A stretch of 64,000 nucleotides of DNA from Diadophis punctatus similis. Taxonomy: Eukaryota > Chordata > Lepidosauria > Squamata > Dipsadidae. A model generated the notes under the pieces. It did no database searches. It saw nothing but the letters and a program-made list of their open reading frames with translations, and was not told the origin of the DNA. Where the stretch lies: positions 168,384,430 through 168,448,429 of the forward strand of contig JALIGW010000002.1 of the NCBI GenBank assembly GCA_023053685.1. The letters run 5' to 3'. Below are positions 1-64,000 of this stretch, one piece after another. Position numbers and translations under genes: made by a program. Numbering within the stretch: the stretch's first letter is position 1; each line of letters begins with the position of its first letter.

Positions 1-1317
1 CCCAGAGATGAATACTAAAATTCAGATTAACTGAACCTGAGAACAGTTCTATATTTCAGGCTTGAATATAAAATCTTATAGTTTAAGCACAAAGGAGGAA
101 GTAGTAGAAATAGTTGTCCATGTGATTTGATACAAAGAAATAACAGCAAGAGCGATTATGGTATCTCACAGAAAAGAAAGCACATTGGTATCATATGTAA
201 AGAGTCTGTTATATCTGATTCTTTGCTGTACATGCATTCCATACATTTTTGTTTAGAGTTCTTGATCTTTACAACTGACAGCATTAGATGATCTAGAAGG
301 TCTGAAAACACACATATCATCTTTAACCTGCTCACTGCTCTTAACCAACGGAGGATCAAGTATGGGTTTCCAATAATGTTTTCTTTAGGAGAATTAAAAG
401 GGCAGGATTAGGCAAGCAGGAAGTTCCAGCTGCTAATGCTGCCAGCTGTCACAAGGATGACAAAAAGGGGCTCTTTATCACTTTGATTGTTCCAGGAAAA
501 GTGTGAAATGACTTTTGCATTATTACCAAGAAAATTAGGTGTCCATGTCCATGAATAAGGCTACCACATCTGGGCTGCAAAACAGTCAACCCCAGAGGGC
601 ACAAAACGTACAGAATCCTCTAACTTGCTGCTGCCTTCTAATGGATGCCCAAATTTTTGAAGTTTAGATATGGTAGCCCAAGTATGGTCACTAGGAGTAA
701 AACTCAACTCAAAAAGGGTTTTGTTTTTTGTTTTGCAAATAAAAATGCATTTGTTTCCTAGATACTGGACATAACTAAAATAACAAATAGGCAGCAACTA
801 TAACAACACTTGAAAAAGGATTTATAAGAGAATTTCTCTAACTATATTAATAATAATAATAATAATAATTAAACATGGTCTCAGTGCTATACCCTGAAAG
901 CCACAAAGCTGTATTTATCGTATATCTATATTACTGACAAAAAGTAAAATTTAATGCAATGCTTTAAACTGTCAGTTCTTAAAGTGCCTTATTTTTAAAT
1001 GGGACAAAAAAGAAGTACTGGTTGTATGTGGAAAAGTTCTTTTTAAAAAGCATCTATTTTTACATAGATTTTGGATGGTCTACAGCAAATATTATTTGCA
1101 GGTTTTTTTTTTAAACTCCAGCACAGCAACCAAAAAGCGAAGTTTTATAAGAAATGGGGAAAAGCAATTTTTCCCCAAAGGTTTTCTGCAACCAATACTG
1201 TCCCACCTAAGGTCCCAAGGTTAATTCATTTGATCTCTGAAAGATAGTTTACTGAGAATAAACCCTTTTGACTCTCTTCTAACCTTTTCGACCTGGCTGG
1301 GAAATAGGAGTATCTAC
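1..1317 (-). other. PDLIM4: PDLIM4 3' UTR and downstream flank
   Basis: This AT-rich stretch lies directly after the PDLIM4 stop codon on the minus strand, so at least its right part should be 3' UTR. I see no clear AATAAA on the minus strand near the stop. One ATTAAA-type signal (TTTAAT at 950-955 on the plus strand) is a possible polyadenylation signal, giving a UTR of about 370 nt, but this is weak. A short (TAA)n run sits at 847-870. No other gene is recognisable to the left edge. Confidence 0.45.
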
Positions 1318-1522
1318 TTAGACAAGTTCAACTTTGGAATTGGGATAAACAGCTACCACGTCGTATCCTTCTGGTGGTTTAACTCTTTCCTTGGCATGCG
1401 TCTCACAGTATAGTTGTTCCTCAATGAAGAAATAGCCCCTTTGCTTCAGGTTGAGGCCACAGTCATCACACATGAAACATTCTGGATGGTAGAGCTTGTC
1501 ACGGGCTTTCACTATTGTGCCA
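1318..1522 (-). CDS. PDLIM4: PDLIM4 exon 7 (last coding exon): LIM domain C-terminal part and stop
   Basis: The exon encodes 67 residues and a TAA stop at 1318-1320. It begins after an acceptor AG (CTAACAG on the minus strand) with one base that completes a Val codon (phase 2). It supplies most of the LIM zinc-finger. Together with exon 6 the ligand spacing is C-x2-C-x16-H-x2-C-x2-C-x2-C-x17-C-x2-H, a complete two-zinc LIM pattern with no ligand lost. The tail [13 protein letters not shown] followed by a terminal KVELV is the PDLIM4/RIL signature as I remember it; PDLIM1 and PDLIM3 end differently. In the family the LIM domain mediates protein binding, and PDLIM4 acts on actin stress fibres with alpha-actinin. 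The call to PDLIM4 rather than another ALP-type paralogue is strong because linker and C-terminus both match. Confidence 0.95.
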
Positions 1523-1616
1523 CTGTTAGAGTGAAGGAGAGAAGATAAGAAAGTTAAATACTTAAAACCATTACTATTTCTTGCAGTTCAATGAGTTATT
1601 ACATAAGCCTAAACAT

Positions 1617-1831
1617 CTGTAGAGATTCTCAGTCATCCAGGTCATGGTTGTCCCAAAGGTGCTTTTTCAGGAGGCATCTGGACTTTCTTGTTTTTTATTT
1701 TGAAGATGTTTTGCTTTAGATCTTCAAAAGATAACATCTTTAAAAGAAAAAACAAGAAAGTCCAGTTTCCTCCTGAAAAAGCACCTTTGGGACAACCATG
1801 ATCTGGATGACTGAGAATCTCTACAGACTTT
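1617..1831. repeat. Head-to-head inverted repeat, arms about 95 bp
   Basis: The left arm runs from about 1617 to 1715 and the right arm from about 1733 to 1831. They are reverse complements over nearly their whole length; both contain the core TTGTCCCAAAGGTGC or its complement, and they are separated by a loop of under 20 bp. A third partial copy is at 2195-2285 and a fourth at 8300-8438. It is therefore two facing copies of a dispersed repeat unit. It lies in intron 6, about 95 nt upstream of the exon 7 acceptor in the sense of transcription, so the pre-mRNA should fold into a long hairpin there. Confidence 0.85.
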
Positions 1832-2290
1832 TAGCTATACAATTTGGGATGAACATCCTTCGAATGGTGTGGGAGTAGGAATGGATTTCCAGAGGAAAAT
1901 CACAGACTACAGGAACCATTTTCACTACTCAGGTGACCCTGCGGACACAGATAAACCTCCAAGTGCTTCAACGACCCTCTAAAACAGGGTTGTCAAACTT
2001 GTGGCCTGCAGGCCGGATGCGTCATGTGCTGGCTATGCCCACGCCTGGTTTAGCGAAGGGGGGGAAAGTCCCAATATGTCACATGATACCGCTGTGATGA
2101 CGCGAGTTTGACATCCCTGCTCTAAAAGAATGCAAATTACCAGCTGTCTGCAAGGAATGCAAATCCTTCCATTCCTCACTATCCTGTCAGGGCCGAAGAA
2201 GCTTCTTGGATGAGAAGCAAAACGTCTTCAAAAGAAAAAACAAGAAAGTCCAGTTGCCTTCTGAAAAAGCACCTTTGGGACAAGCCTAAA
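1832..2290 (+). repeat. Dispersed retroelement-like repeat, interrupted by a hAT
   Basis: The sequence continues the inverted repeat at 1617-1831 and ends with GGATGAGAAGCAAAACGTC and the TTTGGGACAA terminus (2195-2285). I recognise this as a repeat common in squamates and fishes but cannot name the family with certainty; a Penelope-like element is one candidate. It is split by a 135-bp hAT MITE at 1985-2119. Confidence 0.5.
1985..2119. mobile_element. hAT MITE, ends CAGGGTTGTCAAACT / AGTTTGACATCCCTG
   Basis: It is 135 bp with near-perfect terminal inverted repeats and an exact 8-bp target duplication CTCTAAAA (1977-1984 and 2120-2127). It has no coding capacity. The 8-bp duplication and CAGGG ends define a hAT-type element. 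Confidence 0.9.
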
Positions 2291-2410
2291 CAGTTCTATT
2301 TTACCTAGGCACATCTCTGGCCCCCAAGACAAAGACTAAGAGTTAATAAGACTTAATAGCTAGCCATCAACACTGCAATCTACAACTAAAAAACTACACA
2401 CAACAGGCAT

Positions 2411-2706
2411 CAGAGGTGGGTTCCTCCCAGTTTGGACCGGTTCGATAGAACCGGTAACAAACCAGTGGTGATGTCATGGGAACTGGTTCTGTCGGTGCCG
2501 GTCCATAACTGCATTTGTTTTGCTTTTTTTTTTGCTGTTTTTGGCTTCTGTGCATGTATAGAAGCCAAGTTTTCGGCACTGCGCATGCGCCTGCGCAAAG
2601 TGCGCCCGCACCCGTGTGGTGCAGCCATGCGGCGCACAATGTGTGCACAGCCACAAGGCTCGGGAGGAAGCGAACCAGCGGTGAGGTAAGTTAGAATCCA
2701 CCCCTG
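2411..2706. mobile_element. hAT-type element, ends CAGAGGTGGGTTC
   Basis: It is 296 bp, ends CAGAGGTGGG and CCACCCCTG, flanked by ACAGGCAT/ACAGGCAC (7 of 8). Its interior is CpG-rich and contains TGCGCATGCGCC at 2580-2591. This is the first of eight related elements in the window with ends reading GGTGGGTTC or similar; ORFs across it are accidental. Confidence 0.85.
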
Positions 2707-3239
2707 ACAGGCACCATATAAATACCACACACAGAGCAGCCCAAAGCACACAGAGAAGTTCCCTGAGGATGGGCTTTAGCATGAGTCCGAAAGCTCGGAA
2801 GACAAAACCTCTGGTCCCAATGACCAACCCAGACTGGATCCTGCAAAGACTAAGAGCTTTGCTTCCACCGTTTGCAAAAGTCAAGGATGTGCAGCTGCTC
2901 CTAAATTCCATCTCTCTGAGCCGACCGGATTCCAATGAAATCAGGGAATCCTCTTTTGCACGGAGTTCCATAAAAATTTTGGAACAACACAGGTACTTTG
3001 GATCAAGAGACTAACATTCGTCAATGTTAAAAGCTGCAATACATATTTAATTAACCTTGCTGTGAAAGAAGAAGTCCAGATGCCATCCTGCTCTTATAAT
3101 TCCACCCAGCACATAACGTGGTTTTATGGCCCATACATTACAACGAGAGTTTAAAATGAAACAGATGGCACTTTTATTTGCTATCTTTCCCAAACAGGAT
3201 ATAAACTATTAAGGCTCCTGGGGAGATTCATGTACTTAC

Positions 3240-3360
3240 ACAATGCCATTACCACATCTGGTACACTCAGGGAGCACCTGCAAGCCAGACATGGCTCCAC
3301 CCAGTTTAGGGACTGGAGATTTAATGTGTCTCGGACTGGTCACTTTGTCGTACTTTTCAC
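3240..3360 (-). CDS. PDLIM4: PDLIM4 exon 6: end of linker and first zinc ligands of LIM domain
   Basis: This exon has 121 bp between an acceptor (TTGGCAG) and a donor (GTAAGT, plus-strand 3234-3239). It joins exon 5 in phase 1, completing a Gly codon, and exon 7 in phase 2, completing a Val codon. It encodes about 40 residues: a variable basic/proline linker followed by a conserved block ending in the C-x2-C pair (Cys-Thr-Arg-Cys) that opens the LIM domain. The intron therefore cuts the LIM domain after its first zinc knuckle half. The block SGLQ-x-LPECTRCG matches mammalian PDLIM4 from memory. The linker upstream of it is diverged, as expected for a disordered region. Confidence 0.94.
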
Positions 3361-3446
3361 CTGCCAACAATGTAAGATAAAATTTCAGTATTATTGATTT
3401 AAGGCATGAGGAATGTCCCAGCTATGCAAACTTCTTTGTTTAAACA

Positions 3447-4262
3447 CAGGTAGTCCTTGTCTTACAACATTTCATTTAGTGACCATTCAAAGTTACAATG
3501 GCACTGAAAAAAGTGACTTATGACCATTTTTCACATGACTGTTGCAGCATCTCCATAGTCACATAATCAAAATTCAGACGCTTAGCATCTGGTTCATATT
3601 TATGATGGTCACAGTGTCTTGGGGTCATAGGATCACCTTTTCAGACCTTATGACAAGCAAAGTCAATGGCAGAGGTGGGTTTCTGCCAGAGCTGTCCGAT
3701 GCGGAGCTCTGGTAGGGAGCGGCCGATTGTGCAATTTGCGCGCGACCACTCCGAAGCCCTCTCCGCTAGTCCATCGTGCGCGTCGCCATCTTTTTTGGTG
3801 AATTTTTGGCCGATTTTGCCTCTGCGCATGCGCAGAAGCAAAATCTCGCCGAAATGTCACAAGGGGAAGCATGCACAAGAGAGATTTCAGCGAGATTTTG
3901 CTTCTGCGCATGCGCAGAAGCAAAATCTCACTGAAATCTCTCTCGCGCGTCCCCTCACAAGATTTTGATGAGATTTTGCTTCCGCGCATGCGTGGAAGCA
4001 AAATTGCGCAAAGGGGCGCCCGTGCATGCCCAAAACGTGGAGATGTGCGCGCAGCGCACTGGCACCGGCACCGGTAAGTAAGCAACCCGCCCCCTAGTCA
4101 ACGGGTAATACACATTCACTTAACAACCATTACTAACTTAACAAATGCAATTATTCATTTAACAGCTGCGGCAAGAAAAGTCGTAAAATGGGGCAAACTC
4201 AGTTCAAAAATGTTTTTGTTAAATTTTGGGTTCAGTTGTGGTGGTAACTCAAGGACTACTTG
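3447..4262. mobile_element. Tigger-like non-autonomous DNA transposon, interrupted
   Basis: The ends CAGGTAGTCCTTGTCTTAC and AAGGACTACTTG are inverted repeats. Other copies show TA duplications, placing the family in the Tc1/mariner/pogo group. The interior repeats phrases such as 'ttcacttaacaac' and 'gtcatgtgatcacc'. A hAT element (3670-4096) is inserted inside it, so this copy is the older of the two. Confidence 0.85.
3670..4096. mobile_element. hAT-type element nested in a Tigger-like element
   Basis: It begins CAGAGGTGGG, ends CCCGCCCCCTA, and is flanked by GTCAATGG/GTCAACGG (7 of 8). The interior has three near-palindromes built around GCGCATGCGC (3823-3834, 3905-3916, 3983-3994), each embedded in a GCTTC..GAAGC hairpin, spaced about 80 bp. 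Confidence 0.88.
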
Positions 4263-5222
4263 TAATTTCTTCTTGAATTCAAAAATAAGGGGGTAGTTTT
4301 AAAATATACACACATTCCTTTCTTTATCACCAGCATGATAGGAACATCCTAAGGCTGCATTCACAGAAAGCAGAAAATCCTTCAGAAATCAATGGGATTC
4401 CCCCCCCCCTGACCTAATATGGGGCTATATGTCAGATGATGTAAAGATTATGGAACAGGTGTCCAGCATTAACCTTAAGGTATTTATTTTAAAATGGTAG
4501 CATGATTGTAAGAATAAGAAAGCAAGATAACATGGGAATCTCATATGAAGTTCTGTTTTGCTAGATAAAAACCAAACATAAAAAACAAAACAAAACGGGG
4601 AAAATGGTATGACAGATATTTAAAAAGTAACAAAGGAAAGCTGGTACAAAAAAGCCGTATAGAGGAACCCCAGAAGACAGATGATGTTTTCTAATTTAGA
4701 AAATGTTTTGACTTTATGGATTGGGGTGTGTGTGTGTGTGTGGTTATGACCTATTGCTATATAAAGGAAATCAAGCAAGGCAATAACACTGCTAAAGTGC
4801 ACTTTTATAGCACACCAGATTTATTTATTTTACTGTATGTCAGGACTCAAGAGAGACCTTTAAAGGCCTATAATAAAAGCAAGATAGCATGTTAGAAACT
4901 GGCTCTTTTTAAGGATTATATTATGGAAAAAAAACCTATGTAGTTTAAACTAACCAGAAAAAGAGGGAAGAAATCTTTATATACAAGATTATATACATGT
5001 AATGCTTTTGAATAGACAGATATGCAGATGCCAATGTTCACATTATGACTGCTCTGCTTTTTAAACAGCCTATGCATGCTTTGAGGCTTTCCTTGCTAAC
5101 ACATGTCCTTTCCCTGTTCTTTTTAATCACATACTCTGTGGGGGGGAGGGATTTCCTGACCCCCCCTTTTTTTTCTTCTCCACTCACATCAATACTAAAA
5201 TACAGAGACCTGCAATTAGAAG
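4263..5222. other. Intron 5 sequence without recognised element
   Basis: AT-rich intron with a short (GT)n at 4725-4742 and runs of C and T. No gene is seen; the reading frames here look like chance. Confidence 0.6.
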
Positions 5223-5590
5223 TGGAAAACTGTGACAAAAGAAAACAAAGATAGTACCAATAGTAATAAGTGCCTTGGGGCGCAATCCCCAAACTACTGG
5301 ATCACCAGAAGAACTCTCTTGACATTGATAAAATCACAGTCAGTCAATTGCAAAAGGCAGCTTTACTTGGAACAGCTTATATTAATAAATTTGGATTCAT
5401 TATATTAATAAGAGGAAGGTAGGTATACTGGATATGTTTGCCATCTGGAATTATTTGTAAAAATAATAAAGGCAAGATACAAATAAATAGATAAAGTATT
5501 CTGCGATGATACCTTTAGCACCATCAAACAACACCTGCCTATTCCAGGTCTTTGGGAAGGACTCAATAGGTGGATTGAAATGCCAAATCC
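5223..5590 (+). mobile_element. LINE 3' fragment, possibly R4/Dong clade
   Basis: Translation in shifting frames gives VPIVISALG and, after a gap, IDKITVSQLQKAALLGTAY, which resembles the C-terminus of R4/Dong-type reverse-transcriptase proteins (LQK-x-ALLGTAHI). A related piece is at 12361-13070. It is broken by frameshifts and has no function. Confidence 0.45.
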
Positions 5591-5636
5591 AGCCCAAACA
5601 CCTGGCTGACTGTGTGACCAACCATCATGATCAAGA

Positions 5637-6192
5637 ATTTATTTATTTATTTATTTATTTAGTGTTCTTATATGCCGCCATACTCCCTGAGGACTCAGGG
5701 CGGCGTACAACATTTGAAGAACAACTAAACAATATAAAATTTAAAAACAGTATTAAAAAAATTTATAAAAACATATAAAACCCATAAATACATGGGGGAG
5801 ACTTAGGATGTAAAATTGTCTCAGTACCCCGCCTGCAGGAAAAGCCATGTCTTGATGGCTTTCCGGAAGGCCAGCAAGGTGGGGACAATTCGTATCTCTG
5901 GGGGGAGTTGGTTCCAGAGAGCGGGGGCCCCCACAGAGAAGGCCCTCCCCCTAGGCCCCGCCAGCCGGCATTGTTTGGTTGACAGGACCTGGAGGAGACC
6001 CACTCTGTGGGACCTGACCAGTCGAAGGGAAGCATGAGGTAGGATGCAGTCCTGGAGGTAACCTGGACCTAAGCCATGTAGGGCTTTAAAGATGATAATC
6101 AACACCTTGAATTGCACCCGGAGACCAATGGGCAAACAGTGCAGCTGGCGGAGTATGGGTGTTACGTGGGTGTATCTTGAGACACCCACCAC
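5637..6192 (-). mobile_element. L2/CR1-type LINE 3' end with partial ORF2
   Basis: On the minus strand an open frame (5821-6192, 123 codons) encodes the C-terminal end of a non-LTR reverse-transcriptase protein: THVTPILRQLH, FKALHG, LWNQLPPEIR, FRKAIK-WLF. It ends in a 3' UTR with GGCGGCGTA and an (AAAT)n tail at about 5637-5662. It is 5'-truncated. The same protein is more complete at 57290-58273. Confidence 0.88.
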
Positions 6193-6270
6193 ATATTATT
6201 GCACATATGGTTTCTAAGACTGGCCTGTACCTTAAGGTATGCATAAAAGAGGAACGTTTGTGCTCCTTAC

Positions 6271-6428
6271 CATTCTCTCCAGCTTCCAACATGCCTTGCA
6301 GATACCGGAAAGATCCTGACTGCTTAGGCTCTGAAACGGGCCTTTCATGATCTTGTAGCATTTTGTACACATCCGAGTCTGTGTCGATTCCGTTTTTGTT
6401 CCTTGGGAGAGACCTTAGAGGATCAGCA
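6271..6428 (-). CDS. PDLIM4: PDLIM4 exon 5: conserved internal ALP-family block
   Basis: The exon is 158 bp, acceptor AAATAG and donor GTAAGG. It begins with the base that completes a Ser codon (phase 2 junction with exon 4) and ends in phase 1. It encodes a segment with D-x-D/S-VYKML followed by EPKQSGSFRYLQGMLEAGE. The second block is nearly invariant in PDLIM4 and also present, less exactly, in PDLIM1 and PDLIM3, where this internal region contributes to alpha-actinin rod and actin association. The first 25 residues are variable. No stop or frameshift is seen, so the exon is under coding constraint. An L2/CR1-type LINE fragment ends about 80 bp from its 3' splice side in the neighbouring intron. 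Confidence 0.94.
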
Positions 6429-8024
6429 CTATTTGAATAGAAAATGAAGGTCAACCAATTGATGCCAAATGAAGAGGTACCAACCTAAAGTCCATTAAAG
6501 AAAAGGAGTCTTTCATGAGGAGTTTCTTTCACAATGTGTTCTCGAACTGTTTCATCAAATCATGAGCTTGGTAACTGCAACTTTTGGCAAACAAGTCCCA
6601 TGTTTACTAATGAGGATTCAACCATTTGTTTCTGCTTTCTTGTTCCTGGAGTGATGGTTGGTCATGTACATGTGCAATCTATTATATGCAAAGAATTGCC
6701 AATGACAGAGCCCTTGAGTTCATTCTACTGGCTACTGAACCATATATTTAAGACTAACCAGTAACTGCAAGACAGCTGCTGCAATTCATTGGATTACTGT
6801 GTTACACACGGATCATATTTTTTTAATGCATTAAATTAAATTACTGAAGGAATTGGAAGTCCTCCCACCGCTGAATAATGTTTGGCACTGGAGGTTTTTT
6901 TTTTTTGTTATTGCCAAGCAGTGTCTCAGGAATACTACTTAAAGAAAAAAAAACTTCACTCCTTATAAATTTTATTCCTTGTGAATTGGGTTGCATTTCA
7001 TCTATAATACATTTGGAAAAAAATGTTTGATATAATGTTTGATATAAATGGCAAACATATATGGCTAAGAAGTAAAAATTAATGGTCACTCATACGATCA
7101 CACTGGGTCCTTTGGGGAGATCTATTTTGCCACTCATAAATTTTGGAAGGAGGGTGAAATAGAAAAAGCTCATTTCTGTTCAGCCTTATTTAAATGCTGC
7201 ATTCTGAAACTTTGCATGCTACCACAAACCCCTGGAGAGATGCAACAGTGTCCTGGACTACATAAAGTCCCTGAAACACGTGGACTGGGGTTGGAAATGA
7301 CTGTCAAGTTTGGTTACTGTTGAAACTGCTGGATCATTTTGCCACCATTTTAGCCCAGGTGACTGAAATTCCTCTGAATTTTTTTCATCTGTTTTTCTAT
7401 TGATTTCACCTTTATCATCCCAAATGGATTTCCTATTTCTTGTTTATTTGCATCTGGAATCAGTAGAAAGTATGGGTTCAAATTTGATAGATTTTAAATA
7501 TCTAAAATGTTTTTTTAAACAAGCTACCTTTCATTTTAGTATTATTCTATTCATGATATTAAAGGATACAGCCATGGTTTGTTATTTTTCAAATGATCCG
7601 TGTTTATAAAATCCAGCCAACATTATTTAAATGCAGTCTACAGTAATGTCCTTCAGAGGATAGAAATTATGCTTTCAGAAGAATGTATATTTAACACCAA
7701 AATATGTTTGTACTTGGAAAATGCAGTATCTTAACTTAATATATAGCCGGCTCCAAACTTCTATTCTTTTGAATTTTTCTTATTCATACAATATACCACG
7801 CAGGTCATTTGATGTGTTGTGTGGTTAATTCTAGCTAATGGCCCAGGGATGCTACTGCAGTATAAACCCAGATTTCTGAATTTAATGTAGTAGCCCAGAC
7901 CAGTTTAAATCTCAGGCCTAAAAATTCATGTGTTACAAAAATGTATCCTCATCCTATTTTTAACAATTTTCTCACACCTATTTAAAACTATTACTTTGTA
8001 GCATTGCATATATAATTTAAAGAG
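6429..8024. other. Intron 4, left part, no recognised feature
   Basis: AT-rich non-coding sequence between exon 5 and a SINE. I saw no repeat family I can name and no coding signal. Confidence 0.55.
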
Positions 8025-8228
8025 ACAGTGTGGTGTGGTAGTTAAGGCACCAGGCTAGAACCCTAGAGACCGAGTTCTTAGGCACAAAGCCAGTGGAGTG
8101 ACCTTGAGCAAGTCATTTTTTTCTTAGCCCTAGAAGGAAGGTAACGGCACACCACTTCTGAAAAAAACTTCCCAAGCAAACTGGAGAAACTTGCCCAGGT
8201 AGTTTCTGAGAATCGGCACAATTAAATA
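8025..8228 (+). mobile_element. SINE of Sauria type (tRNA-derived, BovB-like tail)
   Basis: It has a tRNA-like head (GTGGTAGTTAAGGCACCAGGCTAGAA.., with an A-box-like and a degenerate B-box-like GAGTTCTTA), then the conserved body 'gtgaccttgagcaagtca' and '..caccacttctgaaa'. The end 'tttctgagaatcggcac' resembles the BovB-related tail. I base the name on memory of squamate SINEs. Confidence 0.65.
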
Positions 8229-8299
8229 GAGGGGTGGGGGGGGATAATATAACATTACACATGTTTTTTTAAGATGGCTTTACAAATGGGAAAGTCTAT

Positions 8300-8438
8300 G
8301 GATATTTTCAATCATCCAGGTCACGACTGTCCCAAAGCAACTGGACTTTCTTGGTTTTTCCTTGAAAATGTCTCACTTCTCATTCAAGAAGCTTTTTCCA
8401 ATTCTCAGCTGCCTTTTGAAAAGCACCTTTGGGACAAA
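8300..8438. repeat. Fourth copy of the TTTGGGACA dispersed repeat
   Basis: It starts with 'caatcatccaggtca', has GTCCCAAAG near the start and CTTTGGGACA at the end as inverted ends, and includes 'tctcattcaagaagctt' between. It is related to 1617-2290 and diverged. Confidence 0.6.
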
Positions 8439-9233
8439 TGGGAATGTTCTAACATGAATTTCATTTTTCTTTTGCCAATTTATCTTGAATTTTTTATTAG
8501 GCTGCTATTTTAACAATTGTGTGCTAATAGATGAAGCTGTAACGCAAACACTCTCTTACCCATGATCTGTTGAACAAGTCATAATTTATTGTCATGTGAT
8601 AAGCTGTAAATCAGCCTAAAATCTGTAACAAAGTGGGTTTGAGATAACCCCGAAACAATTAATGTTATGAATCAATGTGATATGTGTCTTTTAATTAGGC
8701 TACCCTGCCTGGGGTATAACATTCTCAGCCATCACTAGGCAGCAAAAAGGTGGAGAAAATTCCTCTGTTTTGCTGCTAACTACTGGCCATCAGGATTTCT
8801 GGAGCCCAAATAGTGTAGTTTGACTTTTAGTAAAATAGTTGAAGAGTTGGCAGATTCATTTGGGAAAATAGCGCTAAAATGATTTTTCTCAAGTGTCTAA
8901 ATCCATTTTAGGTGGTGGCAGGATGCTCTTCGAACAGACGCACATAGTTGTTTCAGTGTGTGTGAAAGAGTGAAGATTTTTACTTGGAAAAAATGGTGCA
9001 AACCCCCCTCCCCCTGACACTTACCTTTTCATACTGGGTGTAACCATGTCTGAACGAAAACATCCAGATGACCATTAAATGGATGTGAAAAGTGAGAGCT
9101 TTCTGTATCTCCCTACTGTCCTCTAGCAATTGCCTGCATTTTTGCAGCACCGATGCAGTAATCCTATTTCTTTAATTCAATTCAGGCATTTCTAAAAGCA
9201 ATTCAATTGACATGTACACTTTTTACTCCATAC
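8439..9233. other. Intron 4, right part, no recognised feature
   Basis: Non-coding AT-rich sequence leading to the donor of exon 4. Nothing is recognised. Confidence 0.55.
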
Positions 9234-9412
9234 CTTTGGGGACTTGTGATATGGAGACCACTCATCTGTGAGGGTAAACTAGAATCTGGACTGTTGTTTG
9301 TATACAGACGTGAAGGATTATTGTATTGCAAATTTAAGGTCTGCTTGTTGTCTGTTGGACTTCCTCCAGGTGAAAAAGCCATGGGTCTCCTGTTTGGAAC
9401 AGGTCCGTTATC
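9234..9412 (-). CDS. PDLIM4: PDLIM4 exon 4: variable linker between PDZ and LIM parts
   Basis: This 179-bp exon has acceptor TTGTTTAG and donor GTATGG, starts in phase 0 after exon 3 and ends in phase 2. It encodes about 60 residues rich in Pro, Ser and Asn, low in hydrophobic residues, with no domain. The recognisable end is a Leu-Pro-Ser-Gln-Met-Ser-Gly-Leu-His stretch, corresponding to LPAQMSTLH in mammalian PDLIM4. The first two thirds align only loosely with mammals, where this linker is also Pro/Ser rich. It runs straight into the correct phase for exon 5. A 33.7-kb intron separates it from exon 3. Confidence 0.9.
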
Positions 9413-10015
9413 CTAAACAAAAGAAGAAATCACGATAAGTTGCCCTTGTCCGTAATAAACTACCACTTTCAGTAAATGGAGACCCATTAGGTGGTCTACC
9501 AACTGCAAACAATATTTATTTAATAGTAATGGACCTGTAAATTGGGGAATAAAGAATCAGCAAAGAGGATCTGTTGGAAGAGGAAGAAAATATCTGCATT
9601 TCACCTGTTGTACAATGTCTTTGTTTTAATTTGTGTTGTATCTAAGTTAATTGAAATACATATTCAAGTTAGATCTAGCTTTGAGGAAATGTTTTGATCC
9701 TAAACAAATAAGAGATAAATGCATGGATGAGCAGATGTAAACATGCCAGTTTAATGTCTGTAAAAACAATAGTGTTATTGTTTTTTAAGCTCTGTAATCT
9801 ATTAATGTGAAGTCAAGGGGAACTTGACTAGGAAACAGGCCTTCTACATTGTAGTCTAACTCTAACTTTATGGAAATACAATGAATTCACAATCAGGAAG
9901 ACTTTTAAAACTATCTCTTTAAACTGCTGTTTGAATCTTAGGATGATTGCCAGTATCTATTTATTATTATATAGTAAAATGCATCAATTATTTTATTATT
10001 TTAACAGTTATTTTA
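9413..10015. other. Start of 33.7-kb intron 3, no recognised feature
   Basis: AT-rich intron next to the exon 4 acceptor. The stretch includes the polypyrimidine/branch region but no repeat that I can name. Confidence 0.55.
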
Positions 10016-10240
10016 TAGCAATAGCACTTAGACTTCTATACCGCTTCATAGTGCTTTACAGCCCTCTCTAAGCAGTGTACCGAGTTCAGCATATTGCCCC
10101 CAACAATCTGGGTCCTCATTTTACCGACCTCAGAAAGATGGAAGGCTGAGTCAACCTTGAGCTGGTGGGAATTGAACAGCTAACTGCTGAACTAGCAGTA
10201 GCCTGCAGTGCTGCATTTAACCACTGCGCCACCTCGGCTC
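10016..10240 (-). mobile_element. tRNA-derived SINE (GAGCCGAGGTGGCGCAG family)
   Basis: Read on the minus strand it starts GAGCCGAGGTGGCGCAGTGG, contains the B-box-like GTTCAATTCCC, the body 'ggttgactcagccttcc' and ends in 'gctattgcta'. The tRNA-like head is intact enough to recognise, so it is a full-length copy. This is a common snake SINE. Confidence 0.85.
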
Positions 10241-11015
10241 AATTTTGTTTGCTTTTTAAATGCTCTTGTACCTAATCCAAAGTCTGTGAGATTGGGATTT
10301 TAAAAAACAAAAACTGCTGTACAGTGAAATAAAAAAGTAACTATCAAGATAAAAGAATACAACAAAAAATAGGCCAAGGAAAGAATGCACAGTGCTACAG
10401 TCATTTGGAGTTTTATTTTTAGAACAAACATGTACGAGTTTGGTTTTACAAAATAGAATGTCTAGTTATTTGTTTAAATACGCGGCTGGCATTAAAAGGT
10501 GTTGCCTACCCAGAGTTCCCTAAAGTTACCCTCCTCTTCTTCCCCTTCTCCTTTGCTATCTGTTCTCATAACCATGCTAGCCATGGACGCAAAAGGAATA
10601 ATGCGAAAAAGCAGAAGCCATTATCCACCTAGCCCATTTACCCTGGAGAGTGCTAGAAACTGGACTGGGGGAAATTCCCAGTGGAAATAACTGCAGTGAA
10701 ATTAATCCTACTTGGAAGACAGAAATAGAGAAATGAGCAAGAAAAACAGCAATGAACTGGAGAGGATGCTTTCTACTGGAAGAAGTAGACTAAGAACTTT
10801 ATAAAGCAGTTTATATAAGTCAGCTCTTGGAAATAAACTTAATGTATTATTCTTTAACTAAAGGTCCCAGGCAACTTAAAGCACAAACAACAACAGCAAG
10901 TAGATGATACTGTAAATAAGATGCCATCCATGAAGTTTGGTGTGGTGGTTAAGGTAATGGTTAAGGCTGCCTTGAGTTATTTGTAAAAATAATAAAGTTG
11001 GGATTAAAAATCTAG
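10241..11015. other. Intron 3 segment, no recognised gene
   Basis: AT-rich, with a short tail-like 'ttatttgtaaaaataataaag' at about 10979-10999 that also occurs at 5455-5475, suggesting the 3' end of an unnamed retroelement. Confidence 0.5.
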
Positions 11016-11174
<159 letters not shown>

Positions 11175-12360
11175 CATCTCTCACTTCATAAATCTGTTAA
11201 TATTTATTTGCTAAGTCCATGTTATAGCTTCGCTCACATTCCTCAACTTACTGTATGTGAGTTTTCCATGCCTCTTTAATACAATGTGAAAAAAAGGGTA
11301 GGGATGAATCATTGATATCTCTCTCTTAATCCTAAAAATAGCCCTTATTTTTATACTTAAACTGTAACTAATTTTTGTTTTAAATTACCTGAAATTCACA
11401 TAAGACTTCTATAAACCTTCCCTACAAAACAAAACGAATTCTAAACCTGCACTGAATTATTCTTCCAGCAGTAATAATTAGGTCATGAGCACTTTGAAAA
11501 TTATTCAGAAAAAGTGCTCTGGATATTGCACAAGGATAATACTTTCTGTTATTTCTGATATTTTATTAAGACAATACCTTTTTTTTAATCTTCTTGAGAA
11601 AAAGGGTGGTACTGCTTTAAAAATTAGAACGAAAGCGCTAACGATCTAATTTAAGCAATTTTGAAGAGCAGCAGAAAGTAGTTACACTCAAGTGGAGGCA
11701 AAAGCCCAGTCACACAATAATTACAATCTCCATGCTTAGAGACTGCAATTTTATGATATGCATAAGCAATATAAAGATTTTTCTAAAAAATTTCTGCAAA
11801 TACTTTACGTTTTACAGTTTTTCAAATATTTACCTATAAATGAATGCTACTTTTAAAACTAGCTGGTTTTTCTTTTCCATAAGAAGGATTTCTCTAGAAC
11901 ATGGGTTTGTGCTAGAACTGTTTAGAATTGCAAGCCCTGATTAACTATGGATTCCTTACTTCCCGTTTATTTCTTCCTGACTTCTGGGAATGGATGCTGA
12001 TTATGACAGTAAATGGCATCAAGCCAGCGTGCCTTTCCAATCCCTCAGCTGGTGCCCGACTATTCCTCTCTGCACTGCCCAACTCTTGTACAGGAAAAGG
12101 AACTAGGAGGGGAACAAACAGAGTCTACAAAATCAGGAACGCAGCCAGATTTTTCTGGTAACTCCTTGAACCTAGAAAATGCTTCTGTTGACCTGTCACT
12201 CAGGCACTTCTACTGAAATAGATTGGACCATGGTTTGTTCTTTCCCATTAAAGAGAAAGCAGAGATGGGACAGTCAAATACGAAATTAGCTCTGTTTCTG
12301 GAAGCATGGTCTGCTTCTTATGGAGGAGGAAAGAGGCACTACAATTCTCTTCAGATGGCT
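11175..12360. other. Intron 3 segment, no recognised feature
   Basis: Moderately AT-rich non-coding sequence. No coding signal or named repeat is seen. Confidence 0.5.
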
Positions 12361-13070
12361 GGAATAATAATAATAATAAGAAGAAGAAGAACAAAGGCCT
12401 ACAAAGCCAGAATCGAGAAAACAAAAATAGCAAATTCCACTCTGCAAAGAAGCTGAAGAAATAGTGGACCACCTAGTTAGTGGCTGCCAGAAGATCACAC
12501 AGATGGACTACAAACAACAGCACGACCAAGTAGCAACAAGGGTGCATTGAAATATCTGCAACAAATAACGTTTGCCTTCAAGCAAGAATTGATGAGATCA
12601 CAGAATAGAGAAACTCATAGAAAGTGAAGAAGCTAAAGTGCTCTGGGATTCTACAATTCAAACAGACAAGCACCTGACACAAAACACTTCACATTTAACA
12701 ATTCTTGAGAACAAAAAAAAAAGTCTGCATAGTAGATATGTCAGTGCCTGGAGACAGCAGAAGAGAAGAGAAAGAACTGTAGAAAAACCACAAAATATAA
12801 AGATCCACAAATAGAAATAAAATGACTATGGCAAAAGAAAGAAAAAGATACTACCAATTATAATAAGCTTCTGGGATGTAATCCCAAAATACTAAGAGCA
12901 TCACTTCAACATCATTGGCATCGACAAAATTACCACCAGGCAATTGCAAAAGGCAACTTTGGAATACCACATACCCTGTGATGGGACCTTTAGCAGCATC
13001 AAATAAAAGCATCTGCCTATTTCAGGTCCTTGGCAAGGACTTGATAGGTGGATAAAAAACTTTTTTTCAG
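12361..13070 (+). mobile_element. Degenerate LINE fragment, possibly R4/Dong clade
   Basis: After a short (AAT)n/(AAG)n run (12365-12391) the translation shows broken pieces such as LPIIISFWDVIPKY and NIIGIDKITTRQLQKATL, which parallel the piece at 5223-5590. Many stops and frameshifts are present, so it is an old relic. Confidence 0.45.
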
Positions 13071-13082
13071 TGTCATTATAAC

Positions 13083-13426
13083 CAGGGGTGGGTTCTAACT
13101 TACCTCGCTGCCAGTTCGCTTCCTCCCGCACTGCATGGCTGTGTCTTGTAAGTGTGTGCGTGCTTTGCGCCGCGCATGTGCAGTGCCAACCCCCCCCCAA
13201 AAAAAGCCAAAAACAAGATGGTGACCGCATGCACAGTGCCGGAAACTCGGCTTCTGCGCATACTCAGAAGAAAAATAAAATAAAATAAAAAATTCAAAAA
13301 AAAAAGAGATGGCAGCGCCCACGGACCGGCACCAACCGAACCGTTTCTGTGACATCATTGTGACATCACCAGTGGGTTGCTACCGGTTCAGGCGAACCAG
13401 TCCGAACCAGGAGGAACCCACCTCTG
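13083..13426. mobile_element. hAT-type element, ends CAGGGGTGGGTTC
   Basis: It is 344 bp with ends CAGGGGTGGG / CCCACCTCTG and an exact 8-bp duplication ATTATAAC (13075-13082 and 13427-13434). The interior is CpG-rich and non-coding. It inserted at the end of the LINE relic on its left. Confidence 0.93.
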
Positions 13427-13434
13427 ATTATAAC

Positions 13435-14384
13435 TTTGAATGATTGCTAAACCAATGGTTCTAAGTAAAGGACTCTACCACTAACAAAAATGATCATCAC
13501 ATATATTTGACTTCCCCCATCAATATGTTAAGGTTGCAGGGGGAGAAGAAGAATTAGAATAAGGACACATGCTCAGCCTCCTCTCCATAGGATTTTTCTT
13601 CCTCTCATTGTACAGAAGTCAGGGTGAGACTGTAGTGGGCATTTCTCATTTTCTCTGTACCTGTTTTTTCTTTTCTTCCTGAAGTCTAAACAGAGCTAAG
13701 GTGAGACGTGAAAGATATGAAAGTAAATAAGCAAGCTCATGACTTCTTTTAAACAACTGCTGTCAGCAATCATAGAGAGGGAGAGACTATTTGTCTTTCG
13801 GCCTTAGAGCTATCGTTTTCCAGATTTTTAGTTTTTGCTACTTCAATTAGAAATAGCACATTTTCAAATGTTAAACAGGCTTTTTAATTTTCCTGGCTTT
13901 ATTGCCCTGTTACAGTGAAGGGGAACAGGAATGGTAAACTGGAAATATGTTGCTTTGGCTAAATGCAAAGTTTTCCTATCCTAAATTAGTGCAAGAGAAA
14001 ATAAATACTTCAAAATGTTCAAAAACAAGTAAATGGCAATATGTATAAGAAAATATGAGAGAATATTTGATACAGCTCATTTTGGTTTTACTGAATATTA
14101 TAAATTTGGTATTCAGATTTATTTTCTCTGAAGAGAAACTTTTTGATTTGTTACCATACTTCCTGCTGAGTCATGTCAACTAGCACACAGGGACTTTTAT
14201 AACTATAATAGTTTTGCCAGATTCTTAGTTTCTGAAAAGTGATTTAACGTTTCTGAAGTGCACAACCCAATTCAGCATCGCTTATTTCAGCTTTTTCTCC
14301 TACTGACACAAATATGGCGTTTTCGGTGAGTCCTGATAAAGCAAGGGGCAGGATTCGTGTAAATTTAGCTGCTATGTAATTTAA

Positions 14385-14385
<1 letters not shown>
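13435..14385. other. Intron 3 segment, no recognised feature
   Basis: AT-rich non-coding sequence with no repeat that I can name. Confidence 0.5.
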
Positions 14386-14607
<222 letters not shown>

Positions 14608-15408
14608 TTTAATTAGTTCATGAGAATACTGCAGCTATAACTTTAAACAAAATGATGGTGCTAACCACTCTTTTAAAAGTAGAGAGATTTTAATGGATTT
14701 TCTAAGAGAAGGAAATCTATGTTGACAGGATTCACAAAAAAATGGATCTAATTCCAAATTCTGATCGGAGCAGAAGAAAATCTAAAAGGCCAAAAAAGTT
14801 GAAAAACACCACTTTATCATTTTTTCCCTACTGTTTTGGAAATTCTATTTTTGTCATTGTTGACATTATTGCATGTCAGAAAAGTCAGAGTTTTCTTGGT
14901 TGTATCAAAATAATTCTTGCAATTTAAACAAACCGTTATATCAAATATAGCATTACTTCCCCAACTTTCTACAAATCAACAAATGTTGGATTGAGAATAG
15001 TTCTTTTCCAAAGCAGTCACAATATGCAGATAGCATGTCAGAGAACATGGTGTTCCTATGATTCATCTTTCCATGAGGAAGAGCCATTCAAGCACCAGTG
15101 ATGAAGCAGGATTATGTCCCACTTTCCCTGATTCCATGCCTAGAGATTCAGACCCCAGTCTACCTACCTATTTACCTGTCTCTCAGGTATGCAGTTTCCT
15201 TCATCTGGAAGGTCACAGAGCACAGACACAGAGGAGTGCTCAACTGCATGAGGAGGCATCATGGTGAGGAAGAGAAGGAGGAGGAAAAGGAGGCTGCTTT
15301 TCAACCACAGATTCTTGTAATCAGAGCTCATTGACTCCCTTCTTCCTGAGACAGACAGGCTGGGAGAGCCCTGAATTTAAGGCACTCCCTGACAGCCTCA
15401 CAGTAAGG
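14608..15408. other. Intron 3 segment, no recognised feature
   Basis: Non-coding sequence up to the target site of the next hAT element. A purine-rich stretch is present at about 15262-15295. Confidence 0.5.
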
Positions 15409-16057
15409 CAGTATTTCTCAAATAGTGGGGCGCACCCCCTGGGAGTGATGCCAGGGGGTGCGTGTGACCTCGGGGAACATGCGTGGTACCTCTCGATCGA
15501 TTCCCCTGGACGGGGAGAGTTTTCCCAGTTGCATGCTGCTCCGAGCCCGGAAGAGAAGGCGGCCAGGCGGGGTGGGGCAGCTGCGTAGGTTCTTGTTGTT
15601 CTCGGCAGGCGCCGCGGTAGCCATGAATGGCGTGGTGAACCTGCTGCTGGACAAGGAGGAGCATCCTCTGCAGCTGGGTGAAAGCTTGGAACGGCACCCT
15701 AAAGCCTCCTTCCACACCATTCGCTGTGAGTGCACATCAGAGGCGGCGCTTATGGGGCAGGCTGGCAACTCCAAAACATCGGCTTGATTAAGCTGGCCCG
15801 GCCTCGTGTCAAAAGAGGGCCCTAACCACGGTAGCCTAACTGAAAACAGGCTCCACTGAGTTCAGTGTGACTTACTCCCAGGTAAGTGGGTAGAGCAGCC
15901 TTCCCCAGACAATAGTTTGTTTGCAGCTTATAATAAGTAAAATAATAAATATTAACACTAAAATTCCATTGGGGCCCAGATCGGAGAGTTGGGGGGCGCA
16001 AAATGTTTACTTCTTCCTAGGGGGGGGGGCGTAACAGAAAATAATTGAGAAGCACTG
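15409..16057 (+). mobile_element. hAT-type element carrying EAF1 first-exon cargo
   Basis: It is 649 bp. The ends are CAGTATTTCTCAA and, inverted, CAGTGCTTCTCAA (11 of 13 matching). It is flanked by CAGTAAGG (15401-15408) and CAATAAGG (16058-16065), 7 of 8 bases. About 75-100 bp at each end (GGGGCGC-rich) looks like an ordinary hAT MITE. The middle, about 15490-15960, is different: GC- and CpG-rich, with the EAF1-like exon described separately. No transposase frame is present, so it would have to move with an enzyme supplied elsewhere. Confidence 0.85.
15623..15725 (+). pseudogene. EAF1: Captured EAF1-like first coding exon with splice donor
   Basis: From an ATG in a good context (GCCATGA) there are 34 in-frame codons and one extra base, followed directly by GTGAGT, a consensus donor. 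The peptide starts Met-Asn-Gly and contains [15 protein letters not shown] and ASFHTIR. From memory, human EAF1 begins MNG with LLDREEH, LGESFE and ASFHTIRY, so start, spacing and exon end after the Arg before Tyr all fit; EAF2 fits less well. EAF1 is a nuclear partner of the elongation factor ELL. Upstream GC-rich sequence (about 15500-15622) would be its 5' UTR/promoter and downstream sequence its intron 1. Only the N-terminus is here, so it cannot make EAF1. No stop or frameshift is seen in the 34 codons. Confidence 0.8.
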
Positions 16058-16065
16058 CAATAAGG

Positions 16066-17104
16066 GAACGACTTCTGTGACGTCTTCTATAGTATGTAGC
16101 TAGTTTCCAACTTTAAGCCATGATAGTCTCCTTGGAAAACCTGGACTCTTTCTGCCCCACTGTCAGCAAGAAATTTCTGGTTAACTTGTGCCTGGAGTGC
16201 AGCTTGCTTTTATAAAATTTATATTATGACTGCTTCCTCCCCAGTTAAAAAAATCCTGCCCAAGCCTTGTGAATTGGGACACACAAGGATATTTTTTTTC
16301 TAGAAACGTTATTCTGTTCTGCAGATGGAAAAAACATTTTGGAGCAACTCCAAACAGAACAAATTGGAAGTGCATGGGAAGGAACATACAAAACCAGGAC
16401 CAAATGGAAAAGGTTAACATTAACTCTGTCCTAAGACATTTATTGTCTGAATAATTATCTTTAAGAAAACTTTCACTCATATCATCTTGGCTCAGTTCTA
16501 CTTCAAAGGGACTGCTCGTCTAATTCACTGTTACCTTCATTTAGACTGATAAGCTCAAGAGATAATTTCTTTTCTCTCTGTCCAGCGCTTTTAAAAACAA
16601 AGAAACTCCATCACATAATAAATAAATTTAGTGACCCCACAGTTATTAAATTTCCATCAACCTGATTTACTCTTAGCCTCTATAAGGCTTTTAAAGCTTA
16701 TATGTGCACCACAGCCTTTCCTTAAGATAGTTATTTCACTTGCAGCAGTACTTTTCTTAGTAGCTTTACACTAATGGTAAACTTTCCCTGAGAGTTTCCC
16801 TCTTCAGATGTGTTGGAAAATTTGGAAGTTGTTGCTTGCCACACATGACAACAGACCAATATGACCATGGATTAATACTTTATCATTTGTCATAGAAAGT
16901 TTTTGTGTGTGTTGAGGATAGGATCTTAAAGGGGGCTTAGAAATATTTTGAATGAATGAAATCATTCATTTATCCATTCTTGCTGTGAGTGGAGGTTATA
17001 AAAAATATGATTATGAGGTCCTCTCATTATCAATTACGATTAAGCTAAGGTCTTCTAAAGACAATGTTAAGAGGAATTATCTCCTGCCATAAAAACAATT
17101 ATAA
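16066..17104. other. Intron 3 segment, no recognised feature
   Basis: AT-rich non-coding sequence. Nothing is recognised. Confidence 0.5.
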
Positions 17105-17352
17105 GGAGCCGAGGTGGCACAGCGATTAGAGTGGGGTACCGCAAGCCACTTTAGCTGATTGTGATCCGCAGGTCCGCGGTTCAAATCTCACCGGCTCAAG
17201 GTTGACTCAGCCTTCCATCCTCCCGAGGTCGGTAAAATGAGGACCCAGATTGTTGGGGGCAATATAAATATACATTGCTTACTGGTGTAAACCGCTTAGA
17301 GAGTGCTTGCACTGTGAGGCGGTATATAAATGTCACTAATAAATAAATAAAA
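17105..17352 (+). mobile_element. tRNA-derived SINE, plus strand
   Basis: It starts GAGCCGAGGTGGCACAG, has the B-box-like GGTTCAAATC, the body 'ggttgactcagccttcc' and a tail (AATA)n after 'gtatataaatgtcac'. This subtype has the longer 'cttgcactgtgaggcgg' ending. Confidence 0.88.
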
Positions 17353-17525
17353 TTATATAAATGATAACAAAATACAGTTCTTCCTATTGTTGATGGTCAG
17401 GTATCAGGACACCTGTAAATATTAACTGCTCCTGTGGAATTGTCTCTGTGCCTATGAAATGGACATGGGTTTTGCGGGAGGGGTGTGTGACCAGATCTCT
17501 TTCAGAGTCTTCCAGCCCTGGCTGT

Positions 17526-17760
17526 CTTTATTTATTAGTGACATTTATATACCGCCTCACAGTGCAAGCACTCTCTAAGCGGTTTACACCAGTAAGAAAT
17601 ATATTGCCCCCAACAATCTGGGTCCTCATTTTACCTACCTCGGAAGGATGGAAGGCTGAGTCAACCTTGAGCCGGTGAGATTTGAACCACTGACCTGCGG
17701 ATCACTGTCAGCTAAAGTGGCCTGCAATACCCTACTCTAACCGCTGCGCCACCTCGGCTC
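17526..17760 (-). mobile_element. tRNA-derived SINE, minus strand
   Basis: Same subtype as 17105-17352 in opposite orientation, ending at CACCTCGGCTC (17750-17760). The spacer between the two copies is about 173 bp. Confidence 0.88.
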
Positions 17761-18725
17761 TTTATTCTGTACAGTTTCTCTGTGCCTCATGGAATCAAGA
17801 GACATTCCTAAAAAGAAGACAGGGTAAGCATGCACCGGCCAGCATTTTTGCTTTGAAGCAGTTTTAGACAATGGAAACAACCCCCCCCCCCAAAAGCATA
17901 AAATTAACCGATCCAATATTTAGCACTGAGCGGCAGATGTAGAAGAGCAGTGGGGGAAACATGGATATATTAAAAGATTTCTGGGAACAGTCTAACACTA
18001 TGAGAAGAGGAAGCTTTATGACCTAAAGATATGAGAAGAGGAAGCAGGGGAAAGATGAGTAATTTTGCTTGGTGCAGGAGGAAGTAGCTGGATTACTGCT
18101 AGGAAAGAGCAACGGGTGGGGCTCTGGCAGTTCTTGAGAATGATGCTGAAAAAGGAAGACCAAGTCTGGGGTGAGAAAAATAACATCCTATGGGTGATCC
18201 TGAGTGAGGGAGAGGGAAAAAGAAAGGAAAAACACAACAGTAAGTTCTAAGGATTCTTAAATAAGGTACCTTTTAGCCTTGGAAGCTTGTTCTGTGTCTC
18301 CTTGTTTTCTGTTGGCCCAAGAAACTGGTTTGATTTTGTTATTCTGGAGCTCGGACTCAACTGTGCCTTGCATTTAGGAATCCGAATTTGTCTTTTAGGT
18401 TCTTTCTATGATTGGTTCACTTACCACAGTGGCTAATTTTTGATACTACTCATATTTCCCCAATATTCTAAATACGTCCAAAGCTCTAAAAAATATCTTG
18501 TATTAAAAGAACTAAGCGTGCTGCTGTAAACTGCAGAGTTGTGTATCATTAATTGGTTTTTTAAATGCAGTATTTTTGAGCTGCCCTTCTACAAAGTTAT
18601 GCAGACTTCAATTCCCAGAATTTCCCAGATAGCACAAATGTTGCTGGGAATCCTGGGAGTTGAAATGCTTGTATCTAAAGCATGACAAAGTTTTTTTTTA
18701 TGACCTCACACAGATGTAGTAACTA
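17761..18725. other. Intron 3 segment with one hAT MITE relic
   Basis: Mostly unrecognised. A relic of the palindromic 'acttcaattcccag..ctgggagttgaa' MITE family lies at about 18598-18668. A C10 run occurs near 17880. Confidence 0.5.
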
Positions 18726-19333
18726 CAGGTAAGTCTTTGACTTACAACAGTTCATTTAGTGACCGTTCAAAGTTGCAACGGCACTGAAAAAAGTGGCTTA
18801 TGACCATTTTTCACACGTATGACCGTTGCAGCGTCCACATGGTCACGTGATCAAAATTCGGATGCTTGGCAACTGGTTCCTATTTATGATGGTTGCAGAG
18901 TTCCGGGGTCATGTAATCATCTTTTTCAATTTTCTGACAAGGAAAGTCAAGATTCACTTAACACCCGGATTACTAACTTAACAACTGCAAGAGCTGAAGT
19001 GGTGCAGTGGTTAAATGCAGCCATTGCAGGCTGACTGCTAGTTCAACAGTTCAGCTGTTCAAATCTCACTAGGCTCAAGGTTGACTCAGCCTTCCATCCT
19101 TCCGAGGTCGGTAAAATGAGGACCCAGATTGTTGGGGGCAATATGCTGAACTCTGTAAACCGCTTAGAGAGTGCTGTAAAGCACTATGAAGCGGTATATA
19201 AGAAAAGTGCTATTGCTATTGCAATGATTCACTTAACAACCATGGCAAGAAAAATGGGGCAAAACTCACTTAACGAATGTCTCAGAAACATAAATTTTGG
19301 GCTCAATTGTGGTCGTAAGTCAAGGACTACCTG
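18726..19333. mobile_element. Tigger-like DNA transposon with nested SINE
   Basis: Ends CAGGTAAGTCTTTGACTTAC and GTAAGTCAAGGACTACCTG, flanked by TA on both sides (18724-18725, 19334-19335). The copy is split by a SINE at 18991-19222. Confidence 0.9.
18991..19222 (+). mobile_element. tRNA-derived SINE nested in Tigger-like element
   Basis: The head GAGCTGAAGTGGTGCAGTGG is mutated from GAGCCGAGGTGGCGCAG; the body and the 'gctattgctattgc' end are intact. It inserted after the DNA transposon. Confidence 0.88.
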
Positions 19334-19335
19334 TA

Positions 19336-20102
19336 TTATGTGATTTTTCTATGAATTAAATAAAATATCACTAGCAGTTATGTTTCATTGCTAGGTATTT
19401 GGAGGCTAGTCTGCATACCTCACTGTTGTTTTATCATTGTTAGAAGAATTGTCTCTAGAACTACAGTGCAAAGGAAGCACAAAGAGACTGAAAATGTTTA
19501 TGGGACCATAAAATTGCTCCACGGTATTAAAATGTATGTGAACAGATGTGCTGGTTTCCCAAAGTTAACTGTGCCAGAAGAATTACACTAAAATGGAAAC
19601 ACGGTTTTAAAATTGCTGCATGATTTTTATGTCCTCCTGGAATGAGTAATTATTTGCTAATAGTTTTCTTCTTAGATGGATGTGATAAATTATGGCTGCC
19701 AGAGCAGCGCTGACTTCAACATTTGTGGTCCTGCAGAAAAGATGTTCCAATAGAGAAAGGAGCACATCTGACACGGAAATGGAACATCGTGGCAATGGAC
19801 CTGGCTTCATTTTTTTTGAGGGATTTCCAAATGAAGCTCTTCATCTCACCTGATCAGGCCTACTGATTTCACAGGAAGGATTTTTAAAAGAATGAAGGAC
19901 TAACAAAGCACACTACCTCAGACTAACTGGCATGAGATTTACTCCCTATACCCAATATTCAAAATTGTCTCTGAAAACAGATTGTGTAATCAAGCTGTGA
20001 AGCTCTTTAGAATCAATTTCCAAAAGGTGTTTCTGAGCAAGTGGGCACTCAAATGTAACATTGGTCTACAACACCTTAAAGCAGCCATGGCCCTTGAAAG
20101 AC
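19336..20102. other. Intron 3 segment, no recognised feature
   Basis: Non-coding, moderate AT content. No named repeat. Confidence 0.5.
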
Positions 20103-20483
20103 TCTAGAAAGAGTGCAGAGAAGAGCAACAAAGATGATTAGGGGACTGGAAGCTAAAACATATAAAGAACGGTTGCTGGAATTAGATATGTCTAGTCTGA
20201 TGAAAAGAAGGACCAGGGGAGACATGATAGCAGTGTTCCAATGTCTCAGGGGTTGCCACAAAGAAGAGGGAGTCAAACTATTCTCCAAAGCACCTGAGGG
20301 TAGAACAAGAAGCAATGGGTGGAAACTAATCAAGGAGAGAAGCAACTTAGAACTAAGGAGAAATTTCCTGACAGTTAGAACAATTAATCAGTGGAACAGC
20401 CTGCCTCCAGAAGTTGTGAATGCTCCAACACTGGAAGTTTTTATGAAGAGATTGGATAACCATTTGTCTGAAGTGGTATAGGG
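20103..20483 (+). mobile_element. CR1-type LINE 3' end, left part
   Basis: The frame 20113-20481 encodes a typical CR1 ORF2 C-terminus: RRATKMIRGLE, RRTRGDMIAVFQ, RNFLTVR, WNSLPPEVV, FMKRLD. The 3' UTR continues after a hAT insertion, at 20960-21028. It is strongly 5'-truncated, as CR1 copies usually are. Confidence 0.93.
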
Positions 20484-20951
20484 CAGTGATGGCGAACCTA
20501 GGGCACGTGTGCCGGAAGTGGCACGCAGAGCCAGCTCTCCGGGCATGCCAGCTGTCGCCCATTGCTCTTCCGGGTTCCGGCACACACATGCATGCTGGCC
20601 AGCGGGTCTTCGCGCATGCAGGAGCACCGGAAACTGGAAGAGCAGCTCCCTGGCATAAATGCGTGTGCTGGGAAGCTAAGCTTTTGGTTTCCGGTGCACG
20701 CATGCGCGCCGGCCAGCTGGTCTTCATGCACGCATGCACACCAGAAACCAGAAGACAATTGACCAGCGCTCATGTGCATGCCAGAAACCGGAAGCCCAGC
20801 TTCCCAGCACGCACATGCACGCCAGAGAGCTGCTCTTCCGGTTTCCGGTGCTCCCGCATGTGCGCACCAGGGAGCTGCTCTTCCGGTTTCTGGTGCTCCG
20901 CGTACGTGCTCCCGTTTCGGCACTCGGTGCCGAAAAGATTAGCCAATACTG
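20484..20951. mobile_element. hAT-type element (ends CAGTGATGGCGAACCT) inside the CR1
   Basis: It is 468 bp, flanked by GTATAGGG/GTATAATG (6 of 8). The interior consists of quasi-palindromic GC-rich repeats around 'ggagctgctcttccggtttc' and its complement. Related elements are at 37605-37814, 41184-41633 and 52771-53759. Confidence 0.85.
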
Positions 20952-20959
20952 GTATAATG

Positions 20960-21028
20960 TTTCCTGCCTAAGCAGGGGGTTGGACTAGAAGACCTCTAAA
21001 GTCCCTTCCAACTCTGTTATTCTATTCT
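20960..21028 (+). mobile_element. CR1 3' UTR and tail, right part
   Basis: The text 'cctgcctaagcagggggttggactagaagacct' and the tail 'ttattctattcta' are the standard CR1 3' terminus. It is contiguous with 20103-20483 once the hAT is removed. Confidence 0.92.
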
Positions 21029-24000
21029 AAAACAGTCTGATCTCAGGAAATGGCTCTCCCATACCCCAAAACACCTTTTAGGAATCAGATTCAAATCCCT
21101 AGTGTACATATTGTAGTAGTAGTACTACTACTACTACTAGTAGCAGTAGTAGTAGTTGTACAGTAGTTGTATTATTGCCAATAGGAAAATCATTATATCA
21201 AAAGCCGAGTTAAGTGTTATCCCTGTAGAGATGTTTCACTTGTATGATGAATTCAAAAGATATTGGATTTCCCTCTAAGACACCCTTTCATTAAGATATC
21301 AATTCTGTAAGCTTTATGTCTTCAGCAGCATCTTGCTTGGTGAGTTTCCAAAAGTGGGGGATGAGATCACACAATTGCTTTCCCTCATTCCTGCTTGAGC
21401 TGAAAAAGGATTATTGCTATACAAATGTAAATCCTTTTCTCCTAGAATTAGTAACATAATCTGTCATATTACAAAAAATGTCAGAGGACAAAAAAGAATG
21501 ATAAAACATGAATAAATGGGATGTTTTAAAAAGATTTAACAATAGGAATAAATGAGAAAAGCATACTATGAGCTTTTTCCTGCAAATCTGGGTACCGTAC
21601 ATTTGCTTGTGAATAGGCTCCACTAAAGCTAGTGAAACTTTTGTGCAACGTTCCATAGGTTTGGGATGAGCAAATTAAATATTTAATTTTGCAGAAATAA
21701 TTTGTAAATGGACAAGAAGAAAACATTTGGAAAGTAATTATGTGCAAATGGGTCTTATATAAAGAGACAGCAAAGCATCTGTGCCAAGAAAAGAAATGAT
21801 TTACAATCCAAAACTTCAAGTTATTCTAACATTTTGTTTCCATCCAGTTTCCCCAGGCAGACAATCTGTTAAATTTCTACTAATTTCAGCATCAATTTCT
21901 CAGCGATATATGCCAGTTTTAGTAGTTACGTTGATATTTACTAATTCAGAGATTAGTTCACACAAATCAGTCAATCAATCAATCAATCAATTTATTTATA
22001 TTTCAAATTTCATATTTCTGAATTGCCCATCTCCCTCAAAGAGGAGCTCCTATATGACCTATATATGAATGTTTTATTTTTAGGAGATAAAACAATCTCT
22101 TTGGGAGACTTAACACTTTATAAGAATAAATATTTTGTATCTATGTTCTATCCTTTATCTACATACCTGAGAAATGTTTCAATAGGTATTATTCTTCATT
22201 GTTGTGTATATTCACTAGACAAGGTTTCAATTTGGAACTTTGTGAACAGGATGACTGATTGAAGGTAAGTGGGAAAATGTGGTGATATTCCTCCAGAGTT
22301 CCTATTTAACTCTGAAAATCTGCCTTGGGGATCATATAGTATAAACAAGGTCTACCAGGGAAAGTAAAAATGGAAAACCAACAATAGTCCTTTGTATATA
22401 GCAAAAAGAGCCTTTTCAGTCATAGATTAGCAATTCTGCATATCACCACATGCATCTCTAAAAGAACAGCAGCCACAAAATTATTTCAGAACCGCTGTCA
22501 AGTTCAGACATTGATCTTTCCTGATATTTTTTTTTCCATTTTAGAATAATTGAGGCATTTTGGAATGCTTAGAATATGAAGCCTAAAGTGTATTAAAAAT
22601 AACTTTGAACGTATGATCAGTGGAACATGAAATAATTAAGTCATCTTATTTCACCTCAAGAATATTCTTCACATGAAAACACTTTATAGTGACACTATTT
22701 CATTTCCTTAAAACTTAAACAAAAAAACCCAAATATGCTGATAAAATGTATTCAAATTTGTTTCATAAGCCTTAGTTTTTTTAAAGATTTCCTGTCAATA
22801 AGACACAGCAAATGGTTCATATTCAACTCTACAATTCATGCTGCTATTCTCCATTAATCTGCCACACAGAGATACTGTACCATGTGTTACTCTATGCGCG
22901 AATTTGTAGTACACATAATGTTCTAACCTCAATATACAGTTTCAATCAAAGAAAAAAACTTGATAGCAACAAAGAGATTCAAGAGTGTTAAAAGACTAAA
23001 AATATAACCTGGCTCCTACCAATTCAGAAACATACATTAAAAGGAGGGTCTTTTAATGAAGCATTTAGAGCTTTACAATTGACTTAGATTAAACTAGCTG
23101 AATGATGCAAACATATTTTAAACGATTCCTACAATTTTTAATCAACATGAAAGCTAATCTTTAAGAAAAGCATTTGTACCAAGTAAACCAATTTTCATGT
23201 TAACATCTGTGCAAGGGAGAAAATATGAAATCTAAAAAGAATGTAAAAAGAAATAAACAACCCTCTTTTAATGTTTTGCAAATAAAGTGTTTATTGTGTC
23301 TTATAGTTTAATTATAGAAAATCAACATAAATATAAAACACACAGTACTAAAGTTAAAATTTTTTTGACATACAGAACATTAAAATTCAAAGACAACTGC
23401 CTAAAAGGAAATCTGTGGGTTTAAAGAAAGTCAAAAAATTTGCATATAAATCTTTTCTTGAAAATCAGAAATACTTTCTAATTTTCTTTTTATAATCATA
23501 TCTTCTAGTAGATTTTGAGGGTATCAGCAATATATCTGTTTGTTTTCTCCACTCACGGGGATTTATACATAGGATACTTTTTTAAAAAACTGCACTTTAT
23601 TACCTTGCCAGAGGTTTATCTGTATCAGTGAAGATATAACTTCAGTGAGCAAAATACTCTTTTGAAATTAATGCTATGTTATTGTCCATTGCTTTTTAGG
23701 TCTCCCGTTTCCTTTTCTACATTTTGGAATACACATGTGGGGCAATCAACTTTTTCTGGACTCTCATAGTTCATGATATCAATATTTCGTTTCTAAAGAA
23801 TCCCACAAACCATTTCAGTTAAATGAAAAAGAACTAGGTAATATAGCATTTGTATGTGTATGTATTTTATATAAAATGTACTGAATAAATATATACTCAA
23901 AATGTATTAAAGCTATAGCTATACTCCTGATGTCTAAGCTATTCCATTATTGGATCTGTAGATTTTATATTGATCTTCAGAACTTTGTTCTGATTTATAC

Positions 24001-25349
24001 ATGAATATCTCTTGTTGCAAAGAAACTAGCTTTAAACTGAAAAGGGAATATATTCCTTACTATTATTTCCAGGTTAAAAGCTAGTTTTCCCTCTTGTTGG
24101 GTTCTTAGTTCCCATGTGATTTTTTTGGTTTCTTTTACTTAAGGACCTTCTTTTACCTTCCTTTTGTTTTCTGCTTTATTTAACTGTGACCTTTTACTTG
24201 GTATGTATGCTGGTTTGCCAAAAATGTAGCCCTGACAATTCATTCTGAATTAACTGTGTATATAGATGTTCTTTCACAGCCTACCCAATGACTAGCTTAG
24301 TTCATGACAACTGTCCTGTGCCTTGTAAAATACCTTAAGAAAATCCAAATACTTAAAATAAATCAAGTCGGAAAGAAATAGCCAGCAGTTTTTAAGATGT
24401 TTGCTCAAAAGTATACTAGGGATGATTATGCTTTAAACATTTTGAGTGGCTGCATCATCCATTAACCATTTCAGAAAGCTTTATCTGTATGGAAATATTT
24501 AGTAAATATGGTGCAAAAACTAAATGGTTTTTAAGTATGGAAGAATATTTAACTTAAATTATGTTTGTTCTTATATTTATTCTGTAAAATTGTGACTAAA
24601 GAAAGGATAAATGATAATATCCCTATCTTTCAGACTTAACCAACTGGATGGAAATGAGTTTCCATAAACTTGAATTTATGATACCCATTTATTGACTACT
24701 GAATGAGCCTAGCATCCCTTTCCTAGACTAGCACACTTCTCTTTTCCTCACTTTTTTTCTCTTGTAATATTGGCTGGAAGAAATAGTTAGGAAGGTTTTA
24801 CCTAACATTTTTGGTTCAAATGTTTAGTCATGTTATCCAAATTAATGAACAGTAATTAATGTTCAACTGTAATTTGGGTTATGAAATCATAGTTTAACAC
24901 TAATGATTTCTTATTTTAGGGGGTACTCTTTACATTAAACAAAGACATAAATAAAATGGCTACCAGAGAGTGCCGGGATGTGGTTGGTGATATCACCAAG
25001 AGAATAGATGCAATTTTTGGCCTGCTGTTTTTATTTGGGATAATTCCTTCAATATATAGGCCAAGCCTTGCAGAAATTGAACACATGTGTTTTATTCCTC
25101 CTCCATCCAGCTGCCAAAACTTCTTCCCATGGGAAAGAGAAACATATCACTGAAAATTGACAATACAATCCCAATTTCAGTAGTACAATATTGAGTGGTC
25201 AGGGACTACAACATGGGACTGGGTAACATTTGTACCCAGGACAGTATATAGACAGCAAGTTGCCAAATTTTGTATTACATTCATGGCCACTTTCTGTTCA
25301 GAGCTCTTTGTTTCCTTCTTCAGGCCTACTGAGAGTAATTGTAAGAGTA
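21029..25349. other. 4.3-kb AT-rich intron stretch, few repeats
   Basis: Contains a mirror-like (GTA)n/(CTA)n patch at about 21113-21163 and a short (AATC)n at about 21968-21990. Otherwise it is strikingly free of recognisable transposons and has no coding signal. It is the longest low-repeat stretch of intron 3. Confidence 0.5.
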
Positions 25350-25735
25350 CAAACAGTCCTTGACTTACAACCATTCAACCATTTAAAGTTACAATGGCAC
25401 TGAAAAAAGCTGCTTATGATTGTTTTTCACACTTACAACCGTTGCAGCCTTCCCACGGTCATATGATCAAAATTTTGACGCTTGGCAATGGGCATGTACT
25501 TATGATGGTTGCAGTGTCCCAGGGTCATGGGATCACCTTTTGCAACCTTCTGACAAGCCGAGTCAATGGGGGAGCAAGATTCTCTTAACAACTATGTTAC
25601 TAAGTTAACAACTGCTGTGATTCACTTAACAACTCTGGAAAGAAAGGTTTAAAATGGCGCATACCTCACTTAACAACTGTCTTGCTTAGCAATGAAAATG
25701 TTGATCTCAATTGTGGCTGTAAGTCTAGGCAAGTA
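25350..25735. mobile_element. Tigger-like DNA transposon, diverged
   Basis: Starts CAAACAGTCCTTGACTTAC and ends GTAAGTCTAGGCAAG; the body ('ggcactgaaaaaagctgctt', 'ttcacttaacaac') matches the other copies. The ends are more worn than in other copies. Confidence 0.82.
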
Positions 25736-26870
25736 TAACTGCTGCTTATTCCCCCAAAGCAGTTCCCTTTCTCTAGCCAGGGGCATAGAATGGGAAGGTA
25801 GATGGGAGATGGCTAGGCTTGAAGATGTGATCTGTGGGACACAGATTATTACCAATTTTCATTCCATTTTACCAACAATAGATTTTATAGAAATTGATTG
25901 GTTCGTGATAACATTTTCCACAGTGTAATTTATAAAACTTTTCACAGTAATTTTAACCAAACTTTAAAATATGATGACCTGTAAAAACTCTCATGTAGGT
26001 ATGCTGGCTTATGGTTGAAAATTCCAGCCAGAGGCCAAACTGGCAGGATGCCATAGAAGCAGTTCAATGCATCGGGAGAGCCCTGCGTTTTGAAATGTTG
26101 TCTCGTTCTTGATATTTGTCCAATTGCAGAATTATTTTTGAAACAACTAAGAAACTAAATTGCTAAAATGTTCCATGTACTCCCTTGAAATGTTTTAGTA
26201 GAATCGTCTTCAAACTGCAGATATAGCGCCTTGAATGGAAGATCATACAAATCAGTCTCCATTTTGCAATAAATGTATATAAACAATGTGAGTTAAATTC
26301 AGAATGATGTACTTGAATGGGGATATTGGGATTTCCTTGTTTAGACTGCTGTGAAATTTATGGCGTACACTTTTTTTCAGTGACCTGTGAAATCTACCAT
26401 GCAAGCATATGTGTTTTTCATCAGATAACTTATCATAAAAGAAAAGGTGCTTCTGCAAAATTGCATGTTTGCAAGATTTAGCAGTTCATAGTTTAAATGG
26501 TAGTTTTAGCATGAAACTGTCGGCCATGTGATAAATTTCTCTACTGACATTTGATGTTTAATAAAACTAATTTAGATCTTTTTTTCAAAGCTATTGAATT
26601 AAGAGTTGGTTTATTTACTTATATTATCATCAGCTTTTTTCATACTTAAGTCACAATTTCTATTGGAAAAAACAAACTATTTATTTTGATAATTAATGTC
26701 AATATGCAGAAGACATGGGAACAGTTGAGCACATTTCAAATTCATCTATGTTAACTTGTGACAAAGTTGTTAAGTTGTAAATTGTTATCATGCATTTGGT
26801 TCAGAATGCAGATGCAGTGGGCTGAACTGAGGTTGAGTTCAACTCCAGCACAGGCACATACAACACTACA
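25736..26870. other. Intron 3 segment, no recognised feature
   Basis: AT-rich non-coding sequence. Nothing is recognised. Confidence 0.5.
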
Positions 26871-27009
26871 TACCGTGTTTCCCCGAAAATAAGACACTGA
26901 CTTATATTTTTTTGAACCCTGAAATAAGCGCTTGGCCTTATTGCCATGCACTCAAAAGCCCGATTGGGCTTATTAACAGGGGATGTCTTATTTGGGGGAA
27001 AACAGGGTA
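26871..27009. mobile_element. Mariner-like MITE, ends TACCGTGTTTCCCCGAAAAT
   Basis: It is 139 bp with inverted ends TACCGTGTTTCCCCGAAAAT and ATTTGGGGGAAAACAGGGTA. The TA at each end fits a Tc1/mariner-type insertion. A second copy in the other orientation is at 50364-50502. Confidence 0.8.
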
Positions 27010-27024
27010 CTATTGCCTGCATAT

Positions 27025-27240
27025 AGCAATAGCAATAGCACTTAGACTTATATACCGCTTCACAGTGCTTTACAGCACTCTCTAAGCGGTTTACAGAGTC
27101 AGCATATTGCTCCCAGCAATCTGGGTCCTCATTTTACCCACCTCGGAAGGATGGAAGGCTGAGTCAACCTTGACCCTCGTGAGATTCGATCTGCCAAACT
27201 GCTGGCAGCCGGTGATCAGCAGAAGTAGCCTGAGTAGTAT
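27025..27240 (-). mobile_element. tRNA-derived SINE, minus strand, head degraded
   Basis: The right (3') part 'tagcaatagcacttagacttatataccgctt' and body are clear. The tRNA-like head is replaced by divergent sequence (GCCGGTGATCAGCAG..), so it is partial or an alternative subtype. Confidence 0.8.
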
Positions 27241-27475
27241 GCTGAGATGATCAGGATATGAGGGGTTCTTGGTGCTCTCTGAACTTTGTTGGGCTAAAGA
27301 ATCTCTAAGACTGCCCCCTCCCACACAGACAGGCAAGATACCAGAATATAAACTGACAGCCAACAGCACTCCTTACTAGCACTGATGATGTTACCTAGTT
27401 AGGATAATGAAACGTCTGCAAGAAAACAAGCAACTCAGAGAGCATCAAGGAACCCTCATTTCAACCCTGAGTGAT
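27241..27475 (+). repeat. Dispersed squamate repeat with CTGATGA..GAAACGTC motif
   Basis: Includes 'gcactgatgatgttacctag' and 'aaacaagcaactcagagag'. A related, reversed copy is at about 36615-36900. Family uncertain; a Penelope-like or similar element is possible. Confidence 0.5.
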
Positions 27476-27924
27476 AAATATTCTCCTTTAATGATCAGGA
27501 TAATTTAGCATATGTATTTATCATAATTGTGAAATTACAAGCCAGGCAAAATATGAAGTGGAAAAACATACAAAGTATCCCAGCGTGAAGTATGTGTGAC
27601 AAATCTGATATTTTGGACATTCATATAATTTAAAAACAACAACACAGAAATTGCTGTCTCTACTTACATGAAACATTTCTAAATATTTCTCCACCATCAC
27701 ATTTTCAAGGAACTGTGAAACTGACCCACAGCTTTCCCAGTGTTCCCTACTGATCAAATATAAATCTTTGTTTCTTGAATAATTGTAATAAATAATAAAC
27801 TATACCGAACAATGTTTCATACTTAATGCTAGTTCATAATGTTAATTCTACTTCTCTCACTATGATCAGTTTGCTTAAAACTCTTCTGCACAGGAAAATT
27901 CTACGGCTGAAACCTAAAATTTTA
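27476..27924. other. Intron 3 segment, no recognised feature
   Basis: AT-rich non-coding sequence. Nothing is recognised. Confidence 0.5.
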
Positions 27925-28155
27925 GCATCAAGAATACTTTGGACTCACTGGAGAAGAGCCTAATGCTGGGAACAATTGAGGGCAAAAGAAGAAGGGGACA
28001 ACAGAGAATGAGGTGTCTGGATGGAGTCACTGAAGCAGTAGGCATGAGCTTAAATAGACTCCGGGGGATGGTAGAGGACAGGAAGGCCTGGAGGAACGTT
28101 GTCCATGGGTTCGGATGGGTCGGACACGACTTTGCGACTACAACAACAATACTTT
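27925..28155 (+). mobile_element. BovB (RTE) LINE 3' end
   Basis: The frame reads LMLGTIEGKRRRGQQRMRCL, then DGVTEA, GMSLNRLRGMVEDRKAWRN and VHG, the well-known C-terminus of BovB ORF2 (LMLGK-EGKRRRGRQRMRWLDG, DREAWRAAVHG). It is followed by 'gtcggacacgactttgcgac' and a CAACAA tail typical of BovB. Only the last 230 bp are present. Confidence 0.93.
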
Positions 28156-28323
28156 GGTCATGATTTTCCACTATGAAAATAAGCTCCAGCAAACCTCTAT
28201 ATCAAATGTGTCTTTCTTTCTTTCCTTTTGCAAACCAAGGGAACCCTGAAAGCATCTGTTTCTGGCTGTAAGCTACATACAATTCTAAACAAGAGAATCT
28301 ATGAGATGTTTGTGGTTTCAAAA

Positions 28324-28580
28324 GAGCCGAGGTGGCGCAGCGGTTAGAGGCAGGTACTGCAGGCCACTTTAGCTGACACTGATCCGCAGGTCAGCGATTC
28401 AAATCTCACTGGCTCAAGGTTGACTCAGCCTTCCATCCTTCTGAGGTAGGTAAAATGAGGATCCAGATTGTTGGGGGCAATATAAATATACATTGCTTAC
28501 TGGTGTAAACTGCTTAGAGAGTGCTTGCACTGTGAGGCGGTATATAAATCTCACAAAATAAATAAAATAAAATAAAATAA
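28324..28580 (+). mobile_element. tRNA-derived SINE, plus strand, near full length
   Basis: Starts GAGCCGAGGTGGCGCAGCGG with a clear B-box-like GATTCAAATC, and ends in an (AAATA)n tail at about 28555-28580. It is the best-preserved copy in the window. Confidence 0.92.
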
Positions 28581-30219
28581 GTCATCATCAAAATAATCAT
28601 ACGAATAATAATTATAAATACAATATATGAATAATAATTCTTAATTAGTTTCAAAACAGTACATTTCTCCAAAACTGCTTTACTTGATTTTGATTTTGCA
28701 TTCACAATAGCTTGGCATTTTACGTGCAAAGAGACTGCAGTTGGATAGGATGGGAAATTGTAGTCTATTTTAAAGCTGGAAATGAATGCTTCTGTCTCAA
28801 GAGAATAGGTGGAGAGAGAGGTGAGGGTGAGCCTAATGCTTACTGAAATATTATTTCCTGTTTCATGCAAATTTTATCTTTTAATCTCAGATGGAGACTT
28901 GAAAATCTGGTGATTAATTGTTAGCATACTGGAAGTGATGCCTTTCCATACAGGTCTGTGGACCAAAAAGTTTCGTAACTTTTAAGAATGCTCTCCATTT
29001 TGCATAATTCATATTGCCAAGGTTAATCTCATCTGACCTATTTGGGGAAGCCTGTTTCAGGATTTGCCTGATAAGGTTGCCTCTATAACTTAACATTCTA
29101 AACAGATGATGATGTTATGTATGGGGAAGACAAATGGAATGCCTATTACCATGGAAACACTCTTCCAAACAAACTAATTGTACCCACTCATGTTTTAATG
29201 TATTCCATTTTTTTGGATCTAAGGTGTGCTTTTTCAGATGTGAGCTTCCATAAGCAATGTCTTAACATGGAGTAACTTCTTTCATGTAGAGTTGTGGGTG
29301 GCTGAAGAAGGAAAGTTGGCACACTTTCAAACAATGGGGGAAAAGTCTGCAGTTTATTTAAGTTCACATTTAAACTGCTCAAATCCTTTCTTTGAAGGAT
29401 GTTGCTCTGACCCAAATATTTGGTCCAACAAAAGATATCATTTAATACATGGGGCCCTTATCACTAAACAGGGATTAATTCACTTTCTGTTCCCATGTCA
29501 AAGCTCCAGTTGTTCTGCTTTCAACTCCAGATGCACATAATGAAGTTTTCTCAATAATGATACAGAAACCTTTTCTTCTGAAATGCATCTGAAGATGCTA
29601 ACATATTTCTGTATCTATGGCCAAGATCAAATAGAAAGCGTACATGACAATGTCTTCTCTTTGATAAAGTAGTAATTCTTTTCTTCCCCTGATAATCAGC
29701 CAGTGTTTATTTTTTGTACTACTTATAACAGCTCTTTCCGTTGTCCTTTGCTCAGCACTTTGTTCTTTGTTTAGAATTGTCAGACAACTCACTCATGCAT
29801 CTCCAGTAAAAGAAACATTTACAAAGAAGAATAGTCATTCTTCAGAGTAAACAATGGCTCTCTGTTAGCAGCAAGCTTGTGCCCCATGTATTTTCACTAT
29901 ACTCTGATTCTTACTAGAGAACAACTCTATAATGTTATTCTACTATCCTATGGAACCATCTTACAAACATTGTTCAGATGCAACCAAAATTATGTTTAGC
30001 AGGATTTATGTGGTTATAATATTTAATGAATGATGTAACCCATGTAATACTTTTTCAGAAGTATTTTAAGGGATCGGGGAATATATGAATGGATTTTCTT
30101 TTTGTCAAAAGAAAATTACTTTTAAATTTTAAATTAATTACTTTTAAATTTCCTTTTAAAAATATTAGATTCACTAGCAAGGGAGTTACATTGAGAACCA
30201 TATTTTCTTGCCATAGAAC
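28581..30219. other. Intron 3 segment, no recognised feature
   Basis: AT-rich non-coding sequence between a SINE and a hAT. Nothing is recognised. Confidence 0.5.
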
Positions 30220-30742
30220 CAGTGGTGGGTTCCTACCAGTGCGGTCCACTCTATAGCACCGGTAGCGGCCCGCTGGTGATGTCACAGTACTGGTGCGGTC
30301 GGTTGCTGGTGCTTGGGTGCCGCCATTTTTTTTTAAAAAAAAATTTAATTAATTTTTTTTTTCTTCTGCGCATGCCCAGAAGCCGAGCTTCCGGCACTGC
30401 TCATGCGCTGCCTTCCTACCCAACAGTGAGTCCAAGCAGGGGAGGATGGCTAAGGGAGCGTGTGAGACGCTGAAAGAATGGGCGGCAGGAGCTATCTCCA
30501 TTCCCCTCCCTTCAGCAGTCCGAGAAGCCACGAACGCGCGGTGATGATCTTAGGCATTTTCGCACGTTTGAGGCTTCTCGAGCTGCTGAGGGGAGGGGGA
30601 ATGGGCGGCAGGACCTATCTCAGTTCCCCTCCCTTCAGCAGTCCGAGAAGCCACGCCCACCCGGTCACATGGCTGGCAAGCTACACCCACAAAATAAGCC
30701 ACGCCCACAGAGTGGTAGTAAAAAATTAGGAACCCGCCCCTG
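30220..30742. mobile_element. hAT-type element, 523 bp, ends CAGTGGTGGGTTCC
   Basis: Exact 8-bp duplication CATAGAAC (30212-30219, 30743-30750). The inside carries two direct copies of 'cttcagcagtccgagaagcc' (about 30512 and 30631) and an inverted counterpart 'ggcttctcgagctgctgagg' between them. It is very similar along its length to 55202-55700. Confidence 0.95.
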
Positions 30743-30750
30743 CATAGAAC

Positions 30751-32370
30751 CATATTTTTATAGTTCCAGGTGGTTAATTTTCCCCTCTGCTAGATTTATT
30801 CCATTTCAAAGAAAAAACAGTTAAAGAGCAGAAATTTAGGGCCCTATCAGAATAATCCCAGCTAACAGTTGTGAAGTACATGCTTTTCTGCATCTAAATA
30901 TAATGCTTCTTATCTAGTAATAATAATAGAATCTCACACAATTGAGATTGTTAATTTGTATTGAAAGAAAAGAAATCCAGTTAATATAAAAAAGAATAAA
31001 TATGTAATTCTGTTAGTAAGGTATTTACACTATATGTAAAAGAAAAGTGGGAGAAGTGTGATTTGCACACAGAGATTTTATAGTTTCTCATATTGTAAAA
31101 CCATTCATTCACTCGTTCATTCATTCTGTTTGTCACTTATTATCTGGTTATGAAAAAAACATTTTTTTACAAAGGAACTATCCCCTCCCCAGAAGACAAT
31201 AAATGCAAGTATTGTTCAAGTATCTGTCTTCTTCCTCCAATCAGATACATAGTTGTGGGGTGGGCAATTCTAACCAGGAAAACTATTATAATGGAAGGGG
31301 AAACAACCATTTGTTAATACTCATGTACCAAGTCTGCAATTCCTATCTATATGAATAATTTGTGTGTTTTCCCCACCACCACATCCCAGTTGTTACTTTG
31401 AAATGTGAAATACCTAATTTACAGCTCTTCCACAGCACATCCAATTTGAGTCTCACTTTCATAATTTAGTTAAAAGGAAAATAAACTCAGTGTTTTGAGA
31501 GGAAAGAAACGTGTTTGGATGTATACTTTGAAACCACCTTGCTGATAATATTGTATCAGTTGAACTGCTTTGACTTTTTTTTTTTTTGGTGCAGGTCAAG
31601 ATACCAGCTGTTATTTAAAGAACTCTGAGCAGGATATCTGAAAACACAGTTAAATGTTCTATGAATACGTCCATAGTTACATGATTTGTTAAGAACATCT
31701 TGTCTGATTGATAGTTTTTTCTCCTAAGCACAAAAGGTAGTCAAAAGCATTTAATTTCAAACATCTGTTGCAAAATTCAAATGTAATTACTTCTATTCAT
31801 TTATCACTGAAGGTGGCCTTTCTGTTATTCTTAATTTGTTTTTTATAGTATCGTTTTGTTTATAAAACTCAAGGACCTAGTTTTATTGAAACTGAAATAG
31901 TTTAATTAAATATAATGTCTGCAATGCTGTTGAGCAGGAGATTTCTCCCCAATCATTATTCTAGCTCGACTTAAATACTTAATTGTATCATGCTATTTAC
32001 AGCATTGTAAGCGTTAGGCAGATATTTACCCTGTAATTCCCACAATGGACTAACATTTGTAGACATTTGTCATGTTCAGCTTAGAAGGCTGTACTATTAA
32101 GTCAGCATCATGGAATTCAAGCAAGCTAATTCCTCTTAGCTTCCAATTGCAGAGCCCTGTTAAATCCTTCTTGATGTACAAGTTTTGCTCTGGATGTTGT
32201 CTGCCTAGCCTTGTGATATACCAAGTCACAATGAAGGCATAAACAGTAGTTCTTCCAATGTTGTATTTTCAGTATATATTTATTATTCATCTACTTCATC
32301 CTGGGAAGAACAGCTTACATATTATCAGGAACCTCCTTTGGAAAGGTTGTAATAATCATTTTAGGGATGT
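30751..32370. other. Intron 3 segment, no recognised feature
   Basis: AT-rich non-coding sequence. No named repeat or coding signal. Confidence 0.5.
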
Positions 32371-32757
32371 TTTTATTTATTTTATTTATTAGACGCTCTT
32401 ATAGGCCGCCCAATCCCGTGGGACTCAGGGCGGCGTACAGCATAAATAAGAAGCGTACATTTAAAAACAATAGTCATACATTAAAAATATAATTAAAAAA
32501 AAGACATTGTAAGCGCAACATTCAGGGGGAATCTGATTGTCCTATTCACCCCATCTGCCGGAAGAGCCATGTTTTTAAGGCTTTACGGAAGGCCAGCAGG
32601 GTGGGGATGGTCCGGATCTCTGGTGGTAGTTGGTTCCAGAGGGACGGGGCTCCCACAGAGAAGGCCCTCCCCCGCGGCTCCGCCAATCGACATTGTTTAG
32701 CCGACGGGACCCGGAGGAGGCCCTCTCTGTGGGACCTAATCGGTCTTGACGGAACAA
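32371..32757 (-). mobile_element. L2/CR1-type LINE 3' end, minus strand
   Basis: The tail (TTTA)n at 32371-32390, 'aggccgccc..gactcagggcggcgtac', and a coding remnant ending with PRGRAFSVGA-like and LWNQLPPEIR-like codons in reverse match the elements at 5637-6192 and 57290-58273. 5'-truncated. Confidence 0.88.
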
Positions 32758-33258
32758 CTTCTATAAGAGGATCAACTTAATGCCAGAAAGTTTTATTACA
32801 CAGCCATGTTTCCTTCTCAAATTGAGGAGTCACCCAATTAGATCCATATTTGATTCCCAGGTTTTATTTGCTAAATCCTGTTCTACTTTATTCTCCTCTT
32901 ATGCTCCTGTTCTAAATATTTTGTTTCCAGTTTCATAAAAGACATTTCTTCTTTTAATTCCATTCAGTGCAGTTTTCATTTTCATTATATTCTGTAAAAT
33001 ACATATTCAACTCTGGTATTCTGTGATCAATCTGCTTACTAATGCAAATAAACTCTAACCATTACTAAAAGGAAATGGATCTTGTAGTGGATCTTTCAGT
33101 ATCTTGTAACTGAGAAAATGAAGTTTTAAAAGTGTTATAATTCTTCTCTTTTTATCACCAGAATAGATTATGTCATAAAACTATTGAAGATTATGTGAAC
33201 TTAAACGCTTTGTTTCTATTTTGTATTTGATCAGTTTCAAAAGTAAACACTCTGTTTA
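32758..33258. other. Intron 3 segment, no recognised feature
   Basis: AT-rich non-coding sequence. Confidence 0.5.
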
Positions 33259-33260
33259 TA

Positions 33261-33640
33261 CAGGTAGTCTTCGACTTACGCCCACAATTGAGCCCAAAAT
33301 TTATGTTGCTAAGTGAGAAATTTGTTAAGTGAGTTTTGCCCCATTTTACAACTTTTCTTGCCACAGTTGTTAAGTGAATCACTTTAGTTGTTAAATTAGT
33401 AACACGGTTGTTAAGTGAATCTGGCTTCCCCATTGACTTTGCTTGTCAGATGGTTGCAAAAGGGGATCACATGACCCCGGGTCATAAATATGAACCACTT
33501 GTCAAGCATCAAAATGTAAACCATGTGACCCTGGGGATGCTGTAATGTTCATAAGTGTGAAAAGGGGTCATGTCACTTTTTCCAGTGCTCTGGTGACTTT
33601 GAACAGTTATTAATGAACTATTGTAAGTCGTGACTATCTG
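33261..33640 (-). mobile_element. Tigger-like DNA transposon, 380 bp, minus orientation
   Basis: Ends CAGGTAGTCTTCGACTTAC and GTAAGTCGTGACTATCTG, with TA on both sides (33259-33260, 33641-33642). The body is the reverse complement of the copy at 56782-57161. It is uninterrupted. Confidence 0.92.
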
Positions 33641-33642
33641 TA

Positions 33643-35680
33643 CTTAATCTTTCATGTTTCTATTAGATACATGCTTCATTGTACTTTTATGTTTAAATGG
33701 TTGGTTGTTCATGCTGCTTTATCTATTTATATTATTTTTAATACCATCTAAAATGCTACTTTATATGTGAATTGCTATCTCTATAGGTGAACGGATAGAA
33801 TTATTATTATTACTCTTCATAATAGCAATCAGATGCCTATTCAACCTTGTATAAAAACAGCTTTTTTCATCTGGGAGCCTTTTGGTATTAATAGACAAGC
33901 ATACGAAGACTTTCCCAATGATTCAGTGCCATATAAAATATAATTGATGGTATTACTCTTTGGACATGAATATTCCCCGAAGAGGAACCACAAATTACAT
34001 TGTTTTCAGAATTATTTATTTACCCAACAGCTAAGCAATTTATTGTTGCTTAGTTACAAGCAGACTTTTACTAGCATGCTAAAAATGACAAAGTGATTTA
34101 TTTACAGGAAGTAAGGGTGTGGAAATGAGAGAGTGAGATGGTTAACAGAACCATGTTTGTTTTCCCCATGAGCTTTGACCACGTAGGTGAAGCACAAATG
34201 AAACTAAGAATAGGAATATGTCAGGCAACAATTTACTAGCAAATTGGGAATATAACCTTGGCCATTTAAGCACCTCTATATTTCTTTCTAAAACTAAATT
34301 TAAGCTACCTATCTATAGGTATCTGTCGGGGGGAGGAAGGGGAGGGAAGAGGTAATTGCTTACTTTGAGTACTGAAATTATCAATTTCTGTCAGATTTCA
34401 ATTGGATTGATACAATCCTCAAAGATAATAAAATAATAAAATAGAGGTACTAATATAAGAAATGATGATATTAGTTTCAGATGTTCTAGTTAATAGTTCT
34501 ATGTAATTTAGGTAACTCACATTAGTGTAGTGTCTTGGAAGCCCAATCATGCACCATATTTAATGTGTTTTATCATTACTGGATAGAGCAACAATAACAA
34601 CATCTAGGAGGATTTTAAATGACATTTCCCCCCCTAGCAATCTGAACTCCTGGAATGAGTTGTCTCTAAAATGGTATTGTTATTTGAACTGGAGGGAGGG
34701 AAGGAAAACTATAATTTGTACAAATTGTACAAATTCATTCCATTCATGATTTATTTCAATAACAGTACAGTAGCTGCAAAGATCTTGTATCTTTCCACCA
34801 CTAAATCATCCATAGACAAGCTTATGGTTCCTTATAGTATCTAAAATTGTGCCAGGGTGTTTTCTCATCTTTTTCTTTTCTCAAGAGCATAATAATTCTT
34901 TTCACGTTTTTATTGCATTCCATTAAATTCAACTGCGGGTTTTATGCACCAAATGCTGCTTTAAAGATTCACTATTTACACCATGAATTTTGTTTAATTT
35001 TTATCTTTTTAATGGAAAAATTAAGCTTAACAACTGAAATTCAATTAGTTTAGAGCAGTTTTTTTAAATTGAAACAGTTTAGGTTTATATTTCCTAATCC
35101 TTTCAAACAAAGCTTAGATGCAGTGCTAGAGGGTGGGGGGTTTTTGGGGGGGGGAAAGAGGGGAAGTAAAAAAAAACCCTGCCATTTTCAAACACACACA
35201 CAGTTTATAATAGAACAGATTCTTAAAACTTGCTGACCCTTCCTTAGTTTTCTAGGGAGTTATTGTTTTAGTTATCTCAAACTAAAACCTATCATAGTTT
35301 TTCTCTTCACTGTCCAGGTCTGCTATTTCCTGTTTCTAGCTTTCTCAGTCTCTCGCTCATGGTCTCATTGTCTGATAAATATTCTAAAGAATAAAAGTGT
35401 CCAGCCAGCCAAAACCTTTGTTACTTTGTTAAATCACTGGCTTCAAATTAGTTTATTCATAACCAGCTCTCCTTATGACAGAGTGAGACCAAATCAAAGC
35501 TGCAAAAAGGATGCATTCTTTATCTACTAGTCAAACTATCAGGCTAACAAAATAAAATACTGGCTATATCCAAATGACCATTAGTAGGCAGCAAAGAGTT
35601 AGAATTTCCAGTATTTCTTGTCCTCTTCTGGCTGTTTGGATTTTTGCAAGGGAGATATGATAAGCTCCCTTTTTTTAGCT
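33643..35680. other. Intron 3 segment, no recognised feature
   Basis: AT-rich non-coding sequence with poly-G/poly-A patches at about 35131-35177. Confidence 0.5.
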
Positions 35681-35893
35681 GCTTTCGAATCAGTCTTGAT
35701 TACTGCTGATTGCCTGGACTAGTCTATGAAGTTCTCTTGTCAAGATTTCAGAAGTGGTTTGACATTGCTTTCTTGGGCTAAAACAGAATGACTGGCCCAA
35801 GGCCACCCAGTGGTCTTTGTGCCTAAGGCAGGGCTAGAACTCATGGGCTCCTGGTGATTAGCCTGATGCCTTAACCATGGCACCAAACTGGTT
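35681..35893 (-). mobile_element. Sauria-type SINE, minus strand
   Basis: Reverse complement reads a tRNA-like head ('atggttaaggcatcaggct', B-box-like GAGTTCTAGCC), then the conserved 'gccaccagtc'-type body ('ctgggtggccttgggccagtc') and 'ttcgaaatcttgacaagag'. Diverged copy. Confidence 0.7.
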
Positions 35894-36155
35894 TTCACAG
35901 GCGTAATGTTGTACAGTAGGCATATTTTGTTGCCATTGCTTAGTGGATAGAATAAATAATATGGGATTTCATCAGCGTAATGGCAACACGAATAAATGAG
36001 TACAGGGCAGCTATTTCAAGCAGTTCAGCACTGAAGCCAATTTACTCAGACAAATGATAGATTACTTTGGAATTGTTAAATGAGGCTAGTTGGGATGCAC
36101 CAACTTCCCATACTGATCAGAGGGTTAAATTTGATGGTCTAGATTTTGATATGCT
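35894..36155. other. Short intron segment, no recognised feature
   Basis: Non-coding sequence between a SINE and a microsatellite. Confidence 0.5.
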
Positions 36156-36234
36156 GAATGAATGAATGAATGAATGAATGAATGAATGAATGAATGAATG
36201 AATGAATGAACGGATGAGTGAGTGAGTGAGTGAG
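36156..36234. repeat. (GAAT)n then (GAGT)n microsatellite
   Basis: About 13 GAAT units followed by GGATGAGTGAGTGAGTGAG, a unit-to-unit transition. Confidence 0.95.
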
Positions 36235-36614
36235 TTAGATTTGGGCCAAGATAAATGAAGAGAAATCACAAAAAGGAATCCTGAGTAAAAAGAATGTAAA
36301 AAGAAAGCAAATATCCCATTCTTTTATAAGCACCATATGGTTATGTTTTGACTAAAAGTCTATAAGAGAAAAAACCTAAGAAAATTTATATTAATGATCT
36401 CTTTTCTTCAATGGCCTGAAGATTATTATATACTCTAGGGGAGTGATGAGACTTTCACTCTCCTCTCCCATAAGACCTTACATATTTTCAAACTAATAAT
36501 AATTGCCCTTATTTACCACTTTAAAATGTTTAGAACACTTTATATACACACATCATTATTGTTATTGTAACTGCAAGATAAATATTAGAATCAATAGAAG
36601 AGAATATGTGTACC

Positions 36615-36900
36615 TCAGGGCTGAACTGTGGAGACCTTGGTGCTCTCTGAGTTTGGTTGTTTTCCTGCAGGCATTTTGTTACCAGATCATATAATATCTT
36701 CAATGCTAGAAGGGAGTCGGGTTTGCCCTCTATTTATATGCAGTGTCTTGCCCTGTCTGTGTTAGTACAGGTGTTGTTTTCTTCTTGAAAAGTTCCTTGA
36801 CTGGACGCTCTCAGAATCACTTCTCTACAACACTAGGTGGCTCACTCCAATCTGGGAATCTATAATTTCTAGACACCAGGGGGTGAGTCAGTAACACTGG
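36615..36900 (-). repeat. Reversed copy of the dispersed repeat at 27241-27475
   Basis: Contains 'accttggtgctctctgagtttggttgttttc' in pieces, the reverse of the 27.4-kb repeat, then 'gaagggagtcgggtttgccc' and 'gtgtcttgccctgtctgtg'. The CTGATGA motif is mutated here. Confidence 0.55.
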
Positions 36901-37596
36901 AGAGCAATTTCTAATCCATCAAGTGTAGTTGCGATCTCTTTCTAAACAATCTAAATTTCCTAAACTTGAAAAAAAGCACTAGACAACCTATGACCATTGG
37001 GTCTTCTTTGTCAATATTTTCTTACTTAAAGAGATAAATAGAATGGCCATGGGTGGGCACAAAAGCAATGGGAATGCAATCTCTTGCTGGTTTCCCTATT
37101 GATTTTGCTTGTGGAAACTGTTAGAGAACATCACATGATTGTGGTGCTGCTGCAGTGCCCAATATTTTGCAAATACAACTGGTCTGGAGATTCTTGAAAT
37201 TTCAACTCCATGGATGTAACAGACCCTAAATTATGTATGCATTCTTTAAGTTAAAGTTTTTGACATATCTCAATTCAAAAATTGTTGCCCCACAATGCCC
37301 TATTTTGGCTATTTGAAAGTTATAAACAGATAAGAAAGTTTTAGTAGTATATAGATATTAAATTATGCTAGTCACAACACGCTTCACAATCCATTTGTAG
37401 GCTACCATGTCTTGCAAGACAACAATTTACATAAAAGATATATACTGTGTTTGTTTATGCTGCATGCAAAACCAATAGGTGATAAGAAATATTGCCTCTA
37501 CCTAGAAAAATTTAAAAACTCCACAGAAATATTTTAAGTACTGTAGTGATTTTATTCTAATGCCTGCTCAAAAGCAAAGAAACACACGCTTCAACA
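36901..37596. other. Intron 3 segment, no recognised feature
   Basis: AT-rich non-coding sequence. Confidence 0.5.
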
Positions 37597-37604
37597 GCCT
37601 ATAA

Positions 37605-37814
37605 CAGTGATGGTGAACCTATGGCACGCGTGCCAGAAGTAGCATGCAGAGCCATCTCTCCAGGCACGCCAGCTGTCACCCATTTCTCTTCTGGATTCCG
37701 GCGCTCCCATGCATGCACGCCGGGGAGCTGCTCTTCTAGTTTCTGGTGCTCCCCCCCCGCATGCACACGTGCTCCCGTTTTGGCACTCAGTGCCGAAAAG
37801 TTTCGCCAACACTG
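37605..37814. mobile_element. hAT MITE, 210 bp, ends CAGTGATGGTGAACCT
   Basis: Exact 8-bp duplication GCCTATAA (37597-37604, 37815-37822). It is the shortest copy of the GGCGAACCT family here and shows the family without internal repeat expansion. Confidence 0.96.
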
Positions 37815-37822
37815 GCCTATAA

Positions 37823-38986
37823 ATACTTGCAAGTTAATTACAGCAAGCAGTAAATAACAGCAACTTTCCAACCACTTAATCTAGTTTGCAAATAGCAAAA
37901 TAACTTGTGAAAGTTACTCTTCAGTATCTCCTAAACTTTTAATTTGCCTGACATGTAAAAAAAAAAGCAGGCATAAATCTATTCTAGTTGATGACTGCAA
38001 ATATACCAGTGATTTGTGAAATAAGGTCTCCTTTGAGTTGAACCTGATTCCTGCTTTGTTGTGAAAATGGTTTGCCACTATCTCTTTTTAGGATTTTTGT
38101 TTTCATTTTCCAATTCCAGTCCCTGTTTTCCCATCCAAATACCAACTGGATCTGTTTAGCTTCTTCCAAATTAGTCAAGGTTCTTTCAGCTGCTCTTGCA
38201 ATCTGAGGAATACTTCTATTGGTTGGAATCTATATCAGATATCATAGAGACTGCTGCTATGGCAGGAATAAGTGTTGTGATATAGGCAGGCATTATTTTG
38301 GCCCACTATCCAGTCACACAGTTAATTTCCTTTTTAAAAATAAATTGCAAATATGTTTTATAATGGCAAGAATAAAAACTAATGTGCATTCTCCCTCAGA
38401 AATATATTTGGCAGTAAGAATTCATGCATTTGTTTCCAATAGACTGTCCCCCCATATGGATAGTTTTGGAAAACATCAACATCTTTTGGAAACAGTTTTT
38501 AGAATAAATTGCTGCAGCTGATTAATTAGGCAAACACAGCCAAGAAATGGGGAAAAATACAGACAGCATCACCATGCTTCTCCAATAAGCCCAGATTAAG
38601 GATGCGCACACCACATTTGCCCTACAGAAGATGCTATTTCAGATAAAGATTGAAATAATGTTAATTCATATATCTACTTTATGTAATAATATCTTTACCT
38701 TGCCTTTCCAACAAACAGGATACTCAAGGAAATAGTATCCTTGAGAACTATTTTATGATAAAATAATTCAGAATAGCATTAAATTATATGCCTGTTAACT
38801 GGAGTTGACCTGCATGGAAAAGAGGGCAAATGATGGGCAGGTTCTTACAAAAAAAAATAGCCTTTCACTATCTTGCTCTCATTATAAGAAATGGTGGCCC
38901 CAATTCTGAAAGTACTGAAAGGAACTAGCTTTCTGCAATAAGTATTTTTTTCATCACTTTTTTAGTTGTGTCTGATTCTCAGAGAG
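37823..38986. other. Intron 3 segment, no recognised feature
   Basis: AT-rich non-coding sequence. Confidence 0.5.
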
Positions 38987-39160
38987 TAGCAATAGCACTT
39001 AGACTTATATACCACTTCATAGTGCTTTACAGCACTCCCTAAGCAGATTTCAGAGTCAGCATTTTGCCTCCAACAATCTGAGTCCCCATTTTACTGATCT
39101 CGGAAAGATGGAAGGCTGAGTCAACCTTGAGCCGGTCAGGATTGAACTGCTGGCTCTTGT
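38987..39160 (-). mobile_element. tRNA-derived SINE, minus strand, truncated head
   Basis: The 3' part 'tagcaatagcacttagacttatata' and the body to 'gccggtcaggattgaactgct' are present; the tRNA-like 5' 60 bp are missing. Confidence 0.85.
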
Positions 39161-39472
39161 AATAAGTACTATATTAGGACTTTGCAAATCTTTGCTATTT
39201 TTATCAGCAACTTTTGCAATCTTTTGAGAAAGTCTATCCTATTATTTTGAAGCCTAGCACACAACAGCATCTTTACAATTGCTCTGGTATTGTGCTGATG
39301 CAATGGTGGCAGGGAACAGCTTCTTCAGTGTCATCTACTATTATACAGACCCTAAAACGTAGAGTACCGTATGTTCCGGCGTATAAGACGACTGGGCGTA
39401 TAAGACGACCCCCAACTTTTCCAGTTAAAATATAGAGTTTGGGATATACTCGCCGTATAAGACTACCCCTCC

Positions 39473-39785
<313 letters not shown>

Positions 39786-39789
39786 TCTG

Positions 39790-40200
39790 AAGAAGCACAA
39801 TCAGGAATGGTCTTTGTGGATGGGTAGCAGCCAAGGCACCGCACTTGCAAAAGGGGAACACAGTGAAAAGGCTAAGATATGCTGAGGCTCAAAAAAATTG
39901 GACTAATGATCAGTGGAAAAGAGTATTATGGAATGATGAACCCAAGTTTGAAATTTTTGGATCCAATTTGTTGAAACCCTATGTGAGAAGAGTTGGAGAG
40001 AGATGGACAAATGAGTGTTTGTCGTCTTCAAGGGAACATGGTGGAGTGTCTGACCTGTTTGGGGCTGCATTTCTGCCAGTGATGTTGGCAATATTGATGG
40101 GATCATGAATGCTGAAAAGTACAGATAGGTTTTAATTCATCATGCCATTCCTTCTGGAAAGTGCCTGAATGGGAAGGGAATGGGTTCCTTTCTTGTGAAT
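39790..40200 (+). pseudogene. Tc1-like transposase remnant
   Basis: The frame gives RLRYAEAQKNWTNDQWKRVL, then WNDEPKFEIFG, YVRR-VGERW, NECL and, after a frameshift at about 40060, NAEKYRQVLIHHAIPS. These are the catalytic-core blocks of Tc1 transposases (the VLWSDE-type Asp motif). The N-terminal DNA-binding part and the end of the DDE core are missing and the frame is broken, so it is dead. Confidence 0.85.
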
Positions 40201-40290
40201 AAACAAGCAAAAGGCTTATTTAATAGGCCTTTTGGATTTCTTTATAAAGGAGCCATTCCACTTTTTCCTCTTGTTATTTTTGCTTTAAAG

Positions 40291-40425
40291 CAGGGGTCCC
40301 CGAACTTGGCAACTTTAAGACTTGTGGACTTCAATTCCCAGAATTCTCCAGCCAGCATAGCTGGCTGGAGCATTCTGAGAGCTGAAGTCCACAAGTCTTA
40401 GAGTTGCCAAGTTTGAAGACCTCTG
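40291..40425. mobile_element. Palindromic hAT MITE, 135 bp
   Basis: Ends CAGGGGTCCCCGAACTTGG / CCAAGTTTGAAGACCTCTG, exact 8-bp duplication CTTTAAAG (40283-40290, 40426-40433). The two halves are reverse complements through 'acttgtggacttcaattccc', so the whole element folds as a hairpin. Confidence 0.96.
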
Positions 40426-40454
40426 CTTTAAAGGCATGTTTTGCAGCAGTAGAG

Positions 40455-40985
40455 TTCCTAAATTACGAGCAAGCTGTCAACAGAAATCCTGATTTCTACA
40501 TTGCTCAGCAGCGCCTCAGCCCCCTCCCCGCAGTGGCTTCAACGAAGAGGTTAAGGGCAGAGAGTTTTTATGCCTAGAGGGGAGGTAGGAAAGGGGAAAG
40601 AGGGGGTTGGGAACCAAGTTTCCTTTCCCTCCTGTCCCCCTTAGTGGTCTCCCAACGTCTTTTACACCAAGTGCTGTGGACGCTGCGAGTGGGGGAGGGG
40701 ACCAGGGGGGGCACGGGGGAGGAGGGGGAATCTCCAGGTGCAGGAGGAAAGGAGAGCGAGGTGAAGTTTCCCCAGTTGCGCCCCCTCCCCTTCCGAGTCT
40801 CCGCCTTTCCTTGCAAGGTTTTCTGCTCCGTGGGAACTGCTGCGCCGCCGCTTCTCCTCAGTTGCTGCATCTGATAACAGCTCTCTGATCCCCTTAAAAT
40901 CCTCCCTACGAGCCCCCCTTTCCCCCCCGAAGTCCAACATTTGGTGCAGCCCGGCTCCCAGTGGGAGGCCGCCTGATGTTAAGAC
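40455..40985. other. GC-rich block of unknown origin inside composite element
   Basis: About 530 bp, much richer in G and C than the surroundings, with G runs (GGGGGAGGGG) on one part and C runs on the other. I could not match either strand to a protein I know. It could be captured 5' UTR/promoter DNA of a host gene, or degenerate simple repeat. Confidence 0.4.
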
Positions 40986-41183
40986 AATACCCGGCGTATA
41001 AGACGACCCCCAACTTTTGAGAAGATTTTCCTGGGTTAAAAAGTCGTCTTATACGCCAGAACATACGGTATGTTTGACTCCAAGTTTTCTTCTGTTATAT
41101 CTCAATACTTTACTGCTTTAAGCAACTCAAGAAATCAAGATTTGTGAGAAAAGCATAGAAACAACGATGTTTTCTGTCTAAAC

Positions 41184-41633
41184 CAGCGAGGGCAAAAGCT
41201 TTCGGCACCAAGTAGCCAAACTGGAATGCCTGTGCATGTGTGTGAATATGCGTGCGGGCCAGAGCACCAAAAAGACGAAGACCAGCTGGCCTTTCGGAGT
41301 TCTGGCAGACACATGCATGCCAGCCAGCTGGTCTTTGCGCTTACCGGAGCACTGGAAACCCAAAGACCAGCTGGCCGGCATGCACATGCCTGTTTTTGGC
41401 TGTTTTTTGGGCCATTTTCAGGCCATTTTTCAGGCAGTTTTTAGGCCTAAAAGGGCCTATCTTTTGGCCATTTTGGGGGCCATTTTCAGGCCATTTTTGG
41501 GCGCTCCGGCAGCCACAAAGAGCAGCTGGCTGGTGTGCATGCATGCACCGGAAACCAGAAGAGCAGCTGGCGATGCCGCATGTGCCCACAGAGATGACTC
41601 TGCGTGCCACCTCTGGCACACATGCCATCATGG
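41184..41633. mobile_element. hAT-type element, worn ends, exact target duplication
   Basis: Exact 8-bp duplication GTCTAAAC (41176-41183, 41634-41641). Ends CAGCGAGGGC and GCCATCATGG are worn relatives of the CAGTGATGGC family. The interior has GGCCATTTT tandem-like repeats (41410-41500) and 'gaccagctggc' repeats. Confidence 0.85.
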
Positions 41634-41641
41634 GTCTAAAC

Positions 41642-42464
41642 CATATCACCACTTCACAGATGTTCCAGAATTTCAACATTTCATTTTAGAATTAGTCCAT
41701 GGGCAATCATGAACTACCACACAAGCTAAATCAGAAGTATATATAATCCATTCCAAGAAGTTGACAAATGGGATCTAAACTGGTAGGAAATCTCTCCTGC
41801 TAGTTAAGGATATTGGTGGCAAAACAGCTTTCTCTCCCAGAGCACCAAGAGTAGGATACTAATGAAGTAATATCCTTTACTTGCTCATTTTCTGATCTGG
41901 CTGCTGCATCTATGTTGCGTTGGCTTTTTTTGTTTTACGTTATGCTAACTAGGAAATATATTCTCTAGCATTATAATTTTCATACAAAGTCAAATACAAC
42001 TGATTTTGAATGGGAAATATACTTCACTACAACAAGTAGACTTTATAGACTGTTGCCACTGTATGCAGAGTCTCTATGGGCTGTTGCTATGAAAGGTTAG
42101 TGAAAGTGTGATACACTTACCTAGCCCATATATGGGCAGCATGAAATGTAAAGATCAATTTTTTATAAACATCAACATACCACACTATCCAAACAGACAT
42201 TTAGACATTACAGTTGAATCTAAAAATACTCTGGAAGTATATCTACAGGATACTAAAAGAAGGCTCCGATTCCAAGCAAATGAACAAACCTTTTTTAAAA
42301 ACTAGAAAAGAAACCATAGTTTAAATCCCTTTAGTACTGGATCTATCTAGTACTCCTCCTTACTTATGTGTTCCCCCAACAAGCCCTCAACAGAAATAAA
42401 GCTTACCAACCTCTTTTTAAGTTAGTCTTTGCTATAAAACTCTGTAGGTTATTTCAAATATATC
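41642..42464. other. Intron 3 segment, no recognised feature
   Basis: AT-rich non-coding sequence. Confidence 0.5.
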
Positions 42465-42472
42465 ACAGAATA

Positions 42473-42895
42473 TAGGGGTGGGTTCCTCTTACCTGGCTAC
42501 TGGTGCTCTGCGCATGCAACATCATATTTTGTGTGTGCGCGCGCTCACTATGCATGCACATCCCCTTGCGCGATTTTGCTTCCGTGCATGCGCAGGAAGC
42601 AAAAAATCACTGAAATCTTGTGAGGGGACGCGCGCGCGATTTCGGCAATTTTTTGCTTCCGCGCATGCGCGGAAGCAAAAAATCGCCAAAATCTCTCACG
42701 TGCAAGCATCCCCTCATGAGATTTTGCTTCCGCATATGTGCAGGAAGCAAAAAAGGCCAAAAATTCGGGGGGAAAAGATGGCGCCGCACAATGAACCGGC
42801 AAAGACGGCACCGGAACCGTTGTGCGCAAATTGCGCAATTGGCGGGTCCCTACCGGAACGGCACACTGGACTACACCGGTAGGAACCCACCACTG
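42473..42895. mobile_element. hAT-type element with GCGCATGCGC palindromes
   Basis: Begins TAGGGGTGGGTTCC and ends GGAACCCACCACTG, flanks ACAGAATA/ATAGAATG (6 of 8). The inside repeats a hairpin unit 'gcttccgcgcatgcgcggaagc' in variants at about 42575-42602, 42655-42678 and 42726-42750. It sits only 230 bp from the exon 3 donor. Confidence 0.85.
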
Positions 42896-43125
42896 ATAGA
42901 ATGGCAGTAAACATAAATAAAATACAAACAGTAAAGATAGAATGATAGAATGGCAGTAAACATAAAATACAAACAGTAAAGGATATTGCATACTTAAATA
43001 TACAAAAGATCCAGAAAGCAACATATTTTTCTGATGTCCTAAGTATGCATTTAATGTTCAACTATATTGAGGAAGATTTATTTCCTATTTTAAAAAATGA
43101 TTTAAATTATGTAAAGATCACATAC

Positions 43126-43210
43126 CTGTGGTTCAGGTTCTACACTGACACGATAAGCTTGTGCTTTTCCATCTTCTACAGTATTAGGTGACCAAACCTT
43201 GCCTTCAGCC
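43126..43210 (-). CDS. PDLIM4: PDLIM4 exon 3: region just after the PDZ domain
   Basis: The exon is only 85 bp. It has acceptor TTGCAG and donor GTATGTG, and its first base completes the Arg codon begun by exon 2 (AG|G). It encodes 28 residues, AEGKVW followed by an EDGKAQAYRV-type block and an acidic end PEPQ. The equivalent in mammalian PDLIM4 is PEGRSW, DDSKAQAHRI and PEIQ, so order and spacing are the same. This piece follows the last beta strand of the PDZ domain. It is isolated: about 15.9 kb of intron 2 on one side and 33.7 kb of intron 3 on the other. Confidence 0.92.
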
Positions 43211-43379
43211 CTGCAATGGAAAATTAAGAATTATATATACAATGTACTGTAGATTGTTAGTAAACCTGAATATAATTTTTATACATTTCCAAGAATCCAG
43301 AAACCTGGATGAATCAAAAACATCATTTACTTATTTTTTCCTTTCCTGTTATATTCTTTTCATACTGATAAGTAAACTT
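43211..43379. other. Start of intron 2 next to exon 3
   Basis: Short AT-rich sequence upstream of the exon 3 acceptor in the sense of the gene. Confidence 0.5.
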
Positions 43380-44800
43380 TCATCCATCTATCCATCCATC
43401 CATCCACTCAGTCAATCAATGTATATGGTGTCCATTTCAAATTCATGACTCTGGGCAGCTAAACAACAGTTAAAAGCACCATGAAAGGCCTAATAATACA
43501 AAAACAATACACCCATAATCAGCTGCTGAGATAAAAAAAAGAAAAAGAAAAAAGCCATCAGCAAATCAATGTAAGCATTGCATGGCCTCTACCACAGATC
43601 CAAGCTTGGTGACACAACCACTTCTTTAAGGTCTTACAAAAGGCCATCAGGGTCAGAAGCAATCAAATCTTTGGGCCAGGAGCAGGGGACAGGGAGAGAT
43701 GTTGTTCCAAAGAGACGGCACCATGACAGAAGCCTCTGCTAGATTGCATTTCCTAATGGATCTGACTCAGAGCATGCTTCATGTACCAGACCTATTAGGA
43801 TGGAGAGGGAGAGGTGGTTCCTCACATAATCTGACTTCATGCCATGGAGGGCTTTATTGGTAACTATCAGCACCTTCATTTGAACCCAGAAGCACACCAA
43901 CAACTTGCAGAGCAGAGATGTAGCATGTGCTGATCAAGGAGTACACATTGCTGCATTTTGTACCACACACAGCTTCTGAATGCTTCAATGGCTGCCCCAG
44001 TAAAATGCATGGCAATAATCTATTTGGGAGGTGACTGATGCAGGAGTGATTGTGAGCAGATCTTCTGCTCTAGAAATGGGCACATGTGACAAACAACATG
44101 AAACTGTACAAAGGCCTGGTTACACAGCTACCTGTTCCTTAAATCCAGGAGATCGCCCAGATGGCACACCAATTCTGTTTGAAAAAGTACAGTCACCTTC
44201 AAAATTAAAGTTGAAAAGTCCCTAGAACCAGGATGCCCTAATACCCAAGACCACTTAGTCTTGCTAGGGTTGAAGCTTGTTGTTTCTCATCCAAACCTCC
44301 ATAGTTTCCAGACACTAAACCGAATTTCCACTGCATCACATGGGCAGTCAGAGGTGGAGATGGATACCATCGGCATGCCTCTGAATGACTTCACAAAGTG
44401 GCTTCATGGAGATGTTAAATAGGAGCCTAGCAAGTACCAAGCCTTGCAGAACCCTGCAAAGGAGTGACTGCAGGCTGGACCTCTCCCTACCATCAACACT
44501 GACTGCCCTGGAGGAAGGAAGAGAACCAGCTCAACACAGCGTCACCCACTCCCAATCTCTAAACCCATCCAGAAGGATACCATTACTGATGTTATCAAAA
44601 CCTGCCAAGAAGTCGAGAAGAGCAAAGATGGATGCACCACTTCCATCCTGCTCCTGCCACATTTTATTTACAGTTGCGATCAATGCCATTTCAGGCCCAT
44701 AGCCAGATCTGAATTCCAACTGAAAAAGGTCCAAATACTCCACTCCCTCCAGCATTTTCTGGAGCTGTTTCACAACCTTTTCTAAAATCAAAACATATTA
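43380..44800 (-). mobile_element. Old L2-type LINE reverse-transcriptase remnant
   Basis: Read on the minus strand, pieces of a non-LTR reverse transcriptase appear: ALLDFLAGFDNISNGILLDG (44600-44720 region) corresponds to motif A, where functional L2-type elements have LLDLSAAFDT-DH-ILL. Further pieces down to 43441 correspond to later RT blocks and the C-terminal region, with a (ATCC)n tail at about 43380-43405. Frameshifts and stops are frequent. It is older than the copies at 5637 and 57290. Confidence 0.75.
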
Positions 44801-44994
44801 TGATTTGCAATTCATTTCATTTGCTTAAGTTTTTTTGTTAAAAAACTGTAATAATAGCATTTTATAGCCTTTAGCGGTTCATTTTGGAGAAAGAAAAAAA
44901 ATATGTTCTATTCGTTTAAAAATTGTCTAGCTTAACTATAGTGTACTAAAATATTGTCCCTTTGCCTCTTTCCATGTTTAACCTAGTCATTACA

Positions 44995-45329
44995 CAGTGG
45001 TGGGATTCAATTTTTTTTACTACCGGTTCTGTGGGCATGGCTTGGCTTGGTGGGCGTGGCTTGGTGGGCGTAGCAGGGGAAGGATACTGTAAAATCTCCA
45101 TTCCCACCCCACTCCAGGGGAAGGATACTGTAAAATCTCCATTCCCACCCCACTCCAGGGGAAGGATACTGCAAAATCCCCATTTCCTCCTGATCAGCTG
45201 GAACTCGGGAGGCAGAAAATAGATGGGGGCGGGGTCAGTCAGAGATGGTATTTATCGGTTCTCCGAACTACTCAAAATTTCCATTACTTGTTCTCCAGAA
45301 CTGGTCAGAACCTGCTGAATACCATTCTG
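44995..45329. mobile_element. hAT-type element, ends CAGTGGTGGGATTCAA
   Basis: About 335 bp with imperfect inverted ends (CCATTCTG at the right) and flanks resembling CATTACAC/CATTACGC. The interior has a direct repeat of about 45 bp: 'ggggaaggatactgtaaaat' occurs twice and a variant once (45074-45182). Confidence 0.75.
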
Positions 45330-46426
45330 CATTACGCTCATGGTAAGGATTTCAAACATATTTGCAAACCGTGGTTAAGAAATCTGGTTTGCTTTAACTA
45401 CTGAGCTACAGTAGTTAAAGCTGACAAGAAGGACAGCAAATTAATATTTGGGAGTGGGGGCAGAAATAAGGAAAAAGCATGAGTACAAAACTAGTAGTAT
45501 CCTATTTCCATTCTTGGCCTTCAATTTAATGCCTTAGCTTATCTTGCCACAAATTAATCTTTGTGGACATCAATATATTAGCAAAAGTAGTCAACTGCTA
45601 TCTCATCAAAACAACATAAATAAGATTTCATAATGTAACTCACTTTTGGTATTTCTATTTTTCATTTTAGGCCGCACATGTCACTTTAGAAAATGTAAAG
45701 CTTCTTGTTCCTACTGTAGAAGGTAATAGTTAACAAATGCAGCTGAGAATCTTTACTTATATTTAATTCCTGATCTGTTAAATACTGAAGTTTAAGTGAA
45801 CTGCTGGCATTAATGACACACGAACTGTTTATAGCATGTAAGGGTTTTAGTCTAGGAAGTTTTTATCTAGGGCTTTTTTTTTTCCTTGTCTAAGTGAAAC
45901 AAGAAAACATTGTGTTTTGAAAGAGTCAATTAATTATACAGGCTACTAAAGCCTTCCATAACTATGATAAGAATGTTGTTCTCAATTTTTACAAGTGTTA
46001 CATTCTGAAGCAAGTTCTACTAAAATCAGTGAGACTAATGTATTTAAAGTTAAGATTAAATAAAGACAGACAATACCAATACAGACGTACAGGCACAACG
46101 CACACACAGAACACAGGAAAATATTACTGTCAATCAGCTGAAATAAGACACCAGAAAGTATTACAGAAATTACAGCCAGATCATCCTGAGATTTTGAAAT
46201 AAGCCCTCACGAACCAAATCCTGATTTGAAAGTGATCATAAAATGTTTGATAATAGCATGTCTTTTAATAGTAAGTTTAATAAAAGGTACAATAATAAAC
46301 TACACAGAAATGTAAAAAAAACCCAATAAAAATAAAAAAGTACAAAAAATATCCCGTCCATATGGCAGAGAAGAGTTATTCAAGATCAAGGATGCTGTGG
46401 AGGTTGAGGAAGGTAATAGTTTTATC
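45330..46426. other. Intron 2 segment, no recognised feature
   Basis: AT-rich non-coding sequence. Confidence 0.5.
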
Positions 46427-46434
46427 CACTAATC

Positions 46435-46517
46435 CAGGGGTCTCCAAACTTGGCAACTGAGGAATTCTGGGAGATGAAGTCCACAAGTCATAAAGTTGCC
46501 AAGTTTGGAGACTCCTG
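46435..46517. mobile_element. Short palindromic hAT MITE, 83 bp
   Basis: Ends CAGGGGTCTCCAAACTTGGC / GCCAAGTTTGGAGACTCCTG; flanks CACTAATC/TACTAATC (7 of 8). A deleted relative of 40291-40425. Confidence 0.93.
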
Positions 46518-46525
46518 TACTAATC

Positions 46526-49500
46526 AAAATGTGAAATCTATGGTCTTATTTCAATTAAGGGCAAACCAGATTCCAAACAGTGAATGGTTTTTTAAAAAAT
46601 AGTAATATTATTAAAAGATACAATTAAAAAGATAAACATTAATGCAAACTAAAAAAAGAGAATACAAAGGAAAAAGAGAGAAAGTTAAGAAATGAAAAAA
46701 ATGAAAAAAAAATAGAAAAGATTATAATAAAAAAGAACTATATAAAGAATTGACTTTCTGCCTTTATCACAAGTATAAACAATTTTAGTAACTTATCACT
46801 TTCTCCAAAAATACAACAAATGATCTCTTCTTCCCACAACCCATCTCTTATTTATAAACAAATACTTAAAACCTCATCATCACTACAACTAGCAATATAT
46901 ATATATATATTAACCTTGATCAAATGAACCAACTTTATATCACTTCCTTTTACTTTTAACAATTTTGATTTTTAGTCCCTTCAAATAATGTCATTTCATT
47001 TTTATTTCATCTCCTCACAATATTCTTCAAAGCTTTAACACGCCTCTTTTGTAAATCCAATATAGGAAAATTATCCAGGGCACTCTTTTGGATTATTTTT
47101 TGTATGTCCCTTATGTAGACAAAAATCTTGCAGCAGGTCTCCCCTTGAACTTTGTCTATTATGAATCCATCAAATTTAGCTTGGGTAGATGTATCCAAAT
47201 AATAGTTTATGAGCATAATGTATTGTAGTGATATTAACTGATTTTTAAGAAAATACTATGTGTCCACTCCAAAAAAATGCCTCTCTGGACTAAGAAGTGA
47301 TCATTTTCAGATGATTTTGAGTATTATTAACCCATGTTTAAATGCAACATGTTGCTTCTCCACAAATGACCTTTTCAAAGTACTATGTTATTCCCAAGGG
47401 AGATAATCTGGCACGTGGCATCTTCTTGTCAGTGATTAAAGGTTTAATTGTTTTCCTGGGCATTTCACTAACTATTCCCAGCCTTTCCATAACTACTGTT
47501 GCATTATCTTAGGATTGAACTTATATAATATTTTACTGATTTGTCCTATTTTTATTCTATATATTGGAATGCAAGTTTGTCATATAATTATGCTTACTTT
47601 ACAGAAGGAAAACAGAAATTATAGGTGGTAAAGAATGTAGTTGACCACTATGACTAACAACCCATTCTGAGAACAAAATACATATTTAAACATACGTTAA
47701 ATAGAATATACATCCTATTTATGTTCTCAAGATACCTTCGGATGGTATTTTAACATTATGGTATCAGTCAGTTTCTATATTGTGCTAGATTTCACATATG
47801 GTACTAATCTAGATCTTGTTCAGTTTATGTTAGTATACAATTCCTTTATAATCACCACTATAAACTTTCCTTCTCTCTTCACTTGACAGAGTTCTTAGTT
47901 GCTATAGACAACCAAACAAATAGTTATTTACAAACCTTGTTTAGCATATGTATAGGAAAATTCCTACAAACCTGAAATTGTTTCTCTAAACAAGTAATGA
48001 AATGAAATTCCAGTTAATCTGTTGGCAGCAAACATTCTTTCTCCCCTTCCCCACCTCCCAATAATGGCTCCTGAATATATATGATGGTTGTTAATATTTA
48101 TTATGGATTTAACTTGTGTATTGAAATCAGAGATCCAGTGTTTCCTCAAGGACTTTCCAGAGGAAAATGATGTAATTAATATTATACTTTGTTCTTACCC
48201 AAAAATCTGAGAAGTGATTCTTTTCTAACCTATGACTCAATCTGGGAATTTGAGAAAATTATGAATAATCCTTTTCATGTGTACCAATATCACTCTGCTG
48301 CATACAACACACATGTATACATATGGCATCACTATCAGATATGCTTTATTATATCCAAATGTGCTGGAAACAAACTACCTAAATAAAACATTGTGGTTTT
48401 AAACTACCATGAAATGGAATTGGCTCTTGACTTTCCCGTGCCTATACACAACACACATTCCATATTATTCTCCAAATAACAAATCATAGCATTCATATAT
48501 TATGTTCCTCTATACATTATTAATCATTTAAGTAATTGCTTCTTTGGCGACCCACAGGCTATGGAAACCTGGAAACCTTGTATTTTTTTAAAAAATGTTT
48601 GTTTATAAAATAGTTTTATTCAAAATTTACCTAGGAAGCTCATGAATTCACATGTTTTATGTGAGTTTCAGTATGCCATCTGTAGGTCCTCTGGAGCAGA
48701 AGTAGTCAGGCCTGAATTAAACCATTTTCTAATAATATATCATGGAAATGTTAATAAGGTATTGCAATGCAGGACTGGCTTTAAAGGTGTAATTCATTTT
48801 TCTAATTAAGACCAAGTATAAAGAACCGCAGCTCCAGGATAGCTATGCTGGTTCCTGGTTTGTTTTAAAGCACATGACCAAAACAAATCTAAGGAATTGC
48901 ATCAAATGCCATTCTGCTCCAAGTCAAATATATAATACCACGGTTAGTCAAATAATCAAAGTCATTCATTTGAGAGAGATACTTAATTGTAGGACTGGTG
49001 TTAAATAATTCAAAATCTCTTTTCTTGGTTATCCAGCCTTACTGTCTAATAATGACCAGAAATAAGGCTTTTCAGTCTGGTGTGTCAATTGCCCAGTTGA
49101 ATCTGGTGCTTCAGATTTTCCTCCAGAATATTCATTGTGGATCTCATCTATGTTTATGTTAAAATCCACTCTGTTGTGCAGTCTAACTTTTTTTAAAAAA
49201 TGTATCAGCATTGTCATTTAAAGTTTTATTTTTTTCTATGTGTCTCTGCAAATCCTTAGTTGACCAAAGAATGGGATATGAGGGTGTGCATATTTTGAAA
49301 AATTCAGAAAAAAATTCTCTGGCTCTGATACGAGACAATGTAATAAAGCCACTTTTAAAACAGCACCATCTTTTTTTCAAGCCTCCAATAATAATGTTAC
49401 TATCTTTTCCAGAGCTCAAACCCTTCTTTTAAAAGAAATAGTAATATTGCATCAATCTCTAATGCTTTTCAGTTTTCACTAGCTGAGAAAGGATATGATT

Positions 49501-50363
49501 TTTACATAATCTACAGAATAAAACTCTTTTTTTTACAACATATTGGTAATAATTCATTCGTATGGTGGTGTATGGAAAAACAATTGCCAGAAGATGAAAG
49601 AGGTTCATTAAAAGACGTCCTTGTTCTTGACGTGATCATTAATCACATGGCTACAGTTGGGTCTCCATGGAACCTTATTTGGCAAAGAATGAGCAGCACC
49701 AAATTCCAGGAGGATTCACTCAGCAGATATAAAGAGAAACAAAATCATAAACAACCGAGTTATTCCATTTGGCCCACAGAAGTCTCTTCCCCACCCTTGT
49801 TTTTTTCCCCTTAATCTCAACACATAAAAATAGTGAAAGTGATTTGTTCAAGTCAGATTTTGGTTCCGCTTCTTTTGGCCTCCTTTCCGTCTGATGGAAA
49901 ATAAATGGGGCAAACAAAGAAGAACATGTCAAGGACACAAACAGGAAAGCAGTCTCATCCTTCACTGATAGGAATGCATGTGTGCAAAACCACAGTGACT
50001 CAAATCTATAGGAATTACTAAACCAGATTGTAAAGAAAGATGAACTGTCTTTATATGTTTGGGACGCGTAGCATGAATCTAAAGTTTAAAAGCTAAACCT
50101 ACATTTACTAAAAATCTCAAGAGATAATTAAACTATCGCAATAAATGCGGGATGGGCATTTGCATATGCAACTGATCTAAATTAATAATTACATTCATAT
50201 GGAATATACTTTTCTCAGCGGGAAAAGTACTTCAATGAGGTTGTTCTCATTTCCAATTCTTTCTTGACTATATCTTAAATTTAATCAGAAATCATTGGAG
50301 TTTTGTGAATTATACGGTATTTTAAAATAATGAAAAATGGTTCATACTGTTTGTTTTCTGAAC
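46526..50363. other. 3.8-kb AT-rich intron 2 stretch
   Basis: Contains long A/T-rich runs (46590-46740) and a short (AT)n at about 46896-46910. I recognise no transposon or gene in it. Confidence 0.5.
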
Positions 50364-50502
50364 TACCCTGTTTCCCCCAAAATAAGACATCCCCTGATAA
50401 TAAGCTCAATCGGGCTTTTGAGTGCATGGCAATAAGGCCAAGCGCTTATTTCAGGGTTCAAAAATATATAAGACGGGGTCTTATTTTCGGGAAAATACGA
50501 TA
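50364..50502. mobile_element. Mariner-like MITE, second copy
   Basis: Ends TACCCTGTTTCCCCCAAAAT and ATTTTCGGGAAAATACGATA; the reverse of the copy at 26871-27009, of equal length (139 bp). Confidence 0.82.
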
Positions 50503-51335
50503 TTAGAAACTACTTCATTTAAAGGCAACTATTATATTCAATGGGATTAAGATGGGGGGGGGGAACCTTGATCAGTAATCCTTTAGTAATCATCCTTCGA
50601 ATCACTGAATTAAAGTATAATATAACAGTGCTTAAGAAAACAACATTAAATCAAGAAGCTGTGAAATGTTTGTTCATACAAGTTTTACTGATAGCAACAT
50701 AAAGAAAACACATTCAGGTTTCTGGAAGAATTCCTACAGGAATGATCTATATAGATCGCAATAAATAATTTTCTGATGGAGCTAGTTTCCCTTTTCTTTT
50801 GAAAACAATGCTTTGCTAAAAGGATGACTCATTTTCAGTAACAAATAAGTCTGCATCTGGCTTAAGCAGTGACTACTTTTATTGGCCAGACATCTTTATT
50901 TGCAACTCAAAGATTTGCTTAGGGCTGAGTTAAGAAATACAATAACTATATCATCCAGATGTTTTATCTGGTCAAGGCTTAAAAAGAACCAATAAAATTG
51001 TTAATATAATTACTATGCTTATTGCATAAAATAAACATGTAGGTTTTCAGATTGGGAGAGATGTTGCTTTTTAAAATACTTAGTTGGCTATTTTAGAAGT
51101 TCTCTTCTTTCTCCTCCAATATATAAGCCTAAATAATAATTTATCTTAAATAAATCATGATTGGCCCACCGTGAAGAGTTTCTCTTAATTGCCTAAGGAA
51201 TTCCTCATTCCCTGTCCTTCCAGGTTTCAACCTCACTCTTTGTTCCAATGTTTGGGGGAGCATGTTAGTTCCCATTCTACTGCTTTTTGGATCTTCTTCT
51301 TATACTTATTGGCATTTGATGTTTCGTATGCTATG
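50503..51335. other. Intron 2 segment, no recognised feature
   Basis: AT-rich non-coding sequence. Confidence 0.5.
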
Positions 51336-51343
51336 ATTGTCAT

Positions 51344-51851
51344 CAGGGGTGGGCTGCTGCGGGTTTGCCCGGGTTCGGGCGATCCTCTAGTGAAGATTCA
51401 GTGAACCTCCAAATCCCACTCCTGGCTGGCCCCACCCACCCCTCCCAGGAGTCTCCATGCCACCCGTTTTGGATGCCACGTAAGTGCAGGGCCTGTGCAG
51501 AGGCTCGGGAAGGGCGAAAAATGGGCCTCCTGGAGGCTCCGGAAGGCCAGAAACGGGCCCATTTCCGGCCTCTGGAGGGCCTCCGGAGCCCGGGGGAGGC
51601 CATTTTCACCCTCCCGGAAGCTCAAGGAAAGCCTCTGAAGCCCGGGGAGGGCAAAAAACGGACCTCCCGGAAGTTCCGGAAGGCCGGAAATGAGCCCATT
51701 TCCAGCCTCCAGAGAGCCTCCAGAGCATGGGGAGGGCAAAAGCGCCCCCCTGCCGCTGTGTTGCAGGAGGCCGACTAGGTCACACCCACCATGGCCACGC
51801 CCAGCAACCGGGCAGAGAACCCGTTGCTAAAATTTTTGAAGCCCACCCCTG
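51344..51851. mobile_element. hAT-type element, 508 bp, GC-rich tandem interior
   Basis: Exact 8-bp duplication ATTGTCAT (51336-51343, 51852-51859); ends CAGGGGTGGG / CCCACCCCTG. The interior repeats a unit of about 130 bp containing 'cggaaggccggaaatgagcc' (51540 and 51675 versions), each quasi-palindromic. Open frames on both strands follow from lack of A/T and are not genes. Confidence 0.95.
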
Positions 51852-51859
51852 ATTGTCAT

Positions 51860-52762
51860 GTTCTCCCAGTGTTCCCTGTGGCAGCAGTTTATACAATTCT
51901 GCAATTCCAATTTGTTCAGTACTTTATTTTTTTCTTGTATATTTTGGTGCTCTGCCTTTTTGTACATATATAATATTGTATACTTTTTTAGAAAATGATT
52001 TATATGACTAAAAATGGTCAAGTAGATTCATATAAATCAAATGTATACTGGGGTCCAACAAAATTTCTAATGCAATCTTCTGGATATGCTATATGAATTT
52101 AGACCCTTTCTCTGGAGATTCATGTAATGTAGCACAACCACAATGAAATTATTTATGGTTAATTAAATAGTGGGTGGATGACTTAGGAAAAAACCTCTTA
52201 GCCAAATAACAGACTACAAATATATAATATAAATAAAATAAATTAGAATAAAATGAAGCTTTAAACAAAACTAGGTGCGTCTAAGAACAAATAGCAAGCA
52301 GAGCTGAGACAGAAATAATGCTAAAGGACAATTTAAAAGACATGAGAAAAATATTTTAAATCAAGAAAGCAAATATACATCTTACTTGCATTTAATAGCT
52401 AGTGGGGGCAAACCTGATGAAATTCTAAATTCTAAATAACCTTGTTCAGTAATTTCATGTACCGTACTATACATAAGAAACATTACAGGGAATAAGACCC
52501 CAAGTTTTAATTACCACAAAGTCAAGTTCAGTACCATGAAATAGCCAGATTCCTCTGAAGGAAATCATCTTAAACTATAGGGAAAAAAATAGAAAAGCAA
52601 AGTCTGACTTCATTTATTTGTCTGTTTGTTTGATTGATTGATTTCTACAGCCATTCATCTCAACAAATAACTCTGGGCAGAGTATATATTTACATTCTTT
52701 GTTACAGAATTATGAACTCCTGCCTAAATTATATGGATTTCTAATTTAAAGATAAATGCATT
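51860..52762. other. Intron 2 segment, no recognised feature
   Basis: AT-rich non-coding sequence. Confidence 0.5.
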
Positions 52763-52770
52763 ATATAGAC

Positions 52771-53759
52771 CCGTGGTGGCGAACCTATGGCACGCGTGCC
52801 ACCACGCGGAGCCATTTCGGCTGGCACGCCACGGGTCCGGCACATTCTACTTCCGGGTTTCTGGCGCGCATGCGCAGAGCTGCTAGAGCTACCCGAAGCA
52901 GAAGGAGGAGGGGCGGTTGCACAGGCTGGGCGGCTCGCGTAACCGCTCCCTCCTCCTTCTGCTGCCAGCCTCATGTTCCTGCTTCTGCCCGGAGTGCCAG
53001 GCTTGGAGCAGAAGGAGGAGGGGGCGGTTGCGCGAGCCGCCCAGCCTGCGCAACCGCCCCCTTCTCCTGCTCCAAGCCTCGCACTCCGGGCACCAGCCGG
53101 AACGTGAGGCTGGCAGGAGAAGGAGGAGGGAGCGGTTACGCGAGCCGCCCAGCCTGCGCAACCGCCCCCTTCTCCTGCTCCAAGCCTCGCACTCTGGGCA
53201 CCAGCCGGAACGTGAGGCTGGCAGGAGAAGGAGGAGGGGCGGTTGCGCAGGCTGGGCGGCTCGCGTAACCGCTCCCTCCTCCTTCTGCTGTCAGCCTCAC
53301 GTTCCGGCTGGTGCCCGGAGTGCGAGGCTTGGAGCAGGAGAAGGGGGCGGTTGCGCAGGCTGGGCGGCTCGCGTAACCGCTCCCTCCTCCTTCTCCTGCC
53401 AGCCTCACGTTCCGGCTGGTGCCCGGAGTGCGAGGCTTGGAGCAGGAGAAGGGGGCGGTTGCGCAGGCTGGGCGGCTCGCGTAACCGCCCCCTCCTCCTT
53501 CTGCTGTCAGCCTCACATTCCGGCTTGTGCCCGGAGTGCGAGGCTTGGAGCAGGAGGAGGAGGGGGCGGTTACACGTGCGCAGTAGATGTGCGCATGCGC
53601 GGTGTGGGCGCGTGCGTGGTGCAGGCGCGTGCATGTAGGTGTGGGTGCGCATGCGCGGGGGGGTGCACATTGCATTTTGGGTAGTGGCACGCGGGAGCGC
53701 TGGTGGGTGTGCGCGCGCCTATTTTTGGCACGCCGAGAGAAAAAGGTTCGCCACCGCTG
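52771..53759. mobile_element. hAT-type element, 989 bp, with GC-rich tandem array
   Basis: Exact 8-bp duplication ATATAGAC (52763-52770, 53760-53767). Ends CCGTGGTGGCGAACCTATGG and GGTTCGCCACCGCTG are inverted repeats of the GGCGAACCT family. The middle (52900-53575) is a tandem array of a roughly 108-bp unit. Long open frames (up to 309 codons on the minus strand) cross the array but their repetitive Arg/Ser/Pro-rich translation is a by-product of the repeat. Confidence 0.96.
52900..53575. repeat. About 108-bp GC-rich unit repeated six times, in two orientations
   Basis: Forward units start with GGCGGTTGCGCAGGCTGGGC at 53238, 53346 and 53454 (steps 108 and 108, then 111 to the partial copy at 53565) and once at 52912. 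Between about 53023 and 53237 the unit runs reversed twice. The order is F-R-R-F-F-F. Orientation changes fall at GCGGTTGCGC..GCGTAACCGC, which is itself nearly palindromic. Confidence 0.9.
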
Positions 53760-53767
53760 ATATAGAC

Positions 53768-54279
53768 ACTTAGGCAGTCTCTTCCAAAGTTCTGACAATT
53801 TAACAACTTTAATCAGGAATTTTAATACAGAACCTTTATTTATGAAATATTCTGTTACTGTATATGGTATATGCATTGTATTCTCACCAAGGTTGATGGG
53901 AAATTTTGAACTGACATAAACATATATGGTTGAGGTCTACTGAGATTTCACACAGGTTCTTTTTATGTGTATGCTGCAATAAAAATTCCCATTTCTTTTT
54001 ATGTATTTTTGTGGAATGTTTACATGCTGGGAAGCATCACAGAAGGATATTTCCTATTCTCATGTCAAAAATAATCTTACAGTGGAAGAAGCTGGAAATG
54101 TTAAATCATAAGGAAAAAGCAGACATCCAAGTTTTGTAAAGTATTCATATTTTCTCTGGAGGTAGAACTGACCAGTATCAGAGACATAAACTAAATTCAT
54201 TGAACAAAAATTTGAACCATTTTGTATGCCAAATCAACACCCCAGTTTACTATAGAAGAAAACTGGAAAAACAGAGATG
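53768..54279. other. Intron 2 segment, no recognised feature
   Basis: AT-rich non-coding sequence. Confidence 0.5.
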
Positions 54280-54542
54280 CAATGGTACCTACTCATCTGC
54301 TTTGAAACTCATTGAATTTGGTATTCAACGATTTTGATGCAAAAATTTTGTCCCGGTATTCATCGTTTGTTTGGTAGTCAACACACAAGCTAGAACTTAT
54401 CGGTCTCGGCTGCCTTGTGACTTACTACATTATCCCTTATGGGAAAATTTTTTGTTTGGTAATCATCGATTTTGGTAATCATCGATTTTGGTACTCATCG
54501 CGCCTCCCAGAACCAATTAACAATTAGTATCGGGTACCACTG
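54280..54542. mobile_element. DNA-transposon relic, ends CAATGGTACC / GGTACCACTG
   Basis: About 263 bp with short inverted ends CARTGGTACC and internal direct repeats of 'ggtaatcatcgattttggta' (54459-54500). Probably a Tc1/mariner or pogo-type MITE; target duplication is not clear. Confidence 0.65.
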
Positions 54543-55193
54543 TATTAGAATTGATTTTCTAACATGTTAAGAACATTAACCTGAAGTTTCAGAGTTTTCA
54601 AGACTGTGGTACCTTAATAATTTTTAAGACAAAGTATAAACAGTACAGTGAAAATACTTTGTATATCAGAATGCCATTTTGGTTTTGATTAAAAAGGTAT
54701 TTCAGCTACAAGTATCTTTAAAATCACTAAAATAATATTAAACTCATAAAAATGATTTTGGCAAGACTATAGAATAATTTTCTGCAATTTTCTGTGAGAC
54801 TTTTGGACACAATTCCACTGAGAGATTACAAAGAGACAAAAACCAATGTAAAATATCCCTCCTATAATTAATCAAGTTCAAATCTTCTTATAAAATATGT
54901 AACTACGACCAACCTAGGCATTTCTATTTCTCAAAAGTAAACAGTACATTCTGCCATATTAAAAATTACCTGTAATTATCTTCAAAATAGGCTTTTAGAA
55001 GACACCAAACCTAAAGACCTAAAAATGCCATTCACTTAAAATTGTAAAATTTCAGTAAAAATTGTACAGGATCAAATACTGAAAACATCTGTGACTTTGT
55101 CTCCCTCCCCTCCATAATTATGGGTCTTGCCAACAGTATGTAAATAGATGCTTAGATGTCAAACATGTTGCAATAACTCTAGGCTTCTTTAGC
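54543..55193. other. Intron 2 segment, no recognised feature
   Basis: AT-rich non-coding sequence. Confidence 0.5.
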
Positions 55194-55201
55194 TTCTAAA
55201 G

Positions 55202-55700
55202 CAGTGGTGGGTTCCTACCAGTGCGGTCCACTCTATAGTACCGGTAGCGGCCTGCTGGTGACGTCACGGTGCAGTCGGTTGCCGGTGCCTGGGCGCCGCC
55301 ATTTTTTAAAAAAAAATTTCTTCTGCGGATGCCCAGAAGCTGAGTTTCCGGCACTGCTCATGCGCTGCCTTCCTACCCCACTGTGAGTCCAAGCAGGGGA
55401 GGATGGCTGAGGGAGCGCATGAAACGCTGAAAGAACAGGCGGCAGGAGCTCTCTCCATTCCCCTCCCTTCAGCAGTCCGAGAAGCCACGAACGTGCGGTG
55501 ATGATCCTAGGCATTTTTGCACGTTTGAGGCTTCTCGAGCTGCTGAGGGGAGGGGGAATGGGCAGCAGGACCTATCTCAGTTCCCCTCCCTTCAGCAGTC
55601 CGAGAAGCCATGCCCACCCGGTCACATGGCTGGCAAGCCACACCCACAAAATAAGCCACGTCCACAGAGTGGCAGTAAAAAAATTAGGAACCCGCCCCTG
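55202..55700. mobile_element. hAT-type element, 499 bp, twin of 30220-30742
   Basis: Exact 8-bp duplication TTCTAAAG (55194-55201, 55701-55708). It reads almost identically to 30220-30742 through the whole interior, differing by scattered substitutions and a shorter A/T tract, so the two derive from one recent source. Confidence 0.95.
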
Positions 55701-55708
55701 TTCTAAAG

Positions 55709-56389
55709 TACTGACATATTACAACTTTAGCACAAATCTTATAGTGAAGTTAATTTTATTATTTTGCAACCCATGCGTCTTGGAATTGTTTCAGTCAAAA
55801 TCTCTAAGAGAAGTTTTTCAAGTTTCCAATTACATTCTCAATGTTATTTTCTGATCTGAGGTTGGACCACTGTCAGTAAAGGCAAGAATCCAGATCACAA
55901 ACTTTAATTATTAGTTAACCTGAACTGAATCACCACAGGCTTGGTTCCTCTTGTGTTAAGAGATCCCTGACACTCTCTTTGGAATCACCTCATAAAAGGC
56001 TGGGTTCCAAATGTGTAATATCTGTCGGGAAGCATTTCTGACAATAGAGTTAGACAGTAACAGAGCCAATATTAAGGAAAGAATAGGGAACACCAACTGG
56101 ATGTGCTATGAGTTCCAAACTGCCAAAATTTGGAAAGAAGACATTGTTCCCTGAAACCAGGAGATCAAATCCCAATTATAGAAGGAGCGTCATGCTGACA
56201 AGTAGAACCCTTTGCCCTCCTACCAGTATCTGGAAAAATGAATGGAAAAACCAACCTAGCTCAAGAGTTTTGCTCTTGCAGCTTCAGCAATATTTAATTA
56301 ATGGTCTGTTAATCTCTATAGTTTATAAAGATATACAGCATTCTTTCATTGCCCCACCTCCTAAAACCAGCATGATTATTGCAAGCCCA
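55709..56389. other. Intron 2 segment, no recognised feature
   Basis: Non-coding sequence. Confidence 0.5.
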
Positions 56390-56506
56390 GGAAGGAAGGA
56401 AGGAAGGAAGGAAGGAAGGAAGGAAGGAAGGAAGGAAGGAAGGAAGGAAGGAAGGAAGGAAGGAAGGAAGGAAGGAAGGAAGGAAAGAAGGAAGGAAGGA
56501 AGGAAA
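56390..56506. repeat. (GGAA)n microsatellite, about 115 bp
   Basis: Nearly pure GGAA units with one GAAAGAAGG interruption. GGAA arrays contain ETS-core motifs. Confidence 0.98.
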
Positions 56507-56580
56507 ATTGTGTAATACTGTACAGATAAGAGAAGAAAAATGAATTGCTGCCTCTTGATAAGTACAAAGCAGTTATAATA

Positions 56581-56657
56581 TTCATACATACATTCATTCA
56601 TTCATTCATTCATTCATTCATTCATTCATTCATTCATTCATTCATTCATTCATTCAG
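56581..56657. repeat. (ATTC)n microsatellite, about 75 bp
   Basis: Pure CATT/ATTC units, 75 bp after the GGAA array, leading into 'agctacatcctgcctttatt', which resembles the 3' end of a LINE in reverse. Confidence 0.97.
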
Positions 56658-56781
56658 CTACATCCTGCCTTTATTGTTTTTACAAATAAAACATATTCAA
56701 CACACTAATATGTTTTAACTGTGAACATGAGATATGTTTGTTTTATAATTTTACATTTGGAGAACATTCTTTGTTAATTTA

Positions 56782-57161
56782 CAGGTAGTCCTCAACTTAC
56801 AACTGTTCATTTAGTTATTGTTCAAAGTTACAATGGTACTGAAAAAATGACTTACGACCATTTTTCACACTTATGACTGTTTCAGCATCCTCATGGTCAC
56901 GTGATAAAAATTCAGATGCTTGGCAACTGGTTCATATTTATGATGGATGCAATTTTCTAGGATCATGTGATCACCTTTTGCAACCTTCTGACAAGCAAAG
57001 TCAATTGGAAAATCAGATTCATTTAACTGAAAAACTACAGTGATTCACTTAACAACTGTGGAAATAAAGGTTGTAAAATGGGACAAAATTCACTTAACAA
57101 ATGTCTCACTTAGCAACAGAAATTTTGGGCTCAGTTGTGATTGTAAGTCAAGGACTACCTG
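56782..57161 (+). mobile_element. Tigger-like DNA transposon, 380 bp, complete
   Basis: Ends CAGGTAGTCCTCAACTTAC and GTAAGTCAAGGACTACCTG, TA on both sides (56780-56781, 57162-57163). Best-preserved ends of the five copies. No coding capacity. Confidence 0.95.
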
Positions 57162-57289
57162 TATTTCAGATTCATTATGTAGATTTTATGTGATTTGATA
57201 ATGGAATAAAATAAAACAATTAACTAATATTGAATCCTTTTCTCCAGTAGTGAGAGAGTGGATGCTCTACTTCTCTTTCTGTGATCAAA

Positions 57290-58273
57290 ATTATGCCTGG
57301 ATGATGCCTGGATGATGTTAGGGTCTGGATGGGGAAGAACCGGCTAAAACTTAACCCTGACAAGACTGAGTGGCTGTGGATATTGCCTCCTAAGGACTTG
57401 ACCAACTGTCCCTCCTTGGTTCTTGGGGGGGAGAAATTAGCTCCCTCAGAACGGGTCCGCAATTTGGGTGTCCTCCTAGACCCACAGCTAAAATTGGAGC
57501 AACATCTTTCAGCTGTGGCTAGGGGGACCTTTGCACAAGTACGTCTTGTGCACCAATTGCGACCCTACTTGGAGAAGGAGGCACTTCTCACAGTCACTCA
57601 TGCCCTTATCACCTCACGGCTGGATTACTGCAATGCGCTCTACATAGGGCTACCCTTGAAGAGTATCTGGCGACTGCAATTGGTGCAAAATGCAGCTGCG
57701 CGAGCTGTGGTGGGTGTACCTAGATGCACCCACGTAACACCTATCCTCCGCCAGCTGCATTGGCTGCCCATTAGTCTCCGGATCCAATTTAAGGTGTTGG
57801 TCGCTACCTTTAAAGCCCTACATGGCTCAGGGCCAGGTTATCTTCGGGACCGCATCCTGCCGCATACCTCCCTACCACCGGTTAGGGCCCACAGAGTCGG
57901 CCTCCTCCAGGTCCCATCGACCAAACAATGTCGGTTGGCGGGGCCGAGGGGGAGGGCCTTCTCTGTGGGAGCTCCCTCCCTGTGGAACCAGCTTCCCCCG
58001 GAGATCAGGACCATCCCCACCCTACTGGCCTTCCGGAAAGCAATAAAAATTTGGCTCTTCCGGCAGGCGGGGTGAAAGTGAGACCAACTAGATTAGATAT
58101 GGGTCTCCCCCCCTTGATTATGAATATATGATACTCTTTTTAACTTTTGTATTTTTTAATCACTGTATTTTATACTTGTAATGGTTTTCTAATATGTTGT
58201 GAGCCGCCCAGAGTCCCCTGGGAGTTGGGCGGCATAGAAATCCATTCAAATAAACAAATAAATAAATAAATAA
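57290..58273 (+). mobile_element. L2/CR1-type LINE with 248-codon ORF2 C-terminus
   Basis: An open frame (57329-58075, stop TGA) encodes the end of a non-LTR reverse transcriptase: NRLKLNPDKTEWL, VRNLGVLLDPQL, TSRLDYCNALYIGLP, RLQLVQNAAAR, THVTPILRQLHWLP, FKALHGSGPGYL, LWNQLPPEIRT. The frame is open further left by similarity (about 57310) but without a start. The 3' UTR has GAGCCGCCCAGAGTCCC and an (AAAT)n tail to 58273. It lacks the endonuclease and the YADD part, so it is 5'-truncated, but having no stop in 248 codons suggests a young copy. Confidence 0.93.
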
Positions 58274-59094
<821 letters not shown>

Positions 59095-59246
59095 CTGTTC
59101 ACAGACAGTATCAGTTGATCCAGACAAGCTTTGATCTTGTTTTGTGCTTCTAAATGTGTCATATTTTCTGTGCTGTCACCATTAATTGACAAAATGACAT
59201 CACCTGGGCAAAGGTTAGCGAGAGCTGCTTTACTTCCTGGATTTAT
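59095..59246 (-). CDS. PDLIM4: PDLIM4 exon 2: core of the PDZ domain
   Basis: The exon is 152 bp with acceptor CCTATAG and donor GTAAATG, starting in phase 0 and ending in phase 2. It encodes about 50 residues of the PDZ domain: a [14 protein letters not shown] block, then I-L-S-INGDST, then [13 protein letters not shown] and a final strand LILSVNR. The same blocks occur in mammalian PDLIM4 ([28 protein letters not shown]). The carboxylate-binding loop and the start methionine would be in exon 1, which I could not find in the remaining 4.7 kb. The PDZ domain of this family binds alpha-actinin at Z-discs and stress fibres. Confidence 0.95.
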
Positions 59247-59375
59247 CTATAGGATAAAAAGAAAGAAAAGTTACAAACTATGATATTTTGATTGTCCTTT
59301 CAGATCTGTCCCTGAAAGGACAAACATATGGAAGTGGGAGATATTTTAAGAACCCACTGGGTTATCCTGTAGTTT

Positions 59376-59612
59376 TTGTTGCTGTTGTTGCTGCCTTTGA
59401 GTCAATATTGACTCCTGGCAACTGCCTAAACAAGTCCCTGCAATTTTCTTGGCAAGATTTCAGAAATGATTTGCTATTGCCTTCTTCTTCCTAGGCTGAG
59501 GGTGACTGGCCCAAGATCAGCCAGCTGGCTTTGAGCCTAAGGTGGGACTAGAACTCACAGGCTCCTGACTTATAGCCTATTGTCTTAAGCACTACTGTAC
59601 ATCACACTTGGC
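59376..59612 (-). mobile_element. Sauria-type SINE, minus strand
   Basis: In reverse: a head with 'agtgcttaagacaataggct' and the B-box-like GAGTTCTAGTCCC, the body 'gatcttgggccagtcaccct', and a tail 'caggagtcaatattgactc' with GCAACAACAGCAAC, like the BovB-type 3' end. Confidence 0.72.
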
Positions 59613-61077
59613 TTTCTCCTGTCAATTAGTGGCTCTAAATACTACATCCTAGCTTGGGCATATAGTTGGCAGTTAAAGAGTATGTGATCATATTGTCTAC
59701 ACCTGAGTATGGTATTGAGTGACATTGCCCATATTTTACCAGAGAATAGAACTGCTGGAGTGAAGAGTAGAATATAAATATAATCCATTAATTTGCAAAA
59801 CTGAGTAAATAAGTTGGAAACAAAGTCACAAAATAATATACATTAAATATACCGGAATTATCTGAATATATTTGCAAATATATCACTTTTGTTTTTCAGA
59901 AAATAAACTCTTGTTGAGACCTGATTTCTCTGAGAATTAGTGCAGTCAAGTAAGTAATTCAAGCACAATAATTATTGGAAAATAGTGTAAAATTATTTAA
60001 AAATGCTAACACTAAATTCCTAAAGTTCTAAGCTGAGCTGGTAGGAGAGTACTGGTAATAGAAAACAGCACCATGAACCATTTCAGAATTTATCAATCAT
60101 TAATATTTTTTCCTCTCAGTTTCCCCAAAGACAGATGTCTGAAATTCAGGTTTCACACCATGACCAGTGATTCATACCTAAAGTAAATTATTTTGTGGCT
60201 TTGTTTCCAACTTAGTTGCTTAGTTTTTCAAATTATGCTTTGGCAATATTTTAAAAGATGCCAGTATGACTTATTCAACAAACTATGATTTCTGGTTTAA
60301 TGTTGCACATGAATAAAATTCATATTTCGTAGTGATAAAGTACCTTTGTTTTTCAATAGGCAGATCAAAATGAAGAATGTAAATATTCTTCATAGTTTCT
60401 AAATGTTTGCCCTTTCAGAAACCAAATGTGATTTTTATATTTGTAACTTAATAAAAAGAATTATTGAGAACTGATTACAATTCCGAAATCAACATTTTTA
60501 ACTCAAAGTTCAACAAGTTCTAAAATCTGGCTCTAAGTATATTTGACTCTTGGGAATCTCCAGCCTTTAATCCCAAGTTTCAGTGCTCCGTGACATGGAT
60601 CAGTTCTTTGAAACCAAGCAATAAATGATAAAATATTTCTGCAATTAAAAGAAGCAGTCAACATTATGGAAGGCATACTAATAGCTTCCTGCTGAGGTGT
60701 TATCTTCCCCAACAGCTTTGCTTGGCTAGTACTCAAATAGCTTGTCACTTGCCAGTCATGCATGAAATATCATGCTGTTATTAAACTCTACAGCATTTTC
60801 CCTGGTGTTTTGTCTTAATGCCAAGATTTTGCAGAGACTGTTACTTTGTTTGAGTGTGACTAATGGTAGATCCTAGCAATATTTGTAGTGCAACTAAAAT
60901 GCATTTTAAAATAAAACAAAATCCTTCAGTAAGCATCGATTACACTGGTATTAAAAAATTAAATTCCACATATACAGCTGACCTTAACAATAAATCAGTG
61001 GCTAGTAAGTATATGTATGTATTGATTTACCTCCTCAACCTAATATCCTCCAAGACATTTGGGACTGTATATTAACC

Positions 61078-61150
61078 ATGCTGGCTGGGGAATTCTAGGA
61101 CTTGAAGTCCATTTATTTTAAAGTTGCTAAGGTTGAAAAACACTGCTGTA
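61078..61150. mobile_element. Relic of palindromic hAT MITE
   Basis: Contains 'gctggctggggaattctagg', 'acttgaagtcca' and 'aaagttgctaaggttgaaaa', matching the right half of 40291-40425. Left end and target site are lost. Confidence 0.6.
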
Positions 61151-64000
61151 GCTCATGTACTTTCTAGTTGGAAATTACTAGTTGGCAATTAAAGTTGGCA
61201 AGGGCAACATTTATTCCAGAAGTTTCCTCAATACTCCTCCACAAGGTCTGTTATTACTTGTTAACTTGTCATGAAAACATAAACTCTAGATAGTTGGCAT
61301 TATCTAATGAGAAAATACTCTGATGGTTTTAATCATATCTGCCCCATTAAATATAATATTTTATTGCAGCTGCAATCTTGTTTCTCAAGGTGTGTTTAAT
61401 ATGTAAATACTTTTCATCATCTCCAATTGTTTTTTTTAAATAAAGAACATGTTGCTTCATGAGGATCAGAGATAAAGATATTTCCTCAGTACATACTATT
61501 TATTTTCCATCAAGGCACAGAAAGAGCTTCCTTTTTTAATAAATGAACAAAAAAAGAGAGAGAATTTTCCGAGGTCATTAGTGGCTTTCAGAATCTAATG
61601 GGACATCGTACCTGGGTGTGATTTCTTTCTCTTGATCTTCTTTATTATGTTAAATAATATTATATTGGGAATAGTAACATAGCTAAGCCAATGTTATAGC
61701 TGAAAGACTGTAAAAGTCTTGACACAAATCCATTCTATACCAGATCTACCATTTCTGGGCTGCAAACATTTACCTGACAACAAATTCAAAAAACTAAAAC
61801 TCTCTTCTGTTATCTAGAGCTCATTCAGATTTTTGTAGCAGACAAAGTAGCCATATCTAATCTGAGCTCCAAACTCATGAAGAGGCCCAATTTTAGCTCC
61901 TTTGTAAAATAACCTGTTAATTTATTATTAATTTTAATTTAACTAATACATTCATTATGGCATGTGTTACACTTCTACTACTTTTCTGTTAACCTGTCCA
62001 GTTTAGGGTGACCACATTTTGGCTATAAAAATCTGGATCAACAAACAAATGGAAAAAAGAAAATTTTCTGTATCTCTGCCATCCATTATTTGTCTAAATT
62101 TGGTTTATGACATGGTAGCCCTTGACAACAACAACCAGAACTTTGTAACCTTTGGGTATGTGTGATTAATTCCTAAAGATTTATCTCTTTCTGCAACACT
62201 GAACTTCTCCCAAATGCCTCTTGACCCTCTTTTTTTCCTCAGTAGTCTTGATTGATTAAATAGTCTTGATATAATGCAAGATTTCAATTTATGTAAGATT
62301 ATTCCAGAACTGCTCTATAAGTATTATTGAACCATTTCATTCAGATTAGTGGATTTAGTTACACTCTCCCATGGCAATTCCCATATCCAAATAATAAAAT
62401 TGCTTTGCAATGTAATAAAGAAAATCCAAGTTTTCTAGTTTGGTTTGGAAGATGTGCATAGTTTCAAATAGAAGTCCTTCCTAGGTATCTATTTGCTGTT
62501 CATAAATCATTTTCCCCTGAAGCTGCTCTCTGTCCCAATCAGGTAAGGACTCCAAGAGCTTGAACGAAAACTTTTTTTTATTTTTTACCTTCTGATGGGA
62601 CATGACTGATTACTGAACAAGTTTATACAGTTATTTGTCAGGAAATTTAGGCAAGCAATTTATTCTGATTTTGATATAATCTCTTATACACCTTTTTTTT
62701 TAAAAAAAATGCATAGGAAGGGGGGATTAAATAAATGGTACTACCCATTTCTAAATTACTAGATTCTAACAACTACATAATCTGCCCTTTTAGGCAGGCC
62801 ATCTGAAGAAATAAGTTACTCCAAGACTATTGGAATTCTGCTCCTGAATGTCTCACAGAATTTCCCTCTTATACTAAAAAGAGTCAAGGCGTAGTTATCT
62901 TGAGTTTCTTTCTCTCTTCCTTCCCAGGGCTATGCAGAGGTTTAGCTAACCATTCTTGTGTTTCTTCTATAGTGTTCCATATGCTTTTAGGTAGATAAGT
63001 CAGCCTTTGTTATAGTATACTTTCTTAAACAAAGAAAAAATGAAAAAAATGAAAAAGCTTGTTTAGTTCAATGTTGTTTCCATTAAGACCTGGCAATGGC
63101 TTAATACAGACAAAGGAGAAAAACATATTACTTTTAAAAGATTATACAACTAAGTTGAATTAAAACAACCTTGCTAGAAATTGGGAAAACTGACACCATC
63201 AATTAGGGGAAAGCTGAATCAAAACAATGCTGTACATATTGTAGTCAATAATACTCATGGATAATATTCAATCATATGTTACCTTTACAAACAATAGCTG
63301 AATTGTTTTGGCAAACGTGAGTCAATTTCTTTGGGGGGGGGGTGAATGAAAAGCCACTCCTGTCTTCCAAAAGAAGATTTAAATTGACCTTTTTACATAA
63401 TATGAATGAAGTGACTCAGTACAAGAATACCTTGGATATTCAAGTTTATTTTTTTTGGCAGGACTGGAATATTTTCCAAAGTTTAAAACTTTCTATTGTG
63501 TTTGTAAAAGTTGAACGAAGTAACAGCATTCAAGAGACAATGTTACTGGGTTGCTAAAGTTGATGCCTTCATCCAAGGCTGTCCCCCTTTTCAGTGTTTG
63601 CATGATTTCTATATTCAGATTGATAACTGACATTATGAATGGAAAAAGAACAGTATATTCAGAGTTTGCCTGGTTCATAACCTGAACATAATATATTTCA
63701 TGTAATCTTGCCTCACTCATGAGTTCAGTTGTGGTGGCTTAGGCAGGAAGACTCTTTCTCTTATCTTCAGATTTCAATTCATTTAATCATAGTGATTTTT
63801 GAACAGTATTTTTGTAACTATAACCCCCAACATTTTCCCTATTAATTATTGTTCCGAGCAACCAGAAACAAAAAGATCATAATGCATGTTCTCTTAACAC
63901 CAAGAGAATTAAAGTACATACTGTGACATTTAACCTAGTTAAATTAACAAAAAATTGCCTTACGTATGTTTCCCAGGAAAGGGAATTTTGAATATATGCA

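Follow-up and report, generated by a model that had tools for sequence, protein, structure and literature searches.

The window analyzed here, a stretch of 64,000 nucleotides from the snake Diadophis punctatus similis, holds at positions 15409-16057 a sequence that reads as the start of EAF1 set between ends like those of hAT transposons. How did the beginning of this gene come to lie there, within what is probably an intron of another gene, PDLIM4? The answer, in which we have high confidence, is that a Buster-type hAT element captured the start of EAF1 and was amplified to ~1,200 copies, the window copy being one insertion in PDLIM4.

The element is 649 bases long, with the terminal sequences CAGTATTTCTCAAA and CAGTGCTTCTCAAT; its hAT-derived portion is limited to the two ends, of ~72 and ~75 bases. 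The features that delimit it are as follows.

15401 to 15408, no strand: left target-site duplication, CAGTAAGG, identical to the right copy at seven of eight positions
15409 to 15480, plus strand: 5' hAT end, sharing at most chance words with the native EAF1 locus
15983 to 16057, plus strand: 3' hAT end, likewise sharing at most chance words with that locus
16058 to 16065, no strand: right target-site duplication, CAATAAGG

These ends and the duplication lie exactly where a preliminary description of the window had placed them, and the duplications around other copies confirm the assignment. A weak subterminal hairpin is located at approximately 15431-15462 (32 bases at 81%, self-BLAST E 0.014). 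There are 1,781 CAGT..ACTG spans of 200-1500 bp in the window, and the element is one of two that pass cut-offs of at least 7/8 for the target-site duplication and at least 11/14 for the matching of the ends. Taken alone, the ends and duplication of the window copy are moderate evidence for a transposon; its status as a hAT element is settled because other genomic copies, described below, show the same structure. Self-BLAST of 15301-16200 revealed no further copies of the element inside the window, and an Rfam scan of the window gave no matches. Another short hAT-like span, 210 bp in length (CAGTGATGG...CCAACACTG, duplication 8/8), is positioned at 37605-37814, likewise between the probable exons 3 and 4 of PDLIM4.

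Between the two ends lies the cargo, which was compared with native EAF1 on contig C386 of the same genome.

15481 to 15747, plus strand: EAF1-derived block a, comprising the 5' region, exon 1 and the start of intron 1; 88.8% to C386:472378-472642
15623 to 15724, plus strand: coding part of EAF1 exon 1, an ATG and open frame of 34 codons, from the open reading frame and protein alignments
15725 to 15731, plus strand: T ending the exon, followed by the GTGAGT splice donor (GT at 15726), from the sequence
15748 to 15857, plus strand: 110-base stretch lacking a counterpart in the native locus of the same genome, from the comparison with native EAF1
15858 to 15908, plus strand: EAF1 intron-1 block b; 98% to C386:472658-472708
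15907 to 15965, plus strand: EAF1 intron-1 block c; 97% to C386:472885-472943
15964 to 15982, plus strand: EAF1 intron-1 block d; 19/19 to C386:473043-473061

The similarity to EAF1 thus runs in pieces from 15481 to 15982, and ~500 of the 649 bases are either EAF1-derived or lie between EAF1 pieces. Element positions 73-339 correspond to native EAF1 from 139 bases upstream of the ATG, through exon 1 and into intron 1, and positions 450-500, 499-557 and 556-574 are successive parts of intron 1. Approximately 180 native intron bases are absent from the element between blocks b and c, and ~100 between blocks c and d. The preliminary description had taken the cargo to be the 5' region, exon 1 and the start of intron 1 of EAF1, and the alignment to the native gene bears out that source, although the borders given for it were approximate and the reach into intron 1 is longer than described.

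The reading frame at 15623-15724 begins with Met-Asn-Gly, ends with HTIR, and is followed by T|GTGAGT; the start codon, the 34 open codons and the donor are all positioned as had been proposed. The EAF1 identity of these codons is secure. In a search of the PDB the 34-residue piece had EAF1 (7okx) as its sole match at E<=10, with 24 of 34 residues identical in a full-length alignment (E 5.5e-10), and it is identical to Crotalus EAF1 at 31 of 34 positions, as compared with ten identities for the next-best ungapped 34-mer in the six frames of the window. Pfam recognized no family in either the 34- or the 42-residue piece. The cargo is also CpG-rich, as had been noted, with an observed/expected ratio of 0.61 for 15480-15970; the 1-kb flanks have ratios of 0.06 and 0.19, and the window as a whole 0.35.

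The later exons of native EAF1 were located by a protein search, which gave six matches, four on C386 and two less alike on contig C1 that are probably EAF2. When 15 kb of the C386 locus was compared with window positions 13409-18057, the EAF1 similarity proved to be confined to the element and to end inside it. Two extra matches outside the element (17104-17331 and 17543-17760, an inverted pair) are 77-80% to a single stretch ~1.7 kb upstream of native exon 1, which is probably an interspersed repeat. The similarity to EAF1 is genuine, as it would be in a segmental duplication or a processed EAF1 pseudogene lying between chance hAT-like ends. The cargo retains upstream and intron sequence, against a processed pseudogene, and the similarity stops at the hAT ends while blocks a, b and c recur with nearly the same borders in other copies, against a segmental duplication. 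Both origins are refuted by these three observations, and we regard them as exceedingly improbable.

The 110-base stretch (element positions 340-449) is perhaps older EAF1 intron 1 sequence that was later lost from the native gene. The native intron site without these ~110 bases falls at approximately 7643-7657 of locus L065 (C386), and the aligned element copies have them.

A search of the genome with the whole element gave 2,416 first-look candidates, of which the best 40 were scored. All of the latter cover query positions 1-649 or 2-649; the window copy matches at 100% and the other 39 at 89-91%. A 27-base exon motif is found at 1,182 places genome-wide, the native gene also fitting it with one mismatch. 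A 28-base motif covering the junction of EAF1 intron sequence with the hAT end is absent from the native locus and occurs at 1,238 places. The same genome-wide counts with the motifs reversed, as controls, were zero. These counts allow up to two mismatches, so that more diverged copies escape them and some places may be fragments. The further copies that the preliminary description had considered possible thus exist, roughly 1,200 in this genome.

Two samples of copies were inspected. The best-scored sample consists of the 40 copies chosen by similarity, the window copy included; the positional sample consists of 40 copies taken in order along contig C1 and picked by the exact exon motif, which biases it toward conserved exons. 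A duplication of at least 7/8 flanks 37 of the 40 best-scored copies and is perfect in 28 of them. Copies L004 and L018 are without one at that threshold, and L019 apparently has one after a shift of a single base. In the positional sample, both ends are reached in 34 of 40 copies and a duplication of at least 7/8 is present in 32 of 40, the ends there being free to shift by up to four bases, which favors matches; that of L077, with its odd ends, may be due to chance. Comparison of the 80 flanks of the best-scored copies, 400 bases on each side, yielded 12 matching pairs. Three of these join flanks of the same locus, and L018 and L038 match each other twice, as expected of other repeats. Since so few flanks match, no shared duplication accounts for the 40 copies, which are independent insertions. 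In the comparison of 40 copies with native EAF1, blocks a, b and c have near-identical borders in the 20 copies among the matches listed.

The ordinary Pack-TIR of animals, which arises when a gap within an old hAT element is filled and is present as a single copy, also consists of a small internal capture in joined pieces and is the common kind in the survey of PMC8277862. For the locus at hand it has a very slight probability: with ~1,200 copies, separate target-site duplications and one founder change, it is ruled out by copy number.

The copies also define the class of the element. Its terminal inverted repeats are short and imperfect, with a CAGT start in 39/40 and a CTG end in 40/40 of the best-scored copies. 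Within the duplications of that sample, averaged over both flanks, position 4 is T in 35 of 37 and position 5 is A in 36.5 of 37. The resulting target consensus, nnYTARnn, fits the nnnTAnnn of Buster hAT elements (PMC3517528). The window copy, 15409-16057, belongs to the non-autonomous hAT elements and has target sites of Buster type. Two types of end, CAGTGTTTC and CAGTCCTTC, are both common among copies L001-L040, which suggests at least two subfamilies.

With respect to the captured exon, the ATG and open frame are intact in 36/40 best-scored copies, the exact TGTGAGT is present in 36/40, and the GT in 39/40. In the positional sample the exact donor is in place in 27/40 copies, and 35/40 are free of stops from the ATG onward, eight of them shifted or cut near the end. 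Exon and donor are thereby retained in most of the copies inspected. L080 and L106 have a common deletion, from approximately element position 314 to 508, that removes the donor, and their flanks differ. They represent a donor-less subfamily that also spread, and exon and donor are therefore unnecessary for spread. Off CpG sites, there are 24 nonsynonymous and 12 synonymous coding changes in the best-scored copies, where 2.3:1 is expected, and 20 and 16 in the positional copies, a count to which no expectation is attached. The coding changes look neutral, with no clear sign of the constraint once acting on the exon.

One coding difference is common to the family. Leucine replaces the proline at residue 7 in 40/40 best-scored and 39/40 positional copies, a founder change that, being present in nearly all copies read, marks the element. 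The cargo diverges from the majority sequence by 1.8% at non-CpG and 19% at CpG columns, as calculated from 27 of the 40 positional copies, the remaining 13 being truncated, gapped or insert-bearing and left out. The rapid decay of the CpG columns suggests that most copies may be methylated and silent. With a neutral rate near 2e-9 per site and year, the burst of amplification would date to the order of ten million years ago. The founder differs from native EAF1 at 10 of 335 non-CpG sites (3.0%), and capture may have come shortly before the burst.

Was it the EAF1 of this lineage that was captured? Overall, native EAF1 scores best against two snakes, Ahaetulla and Crotalus, with 496 and 494 summed bits versus 451-468 for three lizards and the ostrich, and is accordingly taken to be a snake gene; exon 1 by itself is closer to the gecko Euleptes (97% versus 94%). 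At residues 4 and 28 the native gene has leucine and serine, and the element majority has valine and alanine, the same as Crotalus and Ahaetulla. This pattern, together with the ~110 element bases absent from the native intron, would fit a horizontal transfer of the element from another snake after capture of that snake's EAF1. The valine and alanine, however, being common to two other snakes, may be ancestral, the native gene having changed later, and the gap between founder and native gene is only 3.0% at non-CpG sites. We consider horizontal transfer improbable and favor capture by a hAT element from the EAF1 of the host lineage.

The host gene was identified by tblastn with a PDLIM4 probe. 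Matches on the minus strand lie at 59246-59094, 43212-43126, 9448-9239, 6430-6269, 3334-3239 and 1533-1321. The two weaker of these flank the element.

43126 to 43212, minus strand: probable exon 3 of PDLIM4, bounding the host intron upstream; tblastn E 5e-4, weak
9239 to 9448, minus strand: probable exon 4 of PDLIM4, bounding the host intron downstream; tblastn E 7e-7

The match at 9448-9239 is 35% identical and has a stop near its start, which is probably the exon edge. PDLIM4 exon 1 was not found in the window, and the intron is numbered from the 43212 and 9448 matches with exon 1 placed beyond the window. Pfam LIM and DUF4749 domains were found in a separate scan. Pfam gave nothing in the third minus-strand frame of 3-14999 or in the three of 14950-29948, and a PDB search with one minus-strand frame of 2-14998 gave nothing. 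The proposal that the element lies antisense within intron 3 of PDLIM4 is thus upheld as probable. Because of its antisense orientation the window copy is not expected to trap PDLIM4 exons.

Searches of protein databases, spanning lengths of about 23-73, 143-455 and 440-1400 residues, provided 22 proteins (19/19, 2/2 and the best one of three candidates). The EAF1 N-terminal pattern is present in 20 of 23 proteins, with Leu 7 confined to one database entry, P0023, and to the window's own reading; among the 22 database proteins it is seen in P0023 only. P0023 is a GLUT5-like gene model from Erythrolamprus reginae (Dipsadidae), in which the first 88 residues are element-like and GLUT sequence follows. 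Its 88-residue start is 76-77% identical to element copies among the eight matches listed, versus 67% over 84 residues for the native locus. The start codon falls at the join of hAT and EAF1 sequence, and the native match starts at residue 2. Element sequence in the model ends with ..CPAE, 17 bases beyond the EAF1 splice point and not at the captured donor. In 5/40 copies of the window genome a GT has arisen at this exit position via CpG decay. By this evidence the element would be present in E. reginae too, and the predicted gene represents possible exon trapping at the level of annotation. Annotated chimeras with the element look rare.

A second candidate, the Laticauda protein P0021, was rejected as an element copy. 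It has proline at residue 7 and reads as native EAF1, passing from exon 1 straight into intron 1. In P0021, P0022 (Cairina), P0002, P0005-P0007 and P0012, EAF1 exon 1 continues as ..HTIRCE.., like intron read-through, and public proteins of this kind are probably mis-predicted or read-through models.

In terms of known systems, the element encloses host DNA within hAT ends and so belongs with the Pack-hAT or Pack-TIR elements of animals (PMC8277862). An EAF1 fragment lies between both terminal inverted repeats with a target-site duplication, and the parental copy is on C386. The preliminary description held hAT elements with host exons to be rarely reported in vertebrates. Those with host sequence are less rare in animals than this implies, 208 of 370 Pack-TIRs in 100 animal genomes being of hAT type (PMC8277862). 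Most of them are single-copy, with four multicopy cases (1.4%), and a frog Pack-hAT carrying the CAPSL 5' UTR occurs on three chromosomes (PMC8277862); the word "snake" is absent from the main text of that paper. The EAF1 element differs from those cases in having ~1,200 copies and in carrying a coding exon with its donor. Its nearest analogue is HelibatN3, a Helitron of bats that carries the promoter, start codon, six codons and donor of NUBPL and for which exon trapping was shown in cells (PMC4778049); in Myotis, 15 promoters captured by Helitrons are present in 4,690 copies (PMC4778049). In both HelibatN3 and the EAF1 element an upstream region, ATG, short N-terminus and donor are carried and amplified. 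The EAF1 element, in contrast, is a hAT with an 8-bp duplication, has 34 codons instead of six, and resides in a snake. Mar, a Buster-family Drosophila MITE, is similarly short, non-autonomous, amplified and inserted at nnnTAnnn sites, yet no host-gene cargo is mentioned for it in the available portion of PMC3517528. The EAF1 family can thus be described as a Pack-hAT with a HelibatN3-like layout, at a copy number unreported for TIR elements in the available portion of PMC8277862. What is unusual is this copy number in combination with exon and donor, not hAT capture itself. Searches on EAF1 or ELL-associated factor with transposon, and on Pack-TIR with hAT, gave no such family in titles and the starts of abstracts, with subscription papers, Repbase and Dfam outside their scope.

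These observations suggest the following scheme. A non-autonomous Buster-type hAT in a snake acquired ~680 bp of EAF1 sequence, reaching from 139 bp before the ATG across exon 1 and its donor into the first part of intron 1, now present in shortened form. Capture may have proceeded by template switching into the hAT, and the native stretches missing from the element would be internal deletions in it and not insertions in the native gene. A hAT transposase acting in trans could have raised the family to ~1,200 copies. With upstream region, ATG and donor all carried, the layout is that of a putative exon-trapping transposon. The captured upstream region may act as a promoter, and a copy inside a gene, provided that it lay in the sense orientation, could trap downstream exons.

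Apart from these last steps, the scheme is compatible with a family of real Pack-hAT elements in which the captured exon is passenger DNA, giving rise to neither transcription nor chimeras, and to this we assign an even chance. The nonsynonymous to synonymous counts off CpG sites, the fast CpG decay, the donor-less subfamily and the single predicted protein with Leu 7 all agree with it; retention of the ATG and donor in most copies, and a public gene model that begins with the element, speak against it. Given amplification of the captured exon, it is a tentative suggestion that, among the ~1,200 portable first exons made from the start of this housekeeping gene, some snake copies serve as real alternative first exons, through which unrelated genes gain an EAF1-derived N-terminus or a new promoter; the GLUT5-like gene of E. 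reginae would be one such case.

Capture of a host gene by a hAT element can yield a successful transposon family, in this case of ~1,200 copies with an exon and a splice donor. The resemblance of these copies to the start of EAF1 is a pitfall for annotation. They also constitute a natural experiment, in which one upstream-exon-donor unit has been inserted independently many times, countably and in a manner datable by divergence, and they could offer a ready-made first exon to other genes.
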